A stretch of 64,000 bases of DNA, taken from positions 124,001 through 188,000 of the forward strand of contig JAHDQO010000021.1 in NCBI GenBank assembly GCA_018433765.1, read 5' to 3'. The first letter of the stretch is position 1; every line of letters begins with the position of its first letter. This stretch comes from Tissierellales bacterium. Lineage in GTDB: Bacteria; Bacillota; Clostridia; Tissierellales; Sedimentibacteraceae. A program made the translations under genes and the position numbers. Shown in pieces: positions 1 to 64,000 of the stretch. A model generated the notes under the pieces. The model was not told the DNA's origin and ran no database searches. It saw only the letters and a program-made list of their open reading frames with translations.

Positions 1-964
1 TAGGTGTTTTTAAATCATGAGAAATATCAGCAAGCATTTTTTGCTTTTGCTGTTCAGCTGCAACACGCTTTTTTTCAGCTTCGTTTAATTTTGTCGCCAT
101 ATCATTAAAGTTATGACAAATTTCCTCAAATTCTCTTGGACCTTTGTATTCAATAAGCTTATTAGTTTTACCTTCAGCAAAGCTTTCAATAGCATCGTTT
201 AAAATATCCAAAGGCTCTTTTGCTTTTTTATAAAGACTTTTAAAGAAAAGAAGTACTGCAAATATAAAAAAGATTATATATGCATAAACAATATACTTGA
301 TGATTCTAGGTGAAGAAAAAAAACCATTAAAATCTTCAATGTTTATACAGAAAACAGCATTGTTAATTTGTCCATCTATTCCTGTATAACTCAGCTTTGA
401 AATTTCATATATTTCTTTGTATTTGCCCGTTAATAAGTTAAAATCAAATTCAGAAAATTGCTTTTTTATATTTGGCATATCTGTAAATACAATATTAAAA
501 TTATCATCAGCTATTATATTTGATATTATTATAGTATCGCTATCATCATCCATTGTCTCATATGATACAATGGTATATTTATTATCATCTAGACCTACAT
601 ACTCAGTTTTTGATATAGTAACACCTGTATCTATTTTAGGAATTAACTCTATTTGTTCTTCACTAAGATTAAATGTTTCTGCTTCTTCACTTCTATAAAT
701 TATATTGTTGTTTTCATCAAAAACAGCAAAATACCCACCTTGTCCTAGTACTCGTTCTCTGTCAAAATATTCATAATCACCTTCTATAAAATAATCTTTA
801 TAATCATTAACGGCTAAAAAATAATCATTTGTAAAGTCATAAAATACTATAATTAATCCAACAATTAACGCAATAATAAGTACTACAAGGACAACCACAG
901 AAAATATAATAAAATTTCTAACAATTATTCCAAAAAAACCGAGACTTTTTCTACTTGTTCTCAA
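1..964 (-). CDS. sensor histidine kinase, N-terminal part (cut by window edge)
   Basis: Membrane sensor of a two-component system, paired with the response regulator just upstream. Reading the minus strand from 964 gives one open frame to base 1: a membrane helix at about residues 10-35, an extracytoplasmic domain of roughly 190 residues, a second helix, a HAMP-like linker and then the phospho-acceptor H-box (ISHDLKTP) right at the window edge. The catalytic ATPase domain lies outside the window. The start is inferred to be a TTG at 964: an in-frame stop lies a few codons upstream, no ATG is available, and AAAGGG sits just before it. It overlaps the regulator gene by 14 bases, implying translational coupling. 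The signal sensed cannot be told from sequence. Confidence 0.85.
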   Translation of the reverse strand, partial: MRTSRKSLGFFGIIVRNFIIFSVVVLVVLIIALIVGLIIVFYDFTNDYFLAVNDYKDYFIEGDYEYFDRERVLGQGGYFAVFDENNNIIYRSEEAETFNLSEEQIELIPKIDTGVTISKTEYVGLDDNKYTIVSYETMDDDSDTIIISNIIADDNFNIVFTDMPNIKKQFSEFDFNLLTGKYKEIYEISKLSYTGIDGQINNAVFCINIEDFNGFFSSPRIIKYIVYAYIIFFIFAVLLFFKSLYKKAKEPLDILNDAIESFAEGKTNKLIEYKGPREFEEICHNFNDMATKLNEAEKKRVAAEQQKQKMLADISHDLKTP

Positions 965-1643
965 TTTTATATCCCAGCCCTTTCACAGTTTTTATATATT
1001 GATTTTCATTTTGATTAATTCCAATTTTTTCACGCAGATGTGAAATATGTACAGTTATTGAATTATCATCACTTTTAAAATATTCACCTTTAATATGCTC
1101 ATTTATCTGTACTTTAGAAAAAATTCTTCCCGGTTCCTTCATTAGAAGTGCAAGAATTTTAAATTCTGTAGCTGTCAGGAAAATTTCTTCTTCATTTTTT
1201 ACAAGTCTGAAATTGTTTGTACCAAGAGTTAAGTCACCTAAATGCATAACTCCCCTACCATTTTCATTTCCACTTAATTTATAATGCCTTCTTAATGAAG
1301 CATTTACCCTTGCAACAATTTCAAGTGGACTAAAGGGTTTGGTAATGTAATCGTCAGCACCTATATTAAGTGCTAATATTTTATCCATGTCCTCATCTTT
1401 TGCAGATAAAATAAGAACAGGCATATTACTAATCTTTCGAATTTCTCGAGTTAGTTCATAACCGTCCATTTTTGGCATCATAATATCAAGGATTGCAAGA
1501 TCAATATTATTTTCTTTTACACAGGAAAGGGCGTCAATACCATTATGTGTAACAAAAACATTATATCCTTCAGCTTCAAGATATAGTTTTAATACTTTTG
1601 ATATTTCAGGGTTATCTTCAGCGACAAGTATTGTGTTATTCAT
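951..1643 (-). CDS. OmpR-family response regulator
   Basis: DNA-binding response regulator of about 230 residues. The receiver domain is N-terminal (VAEDN acidic pocket, phospho-acceptor Asp in LAILDIMMPKMDG, conserved Lys in ITKPF). A winged-helix effector domain follows (residues about 135-230, with the SDDNSITVHISHLREKIG and VKGLGYKIE signatures). The ATG at 1643 is chosen because GAAGGAGA lies 7 bases upstream; a longer reading frame to 1673 lacks this spacing. It is transcribed with, and overlaps, the kinase gene downstream. Targets are not evident, although the FetAB-like pair is next door on the same strand, about 175 bases upstream. Confidence 0.92.
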   Translation of the reverse strand: MNNTILVAEDNPEISKVLKLYLEAEGYNVFVTHNGIDALSCVKENNIDLAILDIMMPKMDGYELTREIRKISNMPVLILSAKDEDMDKILALNIGADDYITKPFSPLEIVARVNASLRRHYKLSGNENGRGVMHLGDLTLGTNNFRLVKNEEEIFLTATEFKILALLMKEPGRIFSKVQINEHIKGEYFKSDDNSITVHISHLREKIGINQNENQYIKTVKGLGYKIENK

Positions 1644-1818
1644 AAATGTCTCCTTCATACTTTTTTTCAACATTTAGACTCTAGAATAATTATTAGTCTA
1701 TTTGTTCTACTAGATTAAAATTTTAATAATTATAGCACAAATCACACTATGTGTATATTATTCTCAGTGTATATAATAATATCCTTTAAATAAAAATTTA
1801 AAAAATATGCTGATATAG

Positions 1819-2610
1819 CTAACTATTGGTACTCTTAAAATTATCTAAAACAAGTATGTCCTGCACATCAAACATTGTATTAAGTGACAAAAGAATTGCA
1901 ATAAAAATATTTAAGTATCTAGTCACAAAGATAGCAAGCATAATAGCAATCTGATACATAATAGCATCCATAGGAACACTACCACCAAGAATTTGACCTG
2001 TCATCATGCCGGGTAGTGATACAAGCCCAATTGTAGCCATTGAAGCAATTGTTGGTTTAACAGATGCCTGCATTGCAGCCTTTAAATGCGGTTTAATTGC
2101 TTGAAATCGTGTAGCACCTAAAGCTAAATCATAATAAAGACGTGTTTGATTTTCAAAAACACCTTTGTAAAAAGTATTCAATCCAACTATATTTCCACTC
2201 AAGACATTACCCAGCAGCATTCCACCTATAGTAATTATATATCTTGCATCTAAAATATTATTAAGATTAATTACAAATTTATTGAAAAACAACATCATTG
2301 TAATATTTAAAATAACCATAGAAACAAAAACAGGAATTAAAATGCTCTTAAACTTCATTTCAGAAGATTTTGTTATAGATATTGAAGCAACTACCATCAT
2401 TATCAAAATATATACAACATTAAGTATTGTATTGTTCAAATCAAAAATATACTGCAAATACAAGCCAACAATACTTAACTGAATAACCATTCTTATAATA
2501 GAAATAACAACATCTTTATTCATTTTGATTGACAGTTTTTTATTTATAATTAATACTGGAATTACTAATATTGTAAGATAAGCAATCCCTAAATAACTGA
2601 TCGTTTCCAT
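1819..2610 (-). CDS. FetB-like (UPF0014) ABC transporter permease
   Basis: Integral membrane subunit of a two-gene ABC exporter of the UPF0014/FetB family, whose characterised E. coli member is linked to iron export and oxidative stress resistance. About 263 residues with roughly seven hydrophobic helices. The family's central cytoplasmic stretch (LALGATRFQA, then VGLVSLPGMMTGQILGG) is present and intact. The ATG at 2610 is preferred: AAGGTGG lies 7 bases upstream and its first base overlaps the TAA stop of the ATPase gene, a typical coupled arrangement. Metal specificity is inferred from the family only. Confidence 0.88.
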   Translation of the reverse strand: METISYLGIAYLTILVIPVLIINKKLSIKMNKDVVISIIRMVIQLSIVGLYLQYIFDLNNTILNVVYILIMMVVASISITKSSEMKFKSILIPVFVSMVILNITMMLFFNKFVINLNNILDARYIITIGGMLLGNVLSGNIVGLNTFYKGVFENQTRLYYDLALGATRFQAIKPHLKAAMQASVKPTIASMATIGLVSLPGMMTGQILGGSVPMDAIMYQIAIMLAIFVTRYLNIFIAILLSLNTMFDVQDILVLDNFKSTNS

Positions 2611-3221
2611 TACCATTCCACCTTTCTGAATTTGCCCCTTTGAAACCATTCACTGTCGTGACTGACTGCAATTACTGTTTTGTCAGAATTGGTAAAATAA
2701 TTTACCACTTTTTGTTTCAACTCTTCATCAAGTGCAGAAGTGACCTCGTCCAATACAAAAATTGGTCGGTTTAACATAATTGCTAAAATAATACCTAGAC
2801 GCTGTCTTTCTCCTCCTGAAAGTTCCTCTGTTTTCTTATCAAGTAAGTTCATATCAAATTCAAAATAATCTGAAAGTTCTTCATCAAATTCAGCGTTATA
2901 ATCATTTCCTGAAAATTCTGCAATTTCACTCAGTACATTCCTTACATTTCCGGGACGCAGTGTAACATCTTGATTAACATAAGAGAATAAATTTCGAGTT
3001 TTTCTGAAATCCTGAGGTTGTACTAATTTGTCCTGAATAAAAATCTTTCCACTGTTAAAATTCTGAAATCCTAATATAATTCTAATTAAAGTTGATTTTC
3101 CGTTACCTGATTTGCCGGAAATCAACACTTTTTCTCCTTCTTCTATTTTCAAAGAAAAATCTTTGAATACACCCTTGCCATCAAAACTAAGGTTAATCAT
3201 TGATAGTTCTACAGCACTCAT
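2610..3221 (-). CDS. FetA-like ABC transporter ATP-binding protein
   Basis: ATPase partner of the downstream FetB-like permease. About 203 residues, with Walker A GKSGNGKST, a Q-loop (YVNQD), the ABC signature LSGGERQR, Walker B FVLDEVTSALD and the H-switch AVSHD. The short length and lack of extra domains match FetA/YbbL. The start at 3221 is chosen because GGGAGGT lies six bases upstream; the in-frame ATG at 3227 abuts that site directly. It is transcribed away from the PadR gene, so the shared intergenic region may control both, but the obvious promoter there points toward padR. Confidence 0.9.
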   Translation of the reverse strand: MSAVELSMINLSFDGKGVFKDFSLKIEEGEKVLISGKSGNGKSTLIRIILGFQNFNSGKIFIQDKLVQPQDFRKTRNLFSYVNQDVTLRPGNVRNVLSEIAEFSGNDYNAEFDEELSDYFEFDMNLLDKKTEELSGGERQRLGIILAIMLNRPIFVLDEVTSALDEELKQKVVNYFTNSDKTVIAVSHDSEWFQRGKFRKVEW

Positions 3222-3285
3222 ATTCATACCTCCCAATTAATGATAGTTTTGATAATCAATAGTTTATAATTGTTTATTTTCGTTC

Positions 3286-3359
3286 TTGACATTCAAAACA
3301 TTTTTGTTATAATGTAAATACGATAACGATTTTCTTAATAGTTGTTCGTTATCGTATTT
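3286..3359 (+). promoter_or_regulatory. padR promoter with paired inverted-repeat operator
   Basis: A near-consensus sigma-A promoter is visible: TTGACA at 3286-3291, 16 bases, TATAAT at 3308-3313. Directly downstream, over the expected start site, are inverted 14-base arms AAATACGATAACGA at 3316-3329 and its complement at 3346-3359. The arms are separated by 16 bases. Placement suggests repression of padR by its own product; this is inferred. Confidence 0.75.
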
Positions 3360-3389
3360 CGATATCATTATAGCACAGGAGGTATCCTA

Positions 3390-3698
3390 ATGCAAGAACA
3401 AAATAAAATTCTTAGAAAATTATTTTTAGCTTTTATTCAAGTTCATATACTGCATCATGCAAAAAAAGAACCAATTTACGGCTCATGGATGATTGAAGAG
3501 TTAAACCGTCACGGATATGAGATTAGTGCAGGTACATTGTACCCTATTTTTCACAATTTAGAAAAGGACGGTTTATTAACAGTTGAAAAATCAGTTGTAA
3601 ACGGTAAAGTCAGAAAATATTATTCTATAACAAAAAAAGGAATAGAAGTATTAAAACAGGCAAAAAACAAAATTTCTGAGTTAAAAAGCGAAATATAG
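3390..3698 (+). CDS. PadR-family transcriptional regulator
   Basis: Small winged-helix regulator of about 102 residues. It carries the PadR hallmarks: YGSWMIEELNRHGYEISAGTLYP for the recognition region, LEKDGLL, then the wing with KYYSITKKG. A short C-terminal helix follows, so it belongs to the short PadR-s1 type. The ATG at 3390 is used because AGGAGGT stands 7 bases before it; the frame is open further upstream but that portion contains the operator. The adjacent divergent FetAB-like exporter may be its target, an inference from position. Confidence 0.9.
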   Translation: MQEQNKILRKLFLAFIQVHILHHAKKEPIYGSWMIEELNRHGYEISAGTLYPIFHNLEKDGLLTVEKSVVNGKVRKYYSITKKGIEVLKQAKNKISELKSEI

Positions 3699-3752
3699 TA
3701 TTTTAATTAAAGTCAGCAAAATAGCAGACTTTGAACCGTATAAATTTGTCTG

Positions 3753-3784
3753 AGTAGGTAATTATTTTAATTAAATTACCTACT
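3753..3784. terminator. bidirectional terminator candidate
   Basis: Inverted arms AGTAGGTAATT and AAATTACCTACT lie between the convergent padR and BtrH-like genes. The stem is AT-rich and the flanking U-tracts are modest, so confidence is moderate. Confidence 0.5.
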
Positions 3785-3797
3785 AAACAGCTTATTT

Positions 3798-4841
3798 TTA
3801 GTTTATGACAGCTTGCAGCCCAGTTAATACTGTTTTTTCTTTTGTATAAATTTCTTTTATCATATCAGACATTTTATTCAATAGCTGACAGTCAGCTGTT
3901 TCTGATAAATTCCACATTAAATTTCCAACATTATCCCATTGTTTTGATATATTAATATATAAACTTCCTAATTCTTTTAATTTTTTACTTTCAACTACTT
4001 CGCTAGCTTGTATTAGAAAGTCACCATACATTTTTCTGAATATACCTCCACCAGTACCACCATCGGCATTAATTTGAAAATAATTTGTAGTTCCAGCTAA
4101 TTTCAACTTTTCTTTATCAAATTTACTCCACCTCAAAACTTCTTTTGAAAATTTATCAATACCATTCAAGCCTAATAAGTTTGCTGGTGCATTTAACATA
4201 TTATCGCAAGTCTCCCTAATTGCTGAAAATATAATAGATGATGTAATCTGCTGTCTTTTATTTATTTTAATATCAAGATATTTGTTATTTGCAGGGAAAG
4301 GTCTATAATTACTGCTTCTAGCTTTTTCAACTTGACTAAAATCCACTAAATGATAATCTTCAGATATATTTCCATTGGGTATTCTTACAGGAAAATCAGA
4401 GTTATCTCTATCACTAATATAAAATTTTTTAGTTTCATCATCATATCCAAATATGACTACTGCATGTCCGCCAAAGTGACTGCTTTCACCTAAATTTAAA
4501 TAAGTAAGATAAGGCATATCTGCATAAACCAAAACTGGCTTATTATCATTTAATAGTTTAAGTGTTTTTTTAAAAGCAGTTTCATATTTAACACTTGATT
4601 TACATTTCATTTCTACATTAAGCCTTTCTCCAAGTTTTTTCTCAAATTCAAATGGTTTTGTTCTTCCCGACACCATTGGTGATTGTTGAAGATTAATATA
4701 TACAAATGATAATCCTGAACCAATTCCAAAAATCATCTCTTCTGTAAGAGGATAGTCGTAATACTCAAACACTTGTTTTAATGCATTTGTTATACAATGT
4801 TTACCTCCACTAGTCTTAAAATTATTAATCACTTTTTTCAT
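3798..4841 (-). CDS. BtrH N-terminal domain / DUF4872-type protein
   Basis: A 347-residue soluble protein resembling the butirosin biosynthesis protein H N-terminal family (papain-like fold, acyl-transfer or peptidase-like) followed by a DUF4872-type C-terminal half. Candidate catalytic residues are Cys16 (GGKHCITNAL), His126 (FGGHAVVIFGYDD) and Asp144 (YISDRD). BtrH itself transfers an acyl group from a carrier protein to an aminoglycoside. No biosynthetic cluster is present here, so this may instead act on a peptide or an acylated small molecule. ATG at 4841 follows GGAGG. No signal peptide. A second protein with a related core lies at 37.6 kb, fused to a DNA-binding domain. Confidence 0.75.
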   Translation of the reverse strand: MKKVINNFKTSGGKHCITNALKQVFEYYDYPLTEEMIFGIGSGLSFVYINLQQSPMVSGRTKPFEFEKKLGERLNVEMKCKSSVKYETAFKKTLKLLNDNKPVLVYADMPYLTYLNLGESSHFGGHAVVIFGYDDETKKFYISDRDNSDFPVRIPNGNISEDYHLVDFSQVEKARSSNYRPFPANNKYLDIKINKRQQITSSIIFSAIRETCDNMLNAPANLLGLNGIDKFSKEVLRWSKFDKEKLKLAGTTNYFQINADGGTGGGIFRKMYGDFLIQASEVVESKKLKELGSLYINISKQWDNVGNLMWNLSETADCQLLNKMSDMIKEIYTKEKTVLTGLQAVIN

Positions 4842-4898
4842 AATAAGCCTCCAAATTTTATTTATATTATTTATTATTTTATTACTATTTAAATATCA

Positions 4899-5138
4899 TT
4901 ACTCGCAAAACAAAAACCACTTCTGACTATCTATCTCATACTTAATCTTATATACATCTCTTTCATTTTGTATACATACAAATACTATACGATCATTTCC
5001 TGCTAATTTTTCTAAATATCTTTTCATAATTCTGTGAATAATAACAGGTTTATCATTGTACTTAAACTTATATGGCTTAATTTTACCTTCTTTATCAAAT
5101 ACAGCTATAACATCTATAGGGTGATTTAAAACTTTCAT
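4899..5138 (-). CDS. small SOS-controlled protein, DUF6504-like
   Basis: A 79-residue protein with pattern PIDVIAVFDKEGKIKPYKF, a central helix and a WFLF C-terminus. By memory it resembles small DUF6504-type proteins that usually sit beside Y-family DNA polymerase genes. Here no polymerase gene is adjacent. What supports a DNA damage link directly is the promoter: a consensus LexA box overlaps its start site (5159-5172). The product is probably a beta-rich accessory protein; its function is unknown. The family assignment needs a profile search. Confidence 0.6.
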   Translation of the reverse strand: MKVLNHPIDVIAVFDKEGKIKPYKFKYNDKPVIIHRIMKRYLEKLAGNDRIVFVCIQNERDVYKIKYEIDSQKWFLFCE

Positions 5139-5158
5139 AATAATTATACTTCCTTATT

Positions 5159-5202
5159 CGAACTTATGTTCGTATTATAATATATTTATATGCTTTATGC
5201 AA
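5159..5202 (-). promoter_or_regulatory. LexA-controlled promoter (SOS box)
   Basis: On the minus strand: TTGCAT (5202-5197), 17 bases, TATAAT (5179-5174), then CGAACATAAGTTCG (5172-5159) spanning the expected start site. That 14-base palindrome fits the Gram-positive LexA consensus GAAC-N4-GTTC exactly. It drives the 79-residue gene at 5138. Confidence 0.82.
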
Positions 5203-5438
5203 GTATTTATACAAAATAAAATTTGGTGAAATATGGTTAATTCTTTTTCTAGTTATTTACTATATGTTATATAGGGATAATTTACATATTAAGTTAAGAA
5301 AGGTGACAAAAATGTAAATAATATTTTGATTATAGACAGTAAAATTAAAGAACTGTAAACAAAAACTGATAGAAAAGTATAGGAAAGTAGACAATATAAC
5401 AAGTAAAGGATTGAGTATAGAAGATTATACAAAAACAA
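5203..5438. other. gene-free stretch with a possible decayed C-terminus
   Basis: No intact gene. On the plus strand about 5335-5444 a short frame reads like a protein tail (for example KLIEKYRKVDN, then SKGLSIEDYTKTS and a stop). It has no start and may be a gene remnant. I do not recognise the family. Confidence 0.3.
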
Positions 5439-5466
5439 GTTAAGGGTAAAAAATGTTACCCTTAAC
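5439..5466 (-). terminator. rho-independent terminator
   Basis: Perfect 11-base arms GTTAAGGGTAA and TTACCCTTAAC with a six-base loop. On the minus strand the stem is followed by TTGTTTTTG, 10 bases after the stop of the gene ending at 5476. Confidence 0.8.
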
Positions 5467-5475
5467 AGATTGTAT

Positions 5476-5949
5476 CTATTTTTTACAACAAGCTATTTCT
5501 TTCTCTAAAAATGATTTGATATATAAATTATTTTCTTGATTTAATGTAGGTTGAAATGCCATATATCTACATTTTTGATAATGCTCGTCATCCAAATAAA
5601 AATCATATCCCATTACGCATTTAGGATTACAAGCATCAGGGTCAACCAGCCTCTTACATATTGAAGCCTTTTTAATATCCTTTTTTATATTCTCTGGAAG
5701 TGAATTTAGGAATTTTTCATATTGACTTAAATGATGCGGATATATTCGTATCTTTACACCTGTTTTTCTGCATATAAATGTTGCTAAAGTTTTTTTATTT
5801 AAAATATAAGAAACTGTATAACCTCTCTTTGCAGTCTTTATAGTACATTTACTACCCTGCTGCAAAAGAAAAGTATTTATATCAGATGCAAAATCTTTGT
5901 TTTTTTCGTCTATTGTTTCTAGAAAATCAGAAAATTTAATATCTTCCAT
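5476..5949 (-). CDS. hypothetical protein with C-terminal cysteines
   Basis: A 157-residue soluble protein I cannot name. The first half looks like an alpha/beta domain with a basic strand (CRKTGVKIRIYPHH). The second half has clustered cysteines (ICKRLVDPDACNPKC, later KCRYMAF and a terminal CCKK) that could bind a metal, though no standard zinc spacing is obvious. It begins 16 bases after the AraC-GyrI gene with its own GGAGG site, so the two are co-transcribed and the protein is probably part of that regulator's response. The terminator at 5439-5466 ends the unit. Confidence 0.7.
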   Translation of the reverse strand: MEDIKFSDFLETIDEKNKDFASDINTFLLQQGSKCTIKTAKRGYTVSYILNKKTLATFICRKTGVKIRIYPHHLSQYEKFLNSLPENIKKDIKKASICKRLVDPDACNPKCVMGYDFYLDDEHYQKCRYMAFQPTLNQENNLYIKSFLEKEIACCKK

Positions 5950-5965
5950 TTGCTAGCCTCCCTTT

Positions 5966-6814
5966 TTATTTCTTTACAACAGGAATCCATACTTCATATT
6001 GAACATTATTAGGGTCAGAATTTAAATAAAGCTCAATATCCGGAGCATTGGCATATTCATATCCTGAAGTAGGAAGCCATTCTGTTACTATTCGTTGCTC
6101 TAACTCTTGAATAGATTTATTTGTACCACTACCTGCAAAAACTGCCCATGTGCATGCTGGCACATAATATTCTTCTAAGTTTTCGTCAATCTCCATAGAA
6201 CTTGAAACTGCAATAAAATATTTCCATTCTTCATTATTATTACAAGCACTTACTCCCAAAAGTCCCATAGGCTGATCATTCATCATATTAGCTAACTTAT
6301 TTATAGTGCCATCCATAGCTGCTGTCTGCCACATCTTCGGTACAATAGCAAAATTCTTTTCAATTTCTTTATGAAGAGGTTTTGATATACCAACAATACG
6401 AAATGCCTCTTTTTTTTCAACTCTGTAATTCAATTCTTCAACTCCTTTAACTGTTATTTTGAAGCTGATAGATGGATATGATTTCATAGAAATACCGCCC
6501 TTTTTAATTAATGATGGAGCAGTTCCGTGTACATTTTGAAATGCCCTGTTGAATGCCGTTGGCGAAGAATAACCATATTTTAATGCAATATCCACAATCT
6601 TTTTATCACTGCTTTGCAGATCAACAGCAGCTAAAGACATACGCCTTCGCCTAATATATTCAGAAAGAGAAACATTTGCCATATATGAAAACATCCTTTG
6701 AAAATGATATGTAGAACAGCAAGCTATTTTTGCTACCTTATCATAATCTATTTCTTCAGTAATATGTTCCTCAATATAGGTAACTGCTTTGTTAAGACGT
6801 TTTATCCATTCCAT
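5966..6814 (-). CDS. AraC-family regulator with GyrI-like ligand domain
   Basis: A 282-residue transcription factor. Residues about 8-105 form the double helix-turn-helix AraC DNA-binding domain (VAKIACCSTYHFQRMFSYM and IVDIALKYGYSSPTAFNRAF). Residues about 125-282 form a GyrI-like (SOUL/Rob type) effector-binding domain. This class, including Rob and BmrR-like proteins, binds amphipathic drugs or metabolites. ATG at 6814 follows AAGGAG. It heads an operon with the Cys-containing protein downstream. It is the first of three AraC-GyrI proteins in this window, and they are not close copies. Confidence 0.9.
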   Translation of the reverse strand: MEWIKRLNKAVTYIEEHITEEIDYDKVAKIACCSTYHFQRMFSYMANVSLSEYIRRRRMSLAAVDLQSSDKKIVDIALKYGYSSPTAFNRAFQNVHGTAPSLIKKGGISMKSYPSISFKITVKGVEELNYRVEKKEAFRIVGISKPLHKEIEKNFAIVPKMWQTAAMDGTINKLANMMNDQPMGLLGVSACNNNEEWKYFIAVSSSMEIDENLEEYYVPACTWAVFAGSGTNKSIQELEQRIVTEWLPTSGYEYANAPDIELYLNSDPNNVQYEVWIPVVKK

Positions 6815-6865
6815 ATTATCTACTCCTTATTATTTTCTATTTTAATTTGTTTTATATTATATTTC

Positions 6866-6892
6866 CTCTCTTTTTATGCACCAAAAAGAGAG
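6866..6892. terminator. hairpin between marR and araC genes
   Basis: Ten-base arms CTCTCTTTTT and AAAAAGAGAG with a 7-base loop, 19 bases beyond the MarR stop. The U-tract lies on the plus-strand side, so its use as a terminator for the MarR operon is uncertain. Confidence 0.4.
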
Positions 6893-6910
6893 ATTGTCTT
6901 CTTTTTTTCA

Positions 6911-7360
6911 TCAATGGCTTTTTTGTATACAGTTACTATTAGCAAGAAATTCTGCATTACGATTAAGCTTTTCAAGATAACCAGAGAAAACCTCTAAATC
7001 CGAATCACTAAACTCTTTGAACAACTGCTGTTCTGCTTCATTTTTTACATTAAGTAAATCATCGGCGATTTTTTCTCCTTTTTCTGTGATGTAGCAGAGA
7101 ATTTTTCGTCTATCATTTTCGTCAACCACTCTTCTTATAAATCCATCTACTTCAAGAATTTTAAGTGCTTTTGTTACACTTGCCTTGCCAACGTTCTTTA
7201 ATCTGGCAAGCTCAAGCTGATTAATTCCCGGAGTATACCAAATTATTAAAAAATAGTCCATTTGCCCCGACTTAATACCATATTTTTCAACTTGATTGCT
7301 AATATAAAAATTTACATTTGATGTGATAGAACGAATTAGTTTTCCAAAATCCTTTTTCAT
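6911..7360 (-). CDS. MarR-family transcriptional regulator
   Basis: A 149-residue winged-helix protein: dimerisation helices at both ends, recognition region INQLELARLKNVGKASVTKALKILEVDGFI, and wing VVDENDRRKILCYITEKG. MarR proteins typically repress linked genes until a small molecule or oxidant binds. It lies 66 bases downstream of the Fe-S protein gene on the same strand, and two matching palindromes sit in that gene's promoter. The simplest reading is an autoregulated two-gene operon. ATG at 7360 follows GAGGT. Confidence 0.9.
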   Translation of the reverse strand: MKKDFGKLIRSITSNVNFYISNQVEKYGIKSGQMDYFLIIWYTPGINQLELARLKNVGKASVTKALKILEVDGFIRRVVDENDRRKILCYITEKGEKIADDLLNVKNEAEQQLFKEFSDSDLEVFSGYLEKLNRNAEFLANSNCIQKSH

Positions 7361-7425
7361 TTAATACCTCACTTTTTGTTACGTCTTTTATGTTTTTACT
7401 CTAAAATTAAATCTTCCTACATCAT

Positions 7426-8490
7426 CTATATCTTACAATTTTTCTTAGTAATAGCATTTTTCAATTTGTAATAAGTATCTCCGCCAGCTGAAAATGGACA
7501 TACCTTAACACAAATACTACACCCCATTGTTTTATTAAAATATGGATAGCATTTTTCTCTATCAATACATGTTCTTGTTTCACCAAGTCCTTCTATGTTT
7601 GCAACACTTATTTGTTTTTCCGAATAAATTGCGTTAGATGGGCATTGCCTTTCGCATTTTTTACAATTCTTACAAAATTGTTCTATCCATTTATGTTCAT
7701 CTGAATCAGTATATTCAAATATTTTACTTTCAATAAATATTGGTGCAATTCTTTGCCTTTGTCCAAACTCAGGTGTTATAAGCAGTCCATTATGTCCTTG
7801 CCATCCCATACCTGCTTTTACAGCAAGAGGTGTTGTATTAACTAAACCGCCTAATGGATGATTACTATGACAATCTAGTTGATAGTTATCCCTTAGCCAA
7901 TTGGCTATATCATTAACAGCAATTCCAAGTTCAGCATAAACTCTAAAGACTTCTTTACCAGCTTCAAATTCTGGAGCTTTTGCAATTTTCCCTTTATCCA
8001 TTTCTTGAATGAGTACAAGTGCATAAGGATAAAGAACAGCTTTACCCTTAAAAATGAGTTCATTTGGCATATACGTAAAACCAACTTTAACTTTCCACTT
8101 ATTCCATGCGTAAGTAACAAGCTCATTCCAAACATGTCTATTTGGATAGCTTTCTAATAACTGGTGACTGTCATGATTAAGTTGTCCATTTTTACTTAAT
8201 CTATCTAATAAATAATAAGAATCCTTAAATCCTTGTCCAATGCTCTTCATCATCTTTGGTATCATCTTAGCAAACATTCCAATCATTTTAAGTGAATTCT
8301 TTCTATCTGTATTTTTTAGCTTATTTAGCAAACTTGGTTTATTATTACCCGTTTTTTGGCAGTATTCAATGGATGAGAAATACTCAAATCCTTCCTGAGC
8401 AGAATTCTTACTAGATATACAAACTTGATCCGGAAATTTATTTACAATACTAAGAAAATATTTTTCTTCTTTACTAGCTGACATTCCCAT
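7426..8490 (-). CDS. 4Fe-4S double-cluster oxidoreductase (QueG / reductive-dehalogenase-like)
   Basis: About 354 residues. The C-terminus carries a bacterial ferredoxin-type pair: CKNCKKCERQCPSNAI near residues 280-295 and GCSICVKVCPFSAGG near 325-338, with extra Cys in CIDREKC between. The central GMGWQGHNGLLITPEFGQR segment is shared by epoxyqueuosine reductase QueG and reductive dehalogenases, which use a cobamide. There is no Tat signal or anchor protein, so it is probably a cytoplasmic reductase rather than a respiratory dehalogenase. ATG at 8490 has AAGGTG six bases upstream. Substrate unknown. Probably induced through the MarR protein encoded next. Confidence 0.8.
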   Translation of the reverse strand: MGMSASKEEKYFLSIVNKFPDQVCISSKNSAQEGFEYFSSIEYCQKTGNNKPSLLNKLKNTDRKNSLKMIGMFAKMIPKMMKSIGQGFKDSYYLLDRLSKNGQLNHDSHQLLESYPNRHVWNELVTYAWNKWKVKVGFTYMPNELIFKGKAVLYPYALVLIQEMDKGKIAKAPEFEAGKEVFRVYAELGIAVNDIANWLRDNYQLDCHSNHPLGGLVNTTPLAVKAGMGWQGHNGLLITPEFGQRQRIAPIFIESKIFEYTDSDEHKWIEQFCKNCKKCERQCPSNAIYSEKQISVANIEGLGETRTCIDREKCYPYFNKTMGCSICVKVCPFSAGGDTYYKLKNAITKKNCKI

Positions 8491-8565
8491 TGTTTTCACC
8501 TTCCAATCTATAATCCATTATATAAGCTATAAATCCGATTAGTTATTCATTCTATTAAATATTAT

Positions 8566-8628
8566 AATAGTTTACCAGTAAACTATTATTGTTTTATTAT
8601 ACTTCTGATTAGTTTACCTGTCAACTAA
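8566..8628 (-). promoter_or_regulatory. promoter with two MarR-type operators
   Basis: Minus-strand TTGACA (8624-8619), 17 bases, TATAAT (8601-8596): a consensus promoter for the Fe-S protein. One palindrome, AATAGTTTAC-CA-GTAAACTATT (8566-8587), covers the start site. A second, TTAGTT...AACTAA (8609-8628), covers the -35 box and shares the core AGTTTACC. Confidence 0.78.
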
Positions 8629-8683
8629 TTTTCACTTTTTAGTTTTAATTGTAAATTATGGGTTTTTATGTTATTATTTTTTT

Positions 8684-8696
8684 AAGTACTTGCACA
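8684..8696 (+). repeat. left copy of gene-flanking inverted repeat
   Basis: AAGTACTTGCACA; 12 of these bases recur inverted at 9151-9162, directly after the enclosed gene. Confidence 0.6.
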
Positions 8697-8716
8697 ATTT
8701 TATTGGAGGTGTACAT

Positions 8717-9133
8717 TTGGATAAAGTTTTTGATTGTATTTTTAAAACCGCTCGCAATGATTTGAAATCAACTATAACTGCCTATGAAAAAGGTACTAAT
8801 AAATACACAAAGCCAGTTTCTGTAAAGAGCTCTGGATCTAAAGAAATTTATTTTGACTTAGATGCAAATGGTAATTATCATTATGAGGCTCAGCAATACG
8901 GAGCTGGTATTACGGTGAAAATTTCTTGCATTATACACAGTCCTGACGCAGTATTTAGTGCCACTGTTTATTCTAGTGATGGCGGTGGAGGTAATTGGAA
9001 CAATATAAAGATTGGACAAGAAATTAGTTGTAATATTTCAACAAGTTTTTGGCATAACACTAAGATAACGGTTGATATACATTCAAGCATTCCTAGTACT
9101 CGTGGTCATGCTACAATTGCATACTCTTTTTAA
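8717..9133 (+). CDS. hypothetical beta-rich protein bracketed by inverted repeats
   Basis: About 138 residues, no recognised family. Ser/Thr/Gly-rich with alternating hydrophobic residues (VKISCIIHSPDAVFSATVY, KITVDIHSS), suggesting a beta-sandwich such as a lectin- or toxin-like fold. It has no signal peptide or membrane helix. A TTG start at 8717 is proposed since GGAGG stands 7 bases before it; the ATG at 8690 has no site and lies inside the repeat. The gene is bracketed by a 12-base inverted repeat (8685-8696 and 9151-9162), which is unusual for a single gene and could mark a small mobile cassette. Confidence 0.65.
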   Translation: MDKVFDCIFKTARNDLKSTITAYEKGTNKYTKPVSVKSSGSKEIYFDLDANGNYHYEAQQYGAGITVKISCIIHSPDAVFSATVYSSDGGGGNWNNIKIGQEISCNISTSFWHNTKITVDIHSSIPSTRGHATIAYSF

Positions 9134-9150
9134 TTAATTAAAGTTTTTTA

Positions 9151-9162
9151 TGTGCAAGTACT
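9151..9162 (-). repeat. right copy of gene-flanking inverted repeat
   Basis: TGTGCAAGTACT, the exact complement of 8685-8696. It starts 17 bases after the stop codon of the gene at 8717. Confidence 0.6.
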
Positions 9163-9295
9163 ACATAACCAATATCTAAATGTAATTTATTGATAAATTT
9201 ACAAAAATACGTTATAATTATTTAATTACATTTTTATAAGAATATATTTATAAACATTTATGCCCTTAAATATTAGAGGGAGAATGGAGAATTGT

Positions 9296-9532
9296 ATGAA
9301 AACATATAATAAAAAAGCTGTAGAAAAATCTAAGGAATTATCACATTTACCAAAAAATAAACTTTTCGTTTTTTCAAAGATAAGTAGCATAATAGCAGCA
9401 ATTGTTATATTAATAGGTATTCTAGGACTCGTTTTAACTAAAAGAGTATGGAGTATTGCAGTAATTATTATTGGAATAGCAGCTTTAATAACAAGTTCAT
9501 TAAATATCTTTAAATCTAAAAAGAAATCGTAG
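9296..9532 (+). CDS. small two-helix membrane protein
   Basis: About 78 residues: a basic N-terminal 30 residues (KKAVEKSKELSHLPKNK), then two hydrophobic helices (about residues 32-50 and 54-70) and a Lys-rich tail. ATG at 9296 is preferred because GGAGA lies 7 bases upstream. Function unknown; it is not clearly co-transcribed with neighbours. Confidence 0.6.
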   Translation: MKTYNKKAVEKSKELSHLPKNKLFVFSKISSIIAAIVILIGILGLVLTKRVWSIAVIIIGIAALITSSLNIFKSKKKS

Positions 9533-9621
9533 GAAAACTCTTTAAAAGCTCAAGAAACATTTTAAAAATGTGGATAAAATCAATTCACTGTAAGCAGCAT
9601 GAATAAATGGAGGAATAAATA

Positions 9622-10248
9622 ATGCAATATATTTTTATTCACGGTCTTGGACAAAATCCATCTAGTTGGGATAAAACAATTTCATCTATCACCGAACCAA
9701 TTAATGCAGTATGCCCTAACTTATCTACACTTCTCAACAACAAAGAAGTTACTTATGAGAATTTGTATCACGTTTTTTCAGATTATTGTAATAATATTTC
9801 TGAACCATTAAATCTGTGTGGACTTTCTTTAGGAGGTATTCTTGCATTGAATTATACAATTAATTATCCTACTAAAGTAAAGTCATTAATACTAATAGGT
9901 ATACAATATGAAATGCCCAAAACACTTCTTAAACTACAAAACATTATTTTTCAATTTATGCCAAAGTCAGCTTTCAAAAATATGGGATTTCAAAAAAAAG
10001 ATTTTATTCAATTAACTAATTCTATGATTAATTTAAATTTTAGTAAAAAATTAAAAGACATTTCATGTGCTACTTTAGTCATTTGTGGGGAAAAAGATAA
10101 AGCTAATAGAAAAGCATCAAAAAATTTAGCAGAAAATATCCCCGGTGCAAAATTCCAGATTGTAGAGAACACAAACCACGAAGTAAACGTAGAGAGCCCT
10201 CAAGAACTTGCGTCACAACTTGAGACTTTTTACCAATTATATTATTAA
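9622..10248 (+). CDS. alpha/beta hydrolase
   Basis: A 208-residue cytoplasmic alpha/beta-hydrolase fold protein. Visible elements: IHGLGQNP oxyanion region at the N-terminus, nucleophile elbow GLSLGG (Ser near residue 71), acid region VICGEKDKAN and catalytic His in ENTNHEVNVESP. The order Ser-Asp-His and the compact cap fit small esterase/lipase members. ATG at 9622 follows GGAGG. Natural substrate unknown; neighbours give no pathway. Confidence 0.85.
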   Translation: MQYIFIHGLGQNPSSWDKTISSITEPINAVCPNLSTLLNNKEVTYENLYHVFSDYCNNISEPLNLCGLSLGGILALNYTINYPTKVKSLILIGIQYEMPKTLLKLQNIIFQFMPKSAFKNMGFQKKDFIQLTNSMINLNFSKKLKDISCATLVICGEKDKANRKASKNLAENIPGAKFQIVENTNHEVNVESPQELASQLETFYQLYY

Positions 10249-10306
10249 ACTGGTTTATTGTCGTACAAAATTGTTTTGTTTCTAAAGATATTATATTAAT
10301 TCTAGT

Positions 10307-10864
10307 TTATCTATTTTTAACAATATCTTCTACAACTTCATTTACAATAGTTTCTTCATAATTTGGTCCATAGGCAAATATCAAATTATCCCCATCATGT
10401 CCTTTAATAAAAACTGAATTAGCATAATTATTTTGTATAATTCCTATCCCATATAATTCAGGCTTAATTTTATTCCATATGTTGGAATATTCATGCCAAC
10501 TAAAAGAAGTAACTGGATTAAAAAATAATAAACCATAAAAATATTTCCAAAATATTATTATTTGTTTATAAATGTGTTTGTCCATTGTTAAACAACCAAT
10601 ACTATCGAAGCGTCTTTCATCAGTTAATTCTTTAATTTCATATATTTGAAAATATTGAGGTATCTCATATCTATACTTTATAATTTCTTCATATGATAAA
10701 AAATCATCATCTTCCCTTCTAAATTGAAAATAATACTTCTCACCTCTTGTAAGTTTATTTAATATCATTATCAACTTCTTTTCATCTTGATTATCCTCAA
10801 TATCAATATCCATTATCATTAACATTTTAATATTATTAGTGATTTTTTCATGCTTTACTTTCAT
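10307..10864 (-). CDS. hypothetical soluble protein
   Basis: A 185-residue acidic protein I do not recognise. It is rich in aromatic and charged residues (YYFQFRREDDDFLSYEE, WKYFYGLLFF), has no membrane helix long enough to be convincing, and ends with a paired-glutamate helix. Size, composition and position beside small membrane and decayed genes would suit an immunity-type or phage-derived protein, but nothing proves this. ATG at 10864 follows AAGGAG. Confidence 0.6.
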   Translation of the reverse strand: MKVKHEKITNNIKMLMIMDIDIEDNQDEKKLIMILNKLTRGEKYYFQFRREDDDFLSYEEIIKYRYEIPQYFQIYEIKELTDERRFDSIGCLTMDKHIYKQIIIFWKYFYGLLFFNPVTSFSWHEYSNIWNKIKPELYGIGIIQNNYANSVFIKGHDGDNLIFAYGPNYEETIVNEVVEDIVKNR

Positions 10865-10927
10865 AATTAGCTCTCCTTATAAAACTACATTGTATTTATA
10901 AATCATCGTTCTTTCAAATTGTACCAA

Positions 10928-11066
10928 TTACAAATGTTTACCTTCAATAATTCCCTCATCAAATAGTTTTTGAACATCATCAAAATATTGAGTATTACTT
11001 CATCATCAGAAAGATGTATTCCTTCCTTGTAATGAGCAATCCAATAAAATTTAAGTCTTCTTTCAC
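10928..11066 (-). pseudogene. frameshifted remnant of a ~45-residue protein
   Basis: A good GGAGGG site and GTG start at 11066 begin a frame that breaks early. The other frames continue a coherent protein: FYWIAHYKEGIHLSDDEV, then after a second shift FDDVQKLFDEGIIEGKHL and a stop at 10928. At least two indels are needed to join them. Family not recognised. Confidence 0.5.
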
Positions 11067-11146
11067 TGAAAACACCCTCCTATAAATCTAGGCTCTCTAT
11101 TTCAATATACATTAACATTTTAATATTATCTCACTTTAATTTGTTA

Positions 11147-11599
11147 TTATTTTTTATTAATTTTATTTACATTAATAAGAATTTTACTTCTACCTAAATA
11201 GGCAATTTCAACAAAATCATCTTCCTTAAAAGAAATTTTCTTACCATTGTATTTAAAAGGTGTTTTACCATGATTATAATTATCAAAGTGTATTAAATAA
11301 TAAAATTCCTTTTTTATAAAGTAATTATCATAATATTCTTCTAAAATAACTAGAACTCTGTCAATTCTTGTATAAATATTCTTTTTACGTATATCCATTA
11401 TTATTTTATAAATATTAAATAATATACTTAACAGCCAAAACAATGAAAATACAACTGCAAAAACAAAAACCACATTAACATATTTGTATACTAAGTAACT
11501 TGACACACATACCATAAAAAAAACATAAATTGCAATAATAATATATTCCTTCAAAAATGATTTTGTCCTTTTAGATATTTCATCTAAAACTAAATCCAT
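11147..11599 (-). CDS. hypothetical membrane protein, two helices
   Basis: A 150-residue protein with two adjacent hydrophobic helices at about residues 17-37 and 40-62. The soluble C-terminal half is strand-rich (YLIHFDNYNHGKTPFKYNGKKISFKEDDFVEIAYLGRSK). The C-terminal part reads like a small beta-barrel facing the cytoplasm. ATG at 11599 follows AGGAGG. It precedes the decayed small gene on the same strand. Function unknown. Confidence 0.65.
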   Translation of the reverse strand: MDLVLDEISKRTKSFLKEYIIIAIYVFFMVCVSSYLVYKYVNVVFVFAVVFSLFWLLSILFNIYKIIMDIRKKNIYTRIDRVLVILEEYYDNYFIKKEFYYLIHFDNYNHGKTPFKYNGKKISFKEDDFVEIAYLGRSKILINVNKINKK

Positions 11600-11999
11600 A
11601 TAAACTATTCCTCCTTAAAAGCAATCATCCTTTTAATCTAAAACACAACCATTTTTCACTATTCTTATATTCCATATGAATGACTCATTTATAATTAAAA
11701 TTTTATTTTATTTAACTGTATTATTTCAATAACAAATATATGGAAAATAACAAACAATTAAATAATGGTTTCTTTATTCCATCGTAAATTATTGCTTTTT
11801 AAATCAAAAGAAGTTAATTTATCTTTACATATCAACACTAAAACTTTCTATCACAAATAATAATGCAAAAAAATGTGAACCACCATTGTTTTACTAGAAA
11901 ACATAAAAAGTGATTCACTATTTTTTTAAGCTGAAATCTTTCAAAAAGTTCACAAGATAGTACCAATTTAGTTATTTATATGATAATTAATATAATTTA
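11600..11999. other. 400-base intergenic stretch
   Basis: Very AT-rich, with no coding potential I can support. It holds the terminator at 11875-11918 and presumably the promoter of the gene starting at 11599. Confidence 0.5.
11875..11918. terminator. bidirectional terminator
   Basis: Arms GTGAACCAC and GTGATTCAC around a 26-base loop, with T-runs on both sides. It ends the hydrolase-tetR-hypothetical unit read on the minus strand. Confidence 0.65.
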
Positions 12000-12248
12000 T
12001 CAAGCTTCAAAGCTTTCTACTTCAACATCATCCCAAATTTGTTCTAATTTCTTTCCATCAATCAAAACAGAATTTAGTAATTCATTTGGACTTTGAAATT
12101 TTAAAGATATAATTCCATCTATATCTCCAAAAAAAGCTCCATCTCTAATAAGAATCCAATATAATTGTTTATTATACGAGATTTGGATTTCAGGACATCT
12201 CGTTAATATTATCTCTTTTACTTTTTTAAATTCATAATGAACTCCCAA
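12000..12248 (-). CDS. hypothetical protein in tetR operon
   Basis: About 82 residues, soluble, alpha/beta (YWILIRDGAFFGDIDGIISLKF), family not recognised. A TTG start at 12248 is favoured because GAGAAGG lies 8 bases before it; a GTG at 12257 overlaps that site. It begins just after the TetR stop, so it is read as the third gene of the hydrolase-tetR unit. Confidence 0.55.
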   Translation of the reverse strand: MGVHYEFKKVKEIILTRCPEIQISYNKQLYWILIRDGAFFGDIDGIISLKFQSPNELLNSVLIDGKKLEQIWDDVEVESFEA

Positions 12249-12266
12249 ACTTTTCACCTTCTCAAT

Positions 12267-12929
12267 TTATTCGTTGACTATAAAATGTAGAGTTCCACTT
12301 GGTACACATAGAACTCTTTCAAGAACATTTTGGTAAAATAAAATTAAGTCATTAATTTTTTTATAATTTTCATAAGAATTATCTTCAAAAGACGGATCTG
12401 TAATAATTGAAGCTACTTTTTCTTTACAACGTGATACTAGATATACATACAATTCAGCCATTTCTTCTGAGTTAGTAATACTAAAGACACCTTCTTTTAT
12501 ACCTTGTTCAATAATAAGTTTTATATATTTAATATTAACATATGAAACTCTCTCCATAATCTTTTTAGAAATATAAGCGTTTTTATCTTTTTTTTGTAAA
12601 TCATATATTTGACGATAAACCAATGAATTATCTTGTCTTATTTGATTTACAACATGAAAAATATGCTCCAATTTTTGTATAGCACATAAATCATTTTTTT
12701 TATAAATAACTTCTATGGATTCTTGTATTTCTTGTGTAAGATAAACAACAATAGCGTCTATAAGTTCTTCTTTCGAATCAAAATAGTAATAAAATGAACC
12801 TTTAGTAACGTTAATGACTTTTAAAATATCATTAATAGAAGTTTTTTCATAGTCCTTTTCTATGAACATTTCAATAGCTGTTTCAATGAATTCTTTTTTG
12901 CGTTCGTAACCTTTCCTCGCTGTCCACAT
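12267..12929 (-). CDS. TetR-family transcriptional regulator
   Basis: A 220-residue regulator. The N-terminal helix-turn-helix is clear (ETAIEMFIEKDYEKTSINDI, then VTKGSFYYYFDSKEELIDAIV). The remaining roughly 165 residues form the all-helical ligand-binding and dimer domain. It lies between the hydrolase gene and the small gene on one strand, spaced by about 10 bases each side. The 34-base near-palindrome upstream of the hydrolase is the likely operator, giving autoregulation of the whole unit. Confidence 0.9.
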   Translation of the reverse strand: MWTARKGYERKKEFIETAIEMFIEKDYEKTSINDILKVINVTKGSFYYYFDSKEELIDAIVVYLTQEIQESIEVIYKKNDLCAIQKLEHIFHVVNQIRQDNSLVYRQIYDLQKKDKNAYISKKIMERVSYVNIKYIKLIIEQGIKEGVFSITNSEEMAELYVYLVSRCKEKVASIITDPSFEDNSYENYKKINDLILFYQNVLERVLCVPSGTLHFIVNE

Positions 12930-12938
12930 AGTTTATTA

Positions 12939-14069
12939 TCACCTTTTCCTCTCAATCCAATTTAAGATGTAATCTAGAACAAGACCAATATTACCTATCT
13001 GACAATGATGGGAAGCACATTCATTTTTCGTAAATATTCTTCCGGTCACAGATTTTGCATGAATAAGTGCTTTTTTCTGCTTATCAAAAAATGTAGTATA
13101 AATATCTTCTTCTCCTGCTAGTAAAAGGACATCCTGTTCAATAAATTTAGATATCTTTTTAGTATGATACTTTTTCATATTGATTAGATACTGCCTAATT
13201 GAGTTAACACCGAATACATGATAACCTTGAAGAATTAACCAGTGTAAAAAAAAATTATCCGATACCTTTTCTTCAGTCTTTTTCCAAAATGAGCTTTTTT
13301 TAAATGGTAAAGAAAATATAATCAAAAGCTGTAAGTACTTTGGAAATTTAAACAAAAATGCCTTATAAAAATCATAAACAATATCATAGAGAACAACTCG
13401 TTTAATTCTTTTTTCAAAAGCAGCAGCACGAGCTGCAAGATAGCCACCTAAAGATATTCCAATCAAAGTTATATCATCAATATCATAGTGATCAAGAATT
13501 TTTGAAACAGGTTTCTCCCATTCGTGGGTTAAGACCATTCCATGCTCATTAAGAGCACCACCTTGACCAGGACCCTCAAACATAATAACATTATAACCAT
13601 TATTAACAAAAACTTTACAAAAAGGATACAATTCTTGAATAAATGAATCATACCCACCATGTAATATAATCCACCCTTTACTTGGTTGATCTGTCATTAT
13701 ACGCATAATAGGTAAATAGCCTTTACCATATGAAACTTTTTCATAAAGAATAGGTTCATTTTGATAAGCTTTAAAATAAGCTTTCTTACATGTTTCATAC
13801 AACTCATTTTTTTCTGGATCTCCACCCAAAGAAAAAAATTCAGCAGCACGAAGATAAGTAGCACCTGCAAGCCATTGATTATTATTTATAGCTTCTTCTC
13901 CAAATTGCTTAAATATTCTTTTTGCAGATTCAAAGCTATTGATACATTTGCTAACTTCGTTTAATTCATCATATCCTAAAAATCCAGTTGAATACCACCG
14001 ATTAAATTGAAAATTGAATAAGTTATTATTATGAAAAGAATAATATCCTATTGGAAATTTAAATGACAT
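12939..14069 (-). CDS. alpha/beta hydrolase (FrsA/esterase-like)
   Basis: About 376 residues. An N-terminal helical region (to about residue 115) precedes an alpha/beta-hydrolase core: oxyanion segment WIILHGGYDSF, FEGPGQGG, nucleophile elbow GISLGG, acid region LLAGEEDIY and catalytic His in ECASHHCQIG. This layout, with a helical lid before the core, is that of FrsA-type or dipeptidyl-peptidase-like esterases. The start at 14069 is chosen because AGGAGGTG stands six bases upstream; a GTG at 14078 lies within that site. Expression is likely controlled by the TetR protein encoded next. Substrate unknown. Confidence 0.82.
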   Translation of the reverse strand: MSFKFPIGYYSFHNNNLFNFQFNRWYSTGFLGYDELNEVSKCINSFESAKRIFKQFGEEAINNNQWLAGATYLRAAEFFSLGGDPEKNELYETCKKAYFKAYQNEPILYEKVSYGKGYLPIMRIMTDQPSKGWIILHGGYDSFIQELYPFCKVFVNNGYNVIMFEGPGQGGALNEHGMVLTHEWEKPVSKILDHYDIDDITLIGISLGGYLAARAAAFEKRIKRVVLYDIVYDFYKAFLFKFPKYLQLLIIFSLPFKKSSFWKKTEEKVSDNFFLHWLILQGYHVFGVNSIRQYLINMKKYHTKKISKFIEQDVLLLAGEEDIYTTFFDKQKKALIHAKSVTGRIFTKNECASHHCQIGNIGLVLDYILNWIERKR

Positions 14070-14089
14070 AAATTTCACCTCCTATTTTT

Positions 14090-14123
14090 ACATACCAACG
14101 GTATAATTATACCATCGGTATGT
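14090..14123. promoter_or_regulatory. TetR-type palindromic operator
   Basis: A 34-base near-perfect palindrome: arms ACATACC...GGTATGT outside and GGTATAATTATACC in the centre, with one mismatched pair type. It lies 20 bases before the hydrolase start and overlaps a TATAAT-like box, ideal for repression by the TetR product. Confidence 0.75.
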
Positions 14124-14137
14124 TTTGGAAGTCAAAT

Positions 14138-15044
14138 ATAGGGGTCAGGCTTGACAAGTTGACTAATTAACTCTGCTTCTAATTTTTGATATAGCTGTTA
14201 TTGTTATATTTAATCTTTTTGCTAAATCTATACTTCTTATATCACATTCTTTTCCTGCTCTAATTATTATTTTTTTCCTTGCACTTGATATTTGTCTTGT
14301 CCTTGCTTTTGAAATTAATTCTTGTTTCGTAATTTTTTCTTCCTTAATTACTTCATTTATTATTTCTTCAATATTATTATTAATCTTATTCTCAATATCT
14401 GCTACAGGAGATTCTGATATCTTATATTCACATATATCTATATCCTCTAATTCTTCATCCATAAATTTTGCATATTCTTTTATAGCTTTTGTTTTATTTG
14501 ATAATATCATTTTTAATACAAAATCAACATCTATAAATGCATTACTACCTTTAATATATTCTCTGTAACTACTCCATTTATAATTAACACCTTCTATTAT
14601 ACCCGCTTTAACAGGATTCATATGTATATACTTTGTCAAATATATCAAATAACCATCCATATTGCATAAGATTGCCTTATATCGTTGTTGAAATACATGA
14701 CCTGTTCTATTATTTTTTTTATTATACTTTTGTGTATATACTTGTTGTATTCCCTGCATTATTTTTGACAAAGGAGTTTTATTTACTTGTATTAGTAAAT
14801 GTACATGATTATCCATTATACAATATGCATATAATTTGAAATCATATTTTTTCTTATATCTTTTTATTATTTCTATATAACTTTCTTTGTCTTTATCCTT
14901 ACCTAATATATATTCACCATTGTTTCCTCGTGCCATAACATGATATAATGCTCCTTCATAGTGTATCCTTAGTTTTCTCGCCATTATAATCACCTCAATA
15001 TGACTTGATTATATCATAACTCCTTTGTCAATTTGTCCCTATTT
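14138..15044 (-). mobile_element. RAYT element with REP-like ends
   Basis: The element encloses the transposase gene. One end reads ATAGGGGTCAGGCTTGACAA then GTTGACTAA (from 14138). The other end, read inverted, is ATAGGGACAAATTGACAA (about 15044-15025). The ends agree except that the second lacks the GTCAGGCTT block, which itself forms a small GTCA/TGAC hairpin. This layout matches IS200/IS605-like single-strand transposition ends. The first end is the sequence scattered elsewhere in the window. Confidence 0.7.
14163..14984 (-). CDS. REP-associated tyrosine transposase (RAYT, Y1_Tnp)
   Basis: About 273 residues. Family hallmarks are clear: ALYHVMARGNN at the N-terminus, the metal-binding HUH motif in YCIMDNHVHLLI, GHVFQQRYKA, catalytic Tyr in YLTKYIHMNPVKAG, and WSSY. 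The C-terminal 60 residues add a DnaA-like helix-turn-helix (SSARKKIIIRAGKECDIRSIDLAKRL), as in many Firmicute RAYTs. All key residues are present, so it may be active. ATG at 14984 has GAGG 8 bases upstream. The stop lies within the REP sequence. RAYTs are thought to mobilise REP/REPIN sequences in trans, and repeats matching its end occur nearby. Confidence 0.9.
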   Translation of the reverse strand: MARKLRIHYEGALYHVMARGNNGEYILGKDKDKESYIEIIKRYKKKYDFKLYAYCIMDNHVHLLIQVNKTPLSKIMQGIQQVYTQKYNKKNNRTGHVFQQRYKAILCNMDGYLIYLTKYIHMNPVKAGIIEGVNYKWSSYREYIKGSNAFIDVDFVLKMILSNKTKAIKEYAKFMDEELEDIDICEYKISESPVADIENKINNNIEEIINEVIKEEKITKQELISKARTRQISSARKKIIIRAGKECDIRSIDLAKRLNITITAISKIRSRVN

Positions 15045-15075
15045 TCTAAACGAACAACGTTCTTATATAAATTTG

Positions 15076-16155
15076 TTAGTTTGTCAAATTTGACTCTTTT
15101 TGGTAGTCATAAGGAAAATCAGTATCTAATACATATTTATAACTTTCATCTCCCGAATATTCTCCTGTTTTATTATCTTTTTTACAAGAACCAATATTAT
15201 GAACTATTATGTCTTTTTCATTGTTTTTTATTATTTGATATATCTGTACTTTTGTGTACATTTCATTTTTTCCAAATACACAAACATTAGGATTATCTGA
15301 ATTATTTAATTGATTGATAGAAAGTCTATATATTTGTTTAATAGATTGATCTTCTATATCAAAACTCCCCTTAAATTTGCATTCTACATTACCTTCATTT
15401 AAATATACAATGTGTATTTGTTGTTCTTGATTATATGCTTCATTTTCTACTATATATACATACAAATCTTCATCTAAAAAATCACCATACATGACTTTTA
15501 AATTATATTCATTACTTAATTTCTGTGAATAACTATTAATTAATTCCTCTTTTTCTTTTACAACTTGTTTAGCATTTTGAGTATTCTTATCATAAATATG
15601 TAATATCTGTTGGTCAAGTAAATATTCATACTCTGTATATCCAAACATATTGCTAGGAGTTTGTTTATCTCTATAAATCCATTTTTTATCAATCATTTCA
15701 TTACTTAAAATAAGAATATCTACTCCTTCATAAAGTTGTCCTTCTCTAAAAATATATACATACACTGTTTCATTTTGTTTAGATTGCTGTACATCTATTT
15801 TTCGTATTTTATAAATCTCAGTGCCTTCTATATCATTTCCATGTGAATCAAATTCGAATTTTTCTACTTTTTCAATTTTTCTATTTGTTTTTTTAAAAAT
15901 TAAAACATTTTCATTCTCTGTATGAATACTATCATTAACAACATATAAATTATAAGATTCATTTATTTTATATGAAAATAATGCTTTCTTAATCACTTCA
16001 TCAAATGATTGATCAATACCTATTGTATCCATTAATTTATTTACATCACTAGTCTGTCCCATAGTACTTACTTCATTTTCTTCGCTATATCCTATTAATG
16101 TAGACACAAATGCTAATACTAATATAATTATTCCTATAGTAATATACTTTTTCAT
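15076..16155 (-). CDS. hypothetical secreted or anchored protein
   Basis: About 359 residues. The N-terminal KKYITIGIIILVLAFVSTLIG is a membrane helix or signal peptide; no lipobox Cys follows, so it may stay anchored. The rest is soluble, strand-rich, with many Asn/Glu/Tyr and no family I recognise. Repeating motifs such as YVYIVENEAYNQEQQIHIVY hint at a tandem domain of about 90 residues (four loosely similar segments). It sits alone between the RAYT element and the ECF transporter operon, with AAGGA upstream of the start. Confidence 0.6.
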   Translation of the reverse strand: MKKYITIGIIILVLAFVSTLIGYSEENEVSTMGQTSDVNKLMDTIGIDQSFDEVIKKALFSYKINESYNLYVVNDSIHTENENVLIFKKTNRKIEKVEKFEFDSHGNDIEGTEIYKIRKIDVQQSKQNETVYVYIFREGQLYEGVDILILSNEMIDKKWIYRDKQTPSNMFGYTEYEYLLDQQILHIYDKNTQNAKQVVKEKEELINSYSQKLSNEYNLKVMYGDFLDEDLYVYIVENEAYNQEQQIHIVYLNEGNVECKFKGSFDIEDQSIKQIYRLSINQLNNSDNPNVCVFGKNEMYTKVQIYQIIKNNEKDIIVHNIGSCKKDNKTGEYSGDESYKYVLDTDFPYDYQKESNLTN

Positions 16156-16244
16156 CACTTTATATTTCCTTTCTATATGTATTCATGGCTCTACTACACA
16201 GCCTTTTAATCAAATTCATACTTATTGTACCATAAGTTCAAGTC

Positions 16245-16273
16245 CCTACAAGTCTTTTTATAAGACTTGCAGG
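16245..16273 (-). terminator. hairpin after the ECF operon
   Basis: Arms CCTACAAGTCTT and AAGACTTGCAGG, 24 bases beyond the SAM hydrolase stop. There is no clear U-tract, so termination is only probable. Confidence 0.5.
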
Positions 16274-16296
16274 CATTCATATTTTATATATTAAGT

Positions 16297-17145
16297 TTAA
16301 ACTTCGATAGAGAATTCAACTTCCCAATCTGAACCATATGATAGATTATGAGTATTAGAAAAACTGCATTGATTCATAGCCATAGAAATTTTCATAAATT
16401 CGTTATTATAAATCACAACATCTCCTTTTTTTGCAAACCCAAAGGATTTCTCAAAAAGTACTGTATTAGAAAAAACTTCTTTTCCGCTATTCCTAATAGT
16501 GACATCAATATAATCACCATATTTAAAGCCAGCTTCCATAAATGTTTTAGTTCTTATATTTGTCCATAAGTTACCAAAATTAGGATCCTCAATTTCAAAA
16601 ATTCCTTTTATATTATTATGCTTAACAACTGGTTCTAAAATGGGATGTTCAACTATATCATCTATACTATAACTTGGTCCCACTTCTTCATAAGAGATAA
16701 TACCGCTTGCTAACCGTGCTGAACAATAAGCAAATATATCTCTTCCATGGAATACACTTACCTCTTCCGTTCCTTTTCCTTTTAATCTATTAACTGACTC
16801 ATCTATCTCTCTTATTTCAGTAATACCTATCATTTTCTTAATATGTGTAAGAGATCCGTTATCTGGTGTAACAATATAATATCCGTCTGAAGTTTTAGCA
16901 ACAGAAGCTTTTCTAGATGTACCTACACCTGGATCAACAACCGATACAAATATTGTTCCTTTCGGCCAAAACTTCATATATTGATATAGACGATAAGAAG
17001 CACTCCACGTATCATATTGAGGAATCTCATGAGTTGCCTCTATTATTTCAATTTCAGAGTCTACGCTTTTTACTACACCATACATAGCGCAAACTGCTCC
17101 TTCCTTATATGTAAAATCTGTTTGAAAAACTAATAATGATTTCAT
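16297..17145 (-). CDS. SAM hydroxide adenosyltransferase (DUF62)
   Basis: A 282-residue enzyme of the family that hydrolyses S-adenosyl-methionine to adenosine and methionine, related to fluorinases and chlorinases. Family features: FQTDFTYKEGAV with the catalytic Asp near residue 10, SVVDPGVGTSRK, TPDNGSLT, and FHGRDIFAYCSARLA. The insertion loop specific to fluorinases is not evident, so the hydrolase activity is expected. It ends the ECF transporter operon, 25 bases after the T component, which suggests that transport concerns a methionine- or adenosine-related compound. ATG at 17145 follows GAGGAGG. Confidence 0.88.
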   Translation of the reverse strand: MKSLLVFQTDFTYKEGAVCAMYGVVKSVDSEIEIIEATHEIPQYDTWSASYRLYQYMKFWPKGTIFVSVVDPGVGTSRKASVAKTSDGYYIVTPDNGSLTHIKKMIGITEIREIDESVNRLKGKGTEEVSVFHGRDIFAYCSARLASGIISYEEVGPSYSIDDIVEHPILEPVVKHNNIKGIFEIEDPNFGNLWTNIRTKTFMEAGFKYGDYIDVTIRNSGKEVFSNTVLFEKSFGFAKKGDVVIYNNEFMKISMAMNQCSFSNTHNLSYGSDWEVEFSIEV

Positions 17146-17170
17146 ATGTTCCTCCTCTTAGGTTGATTAT

Positions 17171-18004
17171 TTAAATAAATGGATTATAAAATCTACTCTT
17201 ATTAATAAATACAGAAATTAAAATAGTTATAATAAAAATTAGTACTGATACTATTATAGCCAAATAATCCTGCTTTTTCAGTTTCTTTTTCTTATACCAA
17301 GTTCTTGTTTTAAACTTTCCAAATCCTCTTAAATCCATAGCATTACTAATCAGTTCAATCCGTTCAATTGTTGAAAATATTAATGGAACAATAATTAACA
17401 ATGCATTCTTAAATCTATTAAGCAAACTCGCTTTCTTAGATATTTCAAGACCTCTTGCTTGTTGAGCTTGACTAATATCTTGATAATCCCTTTGTATATC
17501 TGGAAAATAGCGCAGTGTTAATGCAACAGCATAAGACACTTTATAACTAATTCCCATTCCGCTTAGCGATGCTGCAAATTCACTTGGATCTGTTGTAAGT
17601 AAAAAAATAATTCCAAATGGAATTACTGATGCATACTTAAAAAATTTGGTGGTTTGATAAAACAACTGTTCCCTTGTTAAATTGTAACGTCCAAAAATTT
17701 TTAGTATTTCATGTCTTGTTCCATAAATCTCTACACCATATTCTGGTGCAAAGAAAAAAGTAATAATAGCATTAGTTACTAAAAAAATTAGTACATAAAT
17801 CATCATAACCTTTATTTGTGAAAACTTTATTTTAGATACTCTTAAAAGTATTAAAGCAAATATCATTACTGCTATAATAACACGAATATCATATGAGAAC
17901 ATCACAGCAAAAGTTAGAAATAAAAAAGTGATTAATTTTGTAATTCCTGAAAGTCTGTGAATTGGAGTATCTAATCTATTATATGAAAATAGTTTAATCT
18001 TCAC
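17171..18004 (-). CDS. ECF transporter T component
   Basis: A 277-residue membrane protein of the EcfT/CbiQ family: about six hydrophobic helices and the two coupling motifs near the C-terminal half (QAQQARGLE and the later NAMDLRGFGKFKTRTW). These Ala-Arg-Gly motifs contact the ATPases. It starts at a GTG that overlaps the end of the ATPase gene by 11 bases, so translation is coupled. It connects the ATPase and the substrate-binding S component of this operon. Confidence 0.9.
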   Translation of the reverse strand: MKIKLFSYNRLDTPIHRLSGITKLITFLFLTFAVMFSYDIRVIIAVMIFALILLRVSKIKFSQIKVMMIYVLIFLVTNAIITFFFAPEYGVEIYGTRHEILKIFGRYNLTREQLFYQTTKFFKYASVIPFGIIFLLTTDPSEFAASLSGMGISYKVSYAVALTLRYFPDIQRDYQDISQAQQARGLEISKKASLLNRFKNALLIIVPLIFSTIERIELISNAMDLRGFGKFKTRTWYKKKKLKKQDYLAIIVSVLIFIITILISVFINKSRFYNPFI

Positions 18005-19715
18005 TAGACACTCTCACCCCTTTCTCAAAATTAATAAAGCTTTGTACAAAATCTGTTTTATCACTTATACCAACTCTTTGAGCAAGATTATATAAAGAAG
18101 TTTCCTTCAAATTCGCTCTTTTTATAATCTCGTGATCAGTTAATACAACTGATGCATGGGTGTCCGCAATTACTTTACCCTCTGCTAAAACTACAGCTCG
18201 TGGTGTATATTCTTGCATAAGATGCATATCGTGAGTAATCATGATTATTGTAACACCTAACTTATTAATCTCTTCTAAAAATTTCATAATCTCAGTATAG
18301 TGACGATAATCTTGACCAGCTGTAGGTTCGTCCAGAATAATTATCTTAGGATCTAATATTAAAATAGAAGCTATAGTCACACGCTTCTTTTGACCAAAAC
18401 TAAGTGCAGATATAGGCCATTCTATAAATGGTGCTAAGCCGCATATTTCTAATATTTTTTTTACACGCTCTCTAATTTCTTCTTCATCTACATTTCTCAA
18501 TCTAAGACCTAAAGCTACCTCATCAAAAACCAACGTCTTTGAAATCATTTGGTTGGGGTTTTGCATAACCAATCCTATTATTTCAGCTCTTTCTTTTATA
18601 CTTTTATCTATTACATTCTGACCTTGATAATATATATCTCCAGAATCCTGTATTTCAAATCCACATAACACTTTTGCAATGGTAGACTTACCTGCACCAT
18701 TTTTTCCAACGATAGCTATCATTTCACCTTTATCAACTTTAAAACTTACATTATCTAATATCTGATGTTTACCATCATAAGAAAAAGAAACATTATCCAT
18801 TCTTAAAATTGATTGTTTTTCCTCTGATTCTTCTTCAGGCTTCTTTATAGATTGATACCATTCCTTCAAAGGCTGAGAAACTGTATTTACATCCAAGCTC
18901 GACAAATAACCAGGTTTCATATCTTTACTAACAGAAATACCTGCATATTTTAATGCTGTAACATATAAAGGTTCTCTAATACCATCTTGAACTAATATTG
19001 AAGATGAAACTAACTCGTCAGGACACATATCTGCTACAATCCTACCTTCTTCCATAACAATTACACGATCTATATCACAATATAATACATCTTCAAGTCT
19101 ATGTTCAATAATAATTATAGTTTTACCTGTTTGTTTATGTATATCATCTATAATTTCAATTGTAGCCTTTCCAGTAGCAGGATCTAAATTTGCTAAAGGT
19201 TCATCAAAGAGTAGTATATCTACATCGTCAACCATAACACCTGCTAATGATGTTTTCTGCTTTTGTCCTCCTGATAACTCAAAAGGTGATGAGTTCAATA
19301 GTTTCTCCATATCAACCTTGGCTGATACTTTTCGAACTCTTTCATTCATTTCATCTATTTTTACATTATCATTTTCCATAGCAAACGCAATATCTTCACC
19401 AACAGTAAGTCCTACAAATTGGCCATCTGAATCTTGAAGAACTGTTCCAATAATTTTTGATAATATAAAAATATTTTGATCTTCCGTAATCAAGTCTTGA
19501 ACTTTTAAACTTCCTTTTATTTTTCCCTTATAAGAAAAAGGAATTAATCCATTAATACAGTAGCCTAGTGTACTTTTACCACTTCCACTAGGCCCTACTA
19601 TTAAAATTTTTTCTCCTGGATTAATTTTTAAATTAATATCATGTAAAGTTGGTTCAGCTTGACTATAATACTGGAACGAATAATTAATAAATTCTATTAT
19701 AGGCTTTTGTCTCAT
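17994..19715 (-). CDS. ECF transporter A component, fused double ATPase
   Basis: About 573 residues with two complete ABC ATPase domains in tandem (YkoD-like), replacing separate EcfA1 and EcfA2. First domain: GPSGSGKSTLG, LSGGQKQK, DILLFDEPLANLD. Second: GKNGAGKSTIA, LSFGQKKR (variant signature), KIIILDEPTAGQD. A linker of about 60 residues joins them. The start at 19715 has GGAG 7 bases upstream, while the longer frame to 19739 has none. It follows the S component by 25 bases. Confidence 0.9.
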   Translation of the reverse strand: MRQKPIIEFINYSFQYYSQAEPTLHDINLKINPGEKILIVGPSGSGKSTLGYCINGLIPFSYKGKIKGSLKVQDLITEDQNIFILSKIIGTVLQDSDGQFVGLTVGEDIAFAMENDNVKIDEMNERVRKVSAKVDMEKLLNSSPFELSGGQKQKTSLAGVMVDDVDILLFDEPLANLDPATGKATIEIIDDIHKQTGKTIIIIEHRLEDVLYCDIDRVIVMEEGRIVADMCPDELVSSSILVQDGIREPLYVTALKYAGISVSKDMKPGYLSSLDVNTVSQPLKEWYQSIKKPEEESEEKQSILRMDNVSFSYDGKHQILDNVSFKVDKGEMIAIVGKNGAGKSTIAKVLCGFEIQDSGDIYYQGQNVIDKSIKERAEIIGLVMQNPNQMISKTLVFDEVALGLRLRNVDEEEIRERVKKILEICGLAPFIEWPISALSFGQKKRVTIASILILDPKIIILDEPTAGQDYRHYTEIMKFLEEINKLGVTIIMITHDMHLMQEYTPRAVVLAEGKVIADTHASVVLTDHEIIKRANLKETSLYNLAQRVGISDKTDFVQSFINFEKGVRVSSED

Positions 19716-19740
19716 TAGTACACTCCAACTTTCAGTCAAA

Positions 19741-20298
19741 TTATTTTTTACTTAAGCTACCTTTTTTAGTACGTGTTCCTGCATATGCAATTAATAACAG
19801 TGTACCTATTACACCTGCACTAATTGAATTCATAACTGTTGCTATAGCACCTTGTGTAAAAACTAGATTTGCCGGTTCAGCATAAATTAGAATGTCTAGA
19901 ATCGGTGCAACAATAAGCCATGCAATAGCATTACCAATTATTTGAATAACATTAAATGTAACAATATCTGTTAATTTGAATTCACCATCTTCAACTCTTG
20001 TTCTTTTATATGCAAATCCAAAAATAAATCCTGATACTCCACTTGCAATAACCCAGCTCCACCATGGTGATCCATATTGGACAGCATCACTTAAAGCATG
20101 TCCTATAAACGAAATCAAACCACCTGCAATAGGACCAAATACTACTGCAAAGAATGCACTAAGTCCATATGCTGTTTGCAAACTTGTTTCTGGAATTGGA
20201 GATGGTACTTTAATAAACATAAATAAAATTGTAAAAATAGCGGCTCCCAGTCCTGTCGCAACAATTGTTTTAGTATTAACTTCAAAATACTTTTTCAT
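19741..20298 (-). CDS. ECF transporter S component (UPF0397-like)
   Basis: A 185-residue, mostly hydrophobic protein with about five helices. The N-terminal GLGAAIFTILFMF matches the S-component Ala-rich contact helix and FVAVVFGP/GHALSDAVQYGSPWWSWV resembles UPF0397 proteins. It is the substrate-binding subunit and the first gene of the operon (S, A, T, SAM hydrolase). Family members have been linked to different vitamins or methionine-related compounds; the attached SAM hydrolase is the only clue here. I see no riboswitch in the short leader. ATG at 20298 follows AAGGAG. Confidence 0.85.
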   Translation of the reverse strand: MKKYFEVNTKTIVATGLGAAIFTILFMFIKVPSPIPETSLQTAYGLSAFFAVVFGPIAGGLISFIGHALSDAVQYGSPWWSWVIASGVSGFIFGFAYKRTRVEDGEFKLTDIVTFNVIQIIGNAIAWLIVAPILDILIYAEPANLVFTQGAIATVMNSISAGVIGTLLLIAYAGTRTKKGSLSKK

Positions 20299-20477
20299 TT
20301 CTGATCTCCTTTATATAAATTTATGATAAATAAATACACATACAGTTAAATTATACCACACAAACCAGTTATAGCATAGGGATAATTGGCTTGATTTGTC
20401 AAATTATTTAATATTTATGTTAGTTATTTGCTTTTACCATTACCAATTTAACTTGTTATGTCATAGCTTCTTAATTT

Positions 20478-20500
20478 GTCAACTTGTCAAGCCTGACCCC
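20478..20500 (-). repeat. solo REP-like unit
   Basis: GTCAACTTGTCAAGCCTGAC then CCC: the inverse of the RAYT end at 14141-14163, identical over its length. It starts 5 bases beyond the stop of the gene at 20506. Confidence 0.8.
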
Positions 20501-20505
20501 TTTCT

Positions 20506-20865
20506 TCACTTCGATAAAATAATGTTTATAAATTCATCTTTACTATATTTACCACATTTTTGCTTACCTTGTACCGTATAAACTCCATTTAATTGTGGAC
20601 ACTTATCTATTTTTAACTTTTCATAATTTTTCATCATACTTATTTTACATTCGCCAGTACAACTTAATAGTTTAAATTTGCCCCAGAAACTTATATCTAC
20701 AAATATAAAATTTTCTTCTTCATCTAAAGCTATAACTATTTGTTTCCCTGTAGAATACAAGGAATAAATAAAATTTTCATCTTTAAGTAATGAAATATAG
20801 TCAATAATTTTAACTTTATGGCTTAATCTTTTTTCAATTTCAGATGCATAATAATCTTTATTCAT
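20506..20865 (-). CDS. hypothetical soluble protein
   Basis: A 119-residue protein of unknown family. Alpha/beta pattern with a clear strand pair (IVIALDEEENFIFVDISFWGKF) and three cysteines (SCTGEC, KQKCGKY) that might be redox-active or bind metal. Its stop is followed after 5 bases by a REP-like unit, and a decayed RAYT copy lies just upstream, so this gene is bracketed by related repeats in opposite orientation. Confidence 0.6.
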   Translation of the reverse strand: MNKDYYASEIEKRLSHKVKIIDYISLLKDENFIYSLYSTGKQIVIALDEEENFIFVDISFWGKFKLLSCTGECKISMMKNYEKLKIDKCPQLNGVYTVQGKQKCGKYSKDEFINIILSK

Positions 20866-20894
20866 TCTATAATCCTCTTTTTTTTAATTTAATA

Positions 20895-21010
20895 GGTCAG
20901 GCTTGAAAAATTGACTAGTTATCTGATATAACTATCTTTGGTATAATTATTTTTTTACTAAATCTATATTTATTATATCACATGTTTACCTGCTCTAATT
21001 ATTACTTTTT
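20895..21010 (+). repeat. decayed RAYT 3' end plus REP unit
   Basis: GGTCAGGCTTGAAAAATTGAC (one base changed from the RAYT end) followed by about 95 bases that align with the transposase 3' coding end at 14164-14280, with indels (shared ATATCACAT, CCTGCTCTAATTATTA). No intact coding frame remains. Confidence 0.7.
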
Positions 21011-21225
21011 CATTCCACACTGAATATATAGAATTATCTTACAACTTGTATAATGTTGTATATAATGTTAAAATTTTATCAAAGAGTAATAATAATACCT
21101 TATACGATTAAAGATTAAATATGAGTATTAAGTTTATTTACACGACATTATTTAAAGCAGCATAAACTTAACTGAGAAATGATTTTAAATATTTTTATAA
21201 GAATAGGTGAAAATTTGAATAGAAG

Positions 21226-21366
21226 ATGATAATCAAGAAAAAAAATTATAAATATAAAATATTCTATAATAATTATCAGTTTTATGAAAAAGCTGCATTG
21301 ACTAGATTTATAGAAAAGCAGGCGATAGAAGGCTATAGTCTTTGTGGCACAATGGGAAATTTTTGA
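21226..21366 (+). pseudogene. truncated DUF2812-like gene
   Basis: A 46-codon frame: a basic start, then FYNNYQFYEKAALTRFIEKQ and EGYSLCG, ending after MGNF. This reads like the N-terminus of DUF2812 membrane proteins (F-Y-E-K-E...LEKMA-x-x-GW-x-L). It stops 4 bases before a REP-like unit, which suggests truncation linked to that repeat. Confidence 0.45.
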
Positions 21367-21370
21367 AATA

Positions 21371-21430
21371 GGGTCAGGCTTGACAAATTGACAAATTGAC
21401 TAATTAACAGCTCCTTTTTTGATATAGCTT
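21371..21430 (+). repeat. REP unit with short RAYT 3' remnant
   Basis: GGGTCAGGCTTGACAAATTG, with AAATTGAC repeated once more, then ACTAATTAACAGCTCC and TTTTTTGATATAGCT as at the RAYT 3' end. It runs up to the stop of the phzF-like gene. Confidence 0.72.
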
Positions 21431-21436
21431 ATCTAA

Positions 21437-22342
21437 TTATATTGTCAATTCTGATTGAAATACAGTAACTGCTTCTCCAGAAATTCTTACTTTTATCGGT
21501 TCTTCATTTTCTATACTAATTTCAACTTCAACAATTCCAGCCCTACCAATAGCCTCTCCTTGCTTAGCATTGAATCTGAAAAAAGAACCATTATGCTCTA
21601 CAAGTTTATGATGAACAAGGTATGCGCCTAGAGGTCCATTAGCATTTCCTGTAACTGGATCCTCATTTATTCCTATTGCAGGTGCAAACATTCTACCCTT
21701 AACTAAAATGTTTTTCTCTTTGGATTCCTGGGTAAAAACATAAAATCCATTACATTCTATGATTTCACTTAATTTGGAAAGTGCACTGTAGTTCGGCTTC
21801 AGTCGATTTAATTTTGTGTTGCTCTTTATCCCTATCATAACTTTCGAGTGGCCTGTTGATACAATCTGAATAGGGCAACTTTCCAATAGGTCATCTTCAT
21901 TAATTCCTAAAGCTGATAATAAAACTTTCCTATTTGTACCCTCAATATATGTACCAAATTCAATTTTTCCTTGTGTCATAACTATTTTATAATCATCATT
22001 TATCCTATTTATATCAACCGGTAGGATACCTGCACCAGATTTTTGTTTTATTCTTATAGTATCAAGTTTTTCTTCAACAGCCCGTGCATAATGTGCAGCT
22101 ATAGTAGCATGCCCACATATTGGAACCTCCTTTGTAGGAGTAAAATACCGAATATAAACATGATAATCAGTTGTATTTGACGAAAAAATAAAGGCTGTTT
22201 CAGAATTGTTTAATTCTCTTGCTATTTTCTGCATCTCGCTTGCAGTCAACCCATCAGCATTTGTTATTACTCCAGCAGGATTTCCTGTAAACTTTTCTTT
22301 TGTAAATGAATCTATTTGATAAAAACGATATTTTCTCACCAT
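21437..22342 (-). CDS. PhzF-family isomerase
   Basis: A 301-residue enzyme with the diaminopimelate-epimerase-like double fold. Motifs: DSFTKEKFTGNPAGV, the catalytic Glu in NNSETAFIF (near residue 48), GHATIAAHYA, and the second-half DPVTGNANGPLGAYL. PhzF proteins use acid/base isomerisation; most genomic members have no known substrate. ATG at 22342 follows GGAGGG. Monocistronic by position. Its 3' end lies against a REP/RAYT remnant. Confidence 0.9.
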   Translation of the reverse strand: MVRKYRFYQIDSFTKEKFTGNPAGVITNADGLTASEMQKIARELNNSETAFIFSSNTTDYHVYIRYFTPTKEVPICGHATIAAHYARAVEEKLDTIRIKQKSGAGILPVDINRINDDYKIVMTQGKIEFGTYIEGTNRKVLLSALGINEDDLLESCPIQIVSTGHSKVMIGIKSNTKLNRLKPNYSALSKLSEIIECNGFYVFTQESKEKNILVKGRMFAPAIGINEDPVTGNANGPLGAYLVHHKLVEHNGSFFRFNAKQGEAIGRAGIVEVEISIENEEPIKVRISGEAVTVFQSELTI

Positions 22343-22657
22343 GTTTTTTCCCTCCTAAAATAACACTGTACTTGTACTAAAACATTAATCCAATGGATTA
22401 ATTTATTTAACTACATATGTAAAATTTATAATTATTATAGCATAGTAACATGATTATGCAAATACACACTTTTTACTGTGTCATTATTTTGTGATAATGT
22501 CACTTTAAGATTAATTTTAGAAAATGTCACTTTTGAGTAAACTTTAAATATGTAGACTTTAATACCTCCCAATTTCAAATTATGAAAAAAAAACGGTGGT
22601 TTTGATTATTATGTCAAAACTACCGCAGAGTAGTATTTCTTTCGTATTTTTAATTTT
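22343..22657. other. intergenic stretch between phzF and ABC permease
   Basis: AT-rich; it should contain the phzF promoter. Besides the terminator at 22594-22624 I see nothing coding. Confidence 0.45.
22594..22624 (-). terminator. rho-independent terminator of the ABC/two-component operon
   Basis: Arms CGGTGGTTTTGA and TCAAAACTACCG with one mismatch and an 8-base loop, followed on the minus strand by a run of nine T. It lies 33 bases after the permease stop. Confidence 0.85.
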
Positions 22658-25246
22658 CTAAGTCATGTCATCCCTAAGCACGTCTATGATATTTTCTTTT
22701 TTAATCTTGCTAATGGCATACAGCATTGTAATAAAAACGATAAAGAGCACGCTGAACACACTGATTGCCATACTGCGCAATGGGAATACAAAATTAAAGT
22801 TTTCCATCCTTTCTACAGACACCAACCCTTCATAAATAAGCCATGAGATGATTCCAGCTATTGGAAGCCCAAATAGCAACGTCCTCATGCCATAAAAGGC
22901 ACACTCGAAATTCATCATCTTGTTAAAATCTCGGTCAGACATCCCTATAGAGCGGAGCATAGCAAGCTCACGTCTGCGCAACTTAATATTTGTGGAAATA
23001 GTGTTGAATACATTGGCAACCGCAATCAACGAAATCATGATGACAAAAACATATGTAAACACATCAATAACAAATGTCATACTGCGGTATTGTTCAAGTA
23101 TCTCATACACATTATACAGGGTATACGCAGACGTAATTCCAGCACCCTGAATAATCTCTTCCATATCAGACACTGATTGCGAAGGATCTTTTGACTGAAA
23201 GGATAGTCCTATATCTGCATGGGTTTCCGGAGTTTCAAACTTCTCTTTGAACGAATAGGGTGCCACAACCATAAAAACGTATGGCTTCTCCTCTGAAAAT
23301 TGTCTTGGAGGCGGATCCACCGGATACGTATCAACAAACGTAATATTTATGCTTTGCTCCTGTTCCATCACTGGCTTGTCATTTGTTTCGGGAGCAACAC
23401 TGAAAGTCATGGAACGACTCGCAAACATATCAAGTATCTCGCTTGGACCGTCTTTCTTTTTAACCCTCTTTTTGGCAACTGCAATCATTTTCGCATTCTG
23501 CCCGGTATATTCTTCTTCAGGCAAACCCAATTCTTTGATAAAATTCAGATATTCACAGTCCTCAATAAACTGTATATCCATTTGCAGATGAACCATTTCA
23601 TCTGTCTCTGCATAACCCACGTATTCTCTATAACGTTCTGAAAAATTACTTGCTTTAACCGTGCATGAATACGCAAAAACCGTCTGGTACGAGCTTTCGT
23701 AAACCCCGTCTGCGTTTTTTAGTTTGTCGTAAAGGGAAAACATTTCGCTGTCATCCATGTCCTGAGTAGTAAAAAGGATGTCATTGTCAATGTCCATTAC
23801 ATACTGTTCTGAAAGCCGTTCCAGATTTGTTCCAAAAGTACTTCCCGATACAAACAGAACTACACTTAAAACAAGGGATAGCACAATGCTTCGATAACGT
23901 TTTTTGTTTCTCTTAAAATTCTTTAACGCAAGAGTTCCCTCCAAACCATAAATACGCTGCTCAAATTTTGATATTTTTACAGCTTTAGATTCTATTTTAA
24001 TCTCGTTCGTCTGGCGAATACTCTCCATCACGGGAGTGTTTGCTGCTTTCCTAGCCGGGATATAAGCTGAAATTAAAATGGTAACTAAACTAACCACCGC
24101 CGCCGCTACAATTACTGGGACAGACACGGATAAAGTTAAAGGCACCGAGCTTTGGAGAATATTATTGAAATTCTCCGCAACAATAGGAATTACAAGCCCG
24201 ATACTGCCTATACCGACCATAACACCAATCGGTATACCTATCGCGCCAATGCAAAGTCCCTCAAACAGCACCGAATTTCGTAATTGCCTTGCTGTAGCAC
24301 CCACCGACGAGAGAATTCCAAACTGGCGTGTACGTTCGTTTAGAGAAATGTTGAACGAGTTATAAATCAGAAAAATCGAACCTACCATTATTATGGCAAC
24401 CAAAATGCCTCCAACCGAATATAAAAGCGCATTAAACAGTTTATTGTCCGAAATGCCCATGAAGCGCAGAACATCATCATTAAAGACATAATTCCCTTCC
24501 CCAGCTGTGCTGCTTGCGTACTCGTGGACTCCGCGCGGGTCTTTAAGCGTAACAAATATGCTGAATCTGTCTGCTTGGTCTGCTGTATCTGCTTTCGTTA
24601 TCAAGGTATATCCCGGTGCAGAATGTTCCTCAAAACTGGGTCTTTCACAAATACCCACAACTGTATAGGTTCTATCTGCCTCTGATACAAGAGCTTCTTT
24701 GCCCTCTCCAGATTGTCCCTCGGACAAATATGGGTCGTGTTGACCGAGAATTTTGTTTCCATTAATGCGGTTTCCAACAGCAAGTGAAAGCTTGTCTCCT
24801 ACCGTAAATCTAACGCCGCCCTTTGCCGCAACGTGAGCTGGCACAAGAATCTCGCTGCTATTTTCAGGAAGCCTGCCGGAAATCAGTCTTATTGGCAAGG
24901 TATCAAAGGCTTCTTCGCTAAATTCGGCGATAAAAAGATAGGGTTTTTCAGGGCTTTTCCCGCCGTCAAGCGTTGCATATCCGATATTTTTAAATGCTAC
25001 GGTGTTTGCAACTTCATTGTCGTGGGTTCGCTCCTGCACAAAAGAGGAATCAACATCTAAAAACTCAACGTGCCAATCTCCATATTTTACAATAGAACCG
25101 TTTACCAAAAAATTTAACAAGGAAGTGCCAAAGGTAGCAACCGCCGTAATCATGGCAGCAGACAGGACAACTCCAATAACCGTTACAATCGTTCTAGTAC
25201 GGCTTTTTTTCATGCCTTGCAGAGTAACTTTGTTAAAAATGTTCAT
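22658..25246 (-). CDS. ABC transporter permease, FtsX/MacB-type
   Basis: An 862-residue permease with the FtsX-family layout. An N-terminal helix is followed by a large extracytoplasmic domain. Three helices at about residues 275-405 carry the FtsX signature (NISLNERTRQFGILSSVGATARQLRNSV). A second helix and exported domain lead to the last three helices with RRRELAMLRSIGMSDRDF. The ATG at 25246 overlaps the ATPase stop by four bases. With the ATPase and adjacent two-component genes it fits systems that detect or pump antimicrobial peptides, or release lipoproteins. Base composition is clearly richer in G+C than the flanks, suggesting transfer. Confidence 0.88.
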   Translation of the reverse strand: MNIFNKVTLQGMKKSRTRTIVTVIGVVLSAAMITAVATFGTSLLNFLVNGSIVKYGDWHVEFLDVDSSFVQERTHDNEVANTVAFKNIGYATLDGGKSPEKPYLFIAEFSEEAFDTLPIRLISGRLPENSSEILVPAHVAAKGGVRFTVGDKLSLAVGNRINGNKILGQHDPYLSEGQSGEGKEALVSEADRTYTVVGICERPSFEEHSAPGYTLITKADTADQADRFSIFVTLKDPRGVHEYASSTAGEGNYVFNDDVLRFMGISDNKLFNALLYSVGGILVAIIMVGSIFLIYNSFNISLNERTRQFGILSSVGATARQLRNSVLFEGLCIGAIGIPIGVMVGIGSIGLVIPIVAENFNNILQSSVPLTLSVSVPVIVAAAVVSLVTILISAYIPARKAANTPVMESIRQTNEIKIESKAVKISKFEQRIYGLEGTLALKNFKRNKKRYRSIVLSLVLSVVLFVSGSTFGTNLERLSEQYVMDIDNDILFTTQDMDDSEMFSLYDKLKNADGVYESSYQTVFAYSCTVKASNFSERYREYVGYAETDEMVHLQMDIQFIEDCEYLNFIKELGLPEEEYTGQNAKMIAVAKKRVKKKDGPSEILDMFASRSMTFSVAPETNDKPVMEQEQSINITFVDTYPVDPPPRQFSEEKPYVFMVVAPYSFKEKFETPETHADIGLSFQSKDPSQSVSDMEEIIQGAGITSAYTLYNVYEILEQYRSMTFVIDVFTYVFVIMISLIAVANVFNTISTNIKLRRRELAMLRSIGMSDRDFNKMMNFECAFYGMRTLLFGLPIAGIISWLIYEGLVSVERMENFNFVFPLRSMAISVFSVLFIVFITMLYAISKIKKENIIDVLRDDMT

Positions 25247-25926
25247 GGTCGTACCCTCTCGTCTCTCACTACTTTACCGTCTAATATACCAATAATACGG
25301 TCTGCTTGTAGTGCAATATTTTCATCATGGGTGACGAGGATAAGAGTCTGCCCATATTTTTTATTGCTTTCTTTCAGCAGTTTTATGATTTCATGCCCAT
25401 TCCGGCTGTCCAAACTTCCGGTGGGTTCGTCGGCAAGCATAACCGCCGGCGCATTCATCAAAGCTCGTCCTATGGAAACGCGCTGTTGCTGACCGCCTGA
25501 AAGCTGATTGGGCAAATGCATTTTACGATCTTGCAATCCAAGCATATCAAGCAAGTCATTCATCCACTCCTCATTAACCTTGCGCTTGTCCATCAGTATA
25601 GGCAAGGTGATGTTTTCCACCACATTCAGGGTGGGAATGAGATTGTGAAACTGGTAAATCAGCCCAACCTGCCTCCTGCGGAAAATGGCGAGTTTCTCAC
25701 TACTTTGAGCATATACATCCTGCCCGTTCAAAAACACTTTTCCGCTTGTCGGCACGTCCACTCCGCCGATGATGTGAAGCAATGTTGATTTTCCAGAGCC
25801 GGAAGAGCCTATGATTGCGGTAAAATCACCCTTTTCGATTGCAAGCGAAACATGGTCAAGCGCGGTAACTTGGTTTTCGCCCTTGCCATAGATCTTGCAT
25901 AAATTTTCAACTTTTAAAAATTCCAT
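25243..25926 (-). CDS. ABC transporter ATP-binding protein (LolD/MacB type)
   Basis: A 227-residue ATPase: Walker A GSSGSGKST, Q-loop YQFHNLIPTLNVVEN, signature LSGGQQQRVSIGRAL, Walker B VMLADEPTGSLD and H-loop VTHDENIA. This is the MacB/LolD/BceA subfamily that pairs with FtsX-type permeases. It overlaps its permease gene by four bases and starts 81 bases after the kinase stop, with GGAG before the ATG. GC-rich like the rest of the block. Confidence 0.92.
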   Translation of the reverse strand: MEFLKVENLCKIYGKGENQVTALDHVSLAIEKGDFTAIIGSSGSGKSTLLHIIGGVDVPTSGKVFLNGQDVYAQSSEKLAIFRRRQVGLIYQFHNLIPTLNVVENITLPILMDKRKVNEEWMNDLLDMLGLQDRKMHLPNQLSGGQQQRVSIGRALMNAPAVMLADEPTGSLDSRNGHEIIKLLKESNKKYGQTLILVTHDENIALQADRIIGILDGKVVRDERVRP

Positions 25927-26007
25927 TATGTAAGTCTCCTTTCTTGTGTTTACCCATATAATAGAACCTTCAACTTACATCTCTGTGACTTTCAAGTGAG
26001 AGATTTG

Positions 26008-26997
26008 TCACTTTGGGAAACGAATGTCAAATATCGCACCGCCCTGCTGATGATTTTTTGCAGTAATAGTCCCTCCCTGACGTATTATAATTATCTTGCA
26101 GAGAGCCAATCCAATCCCATATCCTGTAGCATTTGGGTTTTTCCCACGATAAAACCTATCAAACAGGCATGATAAATCTTCTTTTTCAAAGCCCGCACCA
26201 CTGTCGTGTATGGTAATCTCGGTAAACAATGGGTTATCTGTACAGATAATTTCAATCATCCCATTCTCACCTGTGCTTTCCATGCAATTTTTGAGGATAT
26301 TTTGAATTGCTTGCGAAAGCCAACCCGAATCACCCTGAATAATTACTCCTTTAGGCACGTCTATCTGCAAATTAATATTGTGCAATTCCATCGGAATTAG
26401 GAAAGGACGAAGCGAAGAATATATCAAATTGTTTACATCTATTTGCTCACTTTGGAACACCACAATACCCGCATCCAAACGAGATAATTTCAATAAGGAA
26501 GTAATCAGCCAATCCATCCGCACAAGCAATTCCTTTGTTTCCCTTACAAATGCTTTCCGCTCGTTTTCATCGGGGTTATTAGCTAACAATGATAGAATGA
26601 GGTTTGCAGATGTAAGCGGAGTTCGGAGTTGGTGAGCTATATCAGCCATCGAATCTGAAAGATATTTTTTTTCTTTTTTCAGCTCGTCATTTTGCTCCCG
26701 AATACGCAAAGTCATTTTTGTTATCTCGCTGTGCAGAATAGAAAGTTCGCCCTCGTCTGATTCACCAATATACAGATGGTCATCATTATGAAGCACAAGG
26801 TCAATTTGATCTGAAATCCGTGCGATTCTTTTGTATCGGATTTTAGTAAACGCAAAAAACGCTGCACCAAAGGCTGTGGCAGAAGCAATTACAAGGATTC
26901 CTGCCGCAGTATTTATTGAAAATCCTAGCATTACACTGGTGGCGGCAATTAAAGAGAACAAAATGGCAAACTTCCTAAACTCTCTATTTCGAAGCAT
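26008..26997 (-). CDS. sensor histidine kinase of ABC-linked system
   Basis: A 329-residue kinase. Two membrane helices at about residues 10-50 are joined by only a few residues, leaving almost no outside domain, so it is likely an intramembrane-sensing kinase. H-box SMADIAHQLRTPLTS, N-box NILKNCMESTG, G1 HDSGAGFE and G2 GYGIGLALCK are all present. Kinases with this topology often receive their signal from a neighbouring ABC transporter. The gene overlaps the regulator gene by 14 bases. Confidence 0.9.
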   Translation of the reverse strand: MLRNREFRKFAILFSLIAATSVMLGFSINTAAGILVIASATAFGAAFFAFTKIRYKRIARISDQIDLVLHNDDHLYIGESDEGELSILHSEITKMTLRIREQNDELKKEKKYLSDSMADIAHQLRTPLTSANLILSLLANNPDENERKAFVRETKELLVRMDWLITSLLKLSRLDAGIVVFQSEQIDVNNLIYSSLRPFLIPMELHNINLQIDVPKGVIIQGDSGWLSQAIQNILKNCMESTGENGMIEIICTDNPLFTEITIHDSGAGFEKEDLSCLFDRFYRGKNPNATGYGIGLALCKIIIIRQGGTITAKNHQQGGAIFDIRFPK

Positions 26998-27670
26998 ACT
27001 CGCCCCCCAATCTATACCCTGTCCCGCGAACAGTCAGAATAATTTGCGGTTTTGTTGGGTCGTTCTCTATCTTTTCCCGCAAGCGTTTGATATACACGGT
27101 CAATGTATTGTCATTGACAAACTCGCCCGCTGCGTCCCATAATTCGTCAAGTAGCCTGCCCCTTGTGATAATACTTTTTGGGTTGCTAATAAACACCAGT
27201 AACAAGCGATATTCTAATGCTGAAAGAAAAACTTCTTTACCGTTTTTTTTCACAACTCCGCTTGCCGTATCAACATGGAGCCCACAAAATTCAAAGCTCG
27301 ACCCAAAACTCCCACTTTTTCGCAAGGCGGTTCTAATTCGAGCAATCAATTCACGCGGACGAAAAGGCTTAGTTATATAGTCATCCGCACCCATGTTCAG
27401 CCCGGTAACAACACTTGCTTCATCGCCAGAAGCCGTCAAAAAGATAACAGGAACATCTTGTGTTTCTTTAATTTCAGTGCAAACTGTAAAGCCATTTCCA
27501 TCAGGCAAAGAAATATCAATCAACGCCAAGTCAAATTTATTCTCAGCAAGTACTGCAAAGGCTTCATTTCTCGTAGGAGCATGAGTGACCGTAAATCCTT
27601 CCGAGTGGAGCAAAAGTACAAGGTTTCTGGCAATTGCCTTATCATCCTCAACCAAAAATATCCGTTTCAT
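26984..27670 (-). CDS. OmpR-family response regulator of ABC-linked system
   Basis: A 228-residue regulator: receiver domain with LVEDD, phospho-acceptor Asp in LALIDISLPDGNG and Lys in ITKPF. A winged-helix domain follows (RGRLLDELWD, DNTLTVYIKRLREKI, TVRGTGYRLG). It partners the overlapping kinase gene and probably activates the ABC genes; the 81-base gap before the ATPase gene could hold a target promoter. Its ATG overlaps the end of the small HTH gene upstream. Confidence 0.92.
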   Translation of the reverse strand: MKRIFLVEDDKAIARNLVLLLHSEGFTVTHAPTRNEAFAVLAENKFDLALIDISLPDGNGFTVCTEIKETQDVPVIFLTASGDEASVVTGLNMGADDYITKPFRPRELIARIRTALRKSGSFGSSFEFCGLHVDTASGVVKKNGKEVFLSALEYRLLLVFISNPKSIITRGRLLDELWDAAGEFVNDNTLTVYIKRLREKIENDPTKPQIILTVRGTGYRLGGEYASK

Positions 27671-27861
27671 TTATTTTCACCATCCTTTGCTTTACTTCTC
27701 CTATATCGTCTGTCAGACGGTTTTTCAGCTTCAACCGGAACAATCCATGTATTTCCCATTTTTTTAGCTCCCTTAATTCGTGCGGCAGAACAATAATACA
27801 CTACCATTCTGTCTGTAATTCCCCAATTTTTCGCTACTTCCTTTGTCGTTATATAATTCAC
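27667..27861 (-). CDS. small helix-turn-helix DNA-binding protein
   Basis: A 64-residue protein with an excisionase/MerR-like helix-turn-helix (TKEVAKNWGITDRMVVYYCSA) and GNTWIVPVEAEKP, followed by a basic tail. Such small proteins often precede two-component or resistance genes in Firmicutes and may control the operon. The GTG at 27861 is used because AGGAGG lies 8 bases upstream; an overlapping ATG in another frame gives no sensible product. It is the first gene of the five-gene GC-richer unit and overlaps the regulator by four bases. Confidence 0.78.
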   Translation of the reverse strand: MNYITTKEVAKNWGITDRMVVYYCSAARIKGAKKMGNTWIVPVEAEKPSDRRYRRSKAKDGENK

Positions 27862-27881
27862 TCATAACACCTCCTAATCCT

Positions 27882-27910
27882 ATTATATTTCTTTTGACGG
27901 AAATGTACAA
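27882..27910 (-). promoter_or_regulatory. promoter of the HTH-TCS-ABC operon
   Basis: Minus-strand TTGTAC (27910-27905), 17 bases, TATAAT (27887-27882), about 20 bases before the first gene of the unit. No operator palindrome is evident. Confidence 0.65.
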
Positions 27911-27981
27911 GCTAAGATATAAAGCAAAGTCAAGACCACTAGCTAGCTTAGCCTATGGCACATGAGATTTTTCTAAGGATG

Positions 27982-28548
27982 TTATCTAATATGCGACAAC
28001 TTATGTAACAGCTTAACTAACTCTTTTCGTTCTTTGTCTACACAATATATTTCTACTCTTAATTCAATATCTACTATATCAACTGCATCATTATAAAATT
28101 CTTTAATTTTAAATAAACTCATAATAATGTCTTTCCTAATAAGGTTAGCATTTATTATTAAAAATTTATTTTTGGAAAACATATTTAACAAATAATTGAC
28201 TATTTTTTCTCTAAGTTCATCATATGCAATGGCAACTTTCCATGCATTTTGTATTGTTTGTCTTGATGTAATAAATTTTTCATCTTCCATTAATGCTAAG
28301 TATCTGTCAACTACTTCTACAAATCTATGTTCATAATCACTTTTAGCAAGATTTGAAAGTAAAAAAACGCCAATACTCCTTTGATAAGAATTATCCGAAT
28401 TCAGTTTTTCTAAGAAAATATCCCATATATCATAAACCCACTCTATTTCTTCTCGAGTTAAGTTTAGTAAATTGTCAAGTGCATTTTTCCGAATTCTATT
28501 ATTCTTACTTTTTACCTCTTCAATTAGAATCTCAACATTCTTATTCAT
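27982..28548 (-). CDS. HEAT-repeat-like hypothetical protein
   Basis: A 188-residue all-helical protein with short amphipathic helix pairs (KNNRIRKNALDNLLNLT, DNSYQRSIGVFLLSNLAK, ITSRQTIQNAWKVA), reading like four or so HEAT-type repeats. Such repeats make protein-binding surfaces. No catalytic motif is visible. ATG at 28548 follows GAGGAA. It lies downstream of an AraC-GyrI gene on the same strand, 85 bases apart, so co-transcription is possible but not certain. Confidence 0.65.
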   Translation of the reverse strand: MNKNVEILIEEVKSKNNRIRKNALDNLLNLTREEIEWVYDIWDIFLEKLNSDNSYQRSIGVFLLSNLAKSDYEHRFVEVVDRYLALMEDEKFITSRQTIQNAWKVAIAYDELREKIVNYLLNMFSKNKFLIINANLIRKDIIMSLFKIKEFYNDAVDIVDIELRVEIYCVDKERKELVKLLHKLSHIR

Positions 28549-28633
28549 TATAATTCCTCAATTCTATAAATATGTACAATCAAGTAATCAACCTAACCGT
28601 ACATATTTATTTTTTCAAAAAGATTTCCCTATA

Positions 28634-29494
28634 CTATAAAATAGGAACCCAAACTTCTATATCTGCTACGCCATTATCATCTGTAATTTCACCATACTTT
28701 ACAAAGTCATATTTCGCTTCGTGATTCAGTTGATAAGATGATGAAGGAAACCACTCTTTATAGATATGATCAATTGCTTTATCAATAGGATCTTGTGGCT
28801 TAGCTCGAAATGAAAAAATTGCATATCTACTTTCAGGTAATTTTTTTACAACCATTTCGTCATTAATATTTGCTCCATTTTCTACATTTACGCATGCATA
28901 ATACTCAAATCCAAGACCATTTTCTGTTTTTTCTGCATTCTCATAATCATTTAGTGCATAAACCCACTCTTTTGTCAATCTAGAATTCATTTTATCTTTT
29001 GCTTTGTGAAGTTTTTTCCATAACCTTGGTATTACTAAGAATCCTTTCATCGTACTTGCACTGTATCCTGCAAGTGTAATTTCACTACCATTTTCTAATC
29101 TTACGTCCATAATTCTTTTTCCTTCCATTTTCTGATGTATCTCAAATTTTGGAGTTAACGAAAACTTTTTGACTTTTTTCCTAAAAGCTTTGGGACTTAA
29201 ACGAAATACTTTCTTAAATGCCTTTGAGAAAGCTTGTTGTGATTCATAACCTACATCAAAAGCAATGTCAATAATACTTTCTTCTGTACAGAGTAATTTT
29301 TTTGCTGCTTCACTTAATCTTCTTTTTTTAACGTATTGATATACAGGTATACCTACCACATTAGTGAACATTTTGTGCATATGGTACTTTGAATATCCTA
29401 CTTGACTTGCTAACATATCAATACTATAGTTTTCACCTAAGTCTTCTTCAATTAGATCAATTACATATAGTATACAGTCATAATTTGTCTTCAT
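28634..29494 (-). CDS. AraC-family regulator with GyrI-like domain (second)
   Basis: A 286-residue regulator. The AraC DNA-binding domain is at about residues 8-108 (LASQVGYSKYHMHKMFTNV, IIDIAFDVGYESQQAFSKAFKKVF). The GyrI-like ligand domain spans about 125-286, ending with the typical DIEVWVPIL strand. It probably senses an amphipathic or cationic compound and activates nearby or distant export or detoxification genes. ATG at 29494 follows GGAGGT. Confidence 0.9.
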   Translation of the reverse strand: MKTNYDCILYVIDLIEEDLGENYSIDMLASQVGYSKYHMHKMFTNVVGIPVYQYVKKRRLSEAAKKLLCTEESIIDIAFDVGYESQQAFSKAFKKVFRLSPKAFRKKVKKFSLTPKFEIHQKMEGKRIMDVRLENGSEITLAGYSASTMKGFLVIPRLWKKLHKAKDKMNSRLTKEWVYALNDYENAEKTENGLGFEYYACVNVENGANINDEMVVKKLPESRYAIFSFRAKPQDPIDKAIDHIYKEWFPSSSYQLNHEAKYDFVKYGEITDDNGVADIEVWVPIL

Positions 29495-29877
29495 ATGAGC
29501 ACCTCCAGCTAAATTATATCACTATTCTTTTTCTATTTTTTTACCATTCTTGTTATGTTAATTAATTTTCTGTTTCTTATAAATTACTAATATCATAGTA
29601 AAGTAAGTACCACTATTCTTCAACTATTAGAATCATTTGATATTTTGTCTATATGATGTGTGTACTAATTTAAATATACTTGTATTAATATAAAAGATGT
29701 AGTACAATCACAACACATATAAGGGGCTAAATTGGGTCAAAAGTATTTAAAAGTTAATAAGATTAAGTATATAACAAAATCAGTTAAATATATTGATGTA
29801 AGTTGAATAATTTATAAAGATATAAATAATTAAAAATTCTAGAGAAAATATAAAATTAGTATAGGAGTATATACCTT
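29495..29877. other. intergenic stretch, about 380 bases
   Basis: Divergent control region between the AraC-GyrI gene and the secreted two-repeat protein. It holds AT-rich promoter-like sequence and a short 24-codon frame near 29735-29810 that I do not regard as a gene. No palindromic operator stands out. Confidence 0.4.
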
Positions 29878-30348
29878 ATGAAAAAAAATAAAATATTTGC
29901 AATGGTTATATTGTCAATTGCATTTTTTATATCTATGCATTCCAATGTTTATGCCGATAATTTTGAACTTGAATGGGTAAAAACATATTATAATAATAAA
30001 TATCCAGCAGCAGAAGGATATAATATTATTTCGTATACCTATGACACAGATAATAAAGTAGTATTAGTTAAAGTAAGAGAAAAGGACATGGAAGAAAATA
30101 CATATATAACCTATGCAGGGCTATATGATGAAACTAATTTAACTGTTACCGATCTTAAATGGGTAAGATCATATTTTAGCAAAAAATACCCTGTATCTCA
30201 AGGATATGTAATACACACATATTCTTTTGATAATAAAACTAATAAAGTTACAGTAGAATTAAGTAATTTTGAAAATAATGATTTGATTCAAGATGAAATT
30301 AAATGCGATGTTGTAGTCAATGGAAAAGCATATGTAAAAGAAACTTAA
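29878..30348 (+). CDS. secreted protein with two internal repeats
   Basis: A 156-residue exported protein. Residues 1-26 are a signal peptide ending HSNVYA. The mature part has two tandem units of about 60 residues: each opens with L-(E/K)-W-V-(K/R)-x-Y-(Y/F)-x-x-KYP-x-x-x-GY-x-I (ELEWVKTYYNNKYPAAEGY; DLKWVRSYFSKKYPVSQGY), followed by a strand pair ending in V-T-V or V-L-V. Family unknown; the duplicated unit suggests a small ligand- or wall-binding module. ATG at 29878 has AGGAG about 10 bases upstream. Confidence 0.72.
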   Translation: MKKNKIFAMVILSIAFFISMHSNVYADNFELEWVKTYYNNKYPAAEGYNIISYTYDTDNKVVLVKVREKDMEENTYITYAGLYDETNLTVTDLKWVRSYFSKKYPVSQGYVIHTYSFDNKTNKVTVELSNFENNDLIQDEIKCDVVVNGKAYVKET

Positions 30349-30474
30349 TAATATTGCATAAATTAATTATAAAAAACTTTACTTGATAACTATTTAGCTA
30401 ATAGCCAATTTCAGAACTAATCTTAGCTTTTTTATACTTGATATATGTTTTTTACACATAATAAACTATGATAT

Positions 30475-30513
30475 AAAAGAGAGTGTACCTCAATAAAAAG
30501 GATACTCTCTTTT
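30475..30513. terminator. bidirectional terminator
   Basis: Arms AAAAGAGAGTGT and ATACTCTCTTTT (one G-T pair) with an 15-base loop, A-rich before and T-rich after. It serves the secreted protein gene and perhaps the convergent AraC-type gene. Confidence 0.75.
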
Positions 30514-30660
30514 ATTTGACTACTATCTATTATGTTTACAATTGTACTCTTAAAGATTCTGCTTTACTATGTTATCTTTTTTATAAGGGATATTATTGAA
30601 AAAGCACTTGCAGTTTTTACATTAGAAAATAGGAAATTAAATTTTTACCGTAAATTTTAT

Positions 30661-31626
30661 CTACTTCCGCACTGGTCTGATATACTTAAAATACCGTTCG
30701 GGATTAAAATAAAAGTAAATTATTCTACCAGGCGAAGTATCAAAGCAGTAACCGGTGCTTGCAAAATCAAAAGTTTCCATTGCCTTTTCGATCTTTTCCT
30801 CTACACTACGATTTTCCTGCTCATAATTGAATGGACCATGTTCAAAAACAATATACTCGGCTTCAGGAACATCAATCATAAGCATTTGTGGTGGTACTTC
30901 GCCTATATAATCAGAAGGAAGACGTACTCCATAACACTCCGTACGTCGAATACCCCAATCGCAGAGTCTTCCGTCGGGATCATTAATGTATGCCATAATC
31001 TGACCGCTTCCGCTGTTAGATTCATTCCCGCCATCGTCATCCAATTTGCCCTTGATACTATCGAGTAAACCGCAAATTGTTTCGCAATCCTGTTCCGGAA
31101 TAAGACTTTGCTTTTGCCAAAAATCCCAATATCCATTACTCTCAAAGTTTTTAATGTGTAAAAATTTGTGTGCGGGAATGGTTACAAAATAAATTTTAAC
31201 ATCATCTGTTGATTTCATCATACCAATTTCTCCAAATCCTAAAAAGTAGCGGTCGAAAGGGTTTATTTTTGTACGAAGAATGACAGGCTTAGGCTTTTTT
31301 CGGTATTCACTTGGAGTTATACCATATGCTCCCTTGAAAGCTCTTGTAAAAGCTTCATGTGATGAAAAACCATAATCAAAAGCAATGTCCAAAATTCTTT
31401 TTTCACTATCTCTAACCTCTTTTAATGCAAAGGCTAACTTTCTAAGCCGCAAATAATCTCTAAACTGCATACCCGATATTTGCTTAAATTTTCTCGTTGA
31501 ATAAAATTCGGAATAACCCAGCCTGCGAGAAAGAAAGCGTAATGTCAAGGCTTCGTCATTATAGTTTTTAATACATTTGTCAATTTCATCAACGATTATT
31601 TGAATTTGTTTCTGCCACTCGTACAT
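30661..31626 (-). CDS. AraC-family regulator with GyrI-like domain (third)
   Basis: About 321 residues. AraC domain at about residues 10-115 (LRFLSRRLGYSEFYSTRKFKQ, ILDIAFDYGFSSHEAFTRAF, ITPSEYRKKP). The C-terminal 170 residues form a GyrI-like domain with a longer middle segment than the other two in the window. Codon use is somewhat GC-richer than its neighbours, hinting at separate origin. ATG at 31626 is favoured over the GTG at 31638, which overlaps the GAGG site. No linked effector gene is apparent. Confidence 0.88.
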   Translation of the reverse strand: MYEWQKQIQIIVDEIDKCIKNYNDEALTLRFLSRRLGYSEFYSTRKFKQISGMQFRDYLRLRKLAFALKEVRDSEKRILDIAFDYGFSSHEAFTRAFKGAYGITPSEYRKKPKPVILRTKINPFDRYFLGFGEIGMMKSTDDVKIYFVTIPAHKFLHIKNFESNGYWDFWQKQSLIPEQDCETICGLLDSIKGKLDDDGGNESNSGSGQIMAYINDPDGRLCDWGIRRTECYGVRLPSDYIGEVPPQMLMIDVPEAEYIVFEHGPFNYEQENRSVEEKIEKAMETFDFASTGYCFDTSPGRIIYFYFNPERYFKYIRPVRK

Positions 31627-31818
31627 TCGTCTATTCACCTCATTTCAATCACCCTACATTTATTATAAATAAATATAGAGATCATTGCTTGATTTTACTT
31701 GCTGTTATTTAATTTTCTCTTTTAAATCATCACGCTTACAATATAAGGTTTTTATAATATCTTCACCACATACTATCCACCAATGTTCAAAATTGCACTT
31801 TTGAGGATTTTGCTTTTT

Positions 31819-31840
31819 GTCAATTTGTCAAGCCTGACCC
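31819..31840 (-). repeat. solo REP-like unit
   Basis: GTCAATTTGTCAAGCCTGAC then CC, the inverse of the RAYT end, 17 bases beyond the stop of the gene ending at 31858. Confidence 0.8.
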
Positions 31841-31857
31841 TATTTTTTCCTTCTGAA

Positions 31858-33954
31858 TTAAATTTGTATTTCATCTAATTTTAGCAAATCATATTCTTTA
31901 ATAATTTTAATCAATTTAATAGGATATTTAGGATCTGTAGCATATCCTGCTCTTCTTATAGTCCATGCTCCTAAAGTACTATCATTCATTACTTTTCTAA
32001 AAGGTTCATATCTTGACAATTTTAATAATATATTTTTATGATCTAGCCAACTTTCATTAATATTATGGTAAGCTCTGAAATTTGCATCAGTCCTAAAGCT
32101 AACCCCATTATAAACTTCCCAAGTGTTCGAAACCACAAAATCATTAGTTCCTGTTCCCTTTATTCCAAAAAGATTGTAAGATATCGTCCCATTATATTTA
32201 TCAACTGGAACACTTTGACCCCATCCCGTTTCTAGAATTGCTTGAGCTACTTGCAGCGCTGCAGACATGTCTGTTTTATTTTTTGAATCTATAGCCAAAG
32301 ATGATATTGTTTCAATAAATTTATCTTTTTCAACTACTTTTTCAGGACCAAACAACTCTTCAAGATATATTTTTAGAGAAATTTTTTCTGAATACAAAAT
32401 TTCATCTTCATACATAGCTTTGGCTTGTATAGTTACCTCTCCTTCATCTGTTTCTAAAGGAGTGAAAACAAATTCTTTTTCAGTAGTCTCTCCTATTATT
32501 CGTGATTGATTAGTAGTATTATTAGTTAATATATATTTTACATTATCAATATCAACATTGCTTTTAATAGAAAGCTTAGCATCATCAGTTAGCACCTGAC
32601 CTGGCCCCACTCCTATAAGCATAATTTTGGGACTTCCATCAATATTTACATTTACTTTTTCACTATCATGAGTTTTACCACTAGTATCCTTTACTCTTAC
32701 TAACAGTTGTTTTTTTCCTGCATATTCTGAATTAGGAAACCAAGAATAACTTCCAAAAGGTATTGTAGTTAATAAAGTTTCTTTTTCAGTAACTGGATCT
32801 ATTAATAAAAACTGTGTTTCAAGTACATCAAAATTTCTTGAGGCTAGTAAAGATACAGGTTTATTTATAGTCATATCATCATAAACACCTTTTAAACTTA
32901 ATTTACTATCAATATTAACTGAAGTATAATAATATTCACTTTCGTAAAAATTATCATTTCCATCATAAGCAACAACTCTTATTTTATAATCCCCATTTTG
33001 ATTAGGTTTTGGATACCATGTATAATAATCAAATGGATCTCGTTCATTTACAGTTATTATTTTTTCATTAGCTGTATTTATGAATTCATATTTAACATAT
33101 GTAGGTAAAAAATTAAGTTTTGGTTTTATAGATAATTCATCAGTTATAACCTCATTATATTCTATCCCTTCAAGTTGAACTTCTGGTATAACATCAATAG
33201 TAACTAAAGCCAAATCACCTGCTATTATTTCGTTATTTTCATCATATAATGCTACTACAATAATTTTTTCGCCGTCATCCTCTATTTTGGGGAGATATGT
33301 AATAACTTTATCTACAGCACTACTGTTAGCTACTTCAAAACCTTTAAGTGTATCTTTATCTATTAAAAACATTTTTATTTCTTTCGCTTCATTTTGAAAG
33401 CCTTCAGGTATATCTATTTCAATATTTGTATTACTAGTAATTATATTTTTGTTTTTAATTGATTTTATTTCAAAATCATAAAAAGGTTCAATGCTCGATT
33501 TTTTTGCAGAATCTACGTATACAGTTCTTGTTTCATTGTCCCATTCAATACCTATCTCAAGTGCATTACTAATTAATCTTAAAGGCACATAAGTACGGCT
33601 ATTTATAATAAATGGTGCTACATCACTGAATTGATATAATTCACCTTGATTATAATTTATTATTCTACTATCGATTTTAAGAAAAACGCTTTTATTTTCT
33701 TTTTCAACTAAAACAGTTCTATTGTCACCATCCCAAATTACCTTAGCCCCTATTGCTTCAGAAATAAATCTGATGGGTACTAAAGTTCTACTATTTACTA
33801 TTATTGGGCCAGATAAATTTGTAATATCTTTGTTGTCTACTATAAGTTTAATATCACTAGAAGCCCAACATTCATTATAACTACCAATTAATATTAATAC
33901 TGATATAAATATTGTAGTTAAAAATATTTTAGTTACTTTATGTTTTTTAGCCAT
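31858..33954 (-). CDS. cell-wall glucosaminidase with copper-amine-oxidase-like domains
   Basis: A 698-residue exported protein. Signal peptide at residues 1-31. Residues about 32-150 hold two copper amine oxidase N-terminal-like repeats (NSRTLVPIRFISEAIGAKVIW and NSRTYVPLRLISNALEIGIEW), which in Clostridia mark wall proteins. A middle region of Ig-like beta domains follows (about 160-540). The C-terminal 140 residues are a GH73-type N-acetylglucosaminidase domain with the catalytic Glu in AILETGWGQS, plus NLFGIKG and YATDPKYP. It would cut peptidoglycan glycan strands outside the cell. ATG at 33954 follows GAGGAG. Confidence 0.88.
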   Translation of the reverse strand: MAKKHKVTKIFLTTIFISVLILIGSYNECWASSDIKLIVDNKDITNLSGPIIVNSRTLVPIRFISEAIGAKVIWDGDNRTVLVEKENKSVFLKIDSRIINYNQGELYQFSDVAPFIINSRTYVPLRLISNALEIGIEWDNETRTVYVDSAKKSSIEPFYDFEIKSIKNKNIITSNTNIEIDIPEGFQNEAKEIKMFLIDKDTLKGFEVANSSAVDKVITYLPKIEDDGEKIIVVALYDENNEIIAGDLALVTIDVIPEVQLEGIEYNEVITDELSIKPKLNFLPTYVKYEFINTANEKIITVNERDPFDYYTWYPKPNQNGDYKIRVVAYDGNDNFYESEYYYTSVNIDSKLSLKGVYDDMTINKPVSLLASRNFDVLETQFLLIDPVTEKETLLTTIPFGSYSWFPNSEYAGKKQLLVRVKDTSGKTHDSEKVNVNIDGSPKIMLIGVGPGQVLTDDAKLSIKSNVDIDNVKYILTNNTTNQSRIIGETTEKEFVFTPLETDEGEVTIQAKAMYEDEILYSEKISLKIYLEELFGPEKVVEKDKFIETISSLAIDSKNKTDMSAALQVAQAILETGWGQSVPVDKYNGTISYNLFGIKGTGTNDFVVSNTWEVYNGVSFRTDANFRAYHNINESWLDHKNILLKLSRYEPFRKVMNDSTLGAWTIRRAGYATDPKYPIKLIKIIKEYDLLKLDEIQI

Positions 33955-33991
33955 TTTTATCTCCTCTTTTTTACTTTAGTCTTAATCAAAA

Positions 33992-34032
33992 AAGAGCCAA
34001 AAGCTCCTAAAAAATAATTATTTTCGACTCTT
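33992..34032 (-). terminator. hairpin with U-run in the glucosaminidase leader
   Basis: Minus strand: a GAGC/GCTC stem with a 5-base loop followed by six T, with an outer AAGAGTC/GGCTCTT pairing. It lies 38 bases before the start codon and could be an attenuator or the end of an upstream transcript. Confidence 0.4.
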
Positions 34033-34340
34033 CTTTACATAAATTTTATCACATATTATATATTTTATATATATAATGTTTTAATTAATTCATTGCAAAA
34101 TATTTCCCAACACAACTAAATTTTCATATGCATTAAGATCTAACCTGTATTTCATTAATTTTTTCGCAAGTAATTGAAATTTTTTAGGTATTTTAGAGCA
34201 TTTCCAAAATAAATTTTTAAAGTTATCAAAATCAAGATATTTATGTGAAATTACTATTTTGATTTTCTATTTTTTCTTAACTAAAATACACAAAATAAAA
34301 AACAAATCAAAATTCTGACAACATTTTGAGACATACATAT

Positions 34341-34590
34341 ATACGAATGTTCTTTTTCTGTTGATTCAATGTTTCAAGTTGTTGTTTGATATGTTTATTC
34401 ATTTAAAAATCCCCTTAAATATCAAGTATCCGAATTCGGATACTTATCAAGAACTTTTTCAACTGGAGTTGAGTTATGATGCTATCTTCGGCTGTGTTGT
34501 TCAGTTATTGGCTGAACGATTTACGATGTATGAGCAAATATGACAATATAATCAAACTAATGGAAGAACATTGCGGAAGTGGTATCCCTT
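34341..34590 (-). pseudogene. duplicated marR promoter and truncated marR 5' end
   Basis: About 240 bases nearly identical to 37001-37269: the first 18 or so codons of the MarR gene, its ribosome site, one operator, and 130 bases of upstream sequence. A 15-base piece of later marR (matching 36771-36785) is joined directly at TTCTTT, so the interior of the gene was deleted. One operator and the -10 region are also missing, deleted between the two operator repeats. It cannot encode a regulator. Confidence 0.8.
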
Positions 34591-34604
34591 GATTCGGCTC
34601 TTTT

Positions 34605-34665
34605 GTCAACCTGTCAAGCCTGACCCGCTCTTTTTGCTTATTTGTCAATTTGTCAAGCCTGACCC
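34605..34665 (-). repeat. two tandem REP-like units
   Basis: GTCAACCTGTCAAGCCTGAC at 34605-34624 and GTCAATTTGTCAAGCCTGAC at 34644-34663, each followed by CC, 39 bases apart in the same orientation. The second lies 10 bases beyond the stop of the gene ending at 34676. Confidence 0.8.
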
Positions 34666-34675
34666 CATTTCTTTT

Positions 34676-34846
34676 TCATTTATCTGCTATTTTTTTTATT
34701 GCATAGAGAATAAAATATCCCATTATAAGAATAGGCAACACAACTCTTAAACACAAAAACCCTTTTGGATTAAAATTAACGTTGGCATCAATTAGAAGTC
34801 CTACGAACCACGCAACAATTGTAGAAATAATAGCTCTGATGTACAT
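34676..34846 (-). CDS. small two-helix membrane protein
   Basis: About 56 residues, nearly all hydrophobic: helices at about 4-20 and 28-50 with a short polar loop (DANVNFNPKG) and a KKIADK tail. ATG at 34846 is preferred since GGAG lies 9 bases before it. It follows the next membrane protein by under 30 bases, so the two probably form one unit. Function unknown. Confidence 0.55.
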   Translation of the reverse strand: MYIRAIISTIVAWFVGLLIDANVNFNPKGFLCLRVVLPILIMGYFILYAIKKIADK

Positions 34847-34874
34847 TACCAATTCTCCTTTCAAAAATCTCAAT

Positions 34875-35270
34875 CTATCCCTCTAACTTTTTGCTGTATA
34901 AATAATAAGTAGCCATATACACTAACGGAAGTATTTCAAGAAATAATACTATATTTGTTGCAGTAAAATTCACACTATTAGATACCTCACCAAATTCAAT
35001 AAAATATCTGCAAATCATACCTATTAACAAACTAATAAATGAAATACTATATACTTTTATAGTCTGACCCTTACCAAGCAAAGAAATAAACACTGATGGT
35101 ATTACATACACAGCATTTGTTAAGTGTAAAATAATATTTGAATAGGCAGTATATTGTGGAAATAGTGGAAAAGCTGCACAACCGAATATTGCAATATAAG
35201 TTATAAAAATAGTCCATGATAATTTCCTTTTTTTGTTTACAAGTTTACTCAAGACATTTATCTCTTCCAT
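34875..35270 (-). CDS. four-helix membrane protein
   Basis: A 131-residue integral membrane protein with four hydrophobic helices (about 17-37, 45-65, 72-92, 105-125), a basic N-terminus (KLVNKKRKLS) and Lys at the end. No family recognised; the layout resembles small MarR-linked membrane proteins. ATG at 35270 lies after GGAGGT. Probably co-transcribed with the small membrane protein downstream. Confidence 0.62.
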   Translation of the reverse strand: MEEINVLSKLVNKKRKLSWTIFITYIAIFGCAAFPLFPQYTAYSNIILHLTNAVYVIPSVFISLLGKGQTIKVYSISFISLLIGMICRYFIEFGEVSNSVNFTATNIVLFLEILPLVYMATYYLYSKKLEG

Positions 35271-35350
35271 CTTACAAAACCTCCTATTATATAATAATCC
35301 GTATTATTTTATTGTGCTATTATCTGGTTGAAAACCGCTAATGTAGTAAT

Positions 35351-35520
35351 AGGATAAACTTGACAAATTGACTAATTATCTGATTCTAATTTAATATAGC
35401 TGTAATTGTATATTTAATCTTTTTGCTAAATTTATATTTATTATATCACATTGTTTCCATGCTCTAATTATTATTTTTTACTTGAAGCTAATATTAGTCT
35501 TGTTCACGGCTTTTCAAAAG
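35351..35520 (+). repeat. decayed RAYT 3' end with degenerate REP unit
   Basis: AGGATAAACTTGACAAATTG then ACTAATTATCTGATTCTAA, and about 130 further bases that align with the transposase 3' coding end (shared ATATAGCTGTAATTGTATAT, TTAATCTTTTTGCTAAAT, CTAATTATTATTTTT). It fills most of the gap between 35271 and 35586. No intact frame. Confidence 0.72.
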
Positions 35521-35586
35521 AAAGGCTTTGGTAAAACTCCATCTACTTTAGTCCGAAATCTTTATATGTTCATTCTAAGGCAATAA

Positions 35587-36399
35587 TTATTTTTGATTAA
35601 AGGCTAATTTTTCATAATGCTTATACACTGAATGGAACTTTCCACTATATCCTTTTTTCCATGGTTTTTTCTTTCCACAAAAATGTAGTATTACTGTATT
35701 GTTAATAACATGTTCCATATCCCACTTACCTTTGCTAGCCATTTTATAATATGTAAAATACCTTACATCGTAGTTGTATAATTTTTCATCCAAGCTCTTA
35801 ATCTGTTTTGAATACAGTGCGTTTAAAACATCTTGATCTGGCAATGTTAAGTGTACATGATTTAATTCTACAAACTTGAAAATAGAATCTTCATCAATCC
35901 TTTTCCTTTGTAGTTCTAGATTCATTAAAAGTACTCCTGAATTATAGTAGTTACTAATCTCATACGGATAAAACCTAATTTTATTTATTTCTTTAAATGC
36001 AATAATGTCATGAAATGCAGCGGCATACAAGTACCCTTCAAGATTATTATTGTATAAATTTGTTATTGAGTTGATTACTAAAATATCCGGATCCAAATAC
36101 AATATTCTGTCAATATCATCAGGTAATAATTTAAATGCAAGCAACCGGTAGTACATTTCCTTAGTATAGTATAGATGAGAAGGAGCATTTGAAAAACAAC
36201 TGTTATCAACATATAATACTTTTAGTTGGCTTCCATTATTGTTGATATAGTTATTCAAATTAGATATTTCTTCATCCTTTATACTTGAATGCATCAAAAA
36301 AATTGTAAAACTCTCTTTCTGATTATTTAGAAATAGTGATTTTAGCATAACTTTTAACGGTTTAATATAATTAGAATCTAAAGTAACAAGTATATTCAT
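35587..36399 (-). CDS. glycosyltransferase family 8 protein
   Basis: About 270 residues. GT8 features: N-terminal NILVTLDSNYIKPLKVML, the metal-binding DXD motif in RILYLDPDILV, NSGVLLMNLEL, LPDQDVLNAL and the C-terminal HFCGKKKPW. These retaining enzymes move hexoses from UDP- or other sugar donors onto surface glycans or lipooligosaccharides. The start at 36399 follows GGAGGG; the frame extends upstream to 36474 but without a site. It stands alone next to the MarR gene. Acceptor unknown. Confidence 0.88.
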   Translation of the reverse strand: MNILVTLDSNYIKPLKVMLKSLFLNNQKESFTIFLMHSSIKDEEISNLNNYINNNGSQLKVLYVDNSCFSNAPSHLYYTKEMYYRLLAFKLLPDDIDRILYLDPDILVINSITNLYNNNLEGYLYAAAFHDIIAFKEINKIRFYPYEISNYYNSGVLLMNLELQRKRIDEDSIFKFVELNHVHLTLPDQDVLNALYSKQIKSLDEKLYNYDVRYFTYYKMASKGKWDMEHVINNTVILHFCGKKKPWKKGYSGKFHSVYKHYEKLAFNQK

Positions 36400-36592
36400 A
36401 TTGGATAAACCCTCCTTCGCAAAATTAGTTTTTGCGAACCTTATATAGATAAAAATATGAATTTTCCTATACATAGTTTGTATATTATCTTTTTTTTATA
36501 TGCATAGTATATTAATACAGTCCTTGAGTTTAATTATTACAAGTAGAAAGTAATCCTCTTTCATCTATTGTTCATGAGCCATAATTTTGTGG

Positions 36593-37054
36593 TTATTCCT
36601 TCTCTTTACTTAACGATTCATCAATTTCTTCACGCAAAAATGTAATATACTTCCCCAACAGTGAAATACATTCTTCACGTTCGTGCTTCGACATTTTTGC
36701 AAGAGCTCTTTGCTCTGCATCATAAATGTCTAACACCGTATTTTTTCCAAACTCTATTCCAACTTCGGTCATACGAATGTTCTTTCTATTACGTGTACCC
36801 GGAACTCTTTCAAGAAATATGTATCCTTTTTTTGTTAAGCTCGCAACGACTGAGTTTACAGTTTGTTTTGGCAAATACCATATATCACAGATGTCTTGCT
36901 GAGAACACTCTCCTTCAAAAGTAAAAAGTGAATATAATACCCTGAATTCACTGTCAGAAACTCCTAATTTGCTAGAGATATAGCGATAGATGGAAATGAG
37001 TTCTTTTTCTTGTTGATTCAATGTTTCAAGTTGTTGTTTGATATGTTTATTCAT
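36593..37054 (-). CDS. MarR-family regulator, autoregulated
   Basis: A 153-residue winged-helix protein: SQQDICDIWYLPKQTVNSVVASLTKKGYIFLERVPGTRNRKNIRMTEVG spans the recognition helix and wing. Its own promoter contains two palindromes built on TCCGAATTCGGA, one between the -35 and -10 boxes and one at the start site, strong evidence of autorepression. Part of this gene and its promoter was copied to 34.34-34.59 kb. No transporter gene is directly linked, though GT8 lies downstream on the same strand. Confidence 0.9.
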   Translation of the reverse strand: MNKHIKQQLETLNQQEKELISIYRYISSKLGVSDSEFRVLYSLFTFEGECSQQDICDIWYLPKQTVNSVVASLTKKGYIFLERVPGTRNRKNIRMTEVGIEFGKNTVLDIYDAEQRALAKMSKHEREECISLLGKYITFLREEIDESLSKEKE

Positions 37055-37072
37055 TTAAAAATCCCCTTAAAT

Positions 37073-37129
37073 ATCAAGTATCCGAATTTGGATACTTGAT
37101 ATTGTAGTCCGAATTCGGATATTTGTCAA
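37073..37129 (-). promoter_or_regulatory. marR promoter with two operators
   Basis: Minus strand TTGACA (37129-37124), 17 bases, TACAAT (37106-37101). Palindrome TCCGAATTCGGA (37108-37119) lies between the boxes. A 28-base palindrome with 11-base arms ATCAAGTATCC (37073-37100) lies over the start site. Confidence 0.8.
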
Positions 37130-37611
37130 GAACTTTTTCAACTGGGGTTGAGTTATGATGCTATCTTCGGCTGTTTTGTTCAGTTATTGGCTGAACGATT
37201 TACGATGTATGAGCAAATATGACAATATAATCAAACTAATGGAAGAACATTGCGGAAGTGGTATCCCTTGCTCCAAATATAATGTTTGTAGTTCTCTTTT
37301 GTAATTTGCTAATTGTCAATTATTGTTTTCTCATAGTGTTAATCATAGAAACACCGCTCCTTTGTCAACTTATCAAGCCTGACCCCGCTCTTTTCTTTAA
37401 TTTCATTATTTTACCCTTTTTATTCATAGCAATTGTTGAAAACAAGTAATGAGTTTAAAATTGTTTCATCAAATGTAAATAGCACCCATTAGATGCGTTG
37501 AATGCTTAGAAACCAATAAAGGCTTAGTTTAGTTTTGATTATTGTTATGAATAATTAGGGTTTAAGGTATATAATCAGTACTGATAATATCATATATTAT
37601 GAGGTGATTAA
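37130..37611. other. intergenic stretch with duplicated segment and REP unit
   Basis: 37130-37269 is the upstream part of the segment copied at 34.4-34.59 kb. 37364-37386 is a REP-like unit. The rest is AT-rich and carries the promoter of the XRE-type gene. No gene seen. Confidence 0.6.
37364..37386 (-). repeat. solo REP-like unit
   Basis: GTCAACTTATCAAGCCTGAC then CCC, one base off the RAYT end. Both this copy and the one at 34605 are followed by GCTCTTTT on the plus strand. Confidence 0.78.
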
Positions 37612-39366
37612 ATGATAGATATAGCAAATCAAATTACTCTTTTGAGAAAAGAAAAAGGATATACTCAAGAAACTTTAGCAGAAATGTTAAATGTAAGTCC
37701 ACAAGCAATTAGTAAATGGGAAAATGGACGTTCCATACCTGAAACTTCTATTCTGCCTAGACTTGCTAAACATTTAGGATGTTCAATTGATAATATACTT
37801 ATACCTGCTGAATTACAAGTGCTTGAAGCAATATATACTGATGGAGATATCAAATTAAATGTTACTAAGAAAATTAATAAGCTAGCTGACAATGATACAT
37901 TAATAATAAATATTGGAGAACCAACTTTTAAAAAAGTTAATGATAACAATAGAGTATGGTATTTACTATTAAAATATAAAACTCCTTCAGGTATTTTTTA
38001 TTCATATGCCAAACAAGGTGATGAGTTGTGTATAAAAGCTAATAAAAAAGGCATAGAGAGTTACAGTAACGGACTTGATATAATAGATGCATATTATGGA
38101 AATAGTGAGGCATACAGTAATGTTATGAACAAAATAAAGCATTACAAGTATTTTAACTGGACAAACTACAATGCAAATCATGAGACTTTTCCAAGTAATC
38201 CTTCTACAGCAAAAATTGAATATTTATCCATAATTTATGTTAATGATACTGGAATTAACTTAGTTGTATGTGAAGAAAGTGAAAATATTGTATATTCATC
38301 AGATAAAAAGAACTTGTTTAGGGAACTCTCTGTAGAAGATAAAAGGATAATTAAAGGAATAGAACCCTTAAGTTTTGAAAATAAAATGGATTGTACTTGG
38401 GCTGGTGCGCTAACTGTTGCACTAAAAGGAATGGGTAGAGATACATCTTATGAAGAAGTAATGGGAGTGTCAGGTGCATGTTATAGAATTGCATTTCATC
38501 CAGTATGGGATTACAGTTCTGTAGATGCTCTTGTAGCTTATGATTATGCAACACCTGGTTATAAAGCATTTGGATTTAAATGTGTACATGCGGAAAGAGT
38601 ACCTAAAGAGTTTAGAGAAAGTGAAAGAAATTGTATTGTACGTGAGTTAAATAAGAATATTCCTGTATTAGCAATTAACTTACGAGTTGCACCTGAGTGG
38701 GGAGTTATTACAGGATATGAAGAGCATGGAAAAACATTATTGTGTAGAACATATTTTGATAAAGAAATTATTGATAGAGAATTTTTAGGTAACGACAGAT
38801 ATTTATATGTTGATAACTGGCCATTCATTATTTCTCATTTTGAAGAGGAATTTACTCCACCATCTGCTAAAGATAATTTAATTAATTCTTTAAAAATTAT
38901 GATTGATAGTAATAGAAAAAAAGAAGGAAGATGTGGATATGCAATGGGGTATGAAGCATATAATCAATGGTGTATAGCTTTAAAAAACAAAAAATTATTT
39001 AGTGAATCAAATAATAATGATGAAGACTTTTTTAGAAGATTTGATGTAAATCATTATTGCTTATTGGCTTTAGTTGATGCTCGTAGATGTGCATATGAAT
39101 ATTTAAATGAAAGTTCAAAATTATTTAATGACGACAAATGTACTAAATTAGTAGAACTATCTAATATATTTAATGAAATATATTTAATAGCTGAAAGAGT
39201 GTATAAAAAACTATTAAATATAAAAAAAGATTCAAATAAAATAAAAGTTATTTGGAATAATGAACTTCGTAATGAACAGGTTGATGAACTACAAAAAATA
39301 TTAATATTAGAAAAAAAAGCTGAGAAAAAAGCAAGTAAAATTGTAGGTATATTACAGCAAAGTTAA
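37612..39366 (+). CDS. XRE regulator fused to BtrH-like cysteine domain
   Basis: A 584-residue fusion. Residues 5-62 are an XRE helix-turn-helix (LRKEKGYTQETLAEMLNVSPQAISKWENGRSIPE). Residues about 70-235 form a strand-rich domain of unknown type. From about 255 a papain/BtrH-like region starts at Cys261 (KMDCTWAGALTVALKGMG). It continues through CYRIAFHP and a Gly-rich VITGYEEHGKTLL stretch. The last 140 residues are helical, as in DUF4872-type tails. It may be a regulator with its own enzymatic or ligand-binding module. ATG at 37612 follows GAGGTG. Confidence 0.78.
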   Translation: MIDIANQITLLRKEKGYTQETLAEMLNVSPQAISKWENGRSIPETSILPRLAKHLGCSIDNILIPAELQVLEAIYTDGDIKLNVTKKINKLADNDTLIINIGEPTFKKVNDNNRVWYLLLKYKTPSGIFYSYAKQGDELCIKANKKGIESYSNGLDIIDAYYGNSEAYSNVMNKIKHYKYFNWTNYNANHETFPSNPSTAKIEYLSIIYVNDTGINLVVCEESENIVYSSDKKNLFRELSVEDKRIIKGIEPLSFENKMDCTWAGALTVALKGMGRDTSYEEVMGVSGACYRIAFHPVWDYSSVDALVAYDYATPGYKAFGFKCVHAERVPKEFRESERNCIVRELNKNIPVLAINLRVAPEWGVITGYEEHGKTLLCRTYFDKEIIDREFLGNDRYLYVDNWPFIISHFEEEFTPPSAKDNLINSLKIMIDSNRKKEGRCGYAMGYEAYNQWCIALKNKKLFSESNNNDEDFFRRFDVNHYCLLALVDARRCAYEYLNESSKLFNDDKCTKLVELSNIFNEIYLIAERVYKKLLNIKKDSNKIKVIWNNELRNEQVDELQKILILEKKAEKKASKIVGILQQS

Positions 39367-39376
39367 AGATTAGCAT

Positions 39377-39417
39377 AAAAATGTATTTACTTAGTTACGA
39401 CTAAATAAATACATTTT
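39377..39417 (+). terminator. rho-independent terminator
   Basis: Arms AAAATGTATTTA and TAAATACATTTT, with an additional inner TTAG/CTAA pairing, followed by TATTTTTT. It is placed 11 bases after the XRE-fusion stop. Confidence 0.8.
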
Positions 39418-39498
39418 TATTTTTTACTACCAATTTTCTTTTGAACGAGAAATCAATTATTTGCTAACATGTTTACAAATACGAGGTCAAACGAACTT

Positions 39499-42351
39499 TC
39501 ACATTTTATCATAGAAATACTCTTTCAAGTACTTACCTGTATATGAATTATTATTTTCTATTATCTTTTCTGGACTCCCTTCGGCTACTAATTCGCCTCC
39601 TTTTTCTCCTGCTTCAGGTCCTAAGTCAATGATATAGTCAGCTACCTTGATTAAATCCAAATTATGCTCAATAACCAAAACAGTATTACCCTGATTTACT
39701 AACTCATCTAAAGCCAATATAAGTTTTTCGATATCATCTAAATGAAGTCCTGTTGTTGGTTCATCCAATAAATAGAGATTATCCTTTTTCTTCTTTAATT
39801 TACCTAGTTCTTTTCCAAGTTTTATCCTTTGAGCTTCTCCCCCTGATAAAGAGCTTGAGCTTTGTCCCAACTTCAGATAACCTAGTCCAAGTTTATTTAA
39901 CACTTTGATTTTTCTATAGATTCCATTCACGTCTTTAAAAAATTCCAATGCTTCTTCCACTGTTAAATCAAGGACCTCAGCAATATTTTTTCCTCTGTAT
40001 TTAACAGATAATATGTCACTCTTATAACGCTGCCCTTTACATACTGGGCAAACTGTAGTAATGTCTTGTACAAACTGTAATTCCATCACTATCCTTCCTT
40101 CACCATTACAGTTTTCACATCTACCTTCAGTCGTATTAAAGCTGAAATATGTGTTGTTGTACCCCTTATTTTTGGCCTCTTCCGTATTCGCATATAGTTT
40201 ACGTATGCTATCATAAATACCCAAGTAAGTAGCTACATTAGACCTGGAGCTCCTACCTATTGGTGTTTGATCAATATTTCTTATATCACTAATATACTCT
40301 ATTCCTTCTATACTGTCGTAGCAACCAGGCAAAACTCTTTTATCATGTGTTTTAGATATAATTGCTTTGTAGAGTACTTCATTGACAATACTACTCTTTC
40401 CTGAACCTGAAACTCCAGTAACACAAATCAATGTATGAAGGGGTATGTTGACATTAATATCTTTTAGATTGTTTTCCTTAGCTCCTTTTATTGTAATAGA
40501 CTTTCCAGAGCCTTGTCTTCTCTTCTTAGGCAGCCTTATACCTTTAATATTATTTAAGTATTTACCTAACAGGCTATTCCCTTGTTTAATCTCATGGATA
40601 CTTCCTGTGGCAACAATTTCTCCCCCGTGAATTCCAGCTCCAGGTCCAATTTCAATAATATAATCAGCCGTTTTGATGATATCCATATCATGTTCTACAA
40701 CAATAACAGTATTACCTGCTTCCTTTAATCTCTTTAGCGATTTAATTATCCTATATGTGTCCCTCGCATGAAGACCTATACTTGGCTCATCAAGAATATA
40801 TATCATTCCCATTAAATCCAAACCAATTTGCGTGGAGAGTCTAATTCTTTGCGTTTCTCCCCCGGACAGTGAATTAGCACTTCTACCTAAATTTAAATAT
40901 TCGAGTCCAATTTCAATTAATGCATTAAGCTTTAGTCTTAATTCAGCTAACAGCTGTTGTATAGAATCTTTTTTTGACTCTGGTATATGGATGTTCTCTA
41001 GAAAGGTCTTTAACTCTGTTATATTAAAACAACCAAAAGTATATATATCAACATTATCAATTTTCACTAACAATCTGCTTCTTTTGATTTTTTTTCCTTT
41101 ACAGTCTGGACAAAGTCTATCAACAAACAACCTTTCATTTTGTTTACTTGTTGAATTCTCCAACACACTTTTTTTATAAAATCTATTTACATAATTGACA
41201 AGACCTTCATAACTTACGAATCTTCTCTTATTAACCTCATATCTTTCACCATTAGGCCTCAATAATTCATATCGCTCACCTTTTGTTCCATACATTAGAA
41301 CATCTTTAACACTTTCACTTAACTCTTCATATGGTGCATCTATATCAAAATCATAATGATTTGCAAGGCTATACAATCTAGCTGCACCATTTCTATCTGC
41401 CAATAAAAATTGGGAGATATAGAAAGGATTCTGTCTCATACTTTTTTTACTATCTTTTATCAATAATCTGGGTTCTGTTACTTTATAAGTCCCTAGTCCA
41501 TGGCATGTTGGGCATGCACCACTTAAATCATTGGCTGAAAAATCTTTAGGCATGTATCTACCTGCAACAATATTATGTTCACAACCAAAGAAGTCATTTA
41601 TCACTTTTCTAATGTTTTCATTAGGTATATCATCGCTAATAATATCAAACTTCACTAAGTTATCTCCCATATCCAATGCACGCTTTATTGAAGTAGCTAA
41701 TATTTCATAGTTATCTTTCAGTATGCTAACTTCATCTACTACAACATAGATTGTGAATTGTTCCTCTTGATTTAATTGGATGCTATCCTTCATGTTATAT
41801 AGAATTCCATTAATTAATATTTTTCTAAAGCCTTTATTGCGTAAATCCGTCAACAAATAATCATAGTCTTCATCATATATTTTGTTTACTGGTGCTAGTA
41901 TCTGCAATATAGTATCTTCTGGTAAATTCATTAAATGATCAACCATTTGATTAATTGAATAACTGTTAATCACATTATGGCACACTGGACAATGGGCTTG
42001 TCCTAGGATAGAATACAACATCCTTACATAACTTGATAAATCCGTTAAAGTCGCAACTGAAGATCTTGGATTCGTAATACTTCTTTTTTGAGGTATTGAT
42101 ATTACTGGAGATAAGCCGTTTACCATATCCACATCAGGTTTAGGCATATTTATTATTCCTGTTTTTGAAGCGGAAGATAATGATTGCAGAAATCTCCTTT
42201 GTGCTTCACCATATAATACATTATACGCAAGAGATGTTTTTCCCGACCCACTTACACCAGTAATGACAACAAAGCTATCTCTCGGTATTTCCACACTGAC
42301 ATTTTTAAGATTATTCTCTCTTGCATTCTTTATACTTATACTCTTCTCCAT
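39499..42351 (-). CDS. UvrA paralogue (excinuclease ABC subunit A family)
   Basis: A 950-residue double ABC ATPase of the UvrA family. Walker A motifs GVSGSGKTSL and GVSGSGKSSIV; signatures LSGGETQRIRL and LSGGEAQRIKL; Walker B IYILDEPSIGLH and LYLLDEPTTGLH. Zinc-finger cysteine pairs are retained (CPVCHN, CPTCHGLG, CPDCKGKK, CENCNGEG, CPVCKGQR). The N-terminus and several linkers differ from standard UvrA (for example QRRFLQSLSSASKTG), so it looks like a UvrA2-type paralogue linked to drug or DNA-adduct tolerance rather than housekeeping uvrA. No uvrB or uvrC is nearby. It follows a nucleotidyltransferase gene by 58 bases. Confidence 0.88.
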   Translation of the reverse strand: MEKSISIKNARENNLKNVSVEIPRDSFVVITGVSGSGKTSLAYNVLYGEAQRRFLQSLSSASKTGIINMPKPDVDMVNGLSPVISIPQKRSITNPRSSVATLTDLSSYVRMLYSILGQAHCPVCHNVINSYSINQMVDHLMNLPEDTILQILAPVNKIYDEDYDYLLTDLRNKGFRKILINGILYNMKDSIQLNQEEQFTIYVVVDEVSILKDNYEILATSIKRALDMGDNLVKFDIISDDIPNENIRKVINDFFGCEHNIVAGRYMPKDFSANDLSGACPTCHGLGTYKVTEPRLLIKDSKKSMRQNPFYISQFLLADRNGAARLYSLANHYDFDIDAPYEELSESVKDVLMYGTKGERYELLRPNGERYEVNKRRFVSYEGLVNYVNRFYKKSVLENSTSKQNERLFVDRLCPDCKGKKIKRSRLLVKIDNVDIYTFGCFNITELKTFLENIHIPESKKDSIQQLLAELRLKLNALIEIGLEYLNLGRSANSLSGGETQRIRLSTQIGLDLMGMIYILDEPSIGLHARDTYRIIKSLKRLKEAGNTVIVVEHDMDIIKTADYIIEIGPGAGIHGGEIVATGSIHEIKQGNSLLGKYLNNIKGIRLPKKRRQGSGKSITIKGAKENNLKDINVNIPLHTLICVTGVSGSGKSSIVNEVLYKAIISKTHDKRVLPGCYDSIEGIEYISDIRNIDQTPIGRSSRSNVATYLGIYDSIRKLYANTEEAKNKGYNNTYFSFNTTEGRCENCNGEGRIVMELQFVQDITTVCPVCKGQRYKSDILSVKYRGKNIAEVLDLTVEEALEFFKDVNGIYRKIKVLNKLGLGYLKLGQSSSSLSGGEAQRIKLGKELGKLKKKKDNLYLLDEPTTGLHLDDIEKLILALDELVNQGNTVLVIEHNLDLIKVADYIIDLGPEAGEKGGELVAEGSPEKIIENNNSYTGKYLKEYFYDKM

Positions 42352-42409
42352 AGATTTCCAACATCCTTTCTATTGTGTTTATAACCAAATGGTAACCTTT
42401 TAAATAGTC

Positions 42410-43339
42410 TTAACAATCATAATTATACGCATATGCTGCTTCTTCATAAAAATACTTGCTTTTATCTACAATTTTGATCGATTCACTAGTTTTAATTAAT
42501 ATATTCTTTTCAGTTAACCAATTATATGCATCTGTCAATTCATTTCCTTCATTATTAAAAGAATATTTTCTTTCAATATATTCATTGATTTCTGAAATTC
42601 CTCTTACTTCGCCCTCTGTTTCAAGCCAATTTATTATAGGAGCAAAGATTAATGCTGTTCTATCAACTAAATATCTCGTACATTCATCTACAGAATTTTC
42701 AATCATATGATAAGTAAGGGGTTGTTTCAATAAATCGGCATAGACCTCTTCCCAAAAAACAGGATTTAATTTATGTGCTTGAACTTCCACCAATTTACTC
42801 TGATATTGGTTATGTAAAGCTATTTCTATACTAGATAAATTCTTTATTAATTTTAAATACACATTAAATATCTCTACAATATCTTTTGATTGATTCAAAG
42901 TCTTCTTAACTTTTATTATACTTGTAACTGAATAAACACCATATCTTAACAAGTTTCCTTCTTTCTCTATAGTTCCTAGTGTTCCCTTATCTGAATATAA
43001 ATTCTTTATCATATTATCCGTGCAATATAGTAACTTACTTTGATTCAGTATTGATTTAAATATGCTATAGTTCTGTGGGCTCTGAGCTAACTCAATAAAA
43101 TATTTCCTACTGTATAACTCAACTTGAAGGTCTATATCCTCTTCTATGAGAGAGAACTGTTTGTAAATGTTTTTGTTATTGTCTTTGGAAATTAACCAAA
43201 TATCAATATCTGAATCTTCCCATAAATTACCATTAACTATACTTCCGTAAGAAATAACTCCTATGATTTCTTTATCTTTTTTTATCTTGTCAAGAAATGC
43301 CTCTAATATTCTGTTATATTTGTTATTTAATTCATTCAT
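42410..43339 (-). CDS. nucleotidyltransferase-domain protein
   Basis: A 309-residue protein. The N-terminal 110 residues form a minimal pol-beta-type nucleotidyltransferase domain with YGSIVNGNLWEDSDIDIWL (G-S then D-x-D) and a third acidic residue in DLQVEL. A helical middle region and a possible winged-helix tail follow (residues about 250-300). Relatives include aminoglycoside adenylyltransferases and MNT antitoxins; no HEPN partner is seen. Located just upstream of the UvrA paralogue, so both may belong to one resistance unit. Substrate unknown. Confidence 0.78.
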   Translation of the reverse strand: MNELNNKYNRILEAFLDKIKKDKEIIGVISYGSIVNGNLWEDSDIDIWLISKDNNKNIYKQFSLIEEDIDLQVELYSRKYFIELAQSPQNYSIFKSILNQSKLLYCTDNMIKNLYSDKGTLGTIEKEGNLLRYGVYSVTSIIKVKKTLNQSKDIVEIFNVYLKLIKNLSSIEIALHNQYQSKLVEVQAHKLNPVFWEEVYADLLKQPLTYHMIENSVDECTRYLVDRTALIFAPIINWLETEGEVRGISEINEYIERKYSFNNEGNELTDAYNWLTEKNILIKTSESIKIVDKSKYFYEEAAYAYNYDC

Positions 43340-43358
43340 TACCTACAGCACCTCATTT

Positions 43359-43442
43359 CTACAAGTCTCCATCAATAATTTTACCTGTATCTTTAAAAGT
43401 AAAACTTTCATAAAGTCTTTTAGCAATATGATTTTCTAACAT
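43359..43442 (-). pseudogene. C-terminal remnant of a GNAT acetyltransferase
   Basis: A 27-codon frame: MLENHIAKRLYESFTFKDTG, then KIIDGDL and a stop. E-N-x-x-A-x-x-L-Y-E-S-x-x-F-K-x-T-G is the usual last motif of GNAT enzymes. No upstream part of the domain is found, so this is a leftover fragment. Confidence 0.55.
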
Positions 43443-43680
43443 TGTTATAATAATTTTAAAACATATTCCAATATTTATCAACAATGTTATGTATTACTTA
43501 TCATCTTTTTTTAACAAACAATATCATCAAATTTCAAAATATAAATATTAAGACAAGGGACTAATGTGCCCTTTTTTAAAGATTAAATTTAAAAAAGTCG
43601 TAATTAGCATATTTTTCATGAATAATTAAAGATTAATTGTGATATAATTGCATAATAACCGATTTATTTACAATATTAAT

Positions 43681-44202
43681 ATGAAGGAGGAAATAAAGAT
43701 TAAAACATTAGTGACATATTCATCTCTTACGAATAATACAAAAAAAGTTGCAGAGGCAATTTACGACGCTGTAGATACTAAGAAAGATATATGCTCAATT
43801 AGTGAAGTACCAGATTTGTCAGATTATGATATAGTAGCTATTGGATATTGGGTTGATAAGGGTAACTGCGACAATAATGTTAAGAAACTTTTAGAGACAT
43901 TACATAGTAAAAAAGTACTTTTATTTGGTACATTAGGGGCTAGCGATATAGGAGAATACTACAAAGATGTCAAAAAACGAGTAGAAGAGCAGTTAGCTGG
44001 TGTCAATCAATTGCTAGGGCATTTTTTGTGTCAAGGTAAAATAGATGAACGTTTAACTGAGCATTATAAAAAACAGCTTAAAGATGATCCTGATAATCCT
44101 CATATAAAAGCTCAACTTGAAAATCATAAACAAGCTAGCAGTCATCCAGATGCACAAGATTTACAAAATGCAAAGGATTTTGTGAAAAGATATATAGGTT
44201 AA
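43681..44202 (+). CDS. flavodoxin-family protein (BilS-like)
   Basis: A protein of about 170 residues with the flavodoxin fold: first strand IKTLVTYSS then LTNNTKKVAEAI for the FMN phosphate loop, GYWVDKG, and VLLFGTLGASDIGEYY. The C-terminal 60 residues are helical and charged (HYKKQLKDDPDNPHIKAQLENHKQ). Related proteins donate electrons to partner reductases. The start is uncertain. The ATG at 43681 lies inside the AAGGAGG site, whereas an ATT at 43699 stands 8 bases after it. The ATG at 43648 lies too close to the likely promoter (TATAAT about 43641). Confidence 0.82.
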   Translation: MKEEIKIKTLVTYSSLTNNTKKVAEAIYDAVDTKKDICSISEVPDLSDYDIVAIGYWVDKGNCDNNVKKLLETLHSKKVLLFGTLGASDIGEYYKDVKKRVEEQLAGVNQLLGHFLCQGKIDERLTEHYKKQLKDDPDNPHIKAQLENHKQASSHPDAQDLQNAKDFVKRYIG

Positions 44203-44244
44203 TTGTACAACCACAAAGAAACTAGGCATTAATATAATTTTCAA

Positions 44245-44451
44245 AAAATATACTCAAGAAAAGCTTAAGAAAGCATTAGATTTTATATAACAAGGCTATT
44301 CATTTGCAGAGGTTTCAAAAAAAATACTGCTAAACAAAAGTATATTAGCAAGTGAAATGAGAAAACGAAAAATGCAAAAGATAGGGATCATATAGAAGAG
44401 TACAGAAAATCTTTAAAAGAAGAAGATTATGAAAGTTTTAATGAGTACTAA
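44245..44451 (+). pseudogene. decayed DNA-binding or transposase-like gene
   Basis: Reads YTQEKLKKALDFI, stop, then QGYSFAEVSKKILLNKSILA and EMRKRKMQK in the same frame, a helix-turn-helix pattern like IS-element orfA. After a frameshift it continues DHIEEYRKSLKEEDYESFNEY and a stop. One nonsense codon and one shift at least. Confidence 0.5.
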
Positions 44452-44866
44452 AAGTTATGTAAAAGAAGACATGCTGAATCTAATCATGCATGTCTTTTGT
44501 ATTAATATTGTTTATATATTAATTGACTATATTAAATTACTTTTTTAAAGCCTAAACACTCAATATAAAAGCAGGTATAAGTATAAAGTGGTATTAGTTT
44601 ACTAGAGATAAAGGTGGTGGAATAATACAATTATTACTTTCACCCACTAGGTGATTTAAAAAATAAAGAAAATAACCTACAATTTTGTATGAGTAATTTA
44701 CATACTTATTTTAGTACATGAAATCTACTATTAACTGACATGTTCACACATACGATGTCATATAGCAAATCTTATTTCAATACTCCTTTTTAGGTCTTTT
44801 TCTATGTAATTTTCGCTGCTTTTAGTAAAAGAATAAAATTGCAGAACAGCTGAAACACTAGTAAAA
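44452..44866. other. gene-free stretch with terminator
   Basis: Holds the terminator at 44461-44499 and then about 360 AT-rich bases without a supported gene. 44735-44765 (ACATGTTCACACATACGATG) resembles a stretch near 39460-39490. Confidence 0.4.
44461..44499 (+). terminator. rho-independent terminator
   Basis: AAAAGAAGACATGC pairs with GCATGTCTTTT around a 13-base loop. It closes the flavodoxin/remnant stretch. Confidence 0.65.
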
Positions 44867-46228
44867 TCAATGGTTACAACGACATATTTTTATTACTGTT
44901 TCAACATGCGGAGTATGACCAAACATATCAATGCACTGGATTTTTTCAACTTTATAGCCTCTTTCTAAAAATATCTCTAAGTCTTTTTTTAGAGATGTAG
45001 GTTTACATGATACGTAAATAAACACTTCCGGGTTAAAGTCTATTATTTTGTTTATTGCTTTTTGATGTATGCCTACTCTTGGTGGGTCAATTATAATAAT
45101 ATCTGGTTTTTCTTTTAGTTCATCTACTTTTTTTAGTACATCACCAGCTATGAATTCACAATTTTTTAGATTATTAAGCTCAGCATTTTCTTTCGCTTTC
45201 TTTACAGCTTCTTCAACTATTTCTATACCTACAACTTTTTTTGCTATTGGAGCGAGTATTTGAGCTATAGTTCCAGTTCCTGAATATAAATCAAATATAG
45301 TTTTGTCTTTTGTATCTCCTGCGAAGTCTCTTATAACAGAATACAGTTTTTCTGCTCCTAAAGAATTAGTTTGAAAAAATGAAAAAGCTGAAATATTAAA
45401 CTTAAGTCCTAGCAGTTCTTCTGTTATTTGATTTTGTCCATACAATACTTTTACTTCATCGGGTTGTACTGTATCTGCAACACAATCATTTATAGTATGT
45501 ATTATGCCTTTTATTTCTCCTAATAAGTCTAATTGTGTAAGTCTATTAACAAATTTCTGTTCATCTAATTTGGATTGAGAAGATGTTACAAGGTTAATTA
45601 GAATCTCACCAGTTTTAGCAGTTTTACGTATAACTAGATGTCTAAGAAATCCTGTATGAGTTTTTTTATGATAAAACGACATATTATTTCCCTGGAAATA
45701 CCTTAAAATTTGACAAAGTATTTCTCTAAAGTCTTTATCAACTAATTGACAATCATAAGTCGTAACTATTTCGTAAAATTTCCCTCGTTGATGCATTCCG
45801 AGTGCTAAAGGTCCATCTTTTATTTCATCTCCAAAGGTAAATTCCATCTTGTTTCTGTATTCTATTTGTTTAGGGCTTTTTATAGTTTCTAGAAATTCAT
45901 ATTCATCTTCTAAAAAGCTGTCTAATATTTCTTTTACTTGTTTTGTTTTTGTCTCTATCTGCATATCATAAGGCATAGTTTGGTATAGACAGCCTCCGCA
46001 AACTCCAAAATGTTCACAAATCTGTCCTTTTTCATATTCTGCTCTTTGTGATATTTCTAGAAGTTTAGCTTCTATTTTATTTTTTCTTTTTTTATTTATT
46101 AAAGCTTTTACTTTTTGTCCTTCAATAGCATTTTTAACTATTATTTTTTTATCTTCAAATTTTCCTATTCCTTTATTAGGAAATTGTACTTTGTCTATTT
46201 TTAGTTCTATTATGTCACCTTTTTTCAT
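44867..46228 (-). CDS. rlmD: 23S rRNA (uracil-5-)-methyltransferase, RlmD/TrmA family
   Basis: A 453-residue RNA methyltransferase that adds a methyl group from SAM to C5 of a uracil in rRNA. N-terminal TRAM domain (about 1-60), Fe-S cysteines CEHFGVCGGC with a fourth in TYDCQL, SAM site DLYSGTGTIAQIL, DPPRVG, and catalytic-Cys region YVSCKPTSLKKDL. The four cysteines match RlmD-type 4Fe-4S members. Clostridial relatives are often called RlmCD since one enzyme can modify two positions, so the exact target is not certain. ATG at 46228 follows GAGGAG. Confidence 0.92.
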   Translation of the reverse strand: MKKGDIIELKIDKVQFPNKGIGKFEDKKIIVKNAIEGQKVKALINKKRKNKIEAKLLEISQRAEYEKGQICEHFGVCGGCLYQTMPYDMQIETKTKQVKEILDSFLEDEYEFLETIKSPKQIEYRNKMEFTFGDEIKDGPLALGMHQRGKFYEIVTTYDCQLVDKDFREILCQILRYFQGNNMSFYHKKTHTGFLRHLVIRKTAKTGEILINLVTSSQSKLDEQKFVNRLTQLDLLGEIKGIIHTINDCVADTVQPDEVKVLYGQNQITEELLGLKFNISAFSFFQTNSLGAEKLYSVIRDFAGDTKDKTIFDLYSGTGTIAQILAPIAKKVVGIEIVEEAVKKAKENAELNNLKNCEFIAGDVLKKVDELKEKPDIIIIDPPRVGIHQKAINKIIDFNPEVFIYVSCKPTSLKKDLEIFLERGYKVEKIQCIDMFGHTPHVETVIKICRCNH

Positions 46229-46255
46229 TTATATCTCCTCTATGTTTTAACTTAA

Positions 46256-46588
46256 TTAACTTGTTGTTTCTTTTAATATCTCTATAATTAAATCTTTATC
46301 TAAGCTTTCATAAGTTTTGAATCTTATGCATCCTTTACCTAAATTATATCTTGTGAGTTTTTCTCTATATTTATCAAGTATATCAGTATGGAGTATGTAA
46401 AGACTATAATAGTTTTTTTGAGCTGCTAAAGCTATTATTTTTTTATTTTTATATTTATATGTCGGCATATTATAATCAAATGTTTCTTGAATATCTGGTA
46501 TTGTTTTAAATATCAATTCTCTTAATTTTTTTATTTCTTTAATTTGTTCTTTATTTAGTTTTTCTAAATATTGTTCAAAAAATTCCAT
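46256..46588 (-). CDS. DUF1801 / YdhG-like protein
   Basis: A 110-residue protein of the DUF1801 (YjbR/frataxin-like fold) family: EFFEQYLEKLNKEQIKEIKKLRELI, then FDYNMPTYKYKNKKIIALAAQKNYYSLYIL and RYNLGKGCIRFKTYESLDKDLI. Function uncharacterised; the family has been loosely tied to metal or small-molecule binding. The start at 46588 follows AAGGAG by five bases. It lies just upstream of rlmD on the same strand, 27 bases apart. Confidence 0.82.
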   Translation of the reverse strand: MEFFEQYLEKLNKEQIKEIKKLRELIFKTIPDIQETFDYNMPTYKYKNKKIIALAAQKNYYSLYILHTDILDKYREKLTRYNLGKGCIRFKTYESLDKDLIIEILKETTS

Positions 46589-46664
46589 ATATACTCCTTT
46601 TACGATTTGTTCTTTCATATATTATCATATTCTTATTTATTTAAAAAGAAATTTTATAAAAAAA

Positions 46665-46690
46665 GCATCTAACCCTTAAAGATTAGATGC
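46665..46690. terminator. rho-independent terminator
   Basis: GCATCTAA and TTAGATGC around a 10-base loop; on the minus strand followed by seven T. It ends the acyltransferase operon 11 bases after the stop at 46701. Confidence 0.88.
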
Positions 46691-46700
46691 TTTATATCTA

Positions 46701-47411
46701 TTATAAACAGGCTTCCATGCTATTTATTACTTCCTGTTTTAATTGATTTATTTGTTCTTTTTTTGAAAGTTCTTTATTTGCATAAATTGGCTCTAATATA
46801 ATTAATTCTGTTTTTCTTTGTCTTTTAGTTTTATTCATTTTTATTATACATGGAACTATTGGAACATCATATAATAAAGCAAAAGAAAAAGCACCTTTTT
46901 TAAATTCTCTTAATGTTTTACACCCCGGACGCAGAGAACCTTCTGGATAAATATGAAATAATGAGCCAGCTTTTACTTTTTCAGATAACTGACTATATAG
47001 TTCAATATAACCTGATAATGTATCTGGAATAGGTACAGCCCCTAAACATCTGATAATATGCCTTATTACAGGTATTTCAAAATTATTTTTTAAGCTTAGA
47101 AAATATATTTCTCTGTTCCAAAATGCGTTTGCTAGCATAACACAATCTAGATAATGAATATGATTACATACTGTTACTGCTCCTGTATCTATTTTGGTAA
47201 TATTGTCTTTTCCTACTATTTCAAACTTAAAAAATTTTTTTAAAATTGGTTTAAATATTATATATACAATTGTTACACTAATATTCTGTATTCTTTTACC
47301 AAACTTATTTTTACTAGTGAATTTATAGTTTTTATCTACTTTTATGTTAAATGGAGTAGGAAATTTAATAGGCTCTCTTCCATTTTTATCAACATGATTT
47401 TTACTACGCAT
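46701..47411 (-). CDS. 1-acylglycerol-3-phosphate acyltransferase (PlsC-like)
   Basis: About 236 residues. Acyltransferase motifs: NHIHYLDC (H-x4-D catalytic pair), the Arg-containing block around NREIYFLSLKNNF, YPEGSLRPG and VPIVPCIIKM. A hydrophobic patch near residues 45-60 suggests membrane association. It would acylate lysophosphatidate or a related lipid. The ATG at 47411 overlaps the stop of the glycosyltransferase gene; a GTG at 47426 is possible. The pairing with a GT4 enzyme suggests a membrane glycolipid pathway. Confidence 0.85.
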   Translation of the reverse strand: MRSKNHVDKNGREPIKFPTPFNIKVDKNYKFTSKNKFGKRIQNISVTIVYIIFKPILKKFFKFEIVGKDNITKIDTGAVTVCNHIHYLDCVMLANAFWNREIYFLSLKNNFEIPVIRHIIRCLGAVPIPDTLSGYIELYSQLSEKVKAGSLFHIYPEGSLRPGCKTLREFKKGAFSFALLYDVPIVPCIIKMNKTKRQRKTELIILEPIYANKELSKKEQINQLKQEVINSMEACL

Positions 47412-48546
47412 AAATTTTATACTCACTTTGTTCTATAGCTTCAATAAACATATTTTCTATTTTACTTACACACTGCTTTAAATGATATTCCTTTCCTTTT
47501 TCTGAATACAGAAGTTCACTCTTGAATCTATTTTCTTTATGTTCTATCCAATAATCTATTTTTTTTGCAAGTGAAGCAGGATTTCCAGCTTCAAATAAAC
47601 TCCTCTCATCTATAGCAAACTGTGGTGTTGCTGATCTTTCAGAATTTGCAATAATAGGCACTAACCCACTTGCAAATGCTTCTATACATGAGATGGCTTC
47701 AATTTCAACATCAGAAGGATGAACATAAAGGTCACTATAACTAAGAAGTTCATGAAGTTCATTTTCATTATAAAAATTTAATATTAAAGGATTATGCAGA
47801 CTTTTCGATAACTTGACAATATCTCGTTTTTTTGGTCCTTGACCTGCAAATACTAATTGTATACTATCAGAATATTTCGAAATATTTACAGCAGATATTA
47901 ATACATCATGTCTTTTTTCTGCTGATAACCTTCCTATTGTTGTGATTATAAATTTATTTTCAAACTCTTTAGGTTTTAGAGATTTTCTATAGCAAAAAGT
48001 AGGGCTGATTCCATTGGAAATTACATGCAGCTTTGCAGTGTACCCATGCTGTTTTAATTGACTAGCAATAAACTCGCTAGGACAGTGTATATGACTAAAC
48101 CTGTTATAAAATTTATCACGAAAAAAATCATATATGAATTTATTACATTTTGTACTGTTACCTATACCTAATGAAAAAGTAATGTTTTCCGGTTGTACAT
48201 GAAATGCTGCCGTATGAGGAACTCCCATTTTTTCTGCTAACCGCAACCCTCTATAGGAAAGAGCAAAAGGCATCATGAAATGGGCAACATCAGCCCATTC
48301 TAAAGCAAATTTTAATTTTTTCTTGTTCGGATATGCTAACTCCATCCCCTGACTTTTAATAATATTTTCAGCAATAGGTGGAAAACGCAATTTGCTTACT
48401 CCAATTTTTTGTTCATTACTGCTGCCGCAGGCAACAATTTTTACTTCATTACCATGCTCTCTTAACTCACGAGCAAATCTTCTTGCACTAATGGTAGTTC
48501 CATTAGTAGCTGAATCATATTGATCAATCACTAAGACTATTTTCAT
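47404..48546 (-). CDS. glycosyltransferase family 4 protein
   Basis: A 380-residue GT-B enzyme. N-terminal KIVLVIDQYDSATNGTTISARRFA is typical of acceptor-binding GT4 domains. The C-terminal domain has IGRLSAEKRHDVLISA, FAGQGP and the donor-site E-x7-E in EIEAISCIEAFASGLVPIIA. Members transfer sugars from NDP donors to lipids; resemblance is to diacylglycerol or PI mannosyl/glucosyltransferases. ATG at 48546 is preferred, with GAGGT upstream; it overlaps plsC-like gene, so both act together. Confidence 0.88.
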   Translation of the reverse strand: MKIVLVIDQYDSATNGTTISARRFARELREHGNEVKIVACGSSNEQKIGVSKLRFPPIAENIIKSQGMELAYPNKKKLKFALEWADVAHFMMPFALSYRGLRLAEKMGVPHTAAFHVQPENITFSLGIGNSTKCNKFIYDFFRDKFYNRFSHIHCPSEFIASQLKQHGYTAKLHVISNGISPTFCYRKSLKPKEFENKFIITTIGRLSAEKRHDVLISAVNISKYSDSIQLVFAGQGPKKRDIVKLSKSLHNPLILNFYNENELHELLSYSDLYVHPSDVEIEAISCIEAFASGLVPIIANSERSATPQFAIDERSLFEAGNPASLAKKIDYWIEHKENRFKSELLYSEKGKEYHLKQCVSKIENMFIEAIEQSEYKIYA

Positions 48547-48846
48547 TTTTATACCTCTATAATACATAAGTTATCTACATTAATTTTTATTTATTCTTAT
48601 ATTAATTTCATATTCACAACATAGGACAATTATAACAAATTGACCAAAATGTTACAAGAAGTGACGTTATTATTTAATATTTTATCACTACTAAAATCAT
48701 ACTGATACTCTATTTTTCTTTACAATCAAACTATGTACTTGACAATAATTATTATTCATAAGATATTAATTGGTAAATATTTTACATTGTAATAATCTTT
48801 ATAAACTTATAATCTATATATAAATAAATGTTAAAGGTGTAATGAA

Positions 48847-51099
48847 ATGGATGCAAATAGTTATTTATTAATTAATAAAATTAGAACATTAAAATATATT
48901 TTTAAGTCTATATTATTATTAATGTTAGTCAGTTTTATGTTTTCTAAAAATGTACATGCTGTAAATGTTCAACAATCTATATCTGGCAACCTTACACAAT
49001 GGCTGTTAGATGAAGAGCATGGTTATATTTACGTTACAGTTTTAGAAAATAACAAAGTTTTGTTTTTACGTACAAGTGACTTAGGTATAGAAAAAGAATT
49101 TGAATTTTCAAGCCATTCAAATATAGAGATTTATAATGGAAAATTATATGTATTAAATAATGAAATTTCTGTCATTGATATCGAATCACAAAAAATTGAA
49201 AAAATAATTTCCCTTGAAAATTCTCATTACAAATATGACACATTTACAATTGCTGAAAATAAAATTTTTTATAGTAAAAATAATTCAAATAATATTTATG
49301 TCTATGATATGTCTAATGATACAAAGCATATAATAAATCCCATTGAAAGCAATATGAAAATCAAGCATTTACATGCAGATAAAGAAAATCATGTCCTATA
49401 TATATCTAATGAAAGTGGGACTATTTTTGCTGCAAGCACTTTAAATTATCAGCTTTTAACATCCTACAATTCTTCTATAGAATTTAAAAACAATAAAACA
49501 CCTTTTAAAATTATTCAACAAGGTAATGAGCTGTTTTATGGTACCCATCGTATAAATAGTCAAGATTTATCAATTAGCTACGGAACATATGATTACATCA
49601 TTGATTCTGTCAAAGGAGATTATGTTTTTACTGATAAGGGAATTTATGACCGTGAGAGCTCTAAGAAAATTGGTTCTTTTGACGATTATCCTCTTTCAGA
49701 TAGATATTTACTTGATAATAATAATAATCTATTTCTATATGAAGGCATGGGACATAGAATTTATAAAGCACCACTAGACCAATTTATTTCCAACGCTTTT
49801 AAAAAAGATAATATAAACTTAGAGAAAGAAATGTCTATTATAAAAAACCCTACTAGATTTGATAAAAATATCTATTTAGATCTTGACAAAGAAATCTTAA
49901 TAAACCAATCAAAATTGATATTAAAGGACTTAAATACAAGTTCAGATTATGCTTTAGAGTCTATTAAAAATTTAACTAATGCTAATATTATCAATGGAGA
50001 TGAACATGGTAATTTTAACCCTAAATTACATACTCTTAGAACACAGGCAGTTAAAGTTCTTGTAGAATCTTTATCACTTGATATGTCAAACATTCCTGAT
50101 ACGCCTACATTTAAAGATATACCTAAATCTCATTGGGCTTACCCCTATGTTGAAACAGCATATAAAGCAGGTATTATCAAAGGTATCTCTAATGAATTAT
50201 TCGGTGTTGATGAATTATGTACTCGTGAGCAAATAGTAACTATGTTTGTAAATTCACTGGAATTGACGAATTTAGAAATTAATAATGCTCCTTTTAACTC
50301 AATGCTGAAATATAAAAAAGATGTAGATAACATATCTACATGGGCTTATGATGCTATGGATTTTGCATTTTATTTTAAATTAATACAAGGAAATACATCT
50401 AATAAACTTAATCCAAAAGGATATTTAAGTAATCAAGACATGGCGGTTATAACAGAACGTTTTATAAAAATGAGGAAACCAATTTTACAAGGTTTTGCAG
50501 TTGCACCTTATACACAGATCACAGGTAGATGGGAATATAATTTTACATTTATTAAGCCTGTTAAGTATTTACATATTCTTAAAATTTTAGACGAAAATGG
50601 TGTCAATATTCTAGACCTTAAAAATAGTCAAAGAACATACTATGATTTTCATAGAGAATATAAATTTGCTGACGTTAATATGAATATAACTTACCCTGTA
50701 TTAGAGCCTTTGAAAACTTACACAATTCAATATGCCTTTTCACTTCGTCAAGATAATATTGAGCCTATTTATGCTGAGCAAAAATTTGTTTTACCAGAGC
50801 ATAATGGATATATTAATAATATTATTCCATTAAATAATTCTCAAATACAAGTAAATTTTAACATGTCAGCCCAAGAAAACACTCTGCGTAATCCATCAAA
50901 CTATAATATATTAAACCAAAACAATGAAATTTTAAAAATAAAAAATATCACAGTTAAGCCCTCATCAATTATATTAACATTGGAGAAACCTCTTACAGAG
51001 AAACAAAGGATTTGTGTTTCTGTTGAGAATATTATAAGTAATGCAAATGAACCTCAAAATTTTTTACCATATACTGCAGAGATTTTAATTACACCATAA
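48847..51099 (+). CDS. SLH-domain surface protein with beta-propeller-like N-terminus
   Basis: A 750-residue exported protein. A hydrophobic signal segment lies at residues about 17-38, ending VHAVN. Residues about 40-320 are strand-rich with repeated short motifs (YVTVLENNKVLFL, YVLNNEISVID), consistent with a beta-propeller. Three SLH units follow at about 370-540 (FKDIPKSHWAYPYVETAYKAGIIKG is the clearest), which bind wall polymers. The C-terminal 200 residues include a fibronectin-like or Ig-like region. Probably a surface-bound binding protein. ATG at 48847 has AAAGGTG 7 bases before it. Confidence 0.85.
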   Translation: MDANSYLLINKIRTLKYIFKSILLLMLVSFMFSKNVHAVNVQQSISGNLTQWLLDEEHGYIYVTVLENNKVLFLRTSDLGIEKEFEFSSHSNIEIYNGKLYVLNNEISVIDIESQKIEKIISLENSHYKYDTFTIAENKIFYSKNNSNNIYVYDMSNDTKHIINPIESNMKIKHLHADKENHVLYISNESGTIFAASTLNYQLLTSYNSSIEFKNNKTPFKIIQQGNELFYGTHRINSQDLSISYGTYDYIIDSVKGDYVFTDKGIYDRESSKKIGSFDDYPLSDRYLLDNNNNLFLYEGMGHRIYKAPLDQFISNAFKKDNINLEKEMSIIKNPTRFDKNIYLDLDKEILINQSKLILKDLNTSSDYALESIKNLTNANIINGDEHGNFNPKLHTLRTQAVKVLVESLSLDMSNIPDTPTFKDIPKSHWAYPYVETAYKAGIIKGISNELFGVDELCTREQIVTMFVNSLELTNLEINNAPFNSMLKYKKDVDNISTWAYDAMDFAFYFKLIQGNTSNKLNPKGYLSNQDMAVITERFIKMRKPILQGFAVAPYTQITGRWEYNFTFIKPVKYLHILKILDENGVNILDLKNSQRTYYDFHREYKFADVNMNITYPVLEPLKTYTIQYAFSLRQDNIEPIYAEQKFVLPEHNGYINNIIPLNNSQIQVNFNMSAQENTLRNPSNYNILNQNNEILKIKNITVKPSSIILTLEKPLTEKQRICVSVENIISNANEPQNFLPYTAEILITP

Positions 51100-51101
51100 A
51101 C

Positions 51102-52475
51102 TTAGTCATTTAATTGTTCTTGTTTAGTATAACTTGATATTTCCTTTTCATTATATTTACCTATTGTAATTATACCTGTAAAGGATAAAACTGCTCCAAA
51201 TACAGCAGCTAACCTAATACCCATATCATTTCCAACATCTTTGCCTAGCAATAAGAGTGATGTAAATATTATCATAGCCAAGCTTCCACCTAATTTAGAA
51301 AAAAATCCATTAACTGCACCATACATTGCTGATTTATCTTCACCTGTTTTATATTTATCATAAGAAGCACAATCTGCTGTAAAAACCCATGGAAGTATCT
51401 GAAAGGTTGCATTTGCAAATGGAACTAAGAATGCTATTAAACCTAATAATATAAAAACATTTATATTTCCAATACCAAGAACAGAAAAGACAACAAAAGT
51501 TAATCCAAATAATAAGAATCCTGTCTTCATTATAATCTTTTTCCCTTTAGTTTTAGCTAATTTATTAATTAAAGGATAACAAAGCAGTGATAAAGCACCA
51601 ATAATCATAGTTAAAGGTCCTTGTATTTCTTCTTCTAAAACAGCCAAAACTGTAATAAAATAAATAAGTCCTGATTCATACATATATGTAGCAATAGAAT
51701 AACCTGTATTAGTAATTAAATAATAAACAAAGTTTTTGTTCTTGAATACTATTCTTAAAGAATGTATTAATCTTCCGTTTTCTTTTATAATTTCATTTTC
51801 ATTATATTTTTTCTCATCTATAAGTATGGCAGGTATAAATAAACAAATCATTGATAGTATACTTACTAAAACAAAAGTAAATTGTAAACTTGAAACTCGA
51901 TCAACATTAAGTATTCGTTCAAAAACATTCCACAAATTAGGCATAAAAGAAATAATCAAAAAACCTAGAAGCCAAAATGCACTACATAAGGTGCTGAGGT
52001 CAACTTTATCCTCACTTTTTTTTGCGATATGAACTAAAAGAGAATAATAAGGTACACTGTAAAGTGTATTAAACAATGCGCTCAAAAACAACCAAATAGT
52101 TAACCAAGCTGCATTAATTGAGCTAATTTCACCACGTACTGGAACAAAAAACAATGCTGCATAAGATATAGCAAAAGGTATAGCCCACTTTTTCATAAAT
52201 GGTATACGCTTACCCTTTTTATTTTTACTTTTGTCACTCAAATATCCTATTAAAGGATCTGTAACTGCATCAAATATTCTTCCTAGAGACATAGCTACTC
52301 CTAATATAGTTAAACCTATAAAGAATGATGTTTGTGGTATATGATATGGAATTCCTGAGTCATTTGGTGGAAAAAAGAAATATACTAAAAATAAAGTATG
52401 AATTACTGTCAGCATAGAACGCCCCAAATTTCCCACGGAATAAATAATTTTTATTTTTAATGACAACTTTTCCAT
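51102..52475 (-). CDS. GPH-family sugar:cation symporter (glucuronide importer candidate)
   Basis: A 457-residue membrane protein with about 12 helices, of the glycoside-pentoside-hexuronide:cation symporter family. Features: IFDAVTDPLIGYLSDKSKNKKGKRIPFM near residue 65-95, typical of the first cytoplasmic loop, and a second-half LLCYPLINKLAKTKGKK. Located 38 bases after a beta-glucuronidase gene on the same strand, so it probably imports beta-glucuronides, as UidB does in E. coli; the substrate is inferred from context. Confidence 0.88.
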   Translation of the reverse strand: MEKLSLKIKIIYSVGNLGRSMLTVIHTLFLVYFFFPPNDSGIPYHIPQTSFFIGLTILGVAMSLGRIFDAVTDPLIGYLSDKSKNKKGKRIPFMKKWAIPFAISYAALFFVPVRGEISSINAAWLTIWLFLSALFNTLYSVPYYSLLVHIAKKSEDKVDLSTLCSAFWLLGFLIISFMPNLWNVFERILNVDRVSSLQFTFVLVSILSMICLFIPAILIDEKKYNENEIIKENGRLIHSLRIVFKNKNFVYYLITNTGYSIATYMYESGLIYFITVLAVLEEEIQGPLTMIIGALSLLCYPLINKLAKTKGKKIIMKTGFLLFGLTFVVFSVLGIGNINVFILLGLIAFLVPFANATFQILPWVFTADCASYDKYKTGEDKSAMYGAVNGFFSKLGGSLAMIIFTSLLLLGKDVGNDMGIRLAAVFGAVLSFTGIITIGKYNEKEISSYTKQEQLND

Positions 52476-52513
52476 GCTTACTCCTCCTCATATTTTAAAT
52501 AAACTACCTAGAA

Positions 52514-54322
52514 TTACTTATAATAATAATCAGTTATGTTGTGCCACCTTTCTTTTAACAAATAAGCTGCTCTCTTAGGCTTTCTTTGTCGTGTAAAAAT
52601 ACCTTTCTTATTACCTTCTACTCTTCCAACTTCTTGTGCAGTAGCAAAATCAGCAAAATTCCATACTTGTTCTCCTACAAAAAAATTCATCTCATCAAAT
52701 ACTTTATGATAAATATTCAGAAATTTTTCTTGATATTCTTCTGTCCACATTGAAGCTGTAGTTGATGTAAGTCCAATTATTGTATCTGTTCCATATTCAG
52801 TCATTATGACTGGCTTTTTATGCAAATCCCACCACCATAAAAGCTCTCTTCTTAATAAATCTTCTGCATAATCTAAATTAGCCGAGCTAATATACCAACC
52901 ATAATACCTATTCAATGATACAACATCTACTAAATCAGCTACTCTGCTATTTACAGGTATTGAGCCATTATGTTCTACAATTGTTATTGGTCTAGTATTA
53001 TCTAATTGTCTAATTAAATCAACGATAGGTTTAAAATATTCATATGCACCTTCTTCTTCTGAAGCAGGTTCATTAGCTACACTCCACATCACAACACATG
53101 GATGATTTTTATCTCTTGAAATTAGTTCTTTCATAACTTTTATGTGATTTCCTTGACATTTTACCACGTTCCAAGTATTTGGAAATGTTAATCTTTCTAT
53201 TGTATCAAGGTTAATATAATCATCTTCTGTAGTACTTAGATTAAAATTCAAACCAACAGCAGGAGATTCATCAATGACTACTATACCTTCTTCATCTGCT
53301 AATCTCATAATTTCTTCAGAATACGGATAATGAGAAGTTCTAAATGAATTTGCACCAATCCATTTCATAAGACTAAAATCTTTAACATTCATAACTTCAT
53401 TGTATCCCCGTCCATTAACATATCCATCTTCATGTTTTCCAAAACCTTTAAAATAAAATGGTTTTCCATTTATTAAAAACTGATTATCTTTTACTTTTAC
53501 TGTTCTTATTCCAAACTTTTCGTCATAGACATCAATCATTTTATTATCTTTATTTAATAATCTTATTTTTAAGGTATAAAGATAACCTCTACCCGGCTCC
53601 CATAATATTGGATTATTAATTGTAATTATATCTTTTTCACCACTACCTCTTGCTATTATTTGATTGTTTTCATCAATTATATCAACTTCTAAATTATATC
53701 CTCCGTGTTTTTCAATACTATATTCAACATAACCTAATTTCTGCTGTATATCAGTTTTAATTGTTATGTCTTTAATATATTGATTGGGTGTGCAATATAA
53801 TTTGACTGGTCTATGAATGCCGCTATAATTAAAGAAATCAAAATAATATTTTAATTTTTTATACTTGTTTGAACGGGTTTGTACTTCTCCAATAGGTATT
53901 GTTGTAAAATCTAAAATGTTATCAACAGCAATAGTTATTCTATTTTTTTCTGTCCACAGTAATTCATTAGTTATATCCGCTTCAAATGGTGTATATCCTC
54001 CTATATGTTCTAACACTTTTTTGCCATTTATCCATACTTTTGCATTATGAGTAGCACTGCCTATACGTATAACCGTTCTCATGTTTTTCCATGACTCTGG
54101 AACTATAAACTCTCTTTCATACCAAACTAAACCTATATGATCTCGTATTTCTTCGTCTTCGTAAATATCATTATAGCTTGCAGGAACTGGCATTTTAATA
54201 GTATTTGTAAGTTCTTTTTCATACCATTTATTTTTCATACCTTCTCCGTTATCTAGCTTAAATCTCCAAATGCTATTTAATTCTTTAACTTGTCGTGATA
54301 TTGTATCAATAGGATATAACAT
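52514..54322 (-). CDS. uidA: beta-glucuronidase (GH2)
   Basis: A 602-residue cytoplasmic enzyme of glycoside hydrolase family 2, the same length as E. coli GusA and alike at both ends. Acid/base Glu in MWSVANEPASEEE, nucleophile Glu in VIMTEYGTDT. The N-x-K motif that recognises the glucuronate carboxylate is present in NKKGIFTRQRKPK, arguing for a true glucuronidase rather than a beta-galactosidase. No extra loop 1 of gut bacterial types is evident. First gene of an operon with the GPH symporter, transcribed divergently from an AraC regulator. ATG at 54322 follows GAGGG. Confidence 0.93.
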   Translation of the reverse strand: MLYPIDTISRQVKELNSIWRFKLDNGEGMKNKWYEKELTNTIKMPVPASYNDIYEDEEIRDHIGLVWYEREFIVPESWKNMRTVIRIGSATHNAKVWINGKKVLEHIGGYTPFEADITNELLWTEKNRITIAVDNILDFTTIPIGEVQTRSNKYKKLKYYFDFFNYSGIHRPVKLYCTPNQYIKDITIKTDIQQKLGYVEYSIEKHGGYNLEVDIIDENNQIIARGSGEKDIITINNPILWEPGRGYLYTLKIRLLNKDNKMIDVYDEKFGIRTVKVKDNQFLINGKPFYFKGFGKHEDGYVNGRGYNEVMNVKDFSLMKWIGANSFRTSHYPYSEEIMRLADEEGIVVIDESPAVGLNFNLSTTEDDYINLDTIERLTFPNTWNVVKCQGNHIKVMKELISRDKNHPCVVMWSVANEPASEEEGAYEYFKPIVDLIRQLDNTRPITIVEHNGSIPVNSRVADLVDVVSLNRYYGWYISSANLDYAEDLLRRELLWWWDLHKKPVIMTEYGTDTIIGLTSTTASMWTEEYQEKFLNIYHKVFDEMNFFVGEQVWNFADFATAQEVGRVEGNKKGIFTRQRKPKRAAYLLKERWHNITDYYYK

Positions 54323-54547
54323 ATTAATTCCCTCTCTATTAATAATTTTTTACTCTTTTAGAAATTATAAGTTACAAATTACATTTTTGTTGATATTTGG
54401 TCTGCTATTGTATATTATATAATCAACAGATCATATAAAACCTTCAAATTTATTACTTATTTTAGTACATTTTTGTAATTATTCTGAAACTTAAAGAAAT
54501 CAATCCTATTCATAAATTTAATATATTATTCTAAAGGTGTGATTTTA

Positions 54548-55714
54548 ATGAATTATGAAGATATTTATTATTTAGTTGATATTATTCATACTTTTGTCAA
54601 TATCAATGGTACTTTTTACGATAATAATGGTACTTTAATCTTTAAAATCAAAAAAAATGTACCTATTAAAATAAACAATTCTTTTAGTACAAAAATTATT
54701 AAAAATATAATTAATATGTTATTATATAAGCCTTACAATCATGTATATATTTACAAAGATCAACTTAATATGCATTATATGTCCACTCTTGTAAATGATG
54801 AAGGTCTCATTATTTTGGGTCCATACTTGTCCAATAATCCTGTTAATATTAAAGATCATCTTCTTGATTATATGAATACTTTACCTATTTTAAATAGACC
54901 AAAATTAATGAAAATTTGTGACTTAATAAATTCAATAAAATCAAAAACAATCATAAGCAGTGAGATTAATACTAATTTTCCAATTAAAGAACATACACCA
55001 AGATTAGTTAATAATTCCATTGAACATACTCAAACCATAAGCAATATCATTAATCAGCGATATAAATTGGAAAATGAAATTTTACATCTTATTAGTTATG
55101 GTAATTTTGAAGAAGTTAAGAAAATATTTTTAAATCATAGAAACATAATGACTTTAGACGATAGAATACCTGATAACCCATTAAGATGTGCTAAAAATTA
55201 TTTAATTATTGATAATACTGCATTTAGAAAAGCTATTGAATTAGCAGGAGTTCCTCCTATTTATATACACAATATATCAGAAAAGTTCGCATTAAAAATA
55301 GAGAAAATTACTTCAATGGAAGAATATTATGAATTACTTGCTGTAATGATTGAAGAATACTGCATTCTAGCTAACAAGCACTCTACACAATCTTACAGTC
55401 CAATAGTTAAGCAAACAATTGAATTTATAATGTCAAATGTTAATCAAAAACTATCAACTAAATATATTGCTGACCAGCTTCATATAAATGCTTCTTATTT
55501 ATCAAGACAGTTTAAAATTGAAACTGGGAAGACTCTAGTAAAATATATTCAAGAAATAAAAATTGATGAATCTAAGTATTACTTACTTCAAGGCAATCAT
55601 TTAATAACACAAATAGCATATTTATTAGGCTTTAATGATTCTAATTATTTTACTAGAGTTTTTAAAAAAATAACAGGTACTACTCCTCATAAATTTGTTA
55701 AAGATTCAAGCTAA
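54548..55714 (+). CDS. AraC-family regulator of the glucuronide locus
   Basis: A regulator of about 388 residues. The C-terminal 100 residues are the AraC double helix-turn-helix (KYIADQLHINASYLSRQFKIETG and ITQIAYLLGFNDSNYFTRVFKK). The first 280 residues form a sensory region of a type common in Clostridia (a PAS-like N-terminus and a helical YSIRK-type linker), family not certain. Transcribed divergently from the glucuronidase gene with a 225-base shared region, so it likely controls that operon. ATG at 54548 has AAAGGTG 8 bases upstream. Confidence 0.85.
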   Translation: MNYEDIYYLVDIIHTFVNINGTFYDNNGTLIFKIKKNVPIKINNSFSTKIIKNIINMLLYKPYNHVYIYKDQLNMHYMSTLVNDEGLIILGPYLSNNPVNIKDHLLDYMNTLPILNRPKLMKICDLINSIKSKTIISSEINTNFPIKEHTPRLVNNSIEHTQTISNIINQRYKLENEILHLISYGNFEEVKKIFLNHRNIMTLDDRIPDNPLRCAKNYLIIDNTAFRKAIELAGVPPIYIHNISEKFALKIEKITSMEEYYELLAVMIEEYCILANKHSTQSYSPIVKQTIEFIMSNVNQKLSTKYIADQLHINASYLSRQFKIETGKTLVKYIQEIKIDESKYYLLQGNHLITQIAYLLGFNDSNYFTRVFKKITGTTPHKFVKDSS

Positions 55715-55743
55715 TAATAGTTTTTAGATTATATTACAGTTAG

Positions 55744-56685
55744 CTAATTCATATGATGTTTACTCATTCTTTTTTTTAGAATTTTAATCATTACTATTAG
55801 AATAAAGTAAACAGGTATAGTAAGAAGTAAAATACTATAAAAATAAAATAATAAAGAATATGTTGATGTATTAAAACCCATAATACATGTTTGACTAATT
55901 AAATATGCTACAGGAATTGCAGCTATCTTTCCTATTATACGGCTTGTTTTTTTCTGTTTTCTAAATACAAACCATATAATGCCACAAACTATAATCGCTG
56001 CTATGCATAATAAAGTATAATATGCTAAAGTTAATCGCGGAAGAGTTACAATCGTACCTTCATTATCTTCTCCATATATTAAACGGTCGTATTTATCTAC
56101 TGTAATTTTATTTGAGTAGTCGGTGTAATAATAAATGGACTTTACTTTATTGTAGCTGCCATCATCATTTGCGTTTAATATAAAACTCTGCTCTTTTCCT
56201 TTTGATATATATTTATTCCACAGTGTATTCCAAACGGTTATATGATAAATGTATTCTTCTGTTGTGTTATTATTTTCTCTTTCTGGATAGCCACTTGAAT
56301 CATAACCTCCCACTTCATCGTTTAAAGTTACTAGGATGCTTCCATTTTCGTAGGAATTAAATTTAATTAAATTATCATTGTATTCTAGCAAAATTGGAGT
56401 ATTCATCCATACTAAGACTAACATTAATATTGCAGTAACAGCTGCTACAGTTATTACTATAATATTTAATTTTTTCTTATTCATTTTCTTTTTTAGAGTA
56501 GTCATAGGAGCAACTATCGTATCAGCGGGAATAATTACTTTTTCCTGCATTTCTTTAAGCTGATTATAACATTCATCACAGCCTTCAATATGTTCTTCTA
56601 TCATTTTTCTAGTATCAAAACTTGCTAAATTTTCAACATAGATAGGTAATAAGTCCCTAACAATATCACAACTTATTTTTTTCAT
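55744..56685 (-). CDS. anti-sigma factor with zf-HC2 domain
   Basis: A 313-residue membrane protein. The N-terminal zinc-binding anti-sigma motif is complete: Cys near residue 5, then HIEGCDEC (H-x3-C-x2-C) near 33-40. A helix at about 73-93 is followed by an outside domain of about 130 residues and three further helices at about 220-305. It overlaps the sigma factor gene by 20 bases, so it is the cognate inhibitor. The outside domain would sense envelope stress; the signal is unknown. Confidence 0.88.
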   Translation of the reverse strand: MKKISCDIVRDLLPIYVENLASFDTRKMIEEHIEGCDECYNQLKEMQEKVIIPADTIVAPMTTLKKKMNKKKLNIIVITVAAVTAILMLVLVWMNTPILLEYNDNLIKFNSYENGSILVTLNDEVGGYDSSGYPERENNNTTEEYIYHITVWNTLWNKYISKGKEQSFILNANDDGSYNKVKSIYYYTDYSNKITVDKYDRLIYGEDNEGTIVTLPRLTLAYYTLLCIAAIIVCGIIWFVFRKQKKTSRIIGKIAAIPVAYLISQTCIMGFNTSTYSLLFYFYSILLLTIPVYFILIVMIKILKKRMSKHHMN

Positions 56686-57169
56686 TCACAAATCCCTCCA
56701 ATTGATTTTGAATCTTTTTTCTTGCACGATGATAAGTAACACATGACCAATTTTCACTTCTACCAAAAATTTTACCAATTTGTAAGAAAGATAATTCTCC
56801 AAAAACTCGTAATGTAAACACTTCTTTGTATGGTTCTGATAATTTGTGTAGAATAATATGAATTTTAGAAGCAGTTTCTTTGTCTGCTAAATTTTCTTCT
56901 AAACTTATTGAGTCATCATGTATATCAAATTTATCTAAATCTGTCACTTTACCATGCTTTCTGAGATAAGAATAATAACTGTTCTTTGCAATCTGACACA
57001 GCCAAACTCGAACATCACATGTTCTATTAAAGCTATCTAAAGCATTCATAGCCTTAAAAAATGTTTCACTTGTTATATCTTCTGCAATACTATCATTTTG
57101 TGATAATCCTTTAACAAAAAGGAATACATCTTTAAAGTACATTTGATATATCTTTTCAAACTCTGTCAC
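56666..57169 (-). CDS. ECF-type RNA polymerase sigma factor
   Basis: A 167-residue sigma-70 family factor with only regions 2 and 4. Region 2: VFLFVKGLSQNDSIAEDITSETFFKAMNAL and VRVWLCQIAKNSYYSYLRKHG. Region 4: LSEPYKEVFTLRVFGELSFLQIGKIFGRSENWSCVTYHRARKKI. The GTG at 57169 has AGGAG 8 bases upstream. Paired with the overlapping anti-sigma gene; such loci are usually autoregulated. Targets not evident. Confidence 0.9.
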   Translation of the reverse strand: MTEFEKIYQMYFKDVFLFVKGLSQNDSIAEDITSETFFKAMNALDSFNRTCDVRVWLCQIAKNSYYSYLRKHGKVTDLDKFDIHDDSISLEENLADKETASKIHIILHKLSEPYKEVFTLRVFGELSFLQIGKIFGRSENWSCVTYHRARKKIQNQLEGFVNEKNKL

Positions 57170-57273
57170 TTTTTCATCTCCTTACATATAAGACTCAGTA
57201 ATCAAAAATATCTTACAAGTTTTTTTTAATTTTTAAATACTTATATTGTAACAATAACCATATGTAAAAAAAT

Positions 57274-57470
57274 AGAGAACCAATAAGTTCTCTCAGATTG
57301 TTGACAAAGTCAACAAGATGACAGGCTTTTGAGAAACTCGAAGTTCGAGGCGTGCCGAAAGCGAGTAAGCGGAGCGTATATAGAAATACGTGAGCATTCT
57401 CGATTGAGGCAACAACGATGAAATTCGGGTTTGTCAATAGCCTGAGAGAACCAATAAGTTCTCTCAGATT
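57274..57470. repeat. 145-bp structured element inside a duplicated terminator (copy 1)
   Basis: Core 57300-57444 starts GTTGACAAAGTCAAC (hairpin) and ends TTTGTCAATAGCCTG, so TTGACAAA/TTTGTCAA form terminal inverted repeats. Internal hairpins: CTCGAAGTTCGAG and CGTATATAGAAATACG. The core is flanked by an exact 26-base direct repeat (57274-57299 and 57445-57470) that is itself a terminator hairpin, GAGAAC-CAATAA-GTTCTC. The T-run for minus-strand transcripts lies next to the left copy. See 61400-61592 for the second copy. Confidence 0.82.
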
Positions 57471-57492
57471 ACAAAGATGCCTATTAAATTGT

Positions 57493-57687
57493 TTATTCAG
57501 AAGCTTGTATTGCTCCCATTGGGCAGTAGTCTATGCATTTTTTACATTTGATACATTTTCCTTGATCTATTGTAGGCGCTCTATATCCTTTTTGTTTTAT
57601 TGCATCTACGGGACATACTGTTCTAGCAGGACATACATGATTCTCAACGCATCTTACGTTGTCTACTATTACTTTAATTTTAAACAC
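57493..57687 (-). CDS. ferredoxin-like 4Fe-4S protein
   Basis: A 61-64-residue electron carrier. The C-terminal cluster motif CIKCKKCIDYCPMGAI is canonical. The N-terminal half has Cys in RCVENHVCPARTVCPVDAI, a non-standard spacing that may bind a second cluster with partner ligands or be a relic. The GTG at 57687 overlaps the AAGGAG site, so an ATT at 57678, 8 bases past that site, is the better-placed start. Last gene of the gdt1-Nudix-deacylase unit, 31 bases after the deacylase; the doubled terminator at 57274-57470 follows. Confidence 0.85.
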   Translation of the reverse strand: MFKIKVIVDNVRCVENHVCPARTVCPVDAIKQKGYRAPTIDQGKCIKCKKCIDYCPMGAIQASE

Positions 57688-57718
57688 TCCTTATAAACAG
57701 TATTAAAAGTTATACTTG

Positions 57719-58213
57719 CTAGCTAATGCTTATTATATTTATTTTATTCCCACACCATTTTAAAAATTTACTTAAATCGTTAGCACTAAAATTTAGTGTA
57801 GATGTATTTATATTTGGATGGAAATTTACATATTCTTCTTTAAATATATCATAATCTAAATATACTATTACTTCATTTTCTTTATCGTTTATTAATCCAA
57901 ATATTGATACCGATCCTGGTGTTAAGCCAAGATATTTTATCATTCTTTTTTCTGATGCGAAGCCTATATTCTTCTCATTAATATTTTTTTCAAAATCATT
58001 TATATTTAATTTTTTATTTTCTTTAATTACTACTAGATAATGTTTATTTCCTTTCCCATTTCTCAAAAATAAGTTTTTACAATGTATGCCTTTTAAATCC
58101 GAAGTATATTTATTTGCTTCTTCACTAGTATAAACTGGCGGATGAGCTCGCTTTTCATAATTTATTTCCAATTTCTCAAGTATATCATATACTAATTTCT
58201 CTTTATCTTCCAT
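57719..58213 (-). CDS. YbaK/ProX-type aminoacyl-tRNA deacylase
   Basis: A 164-residue protein of the prolyl-tRNA-synthetase-associated editing family (PrdX/ProXp). Features: YDILEKLEINYEKRAHPPVYTSEEA at the N-terminus, KNLFLRNGKGNKHYLVVIKE and LGLTPGSVSIFGLIND. Such proteins remove alanine or another wrong amino acid from tRNA-Pro in trans. ATG at 58213 follows GGAGGT. Second from last in the operon. Confidence 0.88.
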   Translation of the reverse strand: MEDKEKLVYDILEKLEINYEKRAHPPVYTSEEANKYTSDLKGIHCKNLFLRNGKGNKHYLVVIKENKKLNINDFEKNINEKNIGFASEKRMIKYLGLTPGSVSIFGLINDKENEVIVYLDYDIFKEEYVNFHPNINTSTLNFSANDLSKFLKWCGNKINIISIS

Positions 58214-58237
58214 TATATTAACACCTCCAGTTACAAT

Positions 58238-58852
58238 CTATTTTATTTTTTTTATAAAATTGTAAATTATTTTAGCAGTCAACCCCCATATTATGTAATC
58301 ATTATATTTATAAAAATATACAGGATATTCAATATTTCCCCAGTTATAATTCTTACCATTTTGTATCATATTAGTTGGAAAAGTATCATCCATAACAGGC
58401 TTATATTTTATTTTATAAGATTTAGGCTCATTTTCTAAAAAGAATTCAAGAGGAACAGTAAAAAGCTTAGAAACTTCATCTTTATTATATATTAATTTAT
58501 TTACTTCTGTATCATGTAAATACCCAAGATAGGGATAAATAAAAAAATTATTTTTTCCAACTATATAATCTAGTCCAGATATTATTTCTATCTTTTCTTT
58601 ATCTATCCCTATTTCTTCATATGTTTCTCTAACTGCTGCTTCCTTAAAAGTTTCATCTAGTTCAACTTGTCCACCCGGAAAAGAAATTTCACCCGGCTGT
58701 CTGTCAATATTTAATGATCTTACTTCAAAAACTAAATGCATTTCTCCATTTATTTTTACTAATGGAACTAAAACTGAATAATAATAACTAACTTCTATTG
58801 GAGAAACTTTAGTTTTTTTAATTTTATTTCTAATCTCATCTAATTTCATCAT
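58238..58852 (-). CDS. Nudix hydrolase, CoA pyrophosphatase-like
   Basis: About 204 residues. The Nudix box is complete: GQVELDETFKEAAVRETYEEIG fits G-x5-E-x7-REUxEExGU. The upstream RQPGEISFPGG matches the UPF0035 signature of NudL/CoA diphosphatases, which cut coenzyme A to 4'-phosphopantetheine and ADP. The ATG at 58852 is favoured since AAGGTG lies 9 bases before it; a GTG at 58864 overlaps that site. Follows gdt1 by under 30 bases. Confidence 0.88.
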   Translation of the reverse strand: MMKLDEIRNKIKKTKVSPIEVSYYYSVLVPLVKINGEMHLVFEVRSLNIDRQPGEISFPGGQVELDETFKEAAVRETYEEIGIDKEKIEIISGLDYIVGKNNFFIYPYLGYLHDTEVNKLIYNKDEVSKLFTVPLEFFLENEPKSYKIKYKPVMDDTFPTNMIQNGKNYNWGNIEYPVYFYKYNDYIIWGLTAKIIYNFIKKIK

Positions 58853-58881
58853 ATTAACATTCACCTTGTTTAATTTTATTA

Positions 58882-59565
58882 CTAATTACTTTTATTTTTT
58901 TTCTTTTCACTTTTTTTTAATAAAAGCCTACTTATTAATAAACCAGCTATTATAATCAATACAACTATTAATAATGCTTTTCTATTTTCATATCCAATAA
59001 AAAATTCACTTGTATTAAATAGTTTCAGAATTCCAAATTGTAAAAAAATTATTCCTGATGCAATTTGGATTACTGTATTTGATATTTTATCTCCTATCTT
59101 TGCACCTATAAAAACACCTATGCAGCTTGTTACAAGCATTCCTGTAACAGTTCCTATAAGTATAAAGACAGGATATACTGCATCCATAGACAATGTCATA
59201 GCAGTTAACTGTGTTTTATCTCCTAATTCACCAATAAAGAAAGCACTGGCAACAGTTAAAACTGCCCCATGCTTAAAAGATTTCTTATTATCTTCATCAT
59301 CTTCATCATTTATTAAAGACCATAAGCCAAAAACAATAAATAATATACCTGCTAACACTTGAAGAATGTCTGGATTGATCAAATTTGATAGACATGATCC
59401 TAGCACTATTGCTATACTATGATTTATAACTACACCTATAAAAATACCTAAAAAAACTTGACCTGCATTGTATCTTGTTGCAAAAGTCATAGCAAGAATT
59501 TGAGTTTTATCACCCATTTCAGCTATAAATATAAAAAAGAATGCCTGTAAAAATTCTTGAATCAT
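58882..59565 (-). CDS. TMEM165/GDT1 (UPF0016) cation exporter
   Basis: A 227-residue membrane protein with six to seven helices and the two hallmark E-x-G-D-K/R-T/S motifs: IAEMGDKTQILAMTF near residue 15 and IGELGDKTQLTAMTL near 115. The central loop is acidic (NDEDDEDNKK). Characterised bacterial relatives such as MneA export manganese. ATG at 59565 follows GGAGG. It is first of a four-gene operon with Nudix, deacylase and ferredoxin. A leader with two terminators and a GTTTACA palindrome lies upstream, so expression is likely controlled. Confidence 0.9.
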   Translation of the reverse strand: MIQEFLQAFFFIFIAEMGDKTQILAMTFATRYNAGQVFLGIFIGVVINHSIAIVLGSCLSNLINPDILQVLAGILFIVFGLWSLINDEDDEDNKKSFKHGAVLTVASAFFIGELGDKTQLTAMTLSMDAVYPVFILIGTVTGMLVTSCIGVFIGAKIGDKISNTVIQIASGIIFLQFGILKLFNTSEFFIGYENRKALLIVVLIIIAGLLISRLLLKKSEKKKNKSN

Positions 59566-59596
59566 AAAACCTCCACAAGATAATTATATTATTAAT

Positions 59597-59615
59597 GTTT
59601 ACAATTAATGTAAAC
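59597..59615. promoter_or_regulatory. palindrome before gdt1
   Basis: GTTTACA-ATTAA-TGTAAAC, 31 bases before the gdt1 start. It could be an operator for a metal regulator; no family was matched. Confidence 0.5.
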
Positions 59616-59673
59616 CCATTTTTACCTTATTTATACTTTACACTTTATTCAAGCTTGAGTCAACCAAAAACAA

Positions 59674-59725
59674 ATGAGACCAGCAATTATAAGCTGGTCT
59701 CATGCCTCCTATATAAATTAGGAGG
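59674..59725 (-). terminator. second leader terminator of the gdt1 operon, with preceding hairpin
   Basis: Minus strand: hairpin CCTCCT/AGGAGG (59725-59705), then ATGAGACCAGC/GCTGGTCTCAT (59703-59674) followed by TTTGTTTTT. It is a strong intrinsic terminator 109 bases before the gdt1 start. Confidence 0.75.
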
Positions 59726-59928
59726 ACTATTGTATTATGGATAAAATAGCAACTAATTTATAGAAAGATATCTCAACTTACTTTATCATCTAGTATCGAC
59801 TTCCTTCCCTTTATTATTAAGTTGTTTTTACCCTACAAAAATATTATATCCATTTCAATTTGTTTTATAATGGAACCTAATGGTAACCTAACAAATTTTT
59901 TTTAGAACAATTAACTTATAAGAAAAAA

Positions 59929-59950
59929 GAGGCCGGCATTTGCCGACCTC
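59929..59950 (-). terminator. first leader terminator upstream of gdt1
   Basis: Minus strand GAGGTCGGC-AAAT-GCCGGCCTC then six T. A GCTTCT/AGAAGC hairpin lies just before it (about 59953-59971). Its upstream transcript has no gene, so it may end a short RNA. Confidence 0.72.
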
Positions 59951-60269
59951 AGCTTCTTTTATTTAGAAGCATTAATAGGAGTACTCCATTTTATTTAAGA
60001 TTAAAAATATAACAATTTTATAAAAAGTATTTTTTACTTTTTTTACTTTAGTTATATAATTAATCTGTAATATTATTATGTACTTTTTATTTTTTATTAT
60101 GCAGGAATTTGATGGTAATTTTAACACGAAATTTGTATTATATTTTTACTATTATTATATAAATTAAATATAATAATATTTTTAATTTGATTTTAATTTA
60201 GTATTAATATAATATAAATAATTGAGGTTTATTATAGTATTAGTAAATTATATATACGAGGTATAAATT

Positions 60270-61385
60270 ATGGAAAAGAATTTAAACATAGTTATAACAA
60301 CTGCTCCTTTTGGAAATGGTCACAAAATGGTAGCTAATGCTTTAAAAAATGCTTTTATCAAAAAAGGATATAACAACATTAAAGTTGTAGATATATTTAC
60401 TGAATCACATCCAAAAATTACAGATGGAATTAAAAAAGCTTATATAAAAAGTTATGATTATAAGTACGCATATTCTTTCTTTTATTATGGTGTAAACAAA
60501 ATTGCTGATAATGAAAAAATAATTAGACCATATACTAAGTTTGGTACAAATAGTTTAAATAAATTAATAAAAGAATTTGAACCTGATATAATCATTAATA
60601 CTTATCCATTATCCTTTGTAAAAGGAACTAAATACAAAGCAGAAAAAAACGTTAGCATACCAGTCTTTAACGTTATAACAGATTTCTGCGTTCATAAGTT
60701 ATGGATAAGTGAAGAAATTGATAAATTTTATATAGCAACTCAGGAACTTCAAGAAGAACTAGAAAAAATGAATATTCCTATTGAAAAAACTGTTGTATCA
60801 GGTATTCCTATAAGAGATAGTTTTGAAAAGTCATTAAATACAAATTATTTATATGAAAAATATAATTTTAACAGAAATAAAAAAACAATTTTAATCAGTG
60901 CTGGTGCTTTCGGAGTATTAAAAGATATTAAAAGTATATGTAAAAAACTATGTTCATATAGTAATTTGCAAGTTGCAGTAGTTTGTGGAAACAACAAAGA
61001 ACTTAAAAACGAACTTGACAGTTTATGCATTAACAATTTGAAAGCATTCGGCTTTATAGAAAATATTCACGAATTATATAATATATCAAATTGTATGATT
61101 ACAAAACCGGGAGGAATTACATTAAGTGAAGCATTGGCGGTACAAATACCATTAATATTATTTAATCCAATCCCCGGTCAAGAAAAAGAAAATGCACTAT
61201 TTTTTAAAGAAAAAGGAGCTGCTGTAATAGCTAACAACAAAGGCGAAATAATAAGTAATATACTACATTTATGTACTAATGATAATGAATCAAATAAAAT
61301 GAAAGAGAATATGAAAAAAATATATAATAAATATTCAACATATACTATAGTTGATGATGTACTTCTTAGTGTAGAAGGTTTTTAA
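60270..61385 (+). CDS. UgtP-like glycolipid glycosyltransferase (GT28)
   Basis: A 371-residue GT-B enzyme of the MGDG synthase / diacylglycerol glucosyltransferase family. N-terminal TAPFGNGHKMVANAL matches the G-N/A-G-H acceptor-lipid motif. The C-terminal KPGGITLSEALAVQIP and GQEKENA match the UDP-sugar site. It would transfer glucose or galactose to diacylglycerol on the inner membrane face. ATG at 60270 follows GAGGT. Monocistronic; the second structured element lies in its terminator. Confidence 0.9.
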   Translation: MEKNLNIVITTAPFGNGHKMVANALKNAFIKKGYNNIKVVDIFTESHPKITDGIKKAYIKSYDYKYAYSFFYYGVNKIADNEKIIRPYTKFGTNSLNKLIKEFEPDIIINTYPLSFVKGTKYKAEKNVSIPVFNVITDFCVHKLWISEEIDKFYIATQELQEELEKMNIPIEKTVVSGIPIRDSFEKSLNTNYLYEKYNFNRNKKTILISAGAFGVLKDIKSICKKLCSYSNLQVAVVCGNNKELKNELDSLCINNLKAFGFIENIHELYNISNCMITKPGGITLSEALAVQIPLILFNPIPGQEKENALFFKEKGAAVIANNKGEIISNILHLCTNDNESNKMKENMKKIYNKYSTYTIVDDVLLSVEGF

Positions 61386-61399
61386 TTAATGTGTTTAAA

Positions 61400-61592
61400 A
61401 GGCCATATATAATATGGCCTCAAATTGTTGACAAAGTCAACAAGATGGTAGGCTTTTGAGAAACTCGAAGTTCGAGGCGTGCCGAAAGCGAGTAAGCGGA
61501 GCGTATATAGAAATACGTGAGCATTCTCGATTGAGGCAACAACGATGAAATTCGGTTTTGTCAATAGCCTAAGGCTATATATCACATGGCCT
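61400..61592. repeat. 145-bp structured element inside a duplicated terminator (copy 2)
   Basis: Core 61427-61571 has the same length as copy 1 and differs at about four positions. Flanking hairpins: AGGCCATATATAATATGGCC at 61400 (T at 61420) and AGGCTATATATCACATGGCC at 61572 (T at 61592), 18 of 21 bases alike, in direct orientation. The T-rich tract TTCTTATTT follows the right copy, in line with the original UgtP gene terminator. CAAATT precedes the core here and CAGATT in copy 1, so the left boundary could be six bases earlier. Confidence 0.82.
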
Positions 61593-61595
61593 TTC

Positions 61596-62039
61596 TTATT
61601 TAATATGCTTTTGTATTACATTAAATAATGTATTCTTAAAGTTCTCATCTTGATTGTTAGTTCTTTTTTTAGGACCTTTAGTTCTTTTACCGGCTTTCCT
61701 CATTTTCTGACCTATATATCTTGTTTGGAGTAAATTTTCTATGTTTCTTTCTGTAAAAATAAATCCATTCGTGTGAATTACACATCTTGCCTTATTCATT
61801 GCCAAACTTGCAAGTCCATAATCTTGAGTTACTACAATATCTTCATTTTTAAGTATTTCAATTATCTTATAATCAACAGCATCTCTTCCTTTTTCTACAG
61901 TTATTACAGTATAACTGCTAGATATATAGTGTGCCATATCTACTACTGTAACAAGGTCTATATTAAAATGATTTGCTGCTTCTTCACAAGTCTTTTTCAC
62001 TCCCTGAGGACATCCATCTCCATCAATTATAATTCGCAT
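61596..62039 (-). CDS. UPF0178 (YaiI/YqxD, DUF188) family protein
   Basis: A 147-residue protein with a PIN-like fold: IIDGDGCPQGVKKTCEEAANHF at the N-terminus, DMAHYISSSYTVITVEKGRDAVDY, VVTQDYGLASLAMNKA, and a basic C-terminus (KMRKAGKRTKGPKKRTNNQ). Conserved aspartates suggest a metal-dependent nuclease; biochemical role unproven. ATG at 62039 follows AAGGAG. It converges on the UgtP-like gene, separated by the structured element. Confidence 0.88.
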   Translation of the reverse strand: MRIIIDGDGCPQGVKKTCEEAANHFNIDLVTVVDMAHYISSSYTVITVEKGRDAVDYKIIEILKNEDIVVTQDYGLASLAMNKARCVIHTNGFIFTERNIENLLQTRYIGQKMRKAGKRTKGPKKRTNNQDENFKNTLFNVIQKHIK

Positions 62040-62130
62040 ATTTCTCCTTTTGTATATTTAAATCACAGTAAATTTTATTATATGATTTTAGAATATATAT
62101 TAATGCTTATTCTGTCAAGTCAAAATACAC

Positions 62131-62162
62131 AAGGCACAGTTCAATCAAATAAAACTGTGCCT
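62131..62162. terminator. terminator after the TSUP pair
   Basis: AAGGCACAGTT pairs with AACTGTGCCTT around a 10-base loop, 31 bases beyond the permease stop. T-rich on the plus-strand side, A-rich on the other. Confidence 0.65.
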
Positions 62163-62193
62163 TTTAATTACTTCATTAAAATTACAAGATTTC

Positions 62194-62928
62194 TTAAATA
62201 AATAGTGTAATGCCTATACAAATAAGCATTATATATACAAATGTTTGAAATTTTCTTACTGATATTTTTATAAGTACCTTATTTCCTATAAATAGTCCTA
62301 ATAAAACTGCTGGAAAAAGCAGCAAAAACATATAAAAATGATTCATGGTTATTTGCCCACGTATAAAATATCCTATTATGATGAATGGATTAAGCAGCCC
62401 CCAATATAGTGACAGCATTCCACGATAAGTATTCTTATTGTTCGTTACCTTATCCATGTACATTGAAATAAGCGGTCCGCCCATTCCATAAGATGATTGC
62501 ATCATACCACTTATAATCGGATATGTGTAGTGATACGACTTTAATTCTTTACTATTCTGTTTATTTGAATAAAGTAAATAGAGACTATATAGTGAATTTA
62601 AAATAATAAATATACCAAGTATAATATTTAATAAGTTTTGAGGAACTATATTTCCCAGCATCATTCCTATAATCATACCACAAATTGCTAATGCAAACAT
62701 TTTTGCAAAACCAATTAAATCTATAAATTTTCTATCTTTATATGCAATGTTTAAAGATTGGTATATTGACATTATTAAGAATACCGGCAACACATCTAGT
62801 CTATCCACAAACAACATGCAAAGTGGTAATGCAAATATAACAGCTCCAAATCCTGTAACTGTCTGTATTGTATATCCACAAAAAGTAAATACAAACAAAT
62901 ATATCATAACATATGTTGGTAAATTCAT
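62194..62928 (-). CDS. TSUP-family (TauE/SafE) permease, second of pair
   Basis: A 244-residue membrane protein with about seven to eight helices. TSUP features are the repeat-half motifs TGFGAVIFALPLCML and YGMGGPLISMYMD. Members export or import sulfite, sulfoacetate or related anions. It begins 13 bases after another TSUP gene, so the two probably act as a pair or a heteromer. ATG at 62928 has AAAG upstream. Confidence 0.85.
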   Translation of the reverse strand: MNLPTYVMIYLFVFTFCGYTIQTVTGFGAVIFALPLCMLFVDRLDVLPVFLIMSIYQSLNIAYKDRKFIDLIGFAKMFALAICGMIIGMMLGNIVPQNLLNIILGIFIILNSLYSLYLLYSNKQNSKELKSYHYTYPIISGMMQSSYGMGGPLISMYMDKVTNNKNTYRGMLSLYWGLLNPFIIIGYFIRGQITMNHFYMFLLLFPAVLLGLFIGNKVLIKISVRKFQTFVYIMLICIGITLFI

Positions 62929-62941
62929 AATTCACTTTCCT

Positions 62942-63691
62942 TTAAAAAACTGTCCACAGCATATAAATAGAAACTATTATTGAAAAATAAGCTATTCCTA
63001 ATTTTAATATGCGTTGATTTATTTTACTTGAAATACGTGCACCACCTAAAGTTCCTATGCCGTGGGAAATTGCACATAATAACATTAATAATAAAATATT
63101 TGATAAGCTTGCTTTAGTATAATAACCTATAAAGGCAGGTATTGCAATAAATATTGAATTAAACAAACTCATACCTACTGCTTGTCGTATACTAAATCCT
63201 AATAATGATAACAATGGTACTGATAATATAGGTCCTCCTGCACCGCTGAATGATGAAATTGCTGCTATTAAAGTTCCTACTAAAACTACAAATATATTAT
63301 TATTACGTAGTTTAAATAATTTTGAATTCTCATCACCGCCTTTACGAGAAAACAGTAACGATATACTTGAACACAATACCATTATATACAATACAATTTT
63401 AGCCGTACGTACATCTACCATGCCATTAGCCCATACACCAATAAGTGAACCAATTATACTTCCTATCATTAATTTCATTATAAATTTAAAATCAATATCA
63501 CCAGTTTTGTGATATGATAATGTTCCTATAAGGCCTGAGATGGCAAATGCAGCAAAACTTAATGTCATGCTGTCTGCTACAGGTAGCATAAGTACACCTA
63601 CATAAAACATAGGTAATAAAAACCCTGCTATACCTGATACTCCGATGCTTATACCAACAAGAAAGTTTGCAATAATAATAGCTATAATCAT
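62942..63691 (-). CDS. TSUP-family (TauE/SafE) permease, first of pair
   Basis: A 249-residue permease with about eight helices. Both half motifs are seen: VGISIGVSGIAGFLLPMFYV and SFSGAGGPILSVPLLSLLGF. It shares topology with, but is clearly different from, the downstream TSUP protein. ATG at 63691 follows GGAG. The upstream gene on the same strand (cut by the window end) ends 137 bases away behind a terminator, so this pair has its own promoter. Confidence 0.87.
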   Translation of the reverse strand: MIIAIIIANFLVGISIGVSGIAGFLLPMFYVGVLMLPVADSMTLSFAAFAISGLIGTLSYHKTGDIDFKFIMKLMIGSIIGSLIGVWANGMVDVRTAKIVLYIMVLCSSISLLFSRKGGDENSKLFKLRNNNIFVVLVGTLIAAISSFSGAGGPILSVPLLSLLGFSIRQAVGMSLFNSIFIAIPAFIGYYTKASLSNILLLMLLCAISHGIGTLGGARISSKINQRILKLGIAYFSIIVSIYMLWTVF

Positions 63692-63719
63692 TTTAACTCC
63701 TACTCTTTTTTATAAAATA

Positions 63720-63743
63720 AGCCGCCTTTTTCATAAGGCGGCT
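63720..63743 (-). terminator. rho-independent terminator
   Basis: AGCCGCCTT and AAGGCGGCT with a 6-base loop; on the minus strand followed by TATTTTAT. It ends the gene running off the right edge. Confidence 0.8.
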
Positions 63744-63828
63744 CAACTACTCACCTACTAAAATTTTTTACTTAAATTTTTACACTATCAACATATTTTA
63801 CTTTAAACTCTAATTAATTTGCAAGATA

Positions 63829-64000
63829 TTATTTTTCGCCTTTAAGTTTTGGTATGCCAAGGAAAAGCATAATAATACCTGATAACATTGCTAATTGCGA
63901 ATATGTTGAATACTTAATTATTTCAACTGCTGCTAATTCACCTGTAGTCATACAAGCTGACGCTGTAGAAGCTGCTGCAAGCATCATGCCACCCCAAGGT
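63829..64000 (-). CDS. membrane transporter C-terminus (cut by window edge)
   Basis: The last 57 residues of a protein: PWGGMMLAAASTASACMTTG, then EYSTYSQLAMLSGIIMLFLG-type hydrophobic helix and KLKGEK tail. One membrane helix is visible at about 30-50 of this piece. It looks like the end of an ion or anion transporter, but the family cannot be told from so little. Confidence 0.6.
   Translation of the reverse strand, partial: PWGGMMLAAASTASACMTTGELAAVEIIKYSTYSQLAMLSGIIMLFLGIPKLKGEK

Follow-up and report, generated by a model that had tools for sequence, protein, structure and literature searches.

A short non-coding element flanked by duplicated terminator hairpins in a Tissierellales genome is very probably a non-autonomous derivative of IS1182

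Introduction

The stretch of DNA analysed here (the window; 64,000 nucleotides, positions 124,001 to 188,000 of contig JAHDQO010000021.1 of a Tissierellales bacterium) carries two similar short elements, copies A and B, each bracketed by a pair of copies of the local terminator-like hairpin. This raises the question of what these elements are and how the hairpins came to be doubled. An earlier note on this DNA had proposed that a small mobile element without coding function inserts at terminator hairpins and doubles them. It suggested a genome-wide search for the core and its flanking hairpins, a comparison with empty sites in relatives and a search for a full-length relative with a transposase, and it named a lack of flanking hairpin duplicates at most copies, or a core that is a fixed part of conserved operons, as the opposite outcome.

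In transposition by DDE chemistry, the 3' ends of the element are joined to the two target strands with a stagger, whose length is that of the duplication left after repair. For most cut-and-paste DNA transposons the length of the target duplication hardly varies. ISfinder lists the duplications of IS1182 as highly variable in length.

Results

Comparison of the two copies confirmed both their positions and the previously noted identity of about 97%. The element, initially taken to be 145 bp long, measures 150-151 bp, contains no genes and has the ends CAG...CTG; it starts with CAGATTGTTGACAAAG and finishes with GTTTGTCAATAGCCTG, the final base being G or A. Terminal inverted repeats are present as described before, but the sequence given for them, TTGACAAA, is only the inner portion of the repeats CAGATTGTTGACAAA and CAGGCTATTGACAAA, which are about 15 bp long and match at 12 of 15 positions.

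Copy A (57294-57444, plus strand, 151 bp, delimited by reading and fold) lies between a left hairpin duplicate at 57274-57293 (AGAGAACCAATAAGTTCTCT) and a right one at 57445-57464, which on direct reading are identical at 20 of 20 positions. Folding and covariation divide copy A into a small left-end hairpin that contains the outer inverted repeat (57294-57320, plus strand; TTGTTGAC-aaa-GTCAACAA) and a long fold-back core that starts at CAGGCTTTTGAG and extends through the right inverted repeat TTTGTCAATAGCCTG (57322-57444, plus strand). The motif CAGATT directly after the right hairpin is left over from a second left end. Copy B (61421-61571, plus strand), assigned by its 97% identity to copy A, is flanked by hairpins read directly at 61400-61420 (AGGCCATATATAATATGGCCT) and at 61572-61592. 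The left one directly follows the stop codon of gene 60270-61385, and the right one lies between this gene and the convergent gene at 61596-62039. As noted earlier, the flanks are direct duplicates of the local terminator stem, with an exact match that extends to 26 bases at copy A and 18 of 21 matching bases at copy B, and the two terminators are unrelated in sequence. The stem copy next to the T-run is indeed kept, but so is the other one, at both sites. Moreover, the T-run of copy A had been placed on the wrong side: it belongs to a minus-strand terminator and appears as an A-run to the left of the left hairpin. An Rfam covariance-model search of window positions 54000-64000 gave no match up to E = 1.

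In the host genome, which comprises 4.19 Mb in 38 contigs, the core occurs at least 44 times, always at a different hairpin, and solo left ends are present as well. The core is hence no fixed part of conserved operons. A direct hairpin duplication of 18-29 bp, its exact boundary uncertain by 1-2 bp at the A/T-rich terminator ends, was found in 34 of the 36 copies with both flanks readable, and the duplicates had a mean identity of 98%. When left and right flanks of different copies were paired as a control, 1 of 1260 such mismatched pairings scored as high as the true duplications. Given these numbers, chance is excluded. The two copies without a scored duplication were L018, which has two different hairpins, and L025, which has an indel in the loop. 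The length of the duplication closely followed the span of the hairpin (Spearman rho 0.97, mean difference 0.9 bp), and the target hairpins at different sites have no sequence in common. Some contigs start or stop within copies of the element, and four pairs of contig ends can be rejoined by their matching hairpins (L030/L045, L034/L043, L042/L044 and L041/L038), which indicates that the element copies broke the assembly.

Elements of matching architecture, about 75% identical and 148-151 bp long, occur in three genomes of the host's family (G005, G012 and G018) and in one of a different family within the same order (G056). The latter harbors about 50 copies, part of them in tandem arrays of the type hairpin-element-hairpin-element-hairpin that repeat every 175-178 bp. 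Hairpin duplications were scored for 12 of 13 copies in G012 and 30 of 40 in G056; the remaining quarter in G056 missed the threshold, partly owing to divergence of the loops. With a covariance model of the element, 12 of 199 relatives were found to carry members, the weakest hits being marginal, and a more distant genome of the phylum holds a related element whose left end is the same (L274). No copy was found in plasmid records.

We then asked where the element resides. Among 33 host-genome sites with an open frame on both sides, the neighboring genes were convergent at 10, codirectional at 19 and divergent at 4, with strands taken from the longest open frame and individual calls possibly wrong. 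At the codirectional sites, the element showed no orientation bias relative to the genes (8 forward, 11 reverse). A-runs precede the hairpins (mean 5.2 A in 8 bases, compared to 2.7 expected from window composition) and T-runs trail them (mean 3.9 T in 8 bases, compared to 3.0 expected). The target is a stem-loop, nearly always positioned like an intrinsic terminator, and the target hairpins fit predicted intrinsic terminators, which would often be bidirectional. It is plausible that termination is preserved despite insertion, and both hairpin duplicates may still terminate transcription.

The interior of the element is strongly structured. The plus strand of copy A folds with -62.6 kcal/mol (z -8.0) and the minus strand of the element with -46 kcal/mol (z -5.9), and in almost every copy the plus strand gives the better fold. 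Among 15 members from five genomes, 20 base pairs show compensatory changes, and 75 double-changed cells were observed versus 27.7 in shuffles; one two-pair helix of the tested structure was off by one column, which only lowered these counts. Sliding the pair partners by 1-3 columns abolished the signal. In the small left-end hairpin, 99% of the pairs are kept across five genomes, with covariation, and the fold-back is held at 148-151 nt with compensatory changes in at least two bacterial families. These data show a conserved fold but do not imply an RNA, as a plain inverted repeat under gene conversion could covary too. An asymmetry of G.U over A.C pairs, with the plus strand taken as RNA, occurred in the copies, yet amounted to 11 versus 4 at the consensus and was not significant there (p = 0.12).

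To identify autonomous relatives, related genomes were screened for the transposase domain PF13751, followed by comparison of the element ends. This yielded the full-length relative with a transposase that the earlier note had called for, in the IS1182 family: elements of about 1.6 kb with the ends CAG.(C/T)TG..GACAAA and whole duplicated hairpins on either side. The closest ends are those of L194, CAGATTGATTACAAA and CAGGCTGTTGACAAA, compared to CAGATTGTTGACAAA and CAGGCTATTGACAAA in the window element. The intact transposase at L201 scored 434 bits against NF033551 (transpos_IS1182; NCBIfam cut-off 270), and its open reading frame also matches PF05598 and PF13751. In 15 of 16 examined IS copies with such ends, the whole hairpin was duplicated over 18-30 bp; the duplication equaled the exact hairpin span in 11 of the 15, and length and span were again correlated (rho 0.97). 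Intact IS1182 elements with whole-hairpin duplications were found in the same order, in other Bacillota and in phages, with duplications of 24 bp in Acetoanaerobium noterae, 30 bp in Sutcliffiella horikoshii, 24 bp in Peribacillus and 18-26 bp in Streptococcus phages. One genome (G070) carries a single 1581-bp IS at seven places, six of which have duplications of 21, 22, 23, 24, 24 and 30 bp, so one enzyme generates duplications whose length varies with the hairpin it targets; the seventh is flanked by two different hairpins. A group with different ends (GAGGCCACTGAAAAA; G074 and G098) leaves 9-10 bp duplications that cover only part of the hairpin, and whole-hairpin duplication is therefore not general for the IS1182 family. 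At some IS1182 loci, including three of six plasmid records and one phage record, no pair of ends or duplication could be recognized.

The window element itself has no coding capacity and encodes no IS1182 transposase, and is thus to be placed as a MITE of this family rather than as an IS1182 member. It is short and multicopy, has terminal inverted repeats and target site duplications, and shares its ends with autonomous IS1182 of the same order, not of the same genome. Because the ends and the whole-hairpin duplications match those of intact IS1182, the sequence data very strongly suggest that it is a non-autonomous IS1182 derivative, and a transposase of this family would act on it in trans. 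Replacement of the stem-loop, as for IS1272, does not describe the sites, as the hairpin is duplicated at nearly all of them.

No intact IS1182 transposase gene was found in the host genome; only a fragment (C13:421139) and a solo end (C32:19564) were detected, and in an assembly of 38 contigs repeats may be missing. This would agree with mobilization by other machinery, such as an IS200/IS605-type HUH/TnpB system, a group II intron-like retroelement or another DDE enzyme, the IS1182-like ends being convergent, and group IIC introns do insert at terminators. However, neither IS200/IS605 elements nor group II introns are known to make such a target duplication, and IS1182 elements of the same order have both the 15-bp ends and the uncommon duplication of an entire hairpin, which renders this explanation improbable. 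Slightly less probable still is a MITE moved by a loosely staggered transposase, whose duplications only appear to be as long as the hairpin as terminators are bounded by A- and T-runs. The boundary uncertainty of 1-2 bp would allow for this, but length tracks span one to one from 18 to 30 bp in two independent sets, and the exact agreement in 11 of 15 IS duplications argues against it as well.

A direct view of the process is provided by two phages. Javan90 is identical to the reconstructed empty site of Javan87 at 466 of 466 bases and has a single 26-bp hairpin, where Javan87 has two that flank the IS. The genome of Javan90 is 1564 bp shorter, which corresponds exactly to the IS plus one hairpin, and the two hairpin copies in Javan87 are the same 1564 bases apart. 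For the MITE, the empty-site comparison likewise gave a single hairpin at the same gene junction: three MAGs named Tissierellia or Clostridiales (L220, L222 and L223), whose neighboring gene product is 60-62% identical, lack the element at the junction of copy B, and site L153 of G056 has one hairpin in its congener G043, the hairpins in all four being too diverged for base-by-base matching. An empty/filled pair of the MITE in very close strains was not found, nor was a relative with the empty site of the Sutcliffiella and Peribacillus plasmid insertions or of phage phiJH1301-3.

These sites also bear on two explanations that do without transposition into a hairpin, both of which we consider highly improbable. 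The hairpins could stem from recombination, or from insertion between pre-existing tandem terminators. The tandem arrays in G056 show that recombination between duplicates occurs, and L018 and the IS1182 copy L200 do have two different hairpins. Yet the phage pair goes from one hairpin to two with 466 bases otherwise unchanged, and a single IS made six different duplications within one genome, so that such an origin is already contradicted for IS1182. Alternatively, the element and its two hairpins could form a single composite unit, a regulatory RNA or a terminator cassette, that is passed on together with the adjacent genes. This would suit the strong, RNA-like covarying structure of the interior, but is already contradicted by hairpins that differ at each locus around a core that stays about 97% identical, by the same junctions in relatives with one hairpin and no core, and by the mixed orientation to neighboring genes.

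Discussion

Genome-wide copies, empty sites and autonomous relatives all uphold the original reading of a small non-coding mobile element that targets and duplicates terminator hairpins, and they link it to IS1182. How long the duplication becomes depends on the geometry of the target rather than on the enzyme alone. As the duplications left by one enzyme range from 21 to 30 bp according to the stem-loop, this enzyme would have to read target structure, possibly as an extruded cruciform or a single-stranded hairpin. In the mechanism we propose, strand transfer would take place on each strand at the 5' foot of the stem-loop, so that the stagger would equal the length of the stem-loop. Gap repair would then copy the entire stem-loop onto both sides and leave the host with a terminator hairpin on either side of the insert. 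Insertion would thereby be nearly harmless to expression, which could explain the high copy number.

The element may plausibly contribute a functional structured RNA. That its fold-back goes beyond transposon ends and is a conserved functional nucleic acid, acting either as a single-stranded plus-strand transposition substrate or as an RNA at mRNA 3' ends, is less likely than not, and we put this forward only tentatively. If true, it would represent a hairpin-hunting lineage with its own structural module, a parasite of IS1182 that doubles host terminators. Structure-guided DNA transposition, so far suspected, now becomes directly testable on natural substrates and the empty/filled phage pair. 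The findings further suggest a route to near-harmless filling of a genome, in which insertion is directed to terminators and each insert ends up between two terminator hairpins, and doubled terminators and tandem hairpin-element arrays affect the annotation of 3' ends.

In the literature searched, which included few subscription journals, we found no paper on an IS1182 MITE or on length-coupled whole-hairpin duplication. Bacterial MITEs (e.g. Chunjie, QMITE and RUP/BOX/SPRITE) resemble the window element in being short, gene-free, intergenic and high in copy number, with inverted repeats and strong secondary structure; their review mentions neither IS1182 nor hairpin targets (PMC10969869). IS elements that insert into REP palindromes, such as ISPpu9, also use a palindrome as target, but according to the available text they recognize one repeated sequence family (PMC1525189), whereas the MITE uses hairpins without common sequence and duplicates the whole hairpin. 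Within the IS1182 family, some members were stated to target palindromes in a 2015 review, as quoted in PMC4923244. ISCbo5 of C. botulinum group III and C. novyi is a close case: like those of the MITE, its sites are, with one exception, hairpins at gene ends, described as 'surrounding' the element and as likely transcription stops (PMC3098183). Unlike the MITE it is an autonomous IS, and the available main text describes no MITE, does not name the hairpin a target duplication and states no coupling of length. IS1272 and TnSha1 of staphylococci share the stem-loop targets, without preference for primary sequence (PMC4923244, PMC5678879), and several of these are terminators confirmed by RNA-seq (PMC4923244). 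In contrast to the MITE sites, where the hairpin is duplicated, these elements delete or replace it and leave no target duplication (PMC4923244, PMC5678879). Duplication of the whole stem-loop was drawn there as a hypothetical alternative (pathway b, Fig. 13 of PMC5678879), and our data fit this pathway. Thus, it was already known that IS1182 members target terminator hairpins and that IS1272 deletes them; the MITE family, its conserved fold and the natural evidence that hairpin geometry sets the length of the duplication appear to be new.

MITE variants and possible rearrangements in the host genome

The left arm of the fold-back contains a shared insert of about 73 bp in two MITE copies of the host genome (G000), at loci L057 (contig C13:349058) and L133 (C38:71807). 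With an element length of about 223 bp, these copies constitute a longer subfamily. At L226:1955-2090 (C33:230350) lies a second IS1182-type MITE, which is shorter (about 85 bp) and flanked by decayed copies of another hairpin.

The two hairpins at L010 (C13:14216-14374) are not identical: the right one departs from the left one at three loop bases, but from the reverse complement of the left one at only a single position. This pattern resembles an inversion of the hairpin, either in the course of insertion or later. 3' of the right hairpin, both at 57465-57470 of the window and at L019, the vestige of another left end, CAGATT(GTTG), suggests that tandem hairpin-element arrays have collapsed at these sites.

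The window also contains another, partly inverted dispersed repeat, TTTGTCAACTTGTCAAGCCTGACCCC (14134-14181, 20475-20526, 31816-31867, 34602-34692 and 37361-37412), which occurs close to 163-bp and 93-bp duplications at 34.4 and 37.1 kb.

Isolated element ends

At L131:5341-5390 (C23:83341), the left-end hairpin is present without the rest of the element. Inverted sequence on its flanks makes it longer (CCATTCATCTTGTTGAC aaa GTCAACAAGATGAATGG), and together with a T-run it looks like a terminator built from the element. A solo IS1182-type end (CAGGCTGTTGACAAA) follows a terminator-like hairpin at L225:2045-2077 (C32:19564). This end is not part of a MITE and is probably the scar of an IS1182 element that was lost from the host genome.

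Core and cutting geometry in other genomes

The apical core motif CCGCAGCGTAT-n-ATACGTGAGGAT also occurs in fold-back elements of another lineage (L270 and L276 in genome G430). As these elements carry the motif without the left hairpin, the MITE core may predate the ends that it has now.

In IS1182 elements with ends like GAGGCCACTGAAAAA (L207-L213 in genome G074, L217 in genome G098), the target hairpins are rich in GGGGACAGGTTC, and the duplications comprise 9-10 bp, spanning one hairpin arm and part of the loop. The cutting geometry thus differs within the same family.
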